Source: Branchiostoma floridae (taxonomy: Eukaryota > Chordata > Leptocardii > Amphioxiformes > Branchiostomatidae). From it: DNA of 64,000 nucleotides. A program made the position numbers and the translations under genes. The notes under the pieces were generated by a model that worked only from the letters and a program-made list of their open reading frames with translations, did not search any database and had not been told where the DNA came from. This document shows positions 1-64,000 of the stretch, piece by piece. Where the stretch lies: assembly GCF_000003815.2 (NCBI RefSeq), contig NC_049983.1, positions 14,295,569-14,359,568 on the forward strand. Reading direction: 5' to 3'. How positions within the stretch are numbered: position 1 is the stretch's first letter; each line of letters opens with the position of its first letter.

Positions 1-84
1 GCCCGGCCGGCCAGCGGGCGTCCATCTCTGCTGGAGTGTTCTGGTCCCGTCCGAAGCAGCGGTGAACCCCCGGCTGCCCGTCAG
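1..84 (-). CDS. Possible partial internal exon of a gene leaving the window to the left
   Basis: Read on the minus strand, a good acceptor (TTTGTCACAG) is followed by 84 GC-rich bases up to the window edge. One frame is open throughout and begins D-G-Q-P-G-V-H-R-C-F-G. The composition differs sharply from the AT-rich DNA next to it, which is what exons elsewhere in this window look like. A plus-strand terminal exon ending at a TAG near 118 is the alternative. No family is recognised. Confidence 0.3.
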   Translation of the reverse strand, partial: MTGSRGFTAASDGTRTLQQRWTPAGRPG

Positions 85-451
85 CTGTGACAAATTCAAG
101 TGCAAGACCAATCATTAGAACCACTGGGGTACGTAAGAACATTTCATATACATTTCGCGACAAGTATAACAAAATTTCCTGACAATTTTTTGGAAACAAA
201 AACGTGTAACTGAATAAAGTAGAGTAAAAAAACTCTTGCCTTATATCCAAGAGTACCTGTCCTAAGATTCAGAAGCCTGGCCATTGTTCTAATACAGTGT
301 TCAAAAGTTAATGAAACTAGCGACACAGATATCTAAAGCGCTTTGAAAAAAAAGACATGAAAATCTAGTTTTATATGGCAGAACACTACGGTCATTGCTA
401 TATTTAGGAGCAACTTCTACTGTCAGAAATTTTCCACTAACCGTAATACGC

Positions 452-465
452 GTTACCATGGTTAC
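452..465. promoter_or_regulatory. X-box-like (RFX) palindrome
   Basis: GTTACCATGGTTAC fits the RFX-factor X-box pattern of two half sites around a central AT. The flank TAATACGC resembles TAATCCGC at two similar sites near 31.1 kb. Function is inferred only. Confidence 0.35.
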
Positions 466-1429
466 TAAAACAATGTGACACCATCTACTGAAATACTCCC
501 TGTGACCGTAAGGGGTGGTAATTGTATCTTTCTACGCATGCGCCATTAGATGGTAGGGGTACACGAGAGCGTTTGTGATTGGTGCATTTCAGTCACCGAT
601 ATGTAATGATTGGTGCGTGTCAAAGTTGTGTTGCTACAATTAGTTACAGGGCATACCGAGAACCTAACCTATGTAATTAGTCATTGCTTGTTAGGGCAAG
701 CCTTTTTTTCCTTTCCGTCGATATCTCAGTTTCACAAGGCCGCTAACAGAGTGCGATTCGTCCTAAAGTCGATATGATTACAGACGGATATTTATTCTAT
801 CCTACTTACTTAAAAAACAGTGCCTTATTTCACAACCTCTATGGAGATTACCGATAGTCCACGCAACATAACAAATAAACTCCAGACTTCCGTCTGAAAC
901 TGAAACTATCTCTCATAAGCCGCTGTCGAGAACTCAGCTGATCGAAACCTTGAACCTTTTCTGATTGTGTCCGTCGTGAGTAAATTGTCACATGTTTCTT
1001 ACGTCGGGGCTTTTCATATACGTGCCAGGACCTGTTTCATTTTATATACAAGATTACAACAGGCCACTTAAGGATGCTACAACTTACAAGAATTTCTTCA
1101 ATACGTAAAAATATCGAATGTTACTGCTGCCATCCCAACATATCTAATATTTGCGTGAACTTTCCATATCCTTCTTTGTCAAAGCTCTGGACAGAATTTT
1201 ACACTTTGCTTGACTAGATTATTGCTGAGAACCTTCAAGGTCGGATGCGTACAATCAAGTCGCGAGCTAACATTTCTTATTGTCAGACATTTCCTCATAC
1301 GTCACAGGCGATGAAGAAAGGGTCTAAAATAGATAGAGGTAAACGGAAGGAAGGAACTAAAGACGAATGGACATCTCAAGGTGTAACCATGATGTCACCT
1401 GTCTCCTTTGAAATCCAACCGGACTGTAC

Positions 1430-1625
1430 GTCAGAAGGAAGGACAATAAGAAGACTCACTTTTTCCCCAGAAAGTGATTAAAAATTGCGTCACAAGGAGC
1501 GACGTTTGTGCGTGACGATAAATAGGCTCACATATTTCCCAGAAAAATGTTACACATGCACACACGCGCGTCACAAGGACTGACGTGCGTGCTGACAACA
1601 AGAAGACTCACTTTTCGTACACAGA
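1430..1625. repeat. Degenerate tandem repeat, about three units
   Basis: The phrases GTCACAAGGA(G/C), GACGT and AGACTCACTTTT recur in the same order at about 1432, 1487 and 1569, with CCCAGAAA between the first two. The units are roughly 57 to 82 bases long. A short ORF over this stretch looks like a by-product of the repeat. Confidence 0.4.
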
Positions 1626-2556
1626 CATACACATACATTCGCCAATGTCAAGTTGTGCGCACTAGGTGACTTAGTGTTTAACTGACCACATCTGAAAATT
1701 TCACCTAATTGCTTACATTCACTATATATGGTATTGTACCTCTGTACTTGCAAAAAGACTGCATTTTGATTAACAAAGGAACTCAGTCTTCTCGTTAATG
1801 ACAAGGAAACAAATGATTTAATCACTGAACTTTCATCCTCTACGAATGTGGGTTTCCCCCTCATCATATCACCTGTCCCATGACCAAGGATATGCCCATT
1901 CTTCACCCGGAAATATCACATGTCTGCCCTCCTATAATCAGATGTCACCAGGGGATAAACCCAAACTTAGCTCAGTACGGCGTCTCCATGACTACATGAC
2001 ATCACTTCTAATTCTGGTCGGGCGGAAACAAAACCCCCCACACCCGGCTATGTCATAGTTTCACCCGTCACATTCTAAGTTAGACTCGAAGCGCGTTGCC
2101 TCCTTACAAGTAGTAAGATATTCTCACAGAAAGCGAGTACTGCAAATCGCCTGGAGGTCAACTATAGACGAGAAAGAAGACACCTGTTGAACTGAACTGT
2201 ACAGGTAGGTTACAAATATTCAGTGTCCATGTAATGTAAGATGCAATGTCGTGTTCTAGATCTATGTTTTTTACTGATACCGGTTTACCTACCGGGCATG
2301 TTCAACCGCTCAATTCTGACACTGGTCAAGAAATAGTAAATTTTCCGGTTGAAAACTTTTTTTTTTTAATTTTGTGACGTGACGTTTGAAGGGTTAGTAA
2401 AGAAAAGCACAGTACATTTGTTGTCGACTGACCGTTTCGTTTTCATTTAGTGTTTGGTTTTTAGGTGTTTACTTAAAAATCAGGGGTCACAAATAACTCA
2501 TGTCCCTCATAGCAGTACCGACTTGATGTATTGTGTTTCCTCCGTAGCCAGTTGCG

Positions 2557-5500
2557 ATGGGTTGGGAAGAGAAAGAGTTCGCGGCGGTGTTCTACAGCGA
2601 GCCGGGGGTGTTGGGCTTCCTGGCGAACGTACTGTCCGCCTTCCTCGCGGCGGTGGGGAACATGATAGAGCCCGCCGAGCAACCCGTGGTCGGCACGGTC
2701 ATCACAGGTCAGTCGCCATACACTTTTGTTTGCATACTGTCACAGTTGACAATACAATATGGACTTAGCCATGGAGTTTGTAGACTTAGCTATAACGTTA
2801 GTGTAATACAGTATCGAAACAAAACCAATTCATTACAGTAGCTTGTGTGACGTGTACGGGCTTGTGTTTGTCAAAGGGAAATCACCGTTTCTCATGAATG
2901 CTAAGTACAAGTAATCGTATAAATTCAAGTATCTGGCTGCTATGTGTGCTTCATTTTTACAGTATTATGGCATTTTCTGCTAAGTATAGCTCTATAGAAT
3001 AACAATTTTCTGTACAGCTCCATTTAGCCCCTAAATTGCCTAACGAAATGACATTCGCTTGACGTCATTCCGTCCTTTTGTATGTCGAAATTCCACGCAA
3101 AGAGGCATATCCAATAGAGATTCTGGTGCGTGAACGCTCTTTATGCATTGTTCATTGTCAACCGTTGCCAATAGTTGCCCCATGCTGTGCCCTTGCAGGC
3201 GTACACCTGATAGTTATCGGCGGGTTTGTCCAGCTGGTTGCCGGCCTGCTCAGCTTCCGTAAGTACGACCACCTGGCCGCCACCGCCTTCGTCACCTTCG
3301 CTGCCCTGTGGAGCAGCATGGGGGTTTTGAGGATCCTGGGAGCCACTTCTTTTGCTGCTTCGTCCGCGACCGTCGTAAACGCAACAGACGCCCCCGTCGT
3401 AAACGCAACAGACGCCACCGTCGTGAACGCAACAGCCGCCACCGTCATAAACGACGCAACCCTCCCGGGCCTCGTCTCCTACGCATGTGTGGCCGTAGTG
3501 TTATCCGTGACGTCAGCAACCACCAACTACGTCATGCCACCAGTCGCCCTCACCGCAGCCATATTGCTTTCCTTTGAAACCGTGGGGTTGTATCACATCT
3601 GGGGCAAGAAAGTAGCTTTCGCTTTAGAAGTCGTTTTGGTCCTTATAGCTCTCTATGGCGCTACAGCATTACTGTTGAAGGGGGTTTTCCAGCGATGGGT
3701 TATTCCGGGTTTCGGTAACGCACCTTTCAATGTGTTACTGTTTGGCACAAAGGCCGGCACATCAAAAAGCAAATCAAAAGAAGAAGAGAAAAAGAAGAAT
3801 ACAAAATACGCCGAGCCCATGGGACTAGGTTATCTCAGTAACGTTCCCGTAGCCGCTATCTTTGCTTTCCACTACCTCGGGTTTACTGAGTCTTTTCCCG
3901 CCGCCACACCGTGGGTTGGTCTCGCTTTGGTTTCACTCATCATCGCCTCTTACTACTCCTTCTTACGGAACGACGCTTTTCACTGCATCATGTTCGGTAC
4001 TCAGGCTACGTTCTGGCTATGCCAGGCCGCGGGGTTGGTCGCCTACAGTCTGACAGGTGAGCATGATCTTCGGTCTCCTCTTCTAGGCACGTGGGCATTC
4101 CTGCCTACATTCGCACTTCTTGTCCTGGTCTCACTCACCAAGGACAAAGTGACACTAGTCAACAACTTCGTCTTCGCTTTACTCTCCGTGGCTTGGTTCT
4201 CTGTGATCCCCCTAGCGGGAGCTAAGTACGCTGTAGGCGGCTTGTGTACCGCTCTGTCCGTCCTCTCTCTCTACTCTTCCTTCGCAAACCTCATCAACTC
4301 CGTCGCGGAGAAGCCCATCATGTGGGTTGGCTCCAAGTTCGTCGCCATGACAACTCTCAGGGAAGGTTTTCAGAGGTTTAGATGTTGCCGACCAGCCCGT
4401 GAGATCAGCACTGACAAGGACGCAGACGGCATGTGTAGGGAGGACAGTGCTGACACCTTAGCTTTTCTCAGCAATGCTGTCGCGGCGTGGGCAGCACTAT
4501 CCGGCAATGTTGTCCACAGCGCTGCCGTCCACATGGCCTGGATTGTCGGAGCTGGGATTCTGGTACAGCTGCTGTCTGCCTTGCTGTCACTTAAGGTCAA
4601 GAAGACCGCAAAGCCAGCCGGGATGGTGTACATAGCAAGCGCCTTGATGTGGGGAGTCTGGACTCTAGTGCGTCACTCAGGTAGGGCACGATATTGGTTC
4701 TGTAGCTTTCTAATTTTCTGTCATTTGCATTGTCTATTGCTGATTTTAGATACATGAAGTCTTTTCGAATGGATAGCAAACTTTTTTGTTTTGTTTTTTT
4801 ATAACTTTTAATTCATTTCGATTTCAGGATATATCTTCCAAAACACCTCGCTGGGCCACCACCAAGACAGCCTACTAGTCGGAGTCATCGTCCTGATGGT
4901 CATCAACCTGGGCAGCATGGTGTCCTCATGTTTTGTCAGCAAGGTAAAGACGCTTTGCAGTGGTTTAGTCTTTCATTATTCCAAGATTATGGAATTGTCA
5001 TGGATAATAACACCACCATGTATAGAGAATACACGTTACACTTGAACTAGTATCTGATGGTAATATGCGTTATTAGTAATTACACCTGTCATACTGACAT
5101 GTCATTCACAAACTGTTTCCCCTAGATCTGGTTAGTGACCACAGTTCTGATGGAGGTTGTACAGGTCTGCCTGCTGCTCTTCACGCTGGACAAGCTGCCC
5201 TCCCATCTAGCGGAGGCGTTCCTGGGCCTGCTCGGGGTGGTGTGCCTGTACGGGGCGGGGACGGCGCTCCTGGCGGCCGTGTTAGGGGTGGACGTCTTAC
5301 CGGGCCGGGGTCCCATCTGGCAGGTGAGTCTTTAGCACCTAGGTATTAAGTCTTGGAGTCCTTTGAGGAATGATACATTGATTGTTATCGGTGCAATGGA
5401 TAACTTATCTTAAATGACAGATGAATGATGAAAAGATGGGACTTGCTTGGGGTAAGGAGAGGAAAAGGTAGGAAGAAAAGAGGAAGGAACGGAAAGAAGA

Positions 5501-7555
5501 TGGGAAGAGAGGAAGAATGCGACAGGATTTGAAAGAGAGGGATTTCATTCCGACAGTTCATATAATTACAACTTCACTGCCTACGCGAATGCCAATGTTG
5601 ATATGCCACCTTCCATACATACAGGTAAACACTGACACAGAGGAGGAGTCCAGTTCAGGCCAGCTGACCATCCCCACGCCTTCCTCCAAGAAGACCAGCG
5701 GACTGCGGACCATCGCGGATCTCCTGGACGCTGGCGGGGTGTGCGGCATCCCCACCGACACTGTGTACGCCCTGGCCGCCTCCTGTAAACACCCAGAGGC
5801 CATCAAACGCATCTACCACATCAAGGTGAGATTATACTAGTACCCTTCGCCAAAGGCGTTTCATCTCAAACGTAGGGAAATGTGAGGCGTATATTCGCAA
5901 CGGTGGTCCCAGCCTTCATCCATAATTATACCTTTTTCTTTCTGAACCATAATGTTGGCTTATATATACACCTTTGGTTGTGCATGTTCCCTCCTCGGAA
6001 CTATATAACGTTATACATATAAGATGCCATTATATGTATATTCCATCATCACAAGAATACATGCCTCTTTCTTTCTGTACGCCTCGTACATACAAAATGT
6101 ATGAAGTGATGTACCCAAAGAATGCGAAGTTTAAACGCTATACTAACACGAGTTGCTCCTCCCCACCCAGAGTCGCCCGGCCGAGAAGCCGATCTGTGTG
6201 TGTATCTCCCACCTGGGCCAGCTGGAGGCGGCACAGCCAGGCTTCAGCCCGCTGTTGTGGGACTTCATGCGCCGCTGTTACCCCGGCGGCATCAGCTGTG
6301 TCGTGCCCAAGGGCGACTGGCTCGCGAACCTCGGTAAGTTAAACCTCTTGTATGCCAATGGCTACAGGATGTCAATCGTTTTAAAACACAATCATTTCTT
6401 TATCTAAATGTTAGTGGTTACAAATAATATCCATATGATTCTGCACGTGCACAGGACTGGGTGATGCTGTGAGCTACATCGGCACAAGTGACAGTATCTG
6501 CATCCGGGTACCTGACAGCACGGCCACCGCCCATCTGGTGTCCATGACAGGTGGGTACAGAAATGGGAGAGAGAAGAGCTGGCATTGGACGAAATATCTA
6601 TGGGCAGGGTATAGAGTGAAAATACATGGGAGATGGCTTACATGCTTGGTATGAGTGCAAAGTTAAAGTGACACTTGTTACCTCCATGAAAAATAGAGGC
6701 ATATTGTTCTGGATGTGTCTGTGTGTGCGGCTGCCTGTGTGTTTGTGTTTCTGGATATTTTTGTGGTCAGCATAACTGAACAAAAGCTGTTGTTGTCATA
6801 TCACTACAGGCTGGAATTGTGGCTTTGTTTTAAATTTTGTGGTCTGACAATACCCACAGGACCCCTGGGCATCACGTCAGCTAACCCTAGTGGGGAGCCT
6901 GACTCCACCCATCACGACATGGTCCTGTCCTCCCTGGGAGACAAGATAGACGGCATGCTGTGTGACGGTCCCTCCAACGAGCTGGTCGCGTCCACCGTCG
7001 TCAACTGCATGAAGATAGACGAAGGTAGGCGTCAAACGATGCAAAATCAATGTGTTAGAGGCTTTCTTGTCATGAGGGCATCTTGTGATTTTTATGACTT
7101 CCCCTTTTTACGGTTTAGAGAAGCCAAAGCACTTCGGTCACAGAGTGACGAGGTTAACGAAGTTGAGAAAAACATCTACGCAATGGAGTTCCCCGTCGGG
7201 TATGATTCATTGTCACAGGGGTTGTGATGAATCAATCCATGTATATCGCTGACATTGTCAATTGTATCCACAGTTATACCATATCTTATCATCTACTTCC
7301 TTCAAGGCATCTGCATCATCGAAACTTTGCTAAGTCTCCAGTCTCTAGCTAATGGCGCTTATATGATTTCTGTCTTAACCGACTGTTAAACTTTGAACTG
7401 TTCTGATTGTTATGTTTTCCCATCCCGTTCCAGTCGGCATCTCGTTCTTCAGGGTGGGGTGTACTCCTCAGGAAAGGGTGGAGCAGCTCTTCGCACAGGC
7501 TAAGGAAGCAGTCGGCCAGAATGCACAGTTGGAAGCCTCCATCAACTCCATTTAG
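2557..7555 (+). CDS. GPR1/FUN34/YaaH-like triple membrane module fused to YrdC domain, copy 1
   Basis: Nine exons: 2557-2707, 3199-4680, 4828-4943, 5126-5323, 5625-5825, 6171-6333, 6455-6550, 6860-7024, 7434-7555. They join in frame to 897 residues. Residues about 10-645 are strongly hydrophobic and hold three diverged repeats, near 10-240, 255-450 and 466-645. The first repeat contains the YaaH-family hallmark (G-x-x-Q-L-x-A-G, then S-F-R and A-T-A-F-x-x-F-x-A-L-W), seen in acetate/succinate transporters. Residues about 680-870 are a YrdC/Sua5 domain: P-T-D-T-V-Y, K-S-R-P-x-E-K-P and T-S-A-N-P-S-G are all present. In the known family this domain makes threonylcarbamoyl-AMP from threonine, bicarbonate and ATP for tRNA t6A. 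Whether the membrane part transports or senses anything is unknown. No signal peptide is evident. The gene stands directly before a paralogue in the same orientation. Confidence 0.85.
3373..3462 (+). repeat. In-frame 24-base repeat encoding VVNATDA units in copy 1
   Basis: Within the 1.48 kb exon, a 24-base unit with the core CGTCGTAAACGCAACAGACG occurs about three and a half times. It encodes V-V-N-A-T-(D/A)-A at residues about 109-135. Each N-A-T is an N-glycosylation sequon if this loop is extracellular. Copy 2 has no such stretch. Confidence 0.7.
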
Positions 7556-9664
7556 AACACGCCTGGAGATGAAGACCCGTTGTGTTAACTATTCATAAAC
7601 ATATTTATCAGTTCAGGTTATCATCTGTAGAGAGGTGACACCGCGCTTTCCACAAAGTCCTGTCCAGCGTGACAGAGCGAAGCTCTTCCACCTGAACATG
7701 ATTTTAAAGAAGCCAAAACCAACTTGTATAGATGTAGCCAACACTTGTATTGGGCAGTCTTTGTCACGATGATATCAATTACTGCCCCTTTGTCTCATGT
7801 ATCTTCTACGTTTCTGCCATGCATTTGTAAGTCTCGTTCGGGCATGAAATTCAAATTATACATGTGTCAAATCGTTTCATAAATACGTGACTAATTATGT
7901 TCAGTTGTTTGATGGTTTAATAGAAAAGCCGTACACGTAATTCCTAGCTATAGGGTCACAAGTTTTATTGACAAATGTCGTCTGGAGTTAATAATTGCTG
8001 TATTGGTGTTTAAGATGATTGTCAGATTGATTGTAATGATTGGTAAAAAGTTGTAGATCGAGATTTTTAAATAATTCCATACATCACCTCATGTTAGAAC
8101 ACTGACATTTAATGTTATGTTTGATAGACAATAATGAAATTATTTATTCACATCATTGCAAGTTACCTGTTGCAATGAACGTCTTGCTGCAACCTTGTTG
8201 ATTTTTCATTATGTCATAATAAAATAAAGTATATTACGTTTGAAATTATGTGATACTTGTTCTTATTTAGTTTGTTGCTGTTGATGCATAATTGACAGAG
8301 AGCGTTACTTGTCGACGAGCGATGTTTAAAATTATAATGAAGTGGAACTCATTGCCGAGGGGCCGGAATACAGTGTGCACAGATAGATATAGATACAGGT
8401 GCACAAGGATAATACCGGAAAAGTACATCTAATATATATATAGTCAGAACTAAACACACACAAAAGCGTATTGATTCATAAAGCTGGTGATCGCCAAGAA
8501 ATCTAGGCGGCATATTGGACACCATATCTATTATCCGTTTATATCCAAAATGATATTAATATACTCAAATCTTTAGTGCCTCTATTCAAGTATGCACAAA
8601 GAGCGTCACATGGTCGCCCCTACAGCACAAACATAGAATTGCTGTAGCTCTACACCCCCTCCCCCTCACTGGTCAGTCCCTTTTTATCTAGCAAGTCTTA
8701 ACATTTAGCTGTCTGGTAGAGATAGCGTTTGTGTAGGTTTGCCTTGGGACATTGCAAACGGCGGACTACAAGTAACAAATCATTCTTAGTTTATTTGCAT
8801 TGCCCTCAAATATCTCGTGATTTTCTCCTGACTATTGGGTAATACGTAAAACGCCAGTTAATCTTACTCCCCCAAAGTTTCACTTCCCCTTTCACGTTTC
8901 TGAGAAGGCCTCGAAAAAGTGAAACGGCCTCACTTGGCTCCCAGTCAACAGCTGTGTGTTTCTGTATGCAGGGCATGTTTGGTTTCAGTCACAAGATGCT
9001 GAAACATCAATTAAGTTAGGAAACGATCATTGGACTTCCCCGTCGGTTATGATTTTGTGTCACGTTGTTTGGCTTCATAACACAGCCGGACCTATCTGCG
9101 GTATTGTGTCCTTCAACCAAGACCTACGCCCGACGTGTGTTCGACGTCTTGATAGATAGGGTGACCTCGTCTTCAAGGTGAGTCAAATTTAATGGCATAA
9201 AACCTAGAATGAATTCTCCATTTCCTTGTTCAAGTCACTGAAAAGGCTGGCGACAACAAGCGGGAACACGCCTATGAATTTCTAAACCATTACTGTAATG
9301 GATAAAGAACTGTGATTGTCACTTTGAAAACTTCTACCTGCAGCTGAATACTAGTACTTTTCCTATACTGATGTCCACGTGGACATATATAAATTTCAAC
9401 GTTTCCAGCATATGCATGCTTTTCTAATTGAAATGAATCCCTACTTCACTTTTAACTTGTTGTTAGGTCCAGGGAACATGTCAGCTTTGGCTGCCACTTC
9501 GAATTCTGGACACTGCCGCACTTTTATTCAATAAATCAATAAAGCATTCATAATTGAAACTGGGCTTAATATTCCCTGTTTGAAGAATGCCCATATCATG
9601 ATTATATAGAAAGACTGTATACGTTATAAAGATCCTGATGTTCTGTACATATCGTGTATGACAG
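7556..9664. other. 3' UTR of copy 1 and intergenic spacer
   Basis: Overlapping AATAAA signals at 8218-8223 and 8223-8228 probably end the copy 1 transcript, giving a 3' UTR of about 670 bases. The rest is AT-rich and without a supported exon. A piece near 9040-9070 resembles intron sequence of copy 1 near 7190-7215. A 67-codon ORF at 8956-9159 has no coding features. Confidence 0.5.
8218..8228 (+). terminator. Polyadenylation signals of copy 1
   Basis: Two overlapping AATAAA hexamers lie 663 bases after the stop codon. Confidence 0.5.
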
Positions 9665-12600
9665 ATGCCTCCTCGGAACAACGACAAGGTGACAACCCCT
9701 CTCGTGGGTCCGCGCGTGCAGGGCATGTCGGGAGTGGTGCTGGGTAGCCTGGTGTTGGCCGCCCACAACTTCAGTCTGGACCTGACTGTAGCGGCGCCAA
9801 ACAGCCTCGTCACCGGGACTGTACTGGTCATCACGGGCCTGCTACAGTTTTCAGCAGGTAAGAAATATGTGTGGTTCTTGCTCATACGTGCATTTGAAGA
9901 CAAAAACTTATCATACACCTGTCAATACAAACTCCAGCGTGATTTCACATCCGCAGTGGCCGTGTACGGTGTATTCTATGAATGGAAATATGACATTATT
10001 AAAATTTCAAAGGTTTTATCAAACGCTTAAAAATATCCATCAATCACATATCAATGTTTTACTTTATTTGCATCTGTGCCTTTGCAGGTATCCGTCTGCT
10101 CCGTGGGCGTTATCACACCCTGACCACCCTGTACCTGTCCCTGTCGGTGCTCTGGGGGTCCTTGGGGTCCGCCAAAATCCTGGAGGGGTTGGACGTCCTA
10201 TCCTTGGACAACCGCAAAGACGGCCTTCTCCCTGGTTATGGGGTCTTTCTGTTCCTCACCCTTTTTCTTGGGATCGCGGGTAAGAAAGAGAGGAGTAGCA
10301 TTGTCAGTTGGATCTGTTTTCTGCTTAGTTTGTCCATGGTGATGGAGATTGTAGCCTTGTTCTATCCAGCAGGAAGATGGGGCACAGCCTGCTACCAGGC
10401 ACTGCCTGTGCTGCTGGGTCTTTACTACGTCGTTGGTTTGACAGTGTCACACTGCACAGGTAACGGTGTGAGTCTGCCTGGTATGAGAGAGGAAAGTCAA
10501 GAGACAGACGAAGATGAGGATGTCGTCAAGAATGACGTTTTGGCGTTTGCATACGCTATGAATATGATTCCTACCTGTATATTAGCGCTCCTCTTCATAG
10601 GCGTTACTCGTACCACCAATCAGGCAGCGCCGTGGATGGCGCTAGCGGGCCTTGCCCAGCTATTGGTTTCTGTTCTGTCCTTCAGACGAGAGGACGTGTT
10701 CCATGGAGCAGTGTTTTCCTTGTCTAGCACATTCTGGCTGGGAATAACATATGGTTTTCTCAGTACGCTTTGGGGGAAGGCGGAATTGGCGCCTCCTTTC
10801 CTAGCTTCCTCCATTCTCGTTCTCATCTTCCTTGTATTCTTCCTTCTGTCCTTCACCCAAACCATCTCTGATGTTGTGTACAACTTCTGTTTTGCCCTTT
10901 TGGTCCTTTCACTTCCCACTACAGGCTTGAACAGTACCTACTTAGGTATCGCCAGTATTTTGCTATTATTGATCTCCATTTACTGTACCTTTGCTTTGAC
11001 GTTGAACTCTGCGTTCCGGAGAACCCTTGTTCCCGTCGGGAGGAGCCTTCTACCTGAGGAATCGTTGCGTGGGCTCTTCTCTCGCTGCCAATGTGCTAGA
11101 CGTCGACAGGGCTATGAGAGCCTGCCATCCGGATCAACCAGTGCTGGTCTTTCTGGTTCTGATACTATTCTCGGCTACTCCAAGTACGCCAGCGCTGACA
11201 CGCTGGGGTTCCTGTCCAATGCCGTGACAGCTCTGGCTGTGGCGCTGTTGTCTACCGGGGACAAGTCTCTGGTCCTCCCCTGGGTGATCGTACCAGGAGG
11301 AGTCATCCAGTTCGTGGCGGGAACCATCAGCTTCTCCCGCGGGAAGACGTTCGAGAGCACGGCGTTCATGGTGTACAGCATGATGTGGCTGTTGTGGGGG
11401 TCTGTCAGGTACTCTGGTGTCTATAGAGGCAGTGAAGGGCTCGGTGTGGCGGCAGGAGCCGCATCTTTCCTTCTCTTTAACCTGTTTGTCATCTTCTTGT
11501 CTGTGGTGATCAACAAGGCGTGGTTGGTCCTGTCCGTGGTGTTTGAGGTGGTTTGTGTGCTGTTCCTGTTAGACGCGCTAGGTGTCCAGACTAGTCAATA
11601 TTTTGAGCTCGGGGTGATGTGTGTGTTTGGCGCGGTGTGCGTGTACTGTTTCTGTGTGCACCTACTGAACGGCATGTGTGGGGAGGAGGTGATGTCCCTG
11701 GGGAGCCCGCTCCTGAGCCTGGGGAGGGGGCACCGCGGCAGGGGTGGGGAACAGGGGTGTGTCATGGCAGACGCCAGGAAGGCGAATGGTGTCAAACAAA
11801 TCGCAGGTTAGTGCATCGTTTCTAATATGTCTAATATTTATCTTTATGATACCTTTATATATTGTGAGGCTAAGTTATTGCTTCTTTTGCATTCTCAAAG
11901 GAAACATGTTGAGAGAGAATGACAGTATGAATACACATCTTAACTGATGACTCGTACCGTTATGTGTGTCCCATACAGAACTGATGAAAGCCGGCGGGAT
12001 CTGTGGCATGCCTACAGACACCGTGTACGTGCTGGTGGCGGCCTGTAACCGTCCTGCCGCTGTGGAGAGGGCCTACCGCACCAAGAAACAAGCGGAGGAG
12101 AGACCCATGTCCATATGGATCTCACAGGTGATCACAGTAACTCCTGGTCTTTCTACATATACCATGCATAAGTGAACGTTGATATATGATTGATCAATGA
12201 GAAATATTAATTACTAAAGTTTGACGTCTTCTGTTCCAGTTGAGTCAGCTGGAGCCAGCCAGGGAGGAGTTCGGGCCGCTCCTGTGGGACTTCATGAAGG
12301 AGGTGTGGCCGTCCTCCATCAGCCTCGTTATCAAGAGAGGTACGTTGCCATGGAAACTTTCTCGTTCCCAACGTTTCGTGGTTTTTGGACAATGCAGATC
12401 ATTTTAAACTGCTAATGCGTTTCTTAACTTCCCTGTTTCTTTTTCAAATCGTTCAGGACACTTTGCCTACCGTTGTGGGTACTTGTTCTTGAAACCTAAG
12501 TACTATGTGCACCTTCCAGGACCGTGGCTGGACAGGTTTGGCCTGGGAGACTCCGCCCACTACATCGGCACCCCTGAGAGCATCGCCATCCGCATCCCGG

Positions 12601-13304
12601 ACTGCACGGTCGCCACCCACCTGATCGACCTGGTGGGACCCATCGCCGTGACCTCCGCTAACCCGTCCGGGGAGGCAGACACCACGCACCACTCACAGGT
12701 GCTGGCCAAGCTAGGAGACAACGTAAGTGCAGGGAAATTGATATCTGCAACTTTTCTTTCTTCATTGCAAACTTTGAGTTTAGGTTCGAGTGACGAATGT
12801 AGTTGATTACGTGTAGAGTAAGACAAATGGAAGCATAAATTTTCCTGAAAGCCTCATTGTGTTATATGTCATTTCATTATCATTAACCCGTAGGTGGACG
12901 GAGTACTGTGTGATGGCCCATCGCCCGAGAACGTCGCCTCCACCGTCGTGAACTGTGCGAAGATTGACGAGGGTGAGCTCGGCTTCTTTCGGGTTGGCAT
13001 CGTGCCCAGGGCGCAGGTTATCGGCATCTTCGACTCCGTCCGTCGGCGTCACGGCAGAAGCAGTTCGGCGGGCAGACGTAACGACAGCGCCCCGCGCCGT
13101 CACTACGGATCCACCAACGCGGCGCGAACCGGCCACGTCGTCCGGGGCGTTGCGTCAGGCCTGGCGGGAATCCTACAAGTACATGCCCAGGAGGACGACA
13201 CGGACATCGGCGCTTCACCACAGGTCGCGGTCGTCAGTGGTGCTGATGACACGGCTAACTCTCTAGCTTTCTCCACAACCAATCTACTGGACTTAAAATC
13301 TTAA
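9665..13304 (+). CDS. GPR1/FUN34/YaaH-like triple membrane module fused to YrdC domain, copy 2
   Basis: Six exons: 9665-9857, 10088-11806, 11979-12127, 12240-12339, 12520-12722, 12894-13304. They join to 924 residues. Residues about 1-620 carry three YaaH-like repeats; hallmark segments read G-L-L-Q-F-S-A-G, G-L-A-Q-L-L-V-S and G-V-I-Q-F-V-A-G, the last followed by S-F-S-R-G and S-T-A-F. Residues about 637-820 are the YrdC domain with P-T-D-T-V-Y and T-S-A-N-P-S-G kept, but the K-x-R-P motif of copy 1 reads K-K-Q-A. A tail of about 100 residues, Arg/Ser-rich at first, has no match in copy 1. An in-frame acceptor at 12456 would add 21 codons. A splice-like CAG directly precedes the ATG, so a 5' UTR intron is possible. 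The enzyme role is doubtful for this copy. Confidence 0.85.
12343..12356. promoter_or_regulatory. X-box-like site in an intron of copy 2
   Basis: GTTGCCATGGAAAC just inside the intron after exon 4 fits the RFX X-box pattern. A chance match cannot be excluded. Confidence 0.2.
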
Positions 13305-15141
13305 AATCGGCAGGTCTGAGCAAAAAGGAGCTTAGTTAGAACGAACACTGTACAGCGCGTCAAAACTACAACGGAATATCTTTCAAAATCTCATGGCTGT
13401 AAAGTGTAAATACTTACTTTTATTCGTACCCTATCATAAACAATATTGTATAAACCCAATTATAGATTCAACTTTACTTTATTTCTAATAAGACTTTTTC
13501 AGTTTGGTCCTACAACGCATTATTTTTTCTGTAATAAAATCAGCATATACAACTTAATGACGGATTACCTTAAGGCTTTACTTCAAAGTAAAAACATGAT
13601 CCCACAATAAATCTGCAGTCCTACTTAACGAGTAGATTTAGAAGTAGACTTGCATTGGTTGTTGGGGCGTTGTTTGAGGTATACGGCAAGCATTTACAAT
13701 CGGGAACGGTACGGCTGTATGTAGTTGATATTGATATTAGTTCTGATTTCCTTAGCCGTATGTTGGTCCTTTGAATTGCACCATATGTACTTACTTGTTG
13801 CAAAGTACATGGCGTTGTGCCCTGAATGCCGATCGTGCTACTACTATGTCAATGAATCATTGAATAAACTCATGAAAATGAGGATTGAATGAGTTATCTT
13901 GATTGATCTGATTTTATGTCTGATGGGAGGAAATGTAGAGTTACATGTAGCACATAAAGTGTAAGATCAACAACACGCTTCTCAACTACATCTTTTTTTC
14001 TATCAACGTACGAACTGAGTATGTGAGTGAATACGAACTATTGAGGCGTAGAAATGTGGTCCGGGCGATAATCATAAGGAAGGGCATTTTTTTCGGAAAT
14101 GTTAGACAGACAGCGAACTTCTGAAGCCTTTGGGTTCCAGGTATTCTTTTCACTGTCACCTAGAATTCAATTTCCTTGTAACATATCATTTGAGTGGTCC
14201 TTTTTTACTGTACTTTTAGGCCTAGAAACGTTTGGTGAAGACTAGAATTCTGCCAAGTGCATGTAGCGCCACTGTGGGTACCGGGTGAAAAGAGCATCTT
14301 ACGGCACTTTAGGTGGCGTCACTGTGGCCAAGAGATTTGACGACGTATTCCATCGATTGACAAAAAAGACATTATTGTATTAAGCCTTGGTTGTTCAGTT
14401 TTACTTGTATGTTTTGATACTTGTTGACATTCCCAATATATAAAGTACACAAATCCAATCTAGAACGCAGCGAAGCAGTCAACGTGCCGCATTCCAGTGA
14501 TCATGAGATCCTCGTCTGCAAAAGAGAGGAGAGGGGTGTACTTGCGCATGTAGAATACGGAAGATCTAAAACGAGCAGACATGACCTCATCTAAGTGGTT
14601 TTACGAATGACTCACAAGACTCTCCCGTGGTCGTGTGTAATGGTTCCACGGTTAAGTTTCGGTGGCAACAAGTAGTTACTTGCCCAAAATACCACGTGAT
14701 ATTATCGATTTTGTTCATGCAAGACAGGTCAAGGGTACTTGACTCCAACAGGTAGCATGACGTACTCGAAACCAGTTCTCGGAAGAGGAAATGCTGTACG
14801 ATATCAACTCCCTTCTTGGAATAAACGGAAACTTTGGTCCGCATGCATGTGTCGTGCGTGTGTGGCCGACCTTGCCAAGCGGCTTTCGTTACTAGGTGAT
14901 GGATTACATCACGCGGAAGTGACTAGGTGGTTTCCATCGGTATGAGCTCAGACTTTGTCATTCTGACCAACCGACGGCCTGGACATAAAACGATTCTGAT
15001 TCGCCTAAATGATCACATGATGTTGAAGACTGTTATTTAAAGAGTCTAACATCTGACCTGTCAATAGTCCCGACAGTCCCACGTACAGTCCCAGGTACAG
15101 ACGTCCGTCCATCTTACCGTATCTACAGCCCTACAGAGACA
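13305..15141. other. 3' UTR of copy 2 and intergenic DNA
   Basis: AATAAA occurs at 13533-13538 and 13863-13868 and may end the copy 2 transcript. The remainder is AT-rich and holds no supported exon. The last part presumably contains the PEBP promoter. Confidence 0.45.
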
Positions 15142-16920
15142 ATGGAGAAGCACGGCGTGGTACCAGACGTGATCGACGCCGCACCGAAAGGTGTTTTGGA
15201 GGTGGGGAAAAAGAAGTACTATGCAATAATGAACTACATGTACCAATCCTTTTGACTTGCTAGGTGGAAAACTTTTTTACCGGTGGAAATTTCGTAACTG
15301 AGCAATTTTCTGTTCACAGGTTCAGTACGGAGCGCAGAAGGTGGACTTTGGGAACGAGCTGACTCCTACACAGGTATGACATTGTCTCAAATAACTCCCC
15401 TCGATCGCGATTCAAGTGTGGTACAACCGTAGTTAGTCCTTGCACCGTGAAATTGAAAGATATCATAGGTTAGAAGAACATTTTGTGCTTCATGTTTCTT
15501 TCCCTTGATCGTAGGTAAAGGACAATCCCACGGTTCTGAAGTGGGACAGCGAACCGGGAGCCTTCTACACTCTCATTCTAACAGGTAGGACTTCCCGCCG
15601 TCTAGTTATGGATTGCCTAAGGGGTGGGCAGGGCTGGAAGAAATAGAAGGACGTGAGGAGAATTGAATAGCAGAAGGACCGTGACACAGGGAAATATTGA
15701 ATAGCAGAGTGCTAGTGGATTTATCAAAACGCTGAGAGTGACCATGTGTGAGAGAATGGGGAATGGGGGAAGTATGTACGTCTGGGGAAGGGTAGCAAGA
15801 CTCGCCAGCATTAAGATTCATATTGCAAGCATCATGAGAGCTCGAGTCAACTGCGCATTTATTTCCTCTTTCGCATAGCTTGTCTTGTGATTTCCAAGTC
15901 ATCTGCGTGGTAAAGTTTCAGTTTCGATGACGCTCGCGCCATGCTTTGTCAATCAAGACACGCTGTATCCCTAATACTAGGCAACACGACTTTGCCTAAC
16001 TCTGCGATAACTTTGATGGTTTCAGATCCTGACGCACCCAGCCGTGCCAACCCGGAGTACAGAGAGTGGCACCATTGGTTGGTGACCAACATCCCCGGAA
16101 ATGACGTCAGTAAGGGGGAGGAGCTATCACAGTTCGTTGGGGCGGGGCCACCTCAGGGCACAGGTGAGGTCAATGGAGATACAGATTAGAGTTGTGATTG
16201 AATGAAAGCCTTTATTGTACATTATTTCTGTCCAACTTGGCTAAGCACAGGTCACAAGAAAGACGTTTACAACATACACATGTTGTCTAGTACATAAATT
16301 CGACTTCTTTTCGCTTCTTGGTAATGGGTAATGGTGAAAATGTGAGATGTATAGGTTTAGTTATAGTATACGTCTTCTGTGTGCTTGTATTCTAAAATTA
16401 AATTTTGATTTCATATAGCGATCTTTAGCATTGACTTGTAGACATAAATTCTATATCGAAGTGCTATGGCCGTATGCACTAAGGTTGCCATGTTCATCCC
16501 TTGCCATGCCAGGCCTACACCGTTACGTCTATCTGATCTACAAGCAGCCCGGCAAGATCTCGTGTGAAAACGAGCCCAAACTTACAAACACCTCCGGGGA
16601 AAACAGGTAAACATAACATTATTTTCTCTACGTCCATCACATTCTAACGTAGTACTTTTTTGCTATTGAATTACCTTAAGATATTTTTCTTATAAAATAT
16701 GTAAAAGGTCACATGTTCAACACGAAGGATGAATGTATCTTTTATGAGACACGTAACGTTATAAGTATCTTACAGTTGTTGTTTTTGTCCTTCCAGGGGA
16801 AAGTTTAGCGCCCGTGACTTCGCGAAGAAGCACGCCCTGGGTGCACCTGTGGCGGGAAACCTGTTCCAGGCGCAGTATGACGACTACGTGCCGATCCTGC
16901 ACAAACAACTCGGCTTCTAA
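15142..16920 (+). CDS. PEBP1: Phosphatidylethanolamine-binding protein (PEBP/RKIP)
   Basis: Six exons: 15142-15201, 15320-15373, 15515-15584, 16026-16163, 16513-16606, 16797-16920. They join to 179 residues, close to the usual length of cytosolic PEBP1. Exon 4 begins with the diagnostic D-P-D-A-P-S-R motif and continues to [12 protein letters not shown]. Exon 5 has the second anion-pocket motif G-L-H-R-Y-V-Y. The C-terminal helix region ends L-H-K-Q-L-G-F. There is no signal peptide, so a cytosolic protein is expected. Family members bind anionic phospholipid head groups, and in vertebrates RKIP inhibits Raf1. Lancelets may have several PEBP genes, so one-to-one orthology with PEBP1 is not certain. 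Confidence 0.93.
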
Positions 16921-17734
16921 CCGGAACCATAGCAACAGAACTTTGTAGTAATACCCAACAACGTCTATCGATAATAACAATCTGACACCCAGCTGTCGTT
17001 GGCGCATTTAATGAGCGACATGATATTCTATGTTTTCTTTAAGTGACATTCAATCAAGACCTACCGTGCATCAATAAATATGCTTTATAATGAATAAACA
17101 TGTGAGTTTGAGTTATTTGTGATAGATTTAAGTAATTTTTCCAGGTTATGCTATTGCATTGGATAATCAGTAAATTATTGCTCAATAAGGAAATATCAAA
17201 ATGTTGGTAGTTTTAGATTTAAGAGTTGTTAGGCTTCTCCTGAGTGTAATGTTCAAATCAAGAACAACCCCCACCTCAAACGTAACTTCTCGCCGCTCCG
17301 TCTAGCGTCAGAAACTGGAATCACAGCAGAAATTGTTAGGGACATTAGAGAAATTATGGTAAGAATTATATCTTTAAATGACCTTTACTTTGGGTCAACC
17401 ACATTATGGACAGGCAGCATTATTCGAGGGGGGGGGGAGAAAATAAACAGAACGGATCATAATGTCGCCTGTATAAAATGTAGGTCATTAAACAATATGT
17501 CACAAAGCCACCTTTGACCTCGGAGCTTTACCAGTTTGCGTTCTACCTACATTTTTTTTCTTTACACCAAATTTGAAATTAAAACCATTGCCTGTACAAT
17601 ACATTTCAACAATGTCACGCCACATTTTGTAAAAGAAAGGGCATGAACTGTAAACAGATAGCTTATTTGGATGTGCCATAGGTCAGTGTGACTGTGGGTC
17701 AGACAACATACCTCGCCCTGACGATTGGGCCGAT
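16921..17734. other. Spacer between PEBP and Rieske genes
   Basis: Apart from the PEBP polyadenylation signals, there is a G-run near 17430 and an exon-like open stretch ending in a donor-like ATG|GTAAGA near 17353. The latter has no recognisable homology and does not join in phase to the Rieske gene. The Rieske promoter is presumably here. Confidence 0.4.
17073..17098 (+). terminator. Polyadenylation signals of the PEBP gene
   Basis: AATAAA at 17073-17078 and again at 17093-17098, about 150 bases after the stop. Confidence 0.55.
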
Positions 17735-20700
17735 ATGGGACGGTTGTTCAAAGTCGGCTGTGCTTTTGTGAGGCATCGGTCTTCAGTCCTGACACCCATC
17801 CTACAGGTGGTTACCAAACCTCTGTCCACCACGAGTACCTCTGTGACCACGGAGGTTCACAAGTTCTGTCTGGAAACCCCTATTGACGAAGCCACCACGC
17901 CTCCTGCTAGCTGGTAAGGAAAATAACTGAACTTCTAAACGGTGTTCAAGATATATTCTCCTATTCGTACAAGCAGGCCATAATAAGCAGCTTTTGATAT
18001 CGAGAAATCGCCCCTACATCGTAATTGTTTATGGATCCACATGCAAGCCACTGGTCAAGATGGCGGGTCAAAGAACACAGTGCAAGTCTGATAATGATAT
18101 GATGAGCATTTGACAAAGATCATGCCAACGTAGGCTGTTAAAAGTTGTGTGCCGTCATGCCTTGGATACAGCTCGTTGTTATCGGCAAGGCATGAAATAT
18201 ATCTGACATTGCATACCTTCAATGAAAACAATAAACTGCTAGGGTCAGACATGGGTCAGTGTTCGAAACGAATTGTGTGCTGCACTTCTCATCTGTTCCG
18301 CCAGGTGGCAGTTTTGAACAACAGCTAAACGTAGTTCAGTGTTGATGAGATTGAAGTTTTGTATTCCTCAAGTTTTAAGTTAAAGAGTAAAACTGTTGCA
18401 GGTACACAGATGGACGTCTGCACGACCTGGAAATGAGAACTGTGTTCCGGCGGAACTGGGTAGCAGTGGGCGTGGCTAACCAAGTGGCAAAACCTGGACA
18501 GTTCTTCACAGGTGTGTTGAAACGAAAATCAACGGTCCACGCTCGACCCAGAACTACGTGATGCAATCTTTTAAAAATCATCCCCCGACACCCATTTTTA
18601 CTCGGATGATCCATTTATTTAAAACAATACATCTTGACCAGGATCAATATATAGAAAGTTTATTGCAAATTCTTGCCATCACTACAAACAGTGTATAACA
18701 ATATAGCAAGGTCTAGTCTAGTCTAAAAGCTAACTCTACATTCTAGGTTGTTGGGTTAGACTTCTTTCTCAAAGACAGTGGAAGACGAAAATCCCACCTT
18801 TTCTATAACGTTAATGTGTGAGTTTTGTGATGTTAGAAGGAGAATTGTTTTCTTCATGTCAGTGAACGTGGAGAAATTTTGGTGGAATCTGGTAGCCTCT
18901 TCAAATAGTAGAAGCTGTTTTCTTTCATGAATATATTATGATATATCATACAAATCAATTTTACTTCCCGGTATACTAGGTGTACTAGGCACCGACCCGT
19001 TTGTGGTGGTGCGAGACCAATCTGACCAGCTGCGGGCCTTCCACAACGTGTGCCGCCATCGGGCTAACATCGTGGTACGGCAGGGGGAGGGGCAGGCTCA
19101 ACACTTCACCTGCTGCTACCACGGGTGGACATACAGGCTGGACGGGAGGTCGGAAACTTCTCATTCAATTAAGTTCTACTGAACGCCCATTCCTCGTTAA
19201 CTGGGAAAATTGGAGGTAGAAAATTGTAAAAAATAAAGTTGTCCAAAACGCTTACCTGCTGGTATGAACTTGTTACCACTTATATCGACTATCTTTTGCT
19301 ATTTTTGTCTGGTGCTAACACGCTTAATTTTGGAGATATTTGATTTTTAGTAGGCCATGTCATCTTTCCTACAATTTTGTAATAAAGAGCATATTACTAC
19401 ACAGAGAAATGTTCCAGCAAGTAATAGTGGATTAACAACAGCCAAATTAGCGCATTTTCCAACCCAAAACCTTCAAATTACACGCCAATGAGAAATATTT
19501 AACCGCCGTGTCATTTGTTTCGGAATAATGATCAAAATTACTAGCTATTAAGTTTGCTACATTTGTATAAAAGTAAATAAATGATTTTTTTTCTGATATG
19601 AAGACAAACCGTTTAATACTCCTTAATTTTCACCCTGTAGGATGGGATAAGAGCGATAGAATATATTTATGAAAATGGTTGGAAGCAGGCGATATCTATT
19701 CTACAGGTAAATGCCAATGAACTGTGGTAACGTAAATTACAGAATCTCTAACATTTGGAGGAAAGCCGAATAGTGTACATACTGGCTCTATTTGAACTGA
19801 TCAGGTCATGTTCGTCTATAATGCTGGACCTCTTATCTTCATGTTGCTAACTCAGAGTAGCAAAAAAGTGTAATCTTTGTTATCCGGAATACCCGTATAA
19901 TCTTGTTCGTCCTATACCCACCCGGACTCTGCGGAAAGACACCCAAGATATGCAAGGTCCCTATCTTGGCGGGGTCTATTTAAATACATGCTAAGTAACA
20001 AAGGATTCACGCAATCACACGCTTTAGGTCAGAACCGCTTCGTCCTCGCGTCCTTTAATCAAGTCTTTGGGAATAGCAGGACATGATGCGATGGCAACAT
20101 GCACCAGATGGACTGGGCCTTTCTAGCACAAGCTTTCGATATTGGAAAGACAACAAACTAAACACCAGTTATCGCACTTCTTATAAAACATTTTTTAATG
20201 TCAGGACAATCTTTGTTCGTGGAACAAACACAATGTCACATCAATATAGAATGAATGTGCTACCTAACAAAATGTCGATCCATACACCTTATATCGTGTG
20301 GTTCAATAATACCGGCAGAAAGAACTGTGTAATATGTGTATAACAAGGCTTTTGTTGATGAGCAAGGCTATAAACAACAGTGAATTTTCCAAAAGAGAGC
20401 TGCATGTGTAAAGGCACTGGTCTGTTCTACAGTTATCCTGGCAGCCTGTCCCTTTATACTATTGTACTAATGCCACGATTACATGACAAGCCTGACGTTA
20501 TATAGATCTTGACTTTATAGAGTGGGATTGGTTTCACAAATAGCTTTCTGCCTTGAACCATGTGTCTGTCCATGTAAATACGACTGGACAAATCACGTAA
20601 CTGACATTCTCAACTATAATGGTTTTGGACATGTATGGACAAACCCGAGGTTGTATCAAGCAAAGGTGAAAACTTCGGAACATCTAATGATAGTGAAGTC

Positions 20701-23700
20701 TTAACTCAAGTTAGCTATTAACTTCTGCAGCCCATATGCTTTTGATCATGGAGCTTAAAACTCAATGACAAGTCCTCAATGTAGATAACGTGGCGCTAGC
20801 GTAAATAGTGTCGCTGATTTACCGCCGTCTGTACGTAAAGGGGTCCACTGTGTAAAACGAGAAATATTTCTGTGACACGAATCTTGACTACATTGACCTT
20901 CATAATTAGCTGATCATAATCTCTGTTGCTATTTAAGACAAACATGCTTGAAACGTACCTTACTTCATCAGTCAGTGTTGAGCATGAATTTCTGTCATTC
21001 CAGTCCTGTGATCTTCAAAAAGCGCGCGAAAATGACGACAAACTTGGAAGAGTCTACTTTGACAACATGGGTTTACTTTGGTTCAGTCCAACCCAATATA
21101 CATTTATTGAACTTGGCACTATACATTCCGTGTAATGTTGATTATTGAAGCATCAGATATCAATATAAACACCCGCATCTATGAGAAATGAAAAGTCCCA
21201 GCATCGTAAAATTCACTGAAACAGAAACATATAAACAGACTGCATTGTGACTCTATGGCAAGCCAAGCCCACCTACAGTAACATTACAGCAGAAAATAAG
21301 CCAAGCCCACCTACAGTAACATTACAGCAGAAAATATGTCTTTGGTTGATGTGCTCTTGCTGAACATCCGATGACATGTTGAAGAAAAAAAATGGTAACG
21401 TAAATTATATGGTAACGTAAATTATATTTATGCTTTTAATGATAAATAAAATTTTAACAAACAGCTCTGGAAAGATTAACTCTGCAGGCAATTACTTATC
21501 TGGGAGCATTCTTTCCTATGAGTAAAAAAGTAATGATCTTTCTATAATTCTAATGGACTTATTATGGTAACGTAAATTATATCAAAAAAGTGACAAACGG
21601 CCTGAGATTGGCGGTGATAGTCATGTTTCCAACATTCGTGTTTTATGTGTCCTGTCATTTGTTTGTTACGCAACACCACTGTTTAGCAGATAAAACAGTG
21701 AAAAAATTATCGGAAAATGTCTTTTCGTAAGCGAATTACACCCAACAGAAGTTCGGTAACGTAAATTATACAAAAGTTGGCGACAAGAATAAAACGGCAT
21801 CTGACGTAAAAGGGTCGTCTGCTGGACAAGTTCATCAACACGTGACAAGCCGGCCTAAGTGGTTGATGTAAATTATGACTGAAAATTTAAAGAACTAACG
21901 TCTTTTCATTATCAGAATGCCATGATATTCACCTTTATAGCATTTCCGACACGTGTTTTTAGCGTGTTTCTAAGCAAAACCTTACCCGGGACGACCAAAA
22001 GGCAACTAACAATGGTGGGAAAACATTGCTTAGCATATTACTATCATGTACTTGTAACGGAAAAGGGCAAAATACGTAGTCATTGTGTCTTTAAAGAAAA
22101 CTGTGGCCCGCTGCTTATGTGCGACAGCAATTTGCCCCTTTAACGAGGAATGGGCGTGAAGTTAAACCAGCGAAGACTGTACAATTTTTGCCCGCCGCAT
22201 ATATGGTAAATGACAACGATAGATGTATGTGGGCCAGGTGTGCGCCATCGCTAATTGAATTTTACGAGGCAGCCAATTGGCGCGCGGCATTTATCATACG
22301 CGATGGCCTGATTGGTCGACAGTGTTTAGCTCTTTCTGTTACTATAGTAGTTTGTTATCTACACGTGCAATTGCTTTGTATTCCTCTTTTTGTCGTTTCT
22401 TTTGCATTTTTTCTTGTGACAGGGAACGGTGTGCGTTGGTAAGTTGTTGATAATCAAGCCCTACCTCCAACCCATTAGACTATCGAAGGCCCTGCGCCTA
22501 CGCGGTATAAAGAACTTCTCTGCGCGAGAGAACGGCCTGAAGCCCGTAGCGGTGAGGACGTGGGGCCCGGTAGTGTTGGTGCAGCTGGAGGGAGACGGGA
22601 GGGAAGACTTCGAGGAGAAAACGTCTCCTTTGTTACAGCATCTCGACACGCAGGGCTTCACACACGGGATGAGGCACATATGTCGGCGAATCTATGATGC
22701 CAAGTATGTGAAGACTATGTTTTATTGTTATAGTACTTCGTCAGATATCGAAAAGTTCGACTCCCGTACAGAATTGTTTTTACCGACTAGAACCATGTCT
22801 TTATTTTTTCCATTAGATATAACAATATGTGCTGCTCTTCTACAAGTTCTGCTTTAACAGTTAACCCTCTCGGTGTTATCGTTTGTTGTGTGTGGCAGAG
22901 AGTCGATGCGTGGATTGCAGTACCAAATTTAGCAGATTGGGGGCAGGTCTGTAAAGTATTCCCTGGCCGGGTATAACCGCCTTTCCATGAATTGACATGG
23001 ATTGATGTTTTACCCCTTTGATACCTGTTCCTTTTACTAGATGAACTTAACTATGATATACTTACAGGTGTAACTGGAAATTGTTGGTTGAGAACGCACA
23101 GGACCATAATTCCCATGTTGAGTATGTTCACAAAGATCTGGCAAAAATCGTGGATCTGCCTTCCACCAAGGTGCAAGCAACCGAACTGTACAGCAAAATG
23201 GTAAGACTGCACAGTTTCAGAAACTAGCTATGAGTTTGTATTCACATTTATTCGCCATTGATAAGACTCTGTACATAAAGAAACTAGTGCCTCTATTCAA
23301 ATGTCTGCACAGACGAGTACCTCTAATACTTTTACCAATTCAGTATACACAAAATACCTGTCTCGATGATATCTAATTTATCGATGTGTATGTGGTAGCA
23401 TTAGAACGAATCACTCACTCGCTATCCATTGTTTGATTATACTGCTGCTGGGATCTCTGATGAACGAATGATGAAGAAATTTGGTGAAATTTAATCGTTG
23501 GCGTTTCTTCCGTTAGACGGGACAAGGAGCGACGGAAAACGAGCAGTCTACAGAAGGCCAGCGTTACGGTCAGGCGGGGTACATCGTAGCAAACGTCTTT
23601 CCAAACCTCGCCATCAACCGCTACGGTCCGTGGCTGGACACCAACCTACTCCTTCCCCTGGCCACTGACCGGACACGGATAGTCATGGACTACTTCTTAG

Positions 23701-23933
23701 AAGAAGACTTCGTCAAGAACATCGGTGACAAGGAACTGGCGGAGTTTGTTGAAACAAGTTTGAAGGACAGTGACCAGGTGCAGAAAGAGGACAATGACAT
23801 CTGTGAGAGTGTGCAGAGGGGACTGACGTCATCTGCCTATGACGTAGGGCGGTACCTACCCGCCATAGAACACGGTCCGCACAGGTTTCACATTTTCCTG
23901 GGGACGGAACTCAGGAAGGGACTGAAATTGTAA
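17735..23933 (+). CDS. Rieske [2Fe-2S] non-haem iron oxygenase, choline monooxygenase-like, probably mitochondrial
   Basis: Six exons: 17735-17913, 18402-18511, 18980-19148, 22479-22703, 23068-23200, 23517-23933. They join to 410 residues. The start at 17735 gives an N-terminus rich in Arg and hydrophobic residues without acidic ones (M-G-R-L-F-K-V-G-C-A-F-V-R-H-R), typical of a mitochondrial presequence. The Rieske cluster ligands are C-R-H, 17 residues, then C-C-Y-H, near residues 120-142, followed by G-W. The mononuclear iron site is in exon 5: N-W-K-L-L-V-E-N-x-x-D-H-N-S-H-V-E-Y-V-H. Family members use O2 and an electron-transfer partner; choline monooxygenase makes betaine aldehyde. The substrate is inferred from overall similarity only. 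The donor after exon 3 (AG|GTCGGA) is weak, and the intron that follows is 3.3 kb. Confidence 0.88.
19726..21770 (+). repeat. Cluster of GTAACGTAAATTA motifs
   Basis: The 13-mer GTAACGTAAATTA, usually preceded by TG and followed by T or C, occurs near 19727, 21395, 21411, 21567 and 21757. A shortened version (TGTAAATTATG) lies near 21866. Two copies are only 16 bases apart. All are on the same strand and inside one intron. Confidence 0.65.
21260..21335 (+). repeat. 38-base perfect tandem duplication
   Basis: Two adjacent identical 38-base units start AAGCCAAGCCCACCTACAGT and end in GCAGAAAAT, at 21260-21297 and 21298-21335. Perfect identity suggests a recent event. Confidence 0.8.
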
Positions 23934-24090
23934 ATGCAATGTTAGCTGGTTCTTTGCGTGTGTACGTTTCAGCACGACGCAGAGCACAGTTTTACGTATA
24001 TGAGATTTCTACCTAAAAGGTTTAGTCAGCTTGTGGTTTTATGAATGTGCACTGCAAAGCAGACGAGAAACGTATCCTTTTAAGTATGTC

Positions 24091-24096
24091 AATAAA
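24091..24096 (+). terminator. Polyadenylation signal of the Rieske gene
   Basis: AATAAA, 158 bases after the stop codon. Confidence 0.5.
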
Positions 24097-27000
24097 TTGT
24101 TTCACAATTGTAATTTATGTGCCATATGACTACTTCTGTAAACACGTTCAAGGATTGAGAGAAAACATTCATTATGATACCCTTTAGATGACCTTTGGAG
24201 TATTCTAGATTTCACATTCCCTTTGTTCTGTTCAACTTTGAATAAACTTATCATAATGCATATATGATCGAAGCTTATCCCATTAATATAGACCACATGC
24301 AGAGTTTTGAATGCCATATCCAAATAAATCCATACCATAAAGGAGATAAAGTCAGCATTATGATGACATTAGCTTATCTTGTGCTGACACTTGGCATATA
24401 CTTCATTTGCGTAACCCAGTTCTCAGCGTGGCAAATATAAGTAAGCTACTTGCGAGCTGTGATAAGTAACCCATGGCTGGTTATAGTTTCATATTTCAGA
24501 AAAGAGGTCGCCATCTCATTCTATAATTTCACTGACGTCAGTCACGGAAGCAATACTAATCCTGTAGCAATCCAAAAATCCAGGACCCAGGCTTCTTTTT
24601 GTTGAAGGATATTGGGAGATCTTGCTGGAAAATAGAACAGGATTTGGCCGAAGGCGGTATGTCTTGCCATGTCGATCAGAATGAATTGTTGGATATGCAT
24701 AGCAACACAATACAACACACATGCTTGGACATCACGAAACGTCATGATAAGGATGCATGTAGTCGATACCCTTATGTATAATATTTCGGTATCTGCTTGA
24801 TTATCTGTTGATTACGTTAAGTGATATATAGTACAGAACCCAACGCACACTAACACAATGTATACATATACATATAAATACCACAAACAAATCATGTTTT
24901 CCAAATCTGACCCACTTATCGAAGGTTATTGCAATTTGTTATAACGCTTCGTGCATCAAATAATTGAAAATGCAACCAAGAACACTAGATCTGGTGGCAC
25001 TAAGACTTTTGGACACATTATTTACAGTTTTTATCAATTCGTCCTGCAAACATTGTGCATTGTGTGGTCTGACAGCTCGCAAACAGCCACCCGGAGTGGT
25101 CAACAGTCCGTGTTGTCCTAACCTTTTCCTTACGTCATCACGGTTCCTATTGAGGTTCGCAGAGTGTAAAACTAACACGGCGTGTAGTATTGGGCCGTGC
25201 ACAATGGAGGTAATAGCCGCAATCGCGGACCATGCGGTGTGATTAAGTGCACTCCAAACCACTTTCCTACCTCAGGGGGGTGTGCAAGCGGGGGATTACC
25301 TGCCACACAGGTGTTTTCCTGCTCATTTGACACGAAAAGTTTTCTGTGTCCCATAAAAAATCCCAAGGGCTCACTCCATCTTAACTCTGTCGCCTTCGTA
25401 CATCGCGGGATTCTACCTAGCTATTGTCTCTCGTGAGAAACTACGTCACAAGATACAAGATACTTGTTCTTCTACTTTTTAATTGTTCCTTCATAATCCT
25501 TGTGTACAACAATAGAATCACTCTATAGAAAACCAAAGAAAATCGTTGATACTGGAGTAATGAGTTTTTGCAATGACAAATGTTTCTACAACGCTTCTAA
25601 TCGTAAGGTATTTCAAAGATTAAGGAATACATTTGTGATTGTTTACCTTTTGGTCAGCAGGTAACGATAATTATACACAACACAACTTCTAAAACAGTAG
25701 GCTGCGCTATGACAACAATATAAACACGAAAACTAGGGGTAGAAGATGGTCGACATTTTTAATGGAACGACCGATTGAAAAAAAATGGCCTTGTTTTTGA
25801 TTAAATGGTTTGCTGATAAACAATGGCGCGGAGCTTAACACATTACTTCACCCAAAGCAACTCGTCATTTGTTGAAGTAATTATATGAAAGGGAATTTGC
25901 CTTGTGGCGTAGAGAAATGAAGTTCCCTCCCTTGGGAGTCTTCGGTTTGAACATTCCAATTCCTTACGATGTTACTGGGTTGTCATTTGTACCAATCAAT
26001 CTTCAGTCTGTACAGATTTGTAAACCACTCCGTGTACATGACAAATGCACTGTCTCTCGTATTACGTCATTAACATTGTGTCATCACAAACAGTGCCAAA
26101 TCTCAGTCGGCAACACTTAAATATTTTGTATCAAGAAAATTATCCTTTATTTGGGCCAATGCTTTATTCTTTTATTCTACAGTTTGCCAAGCCGTTTCTA
26201 TGATCTCCACGATAGCGTGTAGAATATAACTGTCTTTGAAAACTGTTGTAAAATACGTATTGCCATATACAATGTACATTGTACATTGTGATACATTGTA
26301 CCTGTTGTACTTGATAAAACTGTCCATATGATATATATGCATATATATTAAATCCTGCCTGAACTTGTCATGTCTGTCTCTTTGCCGGTGAACATTTCTT
26401 GACTTGTGCGTCTTTCTTATGACAAGTTGTCGGCAACTCCCTTTTAACAAGCAGTGGTGACTATGCTGTCCAGTGCGTGACGTCTGTCTCTACTCTACGT
26501 GCCTTACGTTCGCTTTCCACGATTCCAAAATTTAAAGTCTAACAAATACGCCAGTCAAGTTGGAGACTGCTCTTTCTTAAGACAACAACGTTAAATCAAT
26601 GCCGGAGAACGATTGCGGATACATGAAGTGCACTTTTCTAGTACAAATACAAGCCTTTTGGTGTCGGTTCCTGTGATGTCCTTCCCCTTCTGGGTCTCTA
26701 AATGGCGCTGGAGCTCTTGAATTGAGACTTGACATTTATTGGACACTTTCACATAATGCGGGGCTGCCCAGGTCCGGCTACTTGCCACCACTGGAGGCAC
26801 GCTGCGTTTGAATCAACAGTTCCCACTGCAAATATTTTTCCTGTACAAAAGAGAACACTCGCCCTCCCACAAAGACGAAGCCATGCGTGTCGACGTCGCA
26901 TTGAAATGGCTATACATGTCCTGACTTCTAACTTCTATTATAAACCAGACGGTGATACGATAAGTATTAGCGGTAACAATTTTTTCTGAGTGAAAGGCTT

Positions 27001-27148
27001 TCAACAAATCCCTTAATCCGCGTCAACTGTTACAATGAAGAGTCTTGGCGCCATACCTACATGTACTACATTGTACACACACTAACACCTGTAGAAACAT
27101 AACTGTACTGTGTGGATGTCAGTGACCGTGAACTTCTCTTCCCTGTAG

Positions 27149-27197
27149 CTGCACGTGTACACGACCCTGAACTGTGCTAGCTTTATACAGACCCTGG
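27149..27197 (+). other. Orphan exon-like fragment
   Basis: A pyrimidine-rich acceptor (TTCTCTTCCCTGTAG) is followed by 49 open bases reading L-H-V-Y-T-T-L-N-C-A-S-F-I-Q-T-L, then G|GTAAGC. No neighbouring exon in a matching phase was found and the family is not recognised. It may be a chance match or a relic. Confidence 0.15.
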
Positions 27198-27595
27198 GTA
27201 AGCAATGCTGAGATAATGGTGTCTATTGAGTCGATGTTATATGGCGATGTTTTGGTACATGTACAAATCAATCATTCCTAGCGTTTTTCTTGTCACACAC
27301 CTTGAACTGTTGTCACGGTGTTCACTTGGCTCCTGCCGCTGTGACATTCAGGTTGTCCTGGTAAGCAACGATAAGTCAAGGGGGATAAATCTCAGGTATT
27401 GTCCCATCTGGCCTGTTTGTTGACGGGTGCCTGAAACGCCCGAATGCCGCGTTAAGTCGATTGGCCATTTGTATGGTGCACAACAACGCATTTAAGAAGC
27501 GCTTGGGAAAACATATTTAGGAAAACATGTCAGTCATGTGCGTCGCACGCCTTTCGTGCCATGGTATGTAGTCAACTACAGTACACGTATCAGCT

Positions 27596-28396
27596 CTATT
27601 CCATGTACACTGCGTACACCGTCGCCACGCAGAACACGCTGCCGTTCTGGAAGGTTGAAGACGCGAAGGTGTCGACATTTGGGTCCCACGCACATCGGGA
27701 CGCCACCCGTATGTCCTGCGCGTGGCGCTCCCCTATGTTGGCCACGCTGATAAGTTTATACCTGGGCGGGAGAAATTCCTTCATCCTCTGCTTCGCCTCC
27801 TCACATAAGTTCTTGGTTATCACACCGGCTGTGCCGGAGTTGTACACATAATCACACAATTTTTCCTCTAACAGCTCTGATAACGCTTTCTCGGCGCGTC
27901 CCGAGAAGAATTTGGAGACGGGGCCGAGTTGATACGTGTGTTCTTGTTCCGGTTCCTCTTCTTCCGGCGGCCGCGGGTGCTGAGGTCTCCAGGGCCTGTC
28001 CGTGTGCGCCAGGTAACTCGCACCTTTCTTATCCGTCACCCTCTGCGCCGCCATCCTCTTCAAGTTCATGGCCAGTCGTTTGGTGACCATGAGGCTGCGG
28101 AGGTTGACGGGTGGGGGTGGCGGGGCCTCTTGCGAAGCCTTTCCCGCTCCGGACACGCCCGCGATGGTCATGTGTATCTCTCCCTTGTCTATCTCCTGTT
28201 GCTGACACAACCGACGACTGTCCACCTTCGGTGCCTCATCTTTACCATTACTGAAACTACTGCTGGTGTCTCGTCGGCCTACTGAGGCCAGCGACGGCTG
28301 CCGACGGGTTAGCTGTTTCCCCTTGCCCGAGCTGCCGCCGCCGCCGCCGATCAAATCGAGCCGACTCGTCCTCTTCGCTAAATTTGCTTTGCTCAT
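27596..28396 (-). CDS. Tctex1-domain dynein light chain (DYNLT4/DYNLT5-like), single exon
   Basis: An intronless 266-residue reading frame. Residues 1-150 are low-complexity, basic and Ser/Gly/Pro-rich, including a glycine run near 18-21, R-R-Q-P-S-L-A-S-V-G-R-R and a run of seven prolines. Residues about 152-266 match a Tctex1 domain: the Y-Q-L-G-P start, P-P-R-Y-K-L-I in the central strand, R-V-A-S-R-C-A-W-D and the C-terminal F-C-V-A-T-V-Y-A-V-Y-M-E. Tctex1 light chains bind dynein intermediate chains and cargo; the TCTEX1D subgroup with long N-termini includes axonemal and PP1-binding members. Assignment between DYNLT4 and DYNLT5 is not settled here. Lack of introns may be ancestral or reflect retroposition. 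Confidence 0.88.
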   Translation of the reverse strand: MSKANLAKRTSRLDLIGGGGGSSGKGKQLTRRQPSLASVGRRDTSSSFSNGKDEAPKVDSRRLCQQQEIDKGEIHMTIAGVSGAGKASQEAPPPPPVNLRSLMVTKRLAMNLKRMAAQRVTDKKGASYLAHTDRPWRPQHPRPPEEEEPEQEHTYQLGPVSKFFSGRAEKALSELLEEKLCDYVYNSGTAGVITKNLCEEAKQRMKEFLPPRYKLISVANIGERHAQDIRVASRCAWDPNVDTFASSTFQNGSVFCVATVYAVYME

Positions 28397-31300
28397 TTTC
28401 TCCTCTTCCGAATTCCCTCGTAACTAACGCATTAATCCAAAAAGAGCCGACAGCAGACTGAAAATGTCGTCAATTACAGGTAAATGTGTTTACCTCAGAG
28501 TCGGGCACACTGTTGCAGCTAACGAACCGTGCAACAAGCCATGTAGTCCGCCTGCACTGTTCTGTTCACACGCCGTGAGCAGCACTAGTGTTGAGCAATC
28601 GTGCCACCCACCTGTGGAGGTATCCAACAACAGCCTGGCACTAAAGACAATATTTTCATTACCCTACTCTGTTTGACACGTCACTCACGTCCGCCCGGCA
28701 TGTGAGTCTACACATGTAACCACCAACACAAGAAACACACAGATAAGCTAAAAGCATATTTATGTACCATGTCGCAAACAATACGAACGCATGTAAAGCG
28801 CCAAAGAATTCGAACAGCCAATGGTAAGAAAGTTCTGAAAACATGTCTATGAATATTCAAGAGCGTGAAAGGGGCCTTGTTTGGCCACTCTCCGGTCTCC
28901 AAACATAAAGCGTGGAGGATTAGATGGGAACAAACTAAACGAGGTCGATCAACCGCCATGGAAACCAAGAGCAGAGGACAATCTTAAGAGTCTTTTATTT
29001 TGACTGGAGTGTTGCTGTCAATGGAGTTATGGGAGATTTTAGGGTGTTACAGGAATCTTAATAAGAACTGATCGGCTCTGACATTAAGTACTGTGGAAAT
29101 ATGGCGTTAAACGTGTTAGAAAGGTAAAACGTGTGCTTAAAATCATATAATGGTCATTGTTCTGTCTCGGTTGAAATGTGCCTGCTCACATGTGTGCACC
29201 CTGGTTGGCACGACAAGGCGACAAACTAAGACCTCAGAACGTGTCATGCATGCAGAAATGCGAGAAAACATAGCAAAACACGGGTGCGATTTTCCAGTCT
29301 CCAGATTGTACGTGATTTGTTTCCAACATTCTTCCGTCCCGGCCATGTCCGCGTCTTAGACTTTTCTTTGTTTTCCTTCCTTTCTTTCTTCCTTTCTCAA
29401 CTGTCAAGATGCCTTTATTGCCACACTGTCTGTCATCGCAGACGTGTTGGAATTTTCATCATTTTAAAGTTTAATGTGCAAAGAACACTGTTTTTTCGGC
29501 GGGATAGTCCCAAAATATTTGCAGCATCCATTTTAAAGCAGTACGTGGATCATCTACTTTGTTGATAGGCTAAAAAAAGCTAAAGAACGCACTTATGATA
29601 CCATCACCCATATTGTGCATCAAATAATAACTTAATTGCACAACAGTTGTCAAATATGCGAGACAATTACTGGCAAAACTGCCCAAGAAGACCACTCAAT
29701 GGGTTGGTCAGTGTAGACAGGTGATCACTATAGACAGGGCCAGTCTTAATTCTTGGGTCAATGGGAAAATTATGTAAGGGACTACCTAAAAGTGGTCACA
29801 TAAGCCAGTTGATCCTTACGTAGAGGTGGTCACTTGTGCAGGCTCTGTGTGCATTTTAGACCTCCTTGTTACAACAACGGTTACGACAATAGTCAGTCAG
29901 CATAACCTACTAATACCACCAGACCTTTCAGTGTTTGTCTGACGGTTCGCTCACACAATACTGGTAACCTGATTCGGGCTAATCTTTTAATCAACAAGGG
30001 AAAGGGTTTTAAATCCCTTACAGGTTGGTCGCCGCTCGAAGCTCAGTTCCAGTTGATACGGGTTTATTGTGGCATTCACCAGCATAGCAAAACTAAACAT
30101 TTACTCAGGGCAAGACTGATTAGATTATTTGTTAGAGGAGACCTTTGTCTTATCTTTTGCAGAGTGCATTATGCTGATAGTCCAAACACGTTAGATTTTC
30201 TTTAGTTTGAAAACATTGTTTATAAAATTTAACTTCTTTTTTGTTGGTTTCTAGTGTTTGTGCCGTTTTACACTATATGGTTGTTAACGTTACATGATGT
30301 AGCGGTTTTCTAGTACTAGTATCATATGCTTCTCCATACCTTTGACGATAAGAAAAGTGATGTCGGTGCGAAGTAGCCAGATGGAAAAGGTAATGAATAT
30401 GTGTACATGTATAATGTACATACTGCAAATGATTAGACGTCTGGTCTATATCCGAACTGGAGTCCACAAAACTATGGAATGAACTGGATGTCGGTTATTA
30501 GGATGTTAATCAAAGTATATCTCGATAGGGACTAATCATTGAGGATGTTGGGGTAGGGGTGGAAAAAAAATAAGGTTCCCTCTTACAACGTCAAAGGTAC
30601 ACGTCGCATGTTTCCAATTAGAAGTAGAAAACCTCTCATCAGAACAAAATACTAGAATCTGGGCATAGTCTCCAGCATACCCCATATGGATCACAAGAAA
30701 AATAGAAAAGCGGACAGGTAACCTTACAGATGTGTAAGCGGGCAAGACAGTACAGCACACTGAGTGTTATCTGTAAATTCGGTCAACTTCTATTCTTTTT
30801 CCTGCGACCTATGGAGTCTGGTTTCGGCACACAGGGCCAGATTTTGCTTTCCTTCTTTTTATCATTTCAAAAATATTAATCATCTTCCTGGTGGATATTA
30901 ACTGTAGAACTATATGATGACGTGATAAAATCATTTAGTAGTGTTAAGTACATGACAACAAAGGAATCCTGTATATAGTGTTGAGGCCGAATCCATTACC
31001 AAGATCCTAGTCTGACCTTTCCTCACCCAGCACCCTAGTTGCTAGGTAACGCCCGTGCCTCCGCCATGACAAAAGAGTCAGTTTACGTCCTGCAAATGCC
31101 ACGGTCATACCTTTAATCCGCGTTACCATGGCAACGAGAAAGCTGCATATTAAGAATGGTATGTTTAATCTGCGTCACTATGGTGACGAAGTAGAAGTTG
31201 TTCGCGCGTGCTATACTGTTCCATCTGAGTCTAAGGTGTTGAAGTTGCAAAAGACAGATAAGATAACCTAGAGAGTGTTTGAATCCCAAGGCCAAGTTTT

Positions 31301-32782
31301 AATCCCAACGAACGAGGTTAAAATAAAATAAAACGTGAAATTAAATGCCATACCGGTACGACATGTTCGGCTTTGATTGTTTTAATTTTAGAAGTCGACC
31401 GTGACATTCCTCTTTGTACTTTGAATACTTTAGGCAGACTGCACATGCAGAGATCTGCTTCTTTAGTTCACCATACCCTTGTACGGGCTGAAACAGTGTA
31501 GGTACGGTCACAGACATTCGTCTCACTAAGATTGAGCCAACTACTCGTTGCTGTCGTTCTTTGCATTTTCGCCAGAAGGCTCCTCAAATTACGCGTAAAA
31601 GCGCAACAGTTGGTTTGCTTGCAAAGCATGGATGGCGAATGATGACAAGAAAATGAACAGTTCCACACCTGCCACACATGTTGGAGTAGATGTACGAAAC
31701 GAAAGTTAACATTTTGTCACTCTAAGGTCATATTTATCCCTGCAGTTTTCGACCCTTTCCAAAGATAAAATATGTGCGTTACCTATATAGATTGCAAACA
31801 TATCGGACATCAGATACTTATGTCATAAAATGTTAATTCATAGGTCGATGAAGAAGATGTAGAACATTAAATAACAAAAGTGAAGAATCTGCATATTCTG
31901 TGTAGTGTGTTTGGCCTTCCCGACTACTTAGATTTTATCCGCACGCTCATATCAGTTTGGTTGTTCCCAAAGGATGTCATCAATATAATGATATCAACAT
32001 GGCATATAACTAACAAGAGAGATGGTACATGTATACATGTTAAATGACTAGAACTGCTAGTTGCAACCTTCGTGTTGGTGGTCATGCAGAAAAGTAACTC
32101 TCAGCAGGTGGCGCTGTTGTATTATAACGTACACCTGTTCAATGACGACATAAAAGTTCTCATCTCTCTCTGTACTTTTAACCGTCCTCGTTCATTTTCT
32201 ATTGAGAGAAGCTCTGAGAATGCCATGCTTATTGCTTTAGATCTATTACTCAGTCTTCATTAGCATTTTCTTCAGTCTTTAATACAGCTTGAACCAGTCC
32301 AATCTAATTCTCTGGCTTGCTCTTCGCGGCGTCCGTCGCTAATCCTTGGACGACTCCTGCCCTAAGCGACTTCCCCACCACCACCACCCCTACATTCAAT
32401 ATAGTATAAAACTTGTCCTCATGGAGTTATTCAGGAATGGAAAATATAAGCCTCAACTTCTTCTCATCTAGATTGCCCTACACTAGAGACCACTCTCGGT
32501 TGTCACTACTACGGAACTTTCACTTCCTCCCATTGTCCACCCCGTTTAACAATCTGCGCGATCAGACCTATGAAACCACCCATGGAAGGTAACACCCCAT
32601 GGGTGGTTGGGTCAGGCTGTCACCCGGGAGAGGTCAAATGTTTCAACTCTCCTGGCGGCGTGACGTGCTACTTCCTATAAACAACCCGCACTCTTGTACT
32701 CTGGGCGACATTCCGACCCGTTCCACCCTCCGAAACTAGTGGAAGAGGAAGGCGTGGTGATCCCGACTAGTATAAGACAGAC
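28397..32782. other. Intergenic region between Tctex1 and SSUH2 genes
   Basis: No supported coding exon. The left end must hold the Tctex1 promoter. Near 29.70-29.86 kb short phrases such as GTAGACAGG and GTGGTCAC recur, suggesting repeat remnants. A cluster of three X-box-like palindromes stands at 31038-31187. The SSUH2 promoter presumably lies at the right end, where TATAAG occurs just before the ATG. Confidence 0.45.
31038..31187. promoter_or_regulatory. Cluster of three X-box-like palindromes
   Basis: GTTGCTAGGTAAC at 31038-31050, GTTACCATGGCAAC at 31122-31135 and GTCACTATGGTGAC at 31174-31187. The second and third lie in a 52-base duplicated unit, each preceded by TTTAATC(C/T)GC. X-boxes bind RFX factors, which drive ciliary genes. 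The nearest ciliary-type candidate, the Tctex1 gene, starts 2.6 kb away. Binding is inferred. Confidence 0.4.
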
Positions 32783-35700
32783 ATGGCGGACCCGCGGATG
32801 GTCGGTGTACAGGTACAGGGGCAGTACCAGCCTCAACAACAGTACGGTGGATATCCACAACCTAGGTAAGTGGAACTAAAGGGGGAGGGGGGCTGTGCTG
32901 ATTAGGGCCAGGGTTCTTGAGCATAATTATTTTGTGCACATGTGGCTGAGTGACATGCTATTAAACATCGACTATCTGACCGTATTCCGCACGTTGCCTG
33001 ATGTGTCATCAGGCCGTTATATCTACATAGGATACCATATGCACGCCGCCAAGCCATACAAGATAGTGGTGTATTTACTATCGCATAATGTTTGGTAAAC
33101 AGTTTCTGAGTGGCAATTGTATACGTTCGAGTTTCCATCCGTTTGCTATTTATAGTACGCCTTTTTACGGATAATGCAATCTGTTATGCAATAGAACAGT
33201 ATTTTTCCCTTGATTGATAATACAGTACCGTAAGTTTGAATGTGCGACGTGGGCCAGCCATGCTTTTCTTACAAGCTGTGTTTGTGTGACCCTGGTATTT
33301 CATCTCCGGCATGTCATCTGCTGATAATCTCATTCCGCGCTGTTTGGTAACTCGCGTTTCAGCCGGCGAGACGAAACATACCTGTCGGGTCTTTAACTTT
33401 TTAAGCCAGACGAATCCAGGTACAAGAAAAGATATTCGCACATGTCAAGGGCAGCTGCACTGGTGTCAGAAATTAACGTTAAACCTTTACAAGTATGTCG
33501 CATGAACAATGTAATTACCAACCAGCCGACATGGCTTGTTTTATCATATCAGTTCCGTGCGAACGACAAAGGCGGTAGCGATGTCGAAGTCAAGAAAAAG
33601 TGACAACAGTCCAAGGTTGTTCCAGGCATTTGGATTGCTAAGAATAAATATGATTTTGTTCTCCTCCTGAAAATTTACCTTTCTTTTATCACGCTGCTGG
33701 CATATGTCATTTTAGCACTGTGACGTCCATGCGCTGTTTTCTGATTGGTGATAAACCGTACATTGCACGAAACAGACAGTCCTGAACATTCCGTAACAGG
33801 TGGTTAGGCTGTTCTTGACTTGAGTGAAAGCTGTCTGTTTGCAGAATTTCATTCAAACAAAAAGGGGCACTTTTTATTTGACCACTTGCGCTGTGAACAT
33901 TGATATTTCCAAGGAGCTTTTTAAATTACAGTGATGACAGAAACAATGCATATTCGTCATACACCTTGCGCTATTCTACCGAAATTTTCGCCAGTGCAGT
34001 GTAACAAACAACGCTAGTCGCTACGGTAAAAGAGCTGACTGTATTTTAGGATAACTTCAGGGTTATTAAGTTATAATTTTCCCCATTTAGTGTTTTGGAT
34101 GTGACTTCAATTAACATCGAAATTGCTGTTCATTATACCAGCTTTACTGTCAACAGATAGCGGATTGGTACAGCTGCTTTAAGACATCGCAAATATTTGC
34201 AAGGATTTTGTTATTAGTAACAACCACGAGTCTACATTGAAATATACTGCCCTTCAGTTGACCTCAGTCTTCCATATAATACCATGTTTATAGCGGTTAT
34301 GGAAAAAATAATAGCACTAGCAGCGCATATCACCATTTAAATTTTGAATACGTGAATCTGTCTTCAAGTAGAATTTGTAGTAATTTTTTTTTTTACCTCG
34401 ACCAATAAAGCATTCTAATTTTGCTAAGCCACGTTATGCAGTTGGAGATAGGACACTTGAGCAAAAAGGGCGGGGAAGTATAAGTTATTTTGCTCAGACA
34501 TCAAAGTGGATGAACAACAGGAAGGAAACAGTGTGTACTGTACATAAATGCTGGGAGGTTGGGCTGATTATCAAGATGTAAACTTCCTCCGCCCCCGCTG
34601 CCCTGTCACATGCTGTATGGAACCTCGCGGCCAGTGAAGCAGGGTTGTATACTATGATCCTTGTGCAATTCCTAAGGAGTTGTGCAATTTTCCAGTGTGA
34701 AATTTATGTCAGGCTTGTGCAATCTCCGGAAATACCAACTGATCCCCACGCCCATCCAGCCGTTTAGGCTCCACCAGCATGCCTGAGCTTGCAGTGAAAT
34801 TGCCCTACAATAACCTCTAGGGGGCGGGTCTGGGCAACTCAAAATCACGTGGGCCGTGTGAACCTTTCGGGTCAAAGTACTAGACTATTGTAGACCCTAG
34901 CTGGGGCCATGATCTAGTCGGGAGTGTACCTGTTCAGGTTAGAATACTGGGACCGGTGTAGCGGTGAAGAGGGGAGACATGGCGGACGGAGAACGGAAGC
35001 CACTGTTGGGGGCAAAGTGAGTTGAGCCGAGATCTGAGACGCATGTTTGTACTTGAGTTATGTTGAGAGTTTCGATCGCGGCATGTCAGGAAAGATGACC
35101 GAGAATTTAAAGGCCTTTAAACAGTTCTCTGTTGTGTGTAATGTTGAAGCATGATCCCGTGTGGTTCGTGGTCTAATACGGAATGTGGCGGCCTGCTCTT
35201 CATATAAAAACAGGCATGACACAGGGAAGGGAAGACTCATTCAATGAATGAGGAAGTGGAAACGGTGTCATTTTAATACCCTTGAAAACATGTGAAGCCG
35301 CACTGTCGACCTTGTTGTCAGGAAGTTAACATGAGCATTGCATTGGAGAAGTCCTTTGGACCGCTAAGTAGTGAAATATACAGCAGAGCATTGGACCATG
35401 GCACTTGTAAGTGCACAGTAAACAAGCACGGTCTGTAAGGTTTTTTAGGTCAAAGGGACAAGGTAACAAGTAAACAAAGTACAGCAAAGGAATATGTTTT
35501 TCTTCTATGTGGGAAGTATATTATTTCCAATGATCATAAAGGGTCTAGCAAGCACTTCCCCAAAGTACTTAAACTAACAATTTTTTGTTTCATTTACATG
35601 TAATTCCTTTTGTACTTTCTGTTATCAACATTAATGTTAGACATTAATAGATGTCCTTTTTTCACTCCTCTATGCCTTGTATTCTCCTTTCAAGTAATAC

Positions 35701-38700
35701 TCCACAATATTCTGGTGCTGCAATGATCTTGAATACTCAGCTGTAGTCAAACTTTCTTCAATTTTCTGCGCTGCACCTTGCTTTCCACATAATGTTACAT
35801 TTACTTCCAAAGCTCCCCCAGTTTTCTCATTTTTCACAGGCCCCCAGATGCTTATGNNNNNNNNNNNNNNNNNNNNNNNNNNNNNNNNNNNNNNNNNNNN
35901 NNNNNNNNNNNNNNNNNNNNNNNNNNNNNNNNNNNNNNNNNNNNNNNNNNNNNNNNAGGACAACCTGGGTACCCCCCTCAGGCCCAACCAGGGTACCCCC
36001 TTCAGGGTCAGGCAGGGGGGTACCCTGCACCAGGGGGTCCACCACCCCAGGTTGGTTTTGCCTCAGGACAGCCACCCCCTGAAGGGTATCAGCAGGGAGG
36101 GGGCCCCCCTGCAGCGGCAGGGCCGGAACCCTCCGCACCATCCGCTGACAAGATGGACAGCATCTCTGGGTACGAGGGGGTCGGATTTGGATCAGGTAAG
36201 CAGTTTTAATATGCACACTGGTGTATACAGAAACATATACATGTGCTTCTCTCTTACTCTATTATACATAAATATATTAATGCTGTTGAAACATTAATAG
36301 ACTTCAAAGAGACAGTAATCTGAAAGCAGAGGTTATGCTCTGGCTTGTTTGTTTAATAATAATGTCTTTTTAGGTGTTTTTATGAAGTAGTTTAGCAGGT
36401 GGACAGAAAAATGCCCTGACAAATAAAAAATCTGGCTAGAACACTGAAAAGATGTCCCAAACATGTCGGAGCCTAACCAGTCTGCTTGGAGAGTAAAGAA
36501 ACAGCAGTTAACATTGTTTCATAAATTCTCCAGGAGCACACATACTATGATATTTAACATGAAAATCACCCGTAATTGATGTTGTAAATTCCGATATGTC
36601 CTCCCTAGCCCCTCCACTGCCCCCACCCAGCTATGAGGAGACCCAGAGACAGCCCCCTGAGAGGAGTAGTCTGCCACAGTGAGTATAAACTATATGACAT
36701 GTGTAAAACCATACATATGTACAGAGGCTATTCCTCTCCATAATACACATACAGACCTGATGGACTTTGATCCCAACTGAACCTCAAAATAGTTTTACGA
36801 AGTAAATTAGTAACTGTGTGCTTTGCATGACAGAAATGACAACCTACCAGCCAAATTGTAGGATGTTTGTTGGCACAACTCAGGAAATATACCCAAGTGC
36901 TTTGAAAAAAAGGTTTGACCTTGTATTAAACTGTAAACAACAGTCCTGGTTGTTGCTTTTGGCATTTGTTGTCAACTGGTTCTTATCTATCGATATCTTG
37001 AAGCTTAATGATTACCTGAACTATTTGACAAAATACTTATAATGTTTCACATGACAATTTACTGTCAACAATGGCCACTGGCCATCTCTATATCCTGGTT
37101 TGCTGTCTACCGGATATGGTAGTTACATGATAAACAGCATATTCCATGTACTGCCACCATTTTGTTACTGTTTCATATTTTACGCTGAATCTGATGGCAA
37201 CCTGTCCATCCAATATATTGATCAGGTGAGATTTGATGATCATGGACAGGACCACTTGTAGTGGTGAACTCCACTTCCATGAAGGAACTCAGTGACAAAT
37301 CACTGACAATATTTGCTGCTGTAGCAAATAACTGAAATGTGGAGCAGATTAAAAGCAGACAGTGATCCCCTGGTAGTTGAACCACCAAGAGTGGTCAATT
37401 AGATGGCCATGGTCTTTGGATGTACCTAAATTTGATTCACACATCTGTGTATGACCTGTAAATGAAGATAGGCAGTACTTTTATGTGACCTTTACCTTAT
37501 AGCTATATATTTGAACCTATGCAATCTCTTCCAACCATTGATTGCTGGAATCCTGCCCATGCAAATATAAGGGATATATAAATTTTGGGCAATAATGACC
37601 AATCATTTGCGCTCATGTTTTCGTCTGTTTTGTGATCATTTTCAGACTGCCAGGAATCACAGAGGAGGATGCCCGTGAGGCCCTGGTGCAGTATGTAGGA
37701 GAACAGTGCTGCTATGGGAAGACGCCTGCTAAAGAACTTACGTTCACAGACATTGTGCCTTCAAGTGCATTCCATGTAAGGTCATATAGTGTAGTTCATA
37801 TGCACTGTGTTGTTCTCTTCTACCAGCCACAAGAAATACTGTTTTCAATGAAAAGGCTTCAACAGGAAGAAATACTGTGAAATGACAACTCTAAAACAAT
37901 GGTTCTATTTTCCCATTATGTTTTGTGTATGTGATGAATTGTAATGTTACCATGCAGACCTTGAAAGTTCAATGATTAATTCATGTTGACAAATTAAACA
38001 ATCTTCATGTTTCTTTTCAGTACACATTGGAAACATTTGCAGAGGGAAGGTCGACAGCCTGGGCATATGAACCCTTCAGAGGTAAATTCTACTTTTTTGT
38101 TTGATGCAACTTGAGAAATTTAAATCTGCTTTATCTAAAGATAGTTTTTTTCCTAGATATCAATTTGTACCTATGCAATTTGTTGTTTGGTGCAGTGGCC
38201 GAGTGGGCAAAGTGTTTGCCTTGTATTCAGTAGGTCATGAGTTCAATCCCATCCGAGTCATACAAAAGACTTTAAAAATGGCACATGCTGCTTTCTCTGC
38301 TTAGCACTCAGCACTAATGTGAAAGAGTATGGGAGTAAATCAGACATCATTACCAGCGGACCAGCCCCCTGCTGTAGTGGCTTGCGCAAATGTGTGGCCC
38401 ACGGGCTACAGAAATGGAGATGGGCGCCACCCATAAGTATCTGTTATGGATGTTAAAAGGCAACTTTAACTTAAGTGTTTGTTGTTTTCCAGGCCAGCCC
38501 ATTGATGGCCCCATGAACGGCCCTGCCCCGGGACCATGGGACATCCAGGCTCAGGCTCCTGCCATGTTCCAGAACTTTACACAACAAGTGGAGGTGCCAC
38601 ACACAGCCTCTGTCAAGGTAATAATATCAAGGAGCTTTCATCATGAAACCATCCCTGTTGTTATTTCATCAGACATACCGACATTCAATGTGAATTATTT

Positions 38701-40872
38701 CTTGGGCATCGTTCTCTTGGTTAAGGTTTTATGCTCCATCTTTCCCAGCCGTGTCACACTTGTATTGGACTGGGGAGGAAGCCCTGCCACCACTGCCATG
38801 CCATGGGAACTGTGAGTGTCTTCATTTCGGACTATCTTTTGTCAATAACATGACTTTCTTGTCAGTAATGGACTTTCTTTTGTCAAACATCCTGTCTATT
38901 AGATGATGTTAAATATGAAATCAGGAAACGTGGATGGATTAAACATATTGCATTCTGCTCAAATGAACTGTTTGGTCGTAACCGTATTTCTTACATGTAT
39001 GTACCAGAGCCACTGCCATCACTGCCATGGCAGCGGCCGCACCACAGTGTACGAGGAAGGCCGCCATCACCACAGGCACTGCACCTGGTGCCACGGATCA
39101 GGCAGGAGGCAGTAAGTCAGTCATTACACTTATAGGATTACTGACTTTCAACTCTATTTGTCAAAGTAAATGTTACACCTATCTGTGGTACAATTCCCTA
39201 AATTACCTGCTCACCTACATTTGAGGATTACACGAATGCATAAGAATGTATGGAATACTCCTGATCTTCAGATTTTTATGTAGCAGCCAGAAAAAGCTAG
39301 CGGTACAGTGTTAGCACCAACTTGGCCTAGTCATACTGGAAACTAAAGATTTAACACTGGTTGGCTGATATACTGTAGATGTCTACCTACCTTGTTATTG
39401 TTGCTTATTGAGTTCTCCTCTCACTCTCCTATTTCAGGTGCCACCAGTGCCATGGGCTTGGTCAGATCCCCTGCCCCACCTGTGGTGCCCAGGGCCAACT
39501 CAAGTGTTACATCCAACTCACCATCAAATGGTAATGCACAACAGACTTTGGTCATATCAGATGTACTTTTAATAGCTTCTGTTGCACCCGCTTGGTAACT
39601 TTTTGTTCTGTACACTTTGTTGTTGTTTGGTTTTGAAACTTTGACAAATCTCAAAATGCAGGGTGAACCACGTGGAAGACCACATAGTTGAGCGGACAGC
39701 TTTGCCTGATGAGCTCATCAGGGGAGTGAGTGGGCAGGTGGCCTTCAAGGAGGAATATCCAAGGGTAAGCAGCCAGAATCCGGCACGCCAGAATGATTAA
39801 TTTTGTTACAACAGTCAGTCCTCTTGATTGTAAGCTTTCAGTGAAGCAATCTCACATGAATTATCCTAATCCTCAAAGAGACTTCTATCAGGATTAAATG
39901 GTACTGCAGGAAACTGCACAACAATGGCTGCATTTGTCTTGCAAAGCAAAGTGGTATCCAAATCCATGTTCAGCGCATGCCCTTCCAATATGTTCTACTA
40001 TGGAATTCTCTTTTTGGCATATCTTTTTACCTGGATGTCTAACCTTCATTGCATATCGTTGACAATTGTTTCCACCCAGGTATGGCCCATAAACCACTTC
40101 CCTGAAGCAGAAATCAACAACGCCTCTCAGAACCTGGTGCAGAGGCACAGCTCTGCCTTCCCAACTGAACGGCTGCTCATGCAGGTAGGTCAGGGGAATA
40201 CTGTAAATTCATTTACTTTCGCAGTGGGTTTATTTTGCCATAGGTGTTTGTTGTGTTCTGAATTCATGATTGAAAGAAGTCTACAGTTCAGTAAGTCATG
40301 AAAAGAAGATACAATTTAGCATTGTCATGAATTTGTGCTGGATATCACGTGAAAATAAAACCACTGCAAACATTTCGAGATTTTCAGTGCCTACTTTGTG
40401 AATCCCAGACTGGCTTTGGTTCATTGGTTAACATCAATTCCACCAGGTACCACAATACTGCCACATGAAAAAAAAATACATGAATTCAAAGTGATTTAAA
40501 GAGATGTACCGATGTAGCATCAATAATCCTTGGATACATACAACACTTCAGATATTTAGGTGTTCAAGACAATCTTGAGAAAAGGCCTCTATAACATTGA
40601 TTTTTTTATGTGGCAGTATATGGTACTGGTTGATGTTACTGTACATCAGAACATGTACTGCACTGATTAATCATATTTCTGTCTTATTGAAATACTAATT
40701 GCTGAAATTTCCTTAAACCTTACAGCGTCACCAGGTGAGGATCATCCCTGTGGCAGAGGCGACCTACAACTGGAAGGACCAGCCCTTCAACTTCTTCGTG
40801 TATGGGTTTGAACACAAGGTCCACGCCCCTGACTACCCACAGAAGTGTTGCTGGGGCTGCAACATTCTGTAG
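32783..40872 (+). CDS. SSUH2: SSUH2 homologue, zinc-finger-like CxxCxGxG protein
   Basis: Twelve exons: 32783-32865, 35840-36195 (containing the gap), 36609-36678, 37646-37775, 38021-38081, 38493-38617, 38749-38811, 39008-39111, 39438-39530, 39662-39764, 40080-40184, 40726-40872. With the gap taken as 100 bases the model reads 479 codons in frame. The N-terminus is Pro/Gly/Gln-rich with Q-P-G-Y-P repeats and a P-P-S-Y motif. Next comes the conserved SSUH2 core (Y-T-L-E-T-F-A-E-G-R, P-W-D-I-Q). After it stands a DnaJ-like cysteine region: C-H-T-C-I-G-L-G, C-H-H-C-H-G-S-G, C-T-W-C-H-G-S-G and C-H-Q-C-H-G-L-G. The protein ends C-C-W-G-C-N-I-L. In mammals SSUH2 is linked to tooth development; its biochemical role is unclear. 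The gene converges on ATP5F1C. Confidence 0.92.
32866..35839. other. First intron region of SSUH2
   Basis: Apart from the alternative first exon at 34979, this 3 kb is AT-rich non-coding DNA. It includes a small minus-strand open stretch (35670-35856) that abuts the gap. The sequence just upstream of 34979 should contain the second promoter if that exon is used. Confidence 0.45.
34979..35016 (+). CDS. SSUH2: Possible alternative first coding exon of SSUH2
   Basis: An ATG at 34979 opens M-A-D-G-E-R-K-P-L-L-G-A followed by AA|GTGAGT. It leaves two bases, exactly the phase left by the upstream first exon (M-A-D-P-R-M...AG|GTAAGT), so either can splice to the acceptor at 35839. The shared M-A-D start suggests exon duplication. 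It would give a 464-residue isoform lacking the first Q-P-rich segment. Expression is unproven. Confidence 0.5.
35857..35956. other. Assembly gap of 100 N
   Basis: Exactly 100 undetermined bases lie inside SSUH2 exon 2. The exon starts at 35840 (P-P-D-A-Y) and resumes as G-Q-P-G-Y-P-P-Q. The frame is kept across 100 bases, but the round number implies a placeholder of unknown true length in a repetitive Pro/Gly segment. Confidence 0.98.
38187..38475 (+). mobile_element. tRNA-derived SINE in an SSUH2 intron
   Basis: RNA polymerase III promoter boxes are visible: an A-box-like TGGCCGAGTGG at 38196-38206 and a B-box-like GAGTTCAATCC at 38239-38249, 43 bases apart as in tRNAs. The head therefore resembles a tRNA. 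A non-tRNA body of about 200 bases follows and ends in the short direct repeat AACTTTAACTTAA. It stops about 18 bases before the exon starting at 38493. Exact boundaries are approximate. Confidence 0.75.
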
Positions 40873-42294
40873 ATGCCACAGTCTAAGGGTTTTCTCCAGC
40901 ACTGTTTTGACAATGCAACTCAAGATGGTCAAACATCCTGACAGATATCTAGGAAAGTTTCAGTGTAGGGGAACTGTAATCTTGGTCTTACATGAACAAG
41001 TCTCCATAGTAAAGTCTGTAGCTGGTACATTGGCTTTGTATACCATTTCTGATATATTGCTATCAGAAAACAGCATTTAATAAGCCAAATACTGGCCATG
41101 GCATCTGCTGCAGAGGCTAGGTTTTACACTAAAAGGAAAGTGCCAATAATTGGGGAAAAGGTAACCCTCTAAATATAGTTGCAGCTGGTATACTTTCAAC
41201 CGATACATTTAAATGTCAAGTTGAGAGAATTTTAAATCATCTTGAAACATGTACACAGATTATTTTTTGTAAATGGATAATATGAGCAAAATTCTACATA
41301 CTTCACTCTAGGAGTCCATTCCAAGTCACCCCACGAGTTTTTCAATATTTTAGAATTATTGTCATAAGATTACAAACATTGTTATATTAATATTTGGAAA
41401 ATACATTAGATCTATGTATTCAATTTAATGATTTTCAATCCTACTGATTAAAAAATGAGTTCACAGAACTGCATCTAGAGATTTTTGCTATTACATCAAG
41501 ACCAATCAGGTTAGGCTTGTCAATTTATATGTAAATGTGGGTCATCAAGTGAATCACATGACAAGAAATGAACTCAAAACACCTTGCCAAATGTGCCTTG
41601 CTTGTAGAATTCCAATGAAACCAAATATTTCACTTAGCCATTCCTCTACATTTTCAGGAATTAAAACTCTGGTATTGTTAAAGGACAGTCTTATGTTGTT
41701 GACTTAAAAAATCTTTCATCTTTACCAAGCTCTGCTACTTTGTCAGTTAAAGACTCTTTGATCTGTATTTTTGTCATATAACACTTGAACAGACACACAT
41801 TCTTATGATTATTTAAAACCAGAATGCATAGCTACAGAAAACCCTTGACTCAAACAATTCCACACAGAACATTTTATTGAGTGTACAGCCAGTCAGATGT
41901 GGAACCCACATACCAGGCAGATATAAGTTATGTCTTTCAAAGTTTTACTATTCAAAATCTTCCAGGTTGAACTGGCAAACTGACAAATACTTAACCTCAG
42001 CTTCCCATTAGATAGTTCTTTCCCCTCTGATACTACAGGATGTCTATGTCATGTTGAAATATTTTTGCAACAATGTGTATGCTGCTATGGTTATTATATT
42101 AATCTTTCAATTAAGAAACATGAGAAGAAAACCTCATGTCAACTCCAGATGATCACATTTTTATGACTGTAGCTTAAGATACATGAAGGTGGTATATAAG
42201 ACTTATCTTCTGTAGGATAGATGAGGAATTTAACAGTAGAAATCTAAGAAGGAAGAGGGGGAACCTCCAGGGAAAGCCGAGTGGACACACATTT
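40873..42294. other. Convergent 3' UTRs of SSUH2 and ATP5F1C
   Basis: SSUH2 (+) ends at 40872 and ATP5F1C (-) at 42295. The intervening AT-rich DNA holds no coding signal. A minus-strand AATAAA at 41873-41878 would give ATP5F1C a 3' UTR of about 420 bases. No clear SSUH2 signal was found. Confidence 0.5.
41873..41878 (-). terminator. Polyadenylation signal of ATP5F1C
   Basis: TTTATT on the plus strand, AATAAA on the minus strand, 417 bases past the distal stop codon. Confidence 0.45.
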
Positions 42295-45200
42295 CTACAG
42301 AGCAGCAGCACCAGAAATGATCTCGATCAACTCTCTGGTGATGACGGCCTGGCGGGTGCGGTTGAAGGTCAATGTCAGCTTGTCAATCATTTCCCCTGAA
42401 ATACAGAAAAGTCGGTCAGTACAAAAGGCATCATAAACTTGCTAGGCTGAAGCCTATGACCAGCCCACCACAGTTTGGAATATGTGACAGCCTATATTCT
42501 TATATCAGCCCATTTTTTGTTGAAGATCGATTTTTGATCTTCCTTCAACCTTTCCTGCATAGCATCCAACTTACCCTTGGGGTTAGAACCCATGTCCACT
42601 TTGCAGGCTTGATCTATCTGTGTACATTGCAGCTACAGCCACTGCTACAGGCAGCAGCATGTATACTAGTATTTCTCTACAGGTCAGTACTCTTTGCCAC
42701 CTGACAGCCAAGGCCTACCACCTCAGCATCGGTAAAGCTGAATGTGTACATATCAGTAGACTGCCATAGAGGTACATGGGTTAAATCCTTGCTTAATAGT
42801 TTTGCCTTTTGCTGGATGTTTGTTTCTGTACGTTTCTGTGGCAAAACGTTTAAGAAATCATCTTCAAGGCCAGAAAGATCATTGCAGTATCTGATCTTGC
42901 TTTTCAAACCAATGGTGCTTTAGTGTATTCCAAGGCACAATAGCTGTCTACTTCCAAAACTTTTCACAAACAGGATTGGTTTCCACCCTCCACCAGTGGC
43001 TGAGTTATGCTGAAATATCAAGGATTGTACCCAGCATCCCCTTGTGACTGTCTACTTCAACTCACTTATCCTGAGTCCTGAGCCTGGGCTCCAACAACAA
43101 TATCTATCAGCTCTTTGGTGATCTCCGCCTGACGTTTACGGTTGAACTGCATAGTCAGTGCGTCAATCATTTCCCCTGGTAATAGTTAGAGCTTTTAATA
43201 GTATTCATAACTAAATTCATCTCAACAAAACTATTAGCATCACAGAAACCCATGACCTGCAACCAAGATCTTCTCTCATATTTGTCAAAATTATTGGGCA
43301 AAGCTCCTTGTTATAATGTAGGAAGGTACAGAACATAATAAAATGAAGTGCTTCTCAATTCAATAAACAGAGAGGAATACAGTACTTTTGAGCAGTGCTT
43401 CTTTAACAGCTTCTCCATGATTTGTGCACCTTGTAGATCTCTTATAGGATTTATTCCTGGTATCATACCTGCGTTCTTTGTGGCACTGTCCATAGCAGTC
43501 ATTCTGGCGCTGTGCTCGCAGCAGTTGGTCTCCTTCATGCAGGCGTACAGCACGCTGGCCAGCTGGTACTCCTGATAGCTGCGGATCACCTCGGCATCCA
43601 GGCTGTCGTACACAGCCAGCGAGTCTAAAGCACAACACAAATGATTTCAATGCTTAAAAATGTACGTCAACATATGCATTCTTTCATTGTCACGGACACC
43701 CTGGAACTGTGTAACACAAACTCTGCTGGCTGGGGGTGTAACTGGCCCCTTCCCGTAGGCTGGCGGATGTTGGCCTGGCTGCTATAAGCAAGATTTAATC
43801 AGGCAAGTAATATTCTTCTTGTTCTTTCTATGTTAAATGTTAAATGTACAACTGTGCTGTTCACAGTATTAGTCCAAAAGGTTTGTCTTACCTGCTTCAG
43901 ACACACTTTGTAGGGAGTGTAGTGGCAACGGACGCAGTTTATACGCCACAACAGACCTGCAAAGTAAACAAGGACATTCTAACTTTGTACATGTTACACA
44001 CAAGACTAGTGTAAAAACACTGTATCTGATATTTAACACTGCATAGTATCTTAAACTGTGAAGAAGGATTCCAGAAGATCATCTTTTGTCTGTTGATAGA
44101 TGTATCACATACAATGTAGAGCTTTGTCCTGATGTGGTGTACAATGCTGACAAATCTGGGAGTGTGCTTTAAGAGTGTGGACACTCATCAAAGTAAATCA
44201 GGAAACTGAAAAGTTCTTCTTACTTGAACTCGTTGAAGTGGATCTCTCCTACATCAAACTCATAGCCACTGTTGATGATAGACTCTGCTACATCCGCAGC
44301 ATCGGCAAAAGTGGCAGGCTGTCTTCCAAAGTTGGCAAAGGTCAGCATGAAATAGTCTGAATGTGTCCTAAAGGGAAAAGGGACACAAATACAGCAACAT
44401 GGTCAACAATGTCCTCAACCAGCATTCAGAAGAATAAACAAAGACATTTCTTCCCACAAACATCTATTTTATCATTGTTTCCTATCCATGCATCTGACAA
44501 ATTTTGGTTGCCCCTGGAATACCTTACCTGTTAATTTTGAGCCCTGTATGCAGAGTCAGACTGCTATGTATGTATCTGACACCAAATAAATAATCCTAAC
44601 ACTTACTTGTACAGGGCTTGCCTGGCCTTGTCTCCCAGTGTGATGAACTTGATCTCCTTGTCAGCGTGGTCCTTAACATAATTCTTCAGCAGCTTGTTGA
44701 TGTTGGAGTTCATGGCCCCACACAGACCACGATCACTGCCCATGGTCACCACAAGGTGTTTTGGCTTCTCTTTGTCCTGTTCTATATCCACCTTTTCATA
44801 AAAAACTGGGAAAATGATAGATTATAACTATGATTATTTGCTTGTTTGTTATCTAAAATCCTTTAATTTTTTTGCCACATTTACTCATCTATTAATCAAA
44901 AATTAAACAGTGAAATATGTTTTATCTTTAATAAATTTGAACTTTCAAGATTTGAATGTATGACATTTTTGGTACAAATTCTACAAAGAAATAATACAGT
45001 GACTTCTCAGAGTCTCACAGACTATACTATACAACTTGTAGATATAAAATGTGCCAGAATCTTATGTCCATACATTGTGGTAAGGTTATACATTGAAACT
45101 AACCATTAGCACCAGTTCCGTATGGCCGAGAAGGCTTGAGTTCTCTCTCAGCCCGGGCATACTTGGCTGCTGACACCATCTTCATGGACTGGGTGATCTT

Positions 45201-45726
45201 TTGTACATTCTTCACAGATTTTAGTCTGTTCCGAACTGATGAGAAGAAAATAGTCATCAATACACCAATCATTAAACAATATAACTAGCTCTAATTACTA
45301 AAGTGTAAAACTGAACAACAGGACAGAGTAGATTATGACCAACAGTGACATTAACTTGATTAAGCCTTAAATGTTGATCTAGTCAAAGCATAAGTTTATG
45401 TACATGTAAATGTATTATCAAAATATCTGTATGCCCAGTCTCCATGCAGAAGAGAGAGTAACTTACTTTCTTTCAGTGTTGCCATACCACGCACCTGAGT
45501 GCTAAAGAAAAGAACATGGTAATGAGTAATGACAAAAAATAACAATATGCATCCTGATATACAAAACAATCAAGAAGACATTGTTGTTTTTGCAATAGCT
45601 ATTTTTTATTCTTCCAGTGGACAACTCGGACAAGATAATTCTTTCAAGCAATCTGCACTGAAATGGACTTACAGATGCTAGAGCACAGGATCGTGCTACT
45701 TGGGGGAACTTAACAGACATGAGCAT
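42295..45726 (-). CDS. ATP5F1C: Mitochondrial F1F0 ATP synthase subunit gamma
   Basis: Coding exons in transcript order: 45673-45726, 45467-45494, 45104-45235, 44607-44805, 44224-44367, 43892-43956, 43469-43624, then 42295-42395. They join to 292 residues, near the usual precursor length. The N-terminus ([26 protein letters not shown]) fits a presequence. It leads into [13 protein letters not shown], the conserved N-terminal helix of the rotor shaft. Exon 4 contains [14 protein letters not shown], a gamma-subunit signature. The C-terminal helix ([19 protein letters not shown]) lies in the last exons and would turn inside the alpha3beta3 ring. A second terminal exon exists at 43066-43175. Confidence 0.96.
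43066..43175 (-). CDS. ATP5F1C: Alternative terminal coding exon of ATP5F1C
   Basis: A second 3' exon with its own acceptor (TATTACCAG) and stop codon. It starts [16 protein letters not shown] and ends [10 protein letters not shown]. It joins exon 7 in the same phase as the distal exon, giving 295 instead of 292 residues. Both versions keep the E-M-I-D...F-N-R-x-R-Q core and have no disruption, so both look functional and mutually exclusive. Which isoform dominates, and where, cannot be read from DNA. Confidence 0.85.
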
Positions 45727-45999
45727 GGGCCTGAGCACTTATAAATTGCAGGTAGGAAGGCAATCTGCACCGATTAATTATTGTTGGATGCCAAAAATAG
45801 CTTTTTTCCAGTACGGAAGGGCACTATTACTAACCTTTTCTACTTCTCTGTTCTCCACAGATAGCAAATGTACAGTAATAAATTTGTTTTTAAAAAAAGC
45901 GTTAATCATCTCAAGGCATCTTCCATTTTCTGAGGAAAGGTGTCCAACATGACCATGAATAATACAGTTACAAAATTTTCAACAAAACCAGATAGTTTG

Positions 46000-46057
46000 A
46001 AAGTGACACCTGATACATGTACCTCAAGGCTGAGGTACATGTATCAGGTGTCACTTT
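46000..46057. repeat. Perfect 27-base inverted repeat with 4-base loop
   Basis: Left arm 46000-46026 begins AAAGTGACACCTGATACATG; right arm 46031-46057 is its exact reverse complement, separated by AGGC. Such a hairpin may be a small element remnant or a foldable RNA. Confidence 0.85.
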
Positions 46058-46240
46058 GACATCGGGGAAAGACGTGATTTTTCCGAGTCCCCATCAGACA
46101 GTTTAATGGAGTAGAAGAAACTCTAACCTTCAAGAAATCTTAAGAAACCTTTTCGTAAATAGATGGTTGCATCTCTCGAAAAAGTGGATTTTAGTTAGGT
46201 GATATGATTATCTTTTCTTGCATGTGACCTCTAAAGAATC

Positions 46241-46481
46241 GGCGCCATGTTGGTCCGCCCTCCCCAGACTGACCATGGAAAATGCCGATTATTTGCGACA
46301 TGTCGCAGCTAAATCTTTCTTCGGTTATCGCCCAAGCGACATAAATATCTTACTCGGCTATAAGGAAAACAATTTTTGCTCTAAACATTGCAATTTCTTA
46401 CCATGTTGGCACGAAAAGTGCTGTACGGGACAACATGGCTGCCGACCGGTGTTCGTCCCTCACCCACGACGCATGCGCAAG
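46241..46481. promoter_or_regulatory. Candidate ATP5F1C promoter with NRF1- and YY1-like sites
   Basis: GACGCATGCGCA near 46468-46479 matches the NRF1 palindrome pattern. GGCGCCATGTTGG at 46241-46253 and CAACATGGCTGCC at 46431-46443 resemble YY1 sites. NRF1 and YY1 commonly control nuclear genes for mitochondrial proteins. The distance to the ATG (over 500 bases) would require a long 5' UTR or a UTR intron. Confidence 0.35.
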
Positions 46482-46750
46482 AAGAGCCTCGTTTTCAGGT
46501 TAGTTGGAAGGGTCCATCTCTGTGGCAGGGGTGCTACATCTTCTATATCGCCTTAGTAGCCTGTGTTACACAATCCCTCGCTGTCGGGCGCTTTTGGGGG
46601 TCTGATCAGTGAAAGGGCTGCTGGAATTTCGATGTAGTCATGCTACAGCCTTAGATGCCCCACTGCTATAGCCCAAAAATTAACAAAAGTTTATGTTGTT
46701 AAGGCTCTTAATGTTATAAAAGTTAAAGTTATAACGTAATCTTACATATC

Positions 46751-46850
46751 GATACGCCAAAATAGTTACTCAAGTTCAGTTACTCAAGCAACTGGATATG
46801 ATTTTGGAAAATCATATTCAGTTGCTTCAGTAACTCTTTTGGGGCGTATC
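46751..46850. mobile_element. MITE-like hairpin element
   Basis: The ends GATACGCC and GGCGTATC are inverted copies. Inside, AGTTACT, CAAGCAACTGGATATGATTT and its imperfect reverse complement meet around GGAA. A related inverted repeat occurs at about 51598-51665. The element has no coding capacity. Confidence 0.6.
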
Positions 46851-46892
46851 TTATTTCAAATCATGACTGTGAAAGATTTTAAAGTGACAATA

Positions 46893-46898
46893 TTTATT
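46893..46898 (-). terminator. Possible polyadenylation signal of TUBGCP6
   Basis: AATAAA on the minus strand about 940 bases past the stop. Closer variant signals may be used instead. Confidence 0.3.
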
Positions 46899-47838
46899 TG
46901 GCACACATAATTTCAATCATATACAGATGTGTAATACAACAATAACTTTGATCTCAAAGTCAAACAATGTGCAGCTATCAAACCATATATAACCCTCTTG
47001 TTCCAACAAATTTGAGTGGATAACCAAATATTTATAAGTTTTTACCAAGTTTCTGTACATCAATAACTAGAAGACAATAGCATGAAATTTTGCAAAGAAA
47101 TTTACAAATCTGCAATATTTGCAAAGGAATATAGGACATGAGTCCAAGAATTTAAACATATGGTCATCATGTTTTGTTCTGATCATTCCCTCTAAATAAT
47201 GCAATCAATAAATGTACTGAGTTACTAACAGTCAGGCAGTGTTGACTTCTTTTCAAATTGCTTAAAGACTTAGAAGCCAGTAAACTAGTAAAGGCCTTTA
47301 CTAGGGTATACCACTTCTAGTTATCTAGTATTACTTAACACTAACAGTATCACTTACATTTTTTTCTTTTACCGGTAGTGTTATATAGTATCACTTTCTT
47401 CTGACATGAAGAGGCTTTCAAAATTGATACATCTCAAGTTTAACATGAGCATGTATGTCCTTCTCTACTGCTTTACCTACATGACCTAGATTTATGTCAT
47501 TATAGTTTTCTGTTGCTGCAATTGTATATGTATATGGGCTGAAACTAAGGTGAGCATGATCTATTCAGACTACATAGACATACACCCTATCTCATATGTC
47601 TTGTCCACTGTATGCAAAAGATTCTTTCTTGCAACAAATAATAAGTTCCACATCGGACAAGCTCTATATACCTGTGATCCCATTTTTGCGTGTAGACAAC
47701 ATAGTCATGCTTTTGTTCAAATGTCTAACCACTTTGTTTAACATTTAGAGCCATCACTTCTCCAGTTACAAGTAGAAGTTGGTAACAATTTCCAACTGTA
47801 GATATGACATACATTAAATATTACTTGACACAAGGTTC

Positions 47839-50800
47839 CTACACATCCTGGTAGTAGTTGTTGAAACTGAGTCTCAGAAGGAAGTCTTCAAGATGAGGCT
47901 GGTAACCACGGGCAACCAACTTCTTCACCACTGCAAGTAAGACAAACAATGTGCTTAGATAAAACAGGTTTACTGTTTAAACATTAGTTTGAACAGTGTA
48001 TTGATCACCAACATCAAAATCTACCATTATCATATCAAAAAGATAAAGTTTTAATCAGCAACAGCAAGGAAAGAACAGGTAAACACTTAATAAATGGGGA
48101 CAGGAGGGAACAACAAATCTTGTGGAGAAATGCCCTGGGCAAGCTAAGGGTAAACTCTTAATTAACTACAAGACAACTTGAAAAGGTATATCTTGCTGTA
48201 TGGGATATGCACTACGAACACAAACAAGTAGTATTGATGGTCTACAACTACAAGCAGAAGAAAAAAAGCCCTACCTCTGTAGAGGAACTCTGAATATTTC
48301 TGGAATGCGTGGAAGGAGCTGGCCATGTTGGGGTAGGCCAGGTGGATGGCCTCGTTCCGAGTCTCGTCAAACTGCCAGGAATGGGAGACCAGCTGAATCC
48401 TGAACTTCAGGATAACGGTGAAGATATCTGTGATGACCTTCATCACTGGTCCAGCCTTCCTACTCAGCAGTGACCTGTAACATGGAAGAGAGGAATCATG
48501 TACATGTATTGTCTCAAAGACTGTTGAAATACAGCACACTGTAGCCCCCTTACAAGTTACATGTAGGCTACTACAATTCTTATGACAGTCTTCCTCATTA
48601 GAACATGAAAGATCACAAAGTATGCCAACATTTGGGATACATCCTAAGATCTCATATTCTTCACCATCTGGTCCAGAAACAGGACTGCTAACCACTGGAC
48701 CATGTATAGCACTAGCTGAGAAATACTGTGTTATATTGATGAATGTTACACCTTTAAGGTGATAGGAAAAGCAATAGAATACTAGTAATTACTGAAGCAA
48801 CTGTATAAATTTTGTAAATGATCAGATAGCATACGAAATATATTTCCTCAGGGACTAATAACTGCAAATACTATGTCTGTGTACTGTACAGTGTGAAGTG
48901 ACAGAAAGTTCCATGTAGCTGAGTCTGACCTGAAGATGGCCTTGTTGAGGTACTCAGCATGGCGCTGGTGCAGCTCGTCCAGACTGTGCACATTCTCCCT
49001 CAGCTCCTTACAGAACTCCTGCCAGCTCACGTGGATGATCTGGTTCGACACGTAACCCTGCATCACCCCCACAAAGTGCTGCATCTCATGTCTAACGGGG
49101 AGGAGAAAATAAACAAGGTGACAAAACTGACAATAGGGACCGGCAAACTGTAAAGAATGAAAGATAAACAATAAAGTCCCCATATTCCGAATATCACGAA
49201 TCAAACACAATAGAGTAGATTTCAGTGTAGAGGACTTTTATAATAAGAACACCAAAAGTGTGACTGTACAATTCTCTCACCTGAACAGCTGAAGCTGCCT
49301 GTACTGGGAGGAGTTTCCTGCCCTGTTTGTAATGGCTGCAAAAAAATTGATGCTATTGGTAAAACTGTATGGTACAGTCTATCTTTGTCATCATTAGAAA
49401 CTCATTACAAGTACATGGACATGGACATGGAAAGCTAAAACTGAATGTGGAACCTTTGTGAAAAAGCACATACAGGATCGTATGCATAGACAATTGGGAG
49501 AAATTCTCCCCCTTGGGAGATTTCCAGTAATTGGCAACCAATAAAAGACTTGGCTCGGCCCTTTGGGGTCATGTGATCCCACACCACGTGATCTCAGTCC
49601 TCGGCCATTTTATCCCTGTCTGCAGGGGAGTGAGGATGTTTGATAAGTCATTTCATAGACAATTCAACTAAGAAGGGAAAGAAGGGCACTTACCACATCT
49701 TTTCAAGTGGAACCAGATGTCTTTGAGTACCCATGAGATTCTCTTCAGCTGCAGCATGAATGAAAAGATCTGTAGGACAAGAAGTAAGACAAGAGTGTTA
49801 AAAATGAGTTTAGATATAGTAACATGAAAGCTCTCACCAGTAACTGAGCATGGAAACATTTCTTCACAATGCTTTTTCTCACCTTGTTGTACTTGTTGAT
49901 AGTGGTGTCAGTGATGACAATATTGAGGGGCCAGTCCACCTGTATATTTAAGGACAAGAGCAAAGTAAGTCATCATTGGACAGCTAACAAAGAGATTAGT
50001 TGATTCCTCAATGTCCTTACTGAACATACATGAGAAAGTATGAGTCTTTATGAATCATTAAGTTAAGACATCAAAAGTTTGGTACATGTACCTTGTAACG
50101 AAGCTCAAGGCAATCCAGCGTGTCGTGAGCTGAAAAAAATAAAGCCATGTTCAAAACTCTTGAGGCTTAGAGTGATAATGCACTACCAAATCTGAAAAAC
50201 ATAAAAGCAGTGTCAAAAAAGCAGTCAACCAACCATTGAGTTTGAAGTGTTCTGGCAGCCACTTGAGAGCAAAGCTGAAGTTTGCGGTGTAGTCAGAGTC
50301 TCTGTTGATTGATGTCTGGATGGCTCGGGTCAGCACGCTGTTCAACACCAGCGGGGACAGCAGCTCTTGTGGGGACAGGCCCTGGGCAAGCTAAGGGATC
50401 CAACAAGTTAACAGTATGTCACAAGTCTACATCATGAACTTATCAACAACAAGTCACCAAACTACAGTAAAGAAAGTAAACTGTGGTACTGTCACATGTG
50501 ACATATCAGGACCATTCAGGAAGGAAGATAGAGAAGAAAGGATAACATCAGAAACTGGACTTGCATGACGCTTAATGAAATATTAAGAACAGAAACCGAG
50601 AAGGGTGGTGAGTAGTCATTGCTGAAAGATCTTCTGACTGTGGTGTCCCAATGGTCAAATAATCACTAGATCAGACTGAGGGATAGATGAAACATGAGAG
50701 AGAAGCCACCAACAACTCATCATCAAATCTGTCAATAAACCAATTACGTCTCCAACCAATGAAACAACAGATCAGCATCAAAACAGAACAAAAGGAAAAA

Positions 50801-53800
50801 CTAACCTTGTCAAAAAGCTGGTCAGATATAGCATGACCAAACTCCCCATCCTCCATGAGTAGATATGTCCGCAGGGCCTTGAAATGCCGTTGTGCCTTCA
50901 GTTCCACTATGAAGTAATCTACAATGGCCTTATTCACCAGGGTGATCCTGTTGGAGGTCATATGTTACAGTGGATAAAGTTTCTTCAGAATTGAAACCTT
51001 CCATACAGTTTCTAGTTACATGTATGGACTATATAGCTTTAAGACGCAAAATTTGGTACCTTATTTGAAATTTTAAAAATTAGTATTGCAGGTATTGAAT
51101 GAATGTCCTATTCATTTATTTCTGAATATTGTGTCCATTTTACCATGGTCAATATTGACCAAAGGAGGCCAAATACAGTGTAAATGAGTAAATGTACAGA
51201 TTACATAATACAACATGCACACATAAATCAAGGGCAAAGACCTCACCAAGACTCTCAAGACCATAGACTTACTGGGCAGTTAGGGGACTGGTTATGGAGC
51301 GCTTGATGAGTACAGGGAGGGACACTATGTCCACACTGTCCACCTCATCACTGGTAGTGGAGCCATAGTCACCAAACATGGCATATGGTATCACACCAAG
51401 GTTTCCCAGCAGATCAACAGATGGAGGGTTATCTGTGTTCAAAAACAAGTACCGCTTGTAAATAATAAATCAGCTGATTAAAGATCATTCTTCTTTACCT
51501 GTTTTATGTTAACAAAGGATTGCTTATGTGTAATTGGATCTCAAAATCATAGTTTATATGTCAATGAAGGATTGAAGGTAATAAAACATGACAAATAGCA
51601 GTTACTCAAGCTACTGGATATGATTTCTGTTTTCAAAATCATATCCAGTTGCTTGAGACTTGCTGTTTGGCAATAATCCAATGTACATGAACAGTAATTT
51701 CTGACCACATAGAAAATATTTACCCAGCATATCAAAGTTGTCTGGCAAAGGTTCCACCTGCTGATCTGCCCACACCTTCTTGGCTATATTGGCAGACACT
51801 GTGCCTCGTGCTTTAGATACAACCAGTGCTGGAAATGGAGGGAAAGGATGACAAACAATGTAATAGAGTCATTTCAAGATGCTGTGGCCATCTTGGATTT
51901 TTCCGGGTCATCCTGGGTCATGCACCAAGATGAGCCTGGACAGGAGAGTCCCTGGTTGAAAGCATGTGTAAGGGTATAGCTATACCGTCTTCAGTGAAGT
52001 CTGAAGCAGCATTTCTACCATATCATGAAACTGAAATACTTCTAGACAATGACTAAAAAGGGATTACTTACTTACAATGTGTGTATCATTATAACACGCA
52101 GAAATGCACGTATCTGACCTTTGACGTCTTTTGTATGCAGTGATTTAAGTACAGCAATGCCCTACAAGTCACAGTGTGACTTTTCCTCACCTTTCTGTGC
52201 ATCGCTGTCTTTCTTCTCCTGTGGATACAGCAGCCTCTGCACACTGGAGTCAGAGTGGTGACCATGGACGTTCCTCTCCTTGAACCTTGACCTCTTGACC
52301 ACCCAGGTGGAATCTATGGCCTCCTTGTACAGGATTCCCTCCACTGTGGAGTCTGAGGAATGGCCATGAGGAATCTTCCCTCTGGAACTCTTTGGAACTC
52401 CATGTTGAGCATTGGTAGGAAGAACAGGTATCTGAGACTGTGGTTTGGCTATGCCATCAGGTTCTAGCTGTGTTGCAGGATAGAGAATGTCCTGTGCAGT
52501 AGACTGTGATGCATGGCCATGCTGGCTACTTCTTGGTTTTGCAGCATCTGGCTGTAGAGACAAATCTGATGCATGGCCATGTTTGCTTCTTCTTGGTTTT
52601 GCACTGTCTGGTTCTAGAGACATATCAGAGGCATGCCCATGTTTGCTTCTCTGTGGTCTTGCATTGTCTGGCACTTCAGACAAATCAGACGGATGTCCAT
52701 GTTGGCTTCTTGCCACCTGTCTTGTACTGTCTTGGTCTTGCTCTCCAGAAATTAAGTCTCCAAGCACAGAGTCAGAGGCATGACCATGCTGTCCCACTCT
52801 TATCAAAGGCTTCTTTACATCCTCCTCTCTTATCTCCCCTCTGGGGCTGAAGGCAGAGTCAGAATGATGCCCGTGCTCCCCTCTTCTAACCACTCTCTTC
52901 TGAGTGTCTTCCTTAACTTCCCCCCATGTTGTCAAAACTGACTCGGAGTGGTGTCCGTGCTTCCCTACCCTGATCAGTGCCTTGTGGCTCTCTCCCTCCT
53001 TCATTTCTCCACCAGCAGTGAAGACAGAGTCCGAGTGATGCCCACGTTTCCCTACCTGTATGCCAGCCTTTTCCTCAGCTCCATCTCCCATTCCTCCATC
53101 AGATGTAAACACAGAGTCAGAAGGATGACTCTTCTTTATGCCATCTCCACCAGCAGGTGAAGTTATCTCCTCTTCACTGAAGACAGAAGACAGGGACGAG
53201 TACCCATGCTGGAGGTCAGCAATGGTCTGAGCTGGAACTGATGTGTCAGATGACTTTCTTTCTTCATGGGGCAAGTCAGACCCTATCTCTAACAACACTT
53301 CATCAAGCTTAGCTCCACTCGCATCTTCCTGCGCTTCTTCCACTGTTGACTGGGACTTGGGCAGGAATTCTTCAATAGACAAGTCCAGTAGATTCCTGCC
53401 TTCCAGGATGGAATGTAAAACCATTGGTGGTTTGGCCGATGGCTCTGCTATAAATGAAACAAGCTTCCCTGTCTCTACACTCTGTTCTGGACTCTCAGCA
53501 AATGAAACCAGCATTCCTGTTTGATCTGCAACATTTGGACTGCCAGATCTTCCACCTTGCTCTTCACCAGAATTTGGGCCGGCTCCTTTCTTGAGATTCT
53601 TCTCCTCTTTAAGTAAGAAGTTGAGACGTGCCTGGTCTAGGCGGTGCCGCCGGATCTTCCACAGAGCTCTCTGCTCTCTCTTGGATGCTTCTTCACCTAA
53701 CTTGGCATAGTACTCCACTACCTGTTCCCTGTAGGACACATGATAGTAAATATGGTGAGAACAACTGTGAGGTACAGGAGAGAACACGAGACACGATGTC

Positions 53801-56800
53801 ACACTGCAAATGCTACAGAGAGCAGGATCAGCCGTTCTATGCTTTTACGGCAAGTCTTGTCCAAGACGATGGATAAGTACTATTGAACACACTTTCCCGA
53901 CACTGCCCTGTTAAACAATTGTTGCTGATGCCAAGGAAAGACACTATTTGCAGGTAACAAAGCCTAAGATAGCTATAGAAGTGGATCTCATAGGCATTAT
54001 GCCTCTTTTTCCAAAATCTATGCTATGCTAAGATAGCAGTTTAAGCTTCCACAAGCACACAATTCTAACCACATTGTAGATAAGGGCAAAGGCATTAAAG
54101 TATACCAACATGATCAAGAAAGTTTTCATGGGTTAATGTAATCTAGTGTTAATATATGAAGTCCTCCTGACCTGGCTTGTCTCTCCAGCTCAGCCTCAGC
54201 CTCTGCCTCCTCACTCTCCCTTCTCTTCAGTCCCTCGATAAACGCCACGTCTTCCTCAGCTTCCTTCTCCTTCTCTGAGGCTCGGCGCTGAGGGAACAAC
54301 AAGCAGCACGTCAGAGGTGGGCATGATTTTCATCTTCAATTTTACTTACAACTGAGAGATGATACGGACACAAACTCTCATGACTACATAAGCATCTGAT
54401 GAGCTGGCCAAACTGATGAGCTGGGAACACTTACAGACAAACAAAGGATGTTGTCACACCATATTTCAGAATGTTGTTTGTCAATTACTTTAAAATCACA
54501 ATATCACACCATATATATATATGTCAAAAATGTTGAATTTATTGCTTGTTCGAGATAAGAAAATCCATGTGTAATCTGTGCATCCATCATAAAATACAGT
54601 TTTGCAGTTTCCCCGAGAAGGGCAGAGTTGAGTCTTGAATGGTTCTTTACCTGAAGGTCCTGTTCCATCTGCTCTTTAAGTTCCTGGAACTGTTGTCTTT
54701 TCTTGGCATCAGCCTCTTCCAGTGCCTTCTGTCTCTCACCTGAAGAGGGTAGGGGTATATGTATTAATGAGCCATATAGCTTTCATTCATGTACCTCAGC
54801 TATACTAAAAGATTCCATAGGAGATAAAACATTACAATATATCTAAGAGATAAAACATAAACATTAGACTATTGTTTTCAAAGAGAACAATCCATTTCTC
54901 ATTGTACATGTACCACTGTAGCCACCTTACAAACGATGTACCTAATATATTTCCCATGGTACCTACTGTACAATTACCAGCACTTACTCTGGATGCGATC
55001 TATCTCCTTGGAGGCCGTCTGTCTGGCAAGTACCACCAGGTCCTGTCTGGCTTGGACCGCTCTTTTCTCCTGTAGGAAGGACACTTGTCCTAGTAATCTA
55101 TCTTTCACAGATTCTTCTAAGTGTTCCTCGATTTGAAGTCCACAGCCATACCACAGTAAAAAAAATACCTATTCTGACATTAACTACCATACACTTTGAT
55201 GATGACAAACTTCATGGGGCTTACTTTTTCCATCCAGATTAGTGGGTGAAACTTAACCTCATAAGCAGAAAATTAACAAATATTTCCAAACTTTTGACAT
55301 GTCACATGAGAACAATGAGCACCATTGTACCTAGAAAATTCTAGAATATCACTATAGCTGTTTCCCTGAGTCTAAATAAAAAAAACTAAAATGAATGTTC
55401 AGTTTGTGGACTTGCTCATATGTGGTGTTGATCTCAGACTTACCATTTCTTCCCTGGACACAGTCTTGTGTCTGGCTATCCCCTCCATCTTGCCCACATA
55501 CTCCGCACACCTCTGCTCAATGTTAGAGAGGTCCTCCATGGAGAAGGTCAGGGCCAGTCGTGGGACTGGGACATCTCTGGTGCACAGGTGATGCTGCAGG
55601 GGGTGGGGACCATTATTGGAAGAGCTGGTACAGAATCCTGTACAGTCACACTTGTAAAAGGGACCACCTCTGGTACACAAGGACCACTTGGCCAATGTAA
55701 CAACTATTTGGTGGTTCCTTAGGTAAGTTCTCCCATTAACACAAGCATTAAGACTTCTATCTATAGTGGCCATCTGCCTACATAGCTTTTATTCACCCAA
55801 TCTTGAGCAGTTTGGATTGTAGTTCAAAATTTGACGCACAAGACATCAAGAGACAAATTGTACAAGCAGTACAAGGGATGTTTGACTGACAAGTCTAACA
55901 GCTAAATTCACTACATTTGGAAAGTAGAATTCAAGTGCAGAAAAACACACACAAACACACACAAAGTTCATTAAAGAATGTTGGTTTGAGATTGTGACTC
56001 ACCCCAGGACAGCAGAGTCTGAGCAGGTTCAGGGACTTCCCACAAACAAAGATGTTGTTGGCCAGGTCTGCCAGGAACAGGGGAACACTCTCCTCTACTG
56101 TAGCCGTGGCAACAGTGAACCCCTGGGTCCAGTAGTGCTTGTCTGAAACACAGGAATATAAAACATATTGAACATGAGAAAAAAAATTAGACTTTTCCCC
56201 TATTTTTTGGATAACCATAAAACTGTCCTTAACTGCACAAAGCACATATACTCTTCAGACGTCATCTCTTTCATTTCATTTAGGGTATGATATACTTATT
56301 CCTCTTTTTTAAAAATGTATGACAAATTTTTTTCTTTAATTCTTTCTTTCCTTTGAGAGCTAAAACGAGAAGTAATCACCAACCTCTGAAGCACAGGAAC
56401 TCATCATTAACCTCTATGGTGTATTCCCCATAGATGTCTCGGCATATGCCATCAAACACCCAGTCCTGGACAAAACTGTCATAGAGAAAAAAAGGCATTA
56501 AAACCAACAGAGAAAAACGGAGAACAATAGCAGGATACTTGAAATCAGTAGGCACTATACTTAGCATAAAGAGTTGCTCACGTGATGTAGGGTCCAGTGG
56601 AGTGCTGTAGTAGGGACAGTAGGGCTGGATAGTTGTCTGTGTTACAGGCATCAAGCGACTCCTTGTACAGATATGTCAGCAACTTCACCCCCTGTTGGTG
56701 CCACAAGAGTACATGTAGGTCAGATTTATTGGAAATACGCAGAGAAAAGAAAACTTTGAATACTGTAGCATACTGTTTAGAATGGAATATAAAAATTTGC

Positions 56801-59800
56801 CCAGAACAAGCTAGGAAAACTACAGAGTTTGTGCTCCTTACTGTAGGGAATCCCTCCGGCACTCCTTTCCTCCCAGCAGGGTTGAACTGACTGGAGGATG
56901 AACACATACACAACTCTGCAAGGTACCTGGAAAATACGGTAAATCATAAAAATGTAAAACATAAACTTTTTTAGTGGTGAAACAAACAATTTTTGTTTTA
57001 GGAAACTATCAAGATTGAACCGAGGCATGTATGATTTATGGGTAGAACAATTCACTAGGATGTTACACTTACAGCATCAACTTATAAAAATACACACAAA
57101 TCAGAAGAGGCAGCAAACTTACTTGATCTGTGTCCCAAGCTTCCTGTACAACATCTCTAGGTTGAGTAGAGACACACTGGTGGAGCCAGACAGCACGTAG
57201 TACCTACATGTGCAGGGGATACTTCTCTGAGCCATTATAAATCTAAACAGGAATAACTAAAAAAGTCTATAACTCACTTGTCATAAAGTACCAAATTTGG
57301 CACAAACGTATTCTACACAAAAGTAGACATGGAGGCATCCCCGGGGGACCAAACACGCAGGAATTTGCGAACCAGCAGCTGCATGGTGGCGGCACGTCGG
57401 AATCTGGCAAGTTCGTCTGTACAGTATCTTTCTTCTTGTCTTGCATTTATAGTTTAGAATCTTCTGAATAACATACAGTATTCCTACCTATAATACTGCA
57501 GGTACTTCCTGAGACCCCCTGTAAAGGCCTGGAAGATCAGTCCACCCTGGTAGAAGGAGTCCATGATGGGTGGTGCAGCAAAGGTTGCTAGGCGACGGTA
57601 GTTGGTCCCGATCTCAGCAAACCTGCGCAACGTCTGTCGCATGGCCCCAGGGGTGGTCCCAGAAATGTGAATGCCTTCCCTCACACTGAAGGACTGTGTC
57701 ACCTACAGATAAATAAATGGCTAGTATGTAAACAGTATTCTGTGACTAGTTTTTGCACGAGAGATTTTTTCCAAAAGCAATATTTATAAAACACTGAAAG
57801 TAGGGGTTAGTTTCAAGATAAGTTTGTAGAAGATTATCTCTTCATTACCCTGAAAATATCAACAATGTCCAGCCAATACGAACCAATTACCCCATACTTT
57901 TTTATTTGATGTCTGCTGTTCTTAACAACAGGCAACTGATTTTACTTTATAAGTGACTATCAAAAACACATAAAGATATCAGATATCATCAGCACACAGT
58001 TTACCTGATCCAAGATGAAGGTGTGTGAAGGTACTCCAATGAGCACATTTCGAGCATCCCTGACCAGGTCCCTCTCCTGTACCATGTAGCTGACTGGTTT
58101 CTGTACTGTGCTGCTGTCCAGCCCTGATTCCTGCACTTGTCGCTGTACCATGGTGTACATGGCGTCAAACACCTCCCGACCTGCTTCTGTCAGGTACGGC
58201 TTCTCTGTGGGGCCTGGGACACTGCCAAGGAGAATCAGAGAAATGTTAAGAAAAGTGCCTCTTGTCTTCTACCAGTATACCCTAGTTTCAAACAAGATCT
58301 AAATCATAATATTTCTTTAACACTTTTTATGAGACTTCAAACTGCACAGATACAAGTGTCTGCTGCCTCTGGGAAATCAAGAGAAGTACACTTTTGTAGC
58401 CACTAATACAAGAAAATGAGTAGCCAATTTTTGAAACTTCATCCTATTCTGTCCTCAATTACATATACACTAAGATACATAAAACTTATTTCAAGCCTTA
58501 GCTTGGTAATCATTTTCAAGGCTTTGTGCAGATGCCGAGATGACTCAAACAAAGTTGCAATGTGAATGGCTACAAAGGACCAACCATCCGATAGTTTCCC
58601 AGGTCCTGTGCTGACTGGGTTTGTACGTCAGTGCCTGCTCCCAGATATCCTCCTCCACCAGCAAGTCTGGGCTGGGAGTGGTCAGACTGGACTCTGTGTC
58701 GGACGGCTCCGTGAAACCCTCATCTTCTGACAGCTACAGCACGGTAGTACAGGGGATGGCATAGACAACATGAACTTCAGCATGCCCTACCACCACATGA
58801 GGTGTGGAGGAAGGAGGTGATACTAACAAAAGTTCTATCAGCAGCATCAACGACCACTCCTTCCCTAATAGTAACAGACAACATTCTACAGCATATGGTT
58901 CTTAGATTCAGTTAGAAATCATATAGACTGGAGATGCAGACTGCTCTATAACGCACTCCCCAAACCAAACACAATTCCAATCATGTGTTATCATCTGTAT
59001 AATCTGGAGCTCAAACATCTTAGAAATTGTACGATTTGTAATACAATTATTCTAGAAGCCACACATTATGTCTCCCAAAGTAGACCTGTGTTGGTCATAA
59101 GAAGGTATTTGATATCTGTAATTTCTTACCTCTGTGTATGGATAGATCTTAAGTCCTAGAGCCCTGGAAAAAGAAAACGACATCATGGAACAGTAAATGT
59201 AATAAATTGCACTTTAATAATGCAAATGTATGGTTATGATAACACATAACATGGTTATGAGATTCATTTGACATCTGTACAAAATGAGGAAAATAGAGAG
59301 TTCTGACAGAAACACTAGAACAGATCTTACTGAGTGTCGGTCTCATCAGGCAGCTCAGGCAGGCCCAGCTTGATGTCGATGCTGCGGGTGTGGCTGTGTA
59401 CCAGTGCGCCGTACAGCGTGCTGTTGGTCTGCCTCTCATACTGGTCATTCTTCATGCCCTGTCAAACAACAGGTTACAGGTACATATGAATAAAGAGACC
59501 ACTGCCGCACCAACCCACCCACCTACTCCTTTCATATCCAACAGGGAAAGTGCTCTATGTGCCTTAACATACTTTATGTGGCACATTTCATCATAGCATG
59601 AACCATACCATTGATTAAAACCATTGATAGAAATAAATTAATTTATATACAAGACAACAAAATTTTGTTTTACTTTCAAGCATATGATCAATTCTGACAA
59701 AAGTCAGTCATTAACATTGAAACCTCGGAATTAAGCTATCTTACATAAATCATTATTATTGCTGTATTGTCACTAGCATTTGTGAATGAGTCAGTCTATG

Positions 59801-62110
59801 AACAAGAGAACTCAAGAATAGCAGGTTGAATTGGTTTCATACTTGGGGTGTTGGTAGCGTCCTGGTAACCGCTGTTGTAACAGGTAAACATGTCTGGTCT
59901 ATGTTGTATATGTGAGATAAAAATGTCTCACAAAAGTCATTTACTTTTGACCTCCGAAGTCAATTTGCAAAATACTACACATTTTATTCTAATAATTTCT
60001 CTACCTTCAGCTGGAACAATCCATTTCCCAACAGGTCTTGGCCAGGAGTTGCCTCGAACAACTGGGAAAGAAATGGTTTGATACTAGTAGTGAGTAAATG
60101 AGCAAGTCTATGTGTATAATTATTCAATGATCTCTAGCAGGCCTTGGAAAAGTATTTAACACCAATTTCCTCACTTGACTCAGCTGAAACAGGTAACTAG
60201 CTTTGGCTAGGATGTTAAATGTCATGTGTAGCTTTTCTCAAGCATGTTAAAGATCCCACCATACTAATAGAAAAGAGTTGGGTCCATCCGAGTATGAGTG
60301 GATCAAACCTTGCACTTGCAGTCTTCAGCTCCTTGTAAGTTGTGCCCACTGTATACTTAAAAAGGCCTAAAGGCAGTTTACTGGTTTTGCAAAACAAACA
60401 ATGCTGGTGCTACACATTTGTAGATACCCTTTGTTTCATTTTAGAAACTCCTGGCTGTTTCTGCTTTTATATAATATCATAGTGATGTCAGACTGAGCAT
60501 AACATGTTTAAAACTACATATGTAACATATACCTTCCATGACAGACCAGGCTGTGGCTGACCAGTAGAGTACATAGTTATCATAGATGCTGGTAATCCAT
60601 GTTCAAACAAGCTCCTGGAAAAAGGAACAAGAACCATGAGTAGACAGTCCTACACTTACAGTTAAACAAGATTGTTCTCAAAATAATTTGCAAGCATACC
60701 TCATTGCAAGGACCAGTTAAAAAAACACTTTATAAATCATAATCTACATAGTTCTAAATGTAGTAAAAGAGGCAACAATTATGGATCTCAACACAACTTG
60801 CCTATCATACTGCATGTAGCCATGGAAACTGTCCTCAAGATACTTGCTGTCTCCATAAAAGACAGGACCACAGGGGCAAAGCCATCCATTCATCTAGAAA
60901 AAAACAGGGAGGTCACTCAAGTCATAAAACTGTAAAATTATATATAGGAGAGGGTAAAATGTGGGTAAACAGATTTGTTTGCCATTCATTTCTATTGCTG
61001 TAGTAAATCCTTGTATACTTTCTTGGTTATTACACTGAATTAGAGTATTAGGTTCTATTTATAATTACTGATTATGTGACTGTCATTTCTATGTTTTTCT
61101 GTAGTGTTACATATACAAGGTAGAATGGAAGTGAGACAGAAAGTGTTGGTACATGAAACATTTACAAGACATTTAGAACTTAAAACTTAAGATTTAAAAA
61201 TGTGCAAATGTCAGTCACTTACTAGTACCACTATGCAACTATCGTGCAAAATATACAAGTTATATTATAACTATATGTCATCTTACCTCATGTCGTTTCA
61301 GGTTTTTCATTGGTAACTGCGGGTCATGGTAACCAATAGGTGGGATATCTGGTTGACTCCCTGATCTAGCCAATCCCAGAAACAAGCGCAGTACAGCCTT
61401 GATGTCTGCATCTGGATCTGTGAAGACACATACAGTGATACACACAAGTGTTACCAGAATTTCTGTCGCCGCACATGCGTTCTGACCTCTGTGAAAGGGC
61501 CTATGGTCGAGACAAGACTGTCCACATCTGACGGGCATTCACCTGTGACATAACATATAATTTACCAGGATTCTTGTCCCCGCACATTCGCAGCGAACTC
61601 TTCGAGAGCTTATCCAAACAGGATGGAATTTATCCGCATGAATGTACAATCCGACATGACTGGGTTGCTCTAACCCAGAACCCATCGTGACTGGATCATA
61701 CCATCTACAGTAACATGCAAAATATCATATGTAATCAAACCATATAACGAAAATTTGCATATGGTATGCAGGTAAATTTTACCTGCTTCAGAATACAGCA
61801 TGTCAACCAAGTGCTCCAGTCTGGCTGCATCATCGAATCTTCGCTCCAGCCTTAGTTCATAGACAAACACCAACATCTTGTCCTTCTCGGACAGCTTTTC
61901 CTGCTTCTCGACCCCTCCCTTCTCCGCCAACCCATTTCTTCTAGCAAGCGTGTCCTCAAACAGTGTGTTGAACAGGGTGTTTCTCAGTCGGGAAGAGATT
62001 TGTTGTTTTGACAGCTTCGGGCGGACTATTCTGGGCTGTCTAGCGTCCACTTTGTAGTGGCTTTTGCACAGTTGTGTGAACAGATCGGTGATCCCAACCT
62101 CAGCCATCAT
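47839..62110 (-). CDS. TUBGCP6: Gamma-tubulin complex component 6
   Basis: Thirty-one exons in phase, 1719 residues (human about 1820). Transcript order: 61783-62110, 61287-61417, 60802-60893, 60533-60614, 60005-60061, 59331-59458, 59130-59163, 58585-58733, 58005-58221, 57488-57702, 57123-57203, 56842-56926, 56582-56691, 56384-56475, 56003-56142, 55444-55593, 54988-55069, 54651-54739, 54172-54287, 52191-53728, 51724-51828, 51273-51432, 50806-50947, 50234-50390, 50092-50129, 49883-49939, 49694-49769, 49281-49335, 48930-49091, 48275-48474, 47839-47930. GRIP1 spans about residues 340-690, a charged Arg/Glu coiled coil 690-850, HGHxSD repeats about 980-1280, and GRIP2 about 1370-1719, ending N-N-Y-Y-Q-D-V. 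In the gamma-tubulin ring complex it nucleates microtubules. The intron after exon 3 is GC-AG. Confidence 0.96.
48119..48150 (-). repeat. Copy of a TUBGCP6 exon end plus acceptor inside another intron
   Basis: These 32 bases match 50366-50397 at 29 positions. The source covers the start of exon 24 and its CCCTTAG acceptor; the copy sits in the last intron in the same orientation. It may act as a cryptic acceptor. Confidence 0.6.
51598..51665. mobile_element. MITE-like inverted repeat in a TUBGCP6 intron
   Basis: Left arm CTCAAGCTACTGGATATGAT and right arm (reverse complement CTCAAGCAACTGGATATGAT) flank a short loop at about 51627-51634. The same core is found at 46751-46850, so this is a dispersed family. 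Confidence 0.6.
52240..53200 (-). repeat. TUBGCP6: HGHxSD peptide repeats within TUBGCP6 exon 20
   Basis: About eleven copies of a motif H-G-H-(H/A/P/S)-S-(D/E)-S, most preceded by K or Q and spaced 20-40 residues apart. Two N-terminal copies are degenerate (S-H-P-S-D-S, R-G-H-H-S-D-S). The three central copies are regular, each with P-D-(S/N/A)-A-(K/R)-P between. Human TUBGCP6 has a related H-G-H-V-S-D array, so the motif is ancient while copy number differs. Confidence 0.9.
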
Positions 62111-62402
62111 TAACAGCTAACGATCTGTGCTCTGGGAAGGAATCTTAATGCTAGAGAACCAAATCATTCTCCAAACAGAAAATTTTTCGTCTTCGCACCG
62201 CCATCTTGAAAATTTAGCGCCAATTTCAATCCCACAGTGCACTTCGAGGCCCTTATTTTATCCCATCATGCAGCGCGCAGTAGGGCAATTCAAAATGGCG
62301 GTATCAACAAAAAGAACTTCGGGTTCTTGTGGTTTTCTTTGATTCATTTGAGTTGCTCGCACTTTTAACACCACTATTGTTTCCCGAAAGGACAAAGCCA
62401 CG
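62111..62402. promoter_or_regulatory. Bidirectional promoter between TUBGCP6 and NCKIPSD
   Basis: Only 292 bases separate the two divergent start codons. The stretch contains CACCGCCATCTTG (62196-62208, YY1 motif on the minus strand) and CAAAATGGCGG (62291-62301, YY1 motif on the plus strand), pointing outwards toward each gene. No TATA box is evident. Shared initiation is inferred from geometry and motifs. Confidence 0.6.
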
Positions 62403-63763
62403 ATGTATCGCGCGTTGTATGATTTTAAAGCGGATGACGCGTCGGCGCTTTCGTTCCGAGTGGGCCAGCGGTTCACCCTGCTGAACCGCAGCGATGCTCA
62501 CTGGTGGGAGGTGACAGACGACACCGGCAGGGTCGGCTACGTCCCGTACAACTACCTGGAGAGAGATGAGGTGAGAGGGGCTATTATTCATCGTATGGTC
62601 CTTATGAAAGAAAGAGAGTCTGAAGCTGGCCTGCCTTGTCTCTTAGAAGATTTTCAAACAAGCTTGTACACAATTCGAATGACTTGGAAAAAGGTAATGA
62701 TGGAGGATTTTAACCATTCACCAAATTTAAAAAAAGTTGACTCAAATCGAAAATTCCTGTGAGTTCGGATTTTAGCTGGCAAAGTTTATATTATCCATAT
62801 CATTAAGATCACAAGTTGGTATGCCACGCCCACCTGTAGACACACCCACCTTTTTTGGTGTCCGGCATATTTTGAGGTCAGTGTCACATGCATTGTTTTT
62901 GTAAACGTGCATTGTTAAGATTTATGAAGCAACATTAGAAGGATATTGGAATATTCAGGAGTATAAAGCCTTGGTATGACATTCTTTTGGCTGATACCAT
63001 TCAGGAAATCCAGTGACAGCAAGATAAGATTTGCATAGATAAGATATTAGTTAATTACATTTTCCACATTATTAGATACAGTCGACTTTAAACAGCCAAC
63101 ATGAATTCCTGAAAGACCTTTTGAAAATACTGTTATACAAACTGCAGTAAAATTGTCTTTGTGGCTTTCCTCCCGAATTTGGTTTTGCTGGCACTGGTCA
63201 ATGCTAATCAAATTAACTCATTGGATGATCGATCCAGGTTACCCCATCCCAGGGCTTTAGCCAGCTCGACATTTTTTTCCGTCAGCCAATTCCCATTGTC
63301 GCGATAACACTTTTCCAGGAGTTAGAGAGACTGAACTGAGACCTTGAAAAACGGGTTTTAATGAGATTATCGTATGCGAAAGGGCACCGACACACACTGT
63401 CAACAATCATAACAATTGCAAAACAAATAGTGTGTGGCTTTTACGGTCGTGGACGGCGTCCCCAAGCAGCCTGTAGCTTCCACCAAGGAGCTTTTATCAG
63501 ATTGTCCGTCAAAGTTGACGGATTGGTTTTAACATTTTTCCGTCACACGCAGCAAATTTCCGTCAATTGACGGAAAAACGGACGCTGGCTAGAGCCCTGC
63601 CCCATCCTCTGATTGGGTCATTAATCTTCTGCCGTTTTCTAATCTTGTAGAGTGCTGAGTGTGGAGATATCATCCTGTCCATTGACAGAGGGATTGAGCA
63701 AGTTCACATGGCAGCCATGAACAATGGTGGCACATACACAGCGCATCATAGGGAAGTCTTACA
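62403..63763 (+). CDS. NCKIPSD: NCK-interacting protein with SH3 domain (SPIN90/NCKIPSD), 5' part
   Basis: Two exons are visible: 62403-62570 and 63651-63763; the rest lies beyond the window. Exon 1 encodes an N-terminal SH3 domain starting at the initiator Met: A-L-Y-D-F at residues 4-8, the tandem W-W of the ligand groove near 39-40, and G-Y-V-P-Y-N-Y at the end. Exon 2 has the helical segment I-D-R-G-I-E-Q-V-H-x-A-A-M-x-N-G-G, which is characteristic of NCKIPSD just after its SH3 domain. In mammals the protein binds NCK, N-WASP and Arp2/3 and acts in actin assembly. Exon 2 ends CA|GTAAGT, phase 2. Confidence 0.87.
62571..63650. other. First intron of NCKIPSD
   Basis: Non-coding DNA of 1.08 kb. 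Near 63510-63590 the phrases CCGTCAA and TTGACGG recur in both orientations. No exon or element can be firmly identified. Confidence 0.5.
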
Positions 63764-64000
63764 GTAAGTAATGACTGGGATGTTTGTTTCTTTGATTTTT
63801 AAGAATTTGCAACAGTATGGATGGTATGAAAACAGATTGACATTCCTGACACCATCATTGTGATTATAATATTACAAATAGATCCACAATAACGATTGAA
63901 TAGGCACATAATCAAATTAGATTCTGTACAAATATACCAATGAAATGCACATATACAGCCATACAATGGTATATTAATGATGTAATTGAACACATTTTAT

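Follow-up and report, generated by a model that had tools for sequence, protein, structure and literature searches.

An ATO-Sua5 architecture is already in print for vertebrates (PMC13316224, iScience, 22 June 2026). According to the available sections of that article, the proteins are about 900 residues long and carry three six-helix Gpr1/Fun34/YaaH domains, some of them with low Pfam scores, and almost all vertebrate sequences have a C-terminal Sua5/YciO/YrdC domain. The lancelet Branchiostoma floridae has three genes for proteins of 897, 924 and 912 residues (genes 1, 2 and 3) that likewise consist of three modules and a C-terminal YrdC domain. Genes 1 and 2 lie within the window, the whole 64,000-nucleotide stretch of DNA analysed here. 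The fusion architecture itself is not new, and its surprise is reduced because it has been published for vertebrates; no other description of the fusion was found among the matches listed in the literature search. The main text of PMC13316224 mentions "close invertebrate homologs", and the words lancelet, cephalochordate and Branchiostoma are absent from it; its supplementary trees may hold them. YrdC catalytic residues, paralogue differences and introns are untreated in the sections of that account considered here. New relative to these sections are a gene 1 domain that keeps all seven listed substrate residues, and a YrdC domain in genes 2 and 3 that has KxQ in place of KxR yet looks constrained.

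The membrane modules and the YrdC domain each have well-described relatives. The six-helix modules resemble the SatP/Ato/AceTr family (PF01184; structures 5zug and 5ys3) in a significant joint-profile match and in Trp76, whereas the lancelet protein has three modules per chain, has mostly lost NPAPLGL/FLY and carries a C-terminal enzyme domain. The latter is similar to the TsaC/YrdC TC-AMP synthases (PF01300), enzymes that ordinarily serve in tRNA modification, since gene 1 has KxR...SxN, the threonine-pocket residues and the TsaC-type TSAN. In contrast to these synthases, the lancelet domain is membrane-attached, contains an insert of about 7 residues, and has KxQ in genes 2 and 3. In TobZ and HypF, the YrdC domain is also the adenylate-forming part of a larger protein, but the available parts of PMC9654439 describe it as joined to Kae1-like carbamoyl transferases, with no membrane channel.

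Three lancelet genes with one domain order

By predicted splicing, gene 1 encodes three SatP/YaaH-type modules of six helices each, arranged in tandem, and after them one TsaC-type YrdC domain (Table 1). The sequence-only reading had placed a membrane-YrdC fusion at 2557-7555, and both the fusion and its limits are correct: the ATG is at 2557, the stop codon ends at 7555, and the nine GT-AG exons form one 897-aa frame with no internal stops and with PF01300 at its C-terminal end. The joining exons (5323/5625) were said to be in phase, and the intron between them is indeed of phase 0. The same order was claimed for a second gene, which the alignment with gene 2 confirms, and it is shared by gene 3, an inverted gene 24 kb before gene 1 and outside the window. 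An assembly artefact was rejected as very unlikely because the architecture recurs in the second and third gene, the order being seen at three separate places.

Table 1. Features of genes 1 and 2 (positions in the window; exons as predicted)
Feature	Position	Strand	Details and evidence
Gene 1	2557..7555	+	897 aa, 9 exons; GT-AG introns, one open frame, Pfam
Gene 1 exons	2557-2707, 3199-4680, 4828-4943, 5126-5323, 5625-5825, 6171-6333, 6455-6550, 6860-7024, 7434-7555	+	predicted
Gene 1 SatP-like module 1	2593..3695	+	aa 13-216; intron 2708-3198 inside; Pfam, hydropathy, alignment
Gene 1 24-bp tandem repeat	3365..3453	+	encodes three NAT sequons, TM3-TM4 loop of module 1
Gene 1 SatP-like module 2	3813..4322	+	aa 256-425; joint profile, pair profile, alignment
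Gene 1 SatP-like module 3	4437..5296	+	aa 464-640; introns 4681-4827, 4944-5125 inside; profiles, alignment
Gene 1 linker, membrane part to YrdC	5297..5693	+	aa 641-672; intron 5324-5624 inside
Gene 1 TsaC-type YrdC domain	5694..7513	+	about aa 673-884, five exons; T693, K716, R718, S809, N811, S847, R864
Gene 2	9665..13304	+	924 aa, 6 exons; architecture as gene 1; KxR replaced by K673-K-Q675
Gene 2 exons	9665-9857, 10088-11806, 11979-12127, 12240-12339, 12520-12722, 12894-13304	+	predicted
Gene 2 exon 2	10088..11806	+	most of three modules, linker, first six YrdC residues (aa 632-637, by TIGR00057 match)

The products of genes 1 and 2 are 32% identical over 893 aligned columns (BLASTP, E 1e-132), with 54% identity in the YrdC domain and 29% in the membrane part. 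No intron position is common to gene 1 and genes 2 and 3. Between genes 2 and 3, dN/dS (NG86) is 0.29 in module 1, 0.18 in module 2 and 0.15 in the YrdC domain, the last value coming from 40 changes in sequence seemingly levelled by gene conversion. Their sequences make gene conversion between the two genes likely, and the YrdC domain looks constrained in both despite the common change of KxR to KxQ. A search of the 297,569 bases surrounding the cluster, including 3,231 N, revealed no further copies of the fusion. The fusion is probably older than the lancelet-vertebrate split.

In the 513-Mb lancelet genome, no YaaH-type matches were found outside the three genes among the best candidates. 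The PF01184 search gave 2 matches, in genes 2 and 3, and is insensitive on its own because gene 1 itself was missed; a search with the gene 1 membrane protein gave 4 matches, all within the three genes. PF01300 gave 8 matches, of which 6 are in the three genes and 2 on contig C9, where one separate YRDC-like locus has KGR and SAN. The idea that the fused domain is a recent copy of this YRDC-like gene is unsupported, as identity is 24-27% over 135-136 positions of two joined C9 pieces. Short exact peptide patterns from E. coli SatP (viral contigs) and from the fused YrdC pair (genome and viral contigs) found no prokaryotic or viral relatives; this negative is weak because the patterns were exact and short, and even a true SatP found nothing in the viral contigs.

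Membrane modules and their topology

Whole gene 1 matches PF01184 at aa 14-98 with E 3.9e-5 and 23.8 bits, against a cut-off of 25 bits. As pieces alone, its module 1 scores 21.2 bits and modules 2 and 3 give no match. Whole gene 2 reaches 28.1 bits, above the cut-off; among its pieces, module 3 passes with 30.7 bits over profile positions 18-183 of 207, module 2 scores 8.4 bits (E 2.1) and module 1 has no match, so that a single one of the six modules passes PF01184 by itself. A joint profile was built from all six modules, of which three were used whole and three as pieces truncated at exon ends. Run against 177,635 PDB sequences with E values of up to 10 allowed, it had three matches, namely SatP 5zug (7.6e-9), SatP 5ys3 (6.8e-8) and an unrelated chain (0.4). 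Profiles of module pairs found nothing for module 1, SatP at 0.069 for module 2 and SatP at 1.6 for module 3. Automatic hydropathy detects 16 of 18 helices in gene 1 and 15 of 18 in gene 2, plus one segment within the gene 2 YrdC domain. Because most single modules are weak, the count of three is based on the joint profile together with hydropathy and the alignment with SatP, and by these the three YaaH-like modules of the sequence-only reading are borne out. The Pfam search that it had proposed gave a divided result: PF01300 is strong and module 3 of gene 2 exceeds the PF01184 cut-off, but modules 2 and 3 of gene 1 are silent when taken singly.

The residues of the transporter motifs NPAPLGL, FLY and SYGFW are mostly gone from the modules. 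Asn8 of NPAPLGL is kept in none of the six, nor is the gate residue Phe17, which is Asn in five and Val in one. At the constriction, Tyr72 is present as Tyr or Phe in two modules and Leu131 in two. Trp76 (SYGSFW), alone among the positions tabulated, is retained in 6/6. NPAPLGL and the FLY constriction of AceTr/SatP transporters are thus mostly not preserved, and the pore may therefore be closed, re-specialised or merely structural. The earlier suggestion of a carboxylate-transporter-type module holds as far as SatP/YaaH homology goes; "carboxylate transporter" is a name given by homology, since most of the signature residues have been lost.

With some helix limits set by hand, Lys and Arg in loops number 33 inside versus 7 outside in gene 1 and 29 versus 8 in gene 2, and all four gene 1 sequons are in loops predicted to be outside. 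One gene 2 sequon falls in the C-terminal tail predicted to be cytosolic, which counts against this topology. On charge and sequons, the YrdC domain appears to be cytosolic. Eighteen helices with a cytosolic amino terminus would leave this domain hanging in the cytosol beneath the membrane.

Residues and type of the YrdC domain

PF01300 matches gene 1 at aa 682-853 (E 9.8e-34) and also gene 2 (E 1.2e-32). The substrate residues of P. abyssi Sua5 are given as T33, K56, R58, S143, N145, S181 and R195 in the available text of PMC10321239; by alignment, 7/7 are present in gene 1 and 6/7 in genes 2 and 3. The KxR...SxN tetrad of gene 1 consists of K716, R718, S809 and N811, and is broken in genes 2 and 3, which have KKQ. 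The threonine pocket (T33, S181 and R195 in P. abyssi Sua5) corresponds to T693, S847 and R864 in gene 1, with identical residues in the other two genes. The sequence-only reading had called the domain apparently intact; gene 1 does look intact, but genes 2 and 3 are without the Arg of KxR.

All three genes have the TsaC-type signature TSAN and not the Sua5-type PSAN. A two-domain Sua5 was rejected on this signature, on the lack of KPSPT and GVE where the alignment would place them, and on the lack of a SUA5 domain behind the YrdC domain, gene 1 ending 13 residues past the aligned domain. YciO was also rejected, as KxR and SxN are both present in gene 1 and identity to E. coli YciO is 20% over 190 positions. 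The TIGR00057 equivalog (NCBIfam) scores 110.1 bits in gene 1 and 107.5 bits in gene 2, under the cut-off of 123.2, and therefore does not endorse strict TC-AMP synthase function. The fused domain has an insert of about 7 residues in the GLGD region that is absent from the five other aligned sequences (E. coli TsaC and YciO, P. abyssi Sua5, MTH1692 and the C9 locus).

Possible functions of the fusion

The best explanation, which taken as a whole stands at about an even chance, is that gene 1 belongs to the animal Ato-Sua5 family as a lancelet-type member and encodes a putative channel or sensor for small anions, coupled to a YrdC domain that forms an adenylate or binds a ligand. Two protomers would form a six-module ring as in SatP, an arrangement that the available sections of PMC13316224 propose for vertebrates. 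Such a ring in the membrane would conduct or sense a small anion, such as an acetate-like carboxylate or bicarbonate. The gene 1 YrdC domain would still bind ATP together with a ligand, either an amino acid or a carboxylate, and would probably still make an acyl-adenylate (threonylcarbamoyl-AMP or a relative), with anion supply and adenylate formation coupled at the membrane. In genes 2 and 3, without the Arg of KxR, the domain would be mainly a ligand-binding regulatory part. The ordinary t6A supply would most likely be provided by the YRDC-like locus elsewhere in the genome, on contig C9. The present results speak neither for nor against the metabolite sensor or channelled enzyme of the sequence-only reading.

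The YrdC domain could instead be a regulator and not an enzyme, binding ATP and an amino acid in the cytosol and gating or trafficking the membrane ring as a transceptor, with gene 1 intact-looking and non-catalytic. This possibility is plausible but doubtful. It is consistent with the apparent constraint on the domain of genes 2 and 3, where Gln replaces the Arg of KxR, although that estimate has the small and seemingly converted basis given above. A protein called IRIP, which we take to be YRDC, is also relevant. IRIP negatively regulates several membrane transporters according to the available part of a review (PMC7464608), and the same work is cited for YRDC in that of PMC8517968. A pure scaffold, however, need not keep the seven listed substrate residues that are all present in gene 1. 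It is rather unlikely that the membrane part has lost transport altogether and merely tethers a t6A-type enzyme to the membrane. Its motif residues are largely gone except Trp76, and it has diverged faster than the YrdC domain, but the comparison of genes 2 and 3 suggests constraint on modules 1 and 2, and the gate Phe has become the same Asn in 5/6 modules, possibly through selection and possibly by inheritance from the first module before triplication.

That gene prediction has misjoined two neighbouring genes or alternative products, the membrane part and the YrdC part being separate proteins in reality, is very unlikely. The splicing is predicted only, the gene 1 linker holds an intron, and the exon 2 donor of genes 2 and 3 is followed immediately by an in-frame stop (in gene 2 a TAG at 11809-11811, if the intron is retained). 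Moreover, a Met opens the next stretch in gene 2 (ELMKAGG), and the PF01300 match there begins at aa 639, just beyond exon 2, which holds about six domain residues. These residues are nevertheless covered by the TIGR00057 match from aa 632, in a stretch that aligns with gene 1. All three genes show the order with compatible frames and splice phases, and the fusion protein of vertebrates is in print (PMC13316224).

A more specific form of the coupling has only a slim chance of being right: a bicarbonate-fed or CO2-sensing adenylate synthase, in which bicarbonate would be handed straight to the cytosolic TsaC domain by a SatP-like ring whose hydrophobic gate Phe has become Asn. The human TsaC relative has a Km of 13 mM bicarbonate for TC-AMP formation, a very high need, as stated in the available text of PMC5951830. 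If this were true, chordates would produce threonylcarbamoyl-AMP, or a different acyl-AMP signal, at a membrane and in a CO2-dependent manner, and the KxQ paralogues would be sensors only. The cluster is a natural comparison between gene 1, with an intact-looking site, and genes 2 and 3, with one substituted catalytic residue in a constrained-looking domain. Biochemistry on this odd domain pairing would tell whether tRNA-modification chemistry was recruited to a chordate membrane anion channel.

Gene structure and domain order

Gene 1 was recovered with the boundaries and the single frame that the sequence-only reading had assigned to it; all its introns are GT-AG, and the predicted 897-aa frame has no internal stop. 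In whole-protein Pfam searches the expected Sua5_yciO_yrdC domain (PF01300) lies at aa 682-853 with an E value of 9.8e-34. The Gpr1_Fun34_YaaH domain (PF01184), also expected, matches at aa 14-98 with an E value of 3.9e-5 and 23.8 bits, under the cut-off of 25. Gene 2, for which the same domain order had been claimed, does align with gene 1 over nearly the full length (32% identity, E 1e-132), and contains PF01300 (E 1.2e-32) and an above-threshold PF01184 match (28.1 bits). The membrane part of a third paralogue, gene 3, shares 80% of its residues with that of gene 2, and the YrdC domain 94%.

Features of the window and related loci (window positions unless a contig is named)
Feature	Position	Strand	Description
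Gene 1	2557-7555	+	ATG at 2557, stop end 7555; nine exons, 897 aa
24-bp tandem repeat	3365-3453		gene 1 coding exon; 3.7 copies; encodes three NAT sequons in a loop predicted outside
Gene 2	9665-13304	+	six exons, 924 aa
Low synonymous divergence	11185-13043 vs matching part of G000:C5:14270000-14272034		gene 2/gene 3
Gene 3	~C5:14269809-14273887	-	24 kb before gene 1; six exons, 912 aa
YRDC-like locus	G000:C9:12589864-12590451		KGR and SAN motifs
PEBP-family-like exons	15121-16920		by eye only
Rieske-like stretch	~18970-19160		by eye only; upstream of next frame
Ring-hydroxylating oxygenase alpha subunit	23517-23930		PF00848, E 1.6e-18
Tctex-1 domain	27599-28423	-	E 2.3e-24
Assembly gap	35857-35956		100 N
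Gamma-tubulin complex C-terminal domain	48851-49237	-	E 8.8e-14
SH3 domain	62352-62759	+	E 5e-15

Four of the eight window frames in the same domain scan gave no match.

Gene 1 has eight introns and gene 2 has five. Genes 2 and 3 have all five positions in common, and gene 1 shares none with either, as could follow from an intron-poor ancestral fusion or from an intronless stage in one lineage. Exon 2 of gene 2 runs from the modules (the three six-helix membrane units ahead of the YrdC domain) via the linker up to aa 637. Since the match to TIGR00057, the NCBIfam model for threonylcarbamoyl-AMP (TC-AMP) synthase, starts at aa 632 and that of Pfam only at aa 639, this exon contributes no more than a few residues to the start of the domain. 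Left unspliced, it runs into an immediate stop (TAG at 11809-11811). The predicted membrane-YrdC junction is well supported by recurrence and homology.

The window lies at C5:14295569-14359568 in a genome of 513,431,437 bases. A search of this genome, in which only the best candidates were scored, found PF01184 twice (genes 2 and 3, with gene 1 missed), four matches to the gene 1 membrane protein, all within the three genes, and eight matches to PF01300, six in the three genes and two at the YRDC-like C9 locus, which is probably the ordinary YRDC (t6A enzyme). No fourth copy was found within 297,569 bases around the three-gene cluster. Further copies appear absent, but this is not proven because the genome-wide searches score only the best candidates.

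Membrane modules

When the six modules were scanned singly, only gene 2 module 3 passed the PF01184 cut-off, with 30.7 bits; scores were 21.2 bits for gene 1 module 1 and 8.4 for gene 2 module 2, and the remaining three gave no match. A joint profile was built from pieces of all six modules (contiguous window stretches only; three whole and three cut at exon ends) and searched against 177,635 distinct PDB sequences. At E <=10 it returned two SatP entries, 5zug (7.6e-9) and 5ys3 (6.8e-8), besides one chain that is unrelated (0.4), which upholds the YaaH-type identity proposed for the repeats. Profiles of module pairs were weak, with SatP on top for module 2 (0.069) and module 3 (1.6) and no PDB match for module 1. 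The profile of six full modules aligned with E. coli SatP over 165 columns (E 1.2e-7, for a single comparison). From these comparisons we conclude that all three predicted units are of the YaaH/SatP kind; module 1 is included on the sub-threshold PF01184 match of gene 1 and the joint alignment.

The constriction residue numbers of E. coli SatP are assumed here, and agree with F, Y and L in the module alignment. Signature residues were placed by MAFFT, and the first helix agrees by eye with hhalign output. Trp76 is retained in all six modules and Asn8 of NPAPLGL in none (one has a gap); Phe17 of the constriction is Asn in five, the exception being gene 2 module 1 with Val, the Tyr72 position is Tyr or Phe in two, and Leu131 is retained in two. 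The common Asn at the gate may reflect altered selectivity or inheritance from the first module. The meaning of these motifs follows PMC13316224.

Automatic hydropathy picked out 16 helices for gene 1; for gene 2 it found 15 in the membrane part and one extra segment inside the YrdC domain; the remaining helices were placed by hand on the SatP alignment to reach 18. With these hand-set helices, Lys and Arg number 33 inside versus 7 outside in gene 1, and 29 versus 8 in gene 2. All four sequons of gene 1 fall in loops predicted outside, and the three of gene 2 fall in an outside loop, within helix 1 and in the C-terminal tail. Charge counts and sequons together favour a cytosolic YrdC domain.

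YrdC domain and its apparent constraint

A PDB search with the YrdC domain returned 11 sequences at E <=1, from TC-AMP synthases (best E 2e-18) to an unrelated last match (E 0.9). Of the ATP residues (KxR/SxN) and threonine residues (T33/S181/R195) listed in PMC10321239, gene 1 has seven of seven, in line with the intact appearance first noted; gene 2 has six, with Arg to Gln in KxR (KxQ), as has gene 3. In genes 1 and 2 a Thr precedes SxN, a TsaC-type signature. TIGR00057 scores (110.1 and 107.5 bits, respectively) lie narrowly under the cut-off of 123.2, so that an unusual substrate is possible for the fused domain. The fused domains also have in common an insert of ~7 residues (GLGD region), absent in all five other sequences aligned.

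By the Nei-Gojobori method, dN/dS between genes 2 and 3 is 0.32 overall, 0.29 and 0.18 in modules 1 and 2, 0.11 in module 3 (12 changes only) and 0.15 in YrdC, whose 208 codons carry 26.5 synonymous and 13.5 non-synonymous changes. No such constraint is seen in the C-terminal tail past YrdC (pN 0.53, pS 0.78, dS not computable). The Gln at the KxR position is kept in both genes. Synonymous divergence is 0.48 in module 1 and 1.06 in module 2, and falls to 0.07 in module 3 and 0.20 in YrdC. Gene conversion between the two genes is the likely cause; on that account, KxQ in genes 2 and 3 would not be two independent observations.

Possible function and published relatives

In TC-AMP synthesis by human YRDC the Km for bicarbonate is 13 mM (PMC5951830), and because of this a small-anion channel beside the enzyme would make sense. 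The reading that the membrane part is such a channel, serving an adjoining bicarbonate-dependent TC-AMP-type enzyme, is considered very improbable. Alternatively, the YrdC domain may regulate the transport part. This is supported by IRIP, a protein we take to be YRDC, which is reported to reduce the activity of transporters (PMC7464608, PMC8517968).

PMC13316224 (iScience, 22 June 2026) describes two vertebrate Ato clades in all major lineages but mammals. These proteins and close invertebrate homologues have ~900 aa and three Gpr1/Fun34/YaaH domains, with a C-terminal Sua5/YciO/YrdC domain in almost all vertebrate sequences that the clades of protostomes and fungi are stated to lack. Its authors propose that a dimer forms a six-domain ring and leave the function open; lancelets are not named in its main text. 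The lancelet fusion is another member of this published kind.
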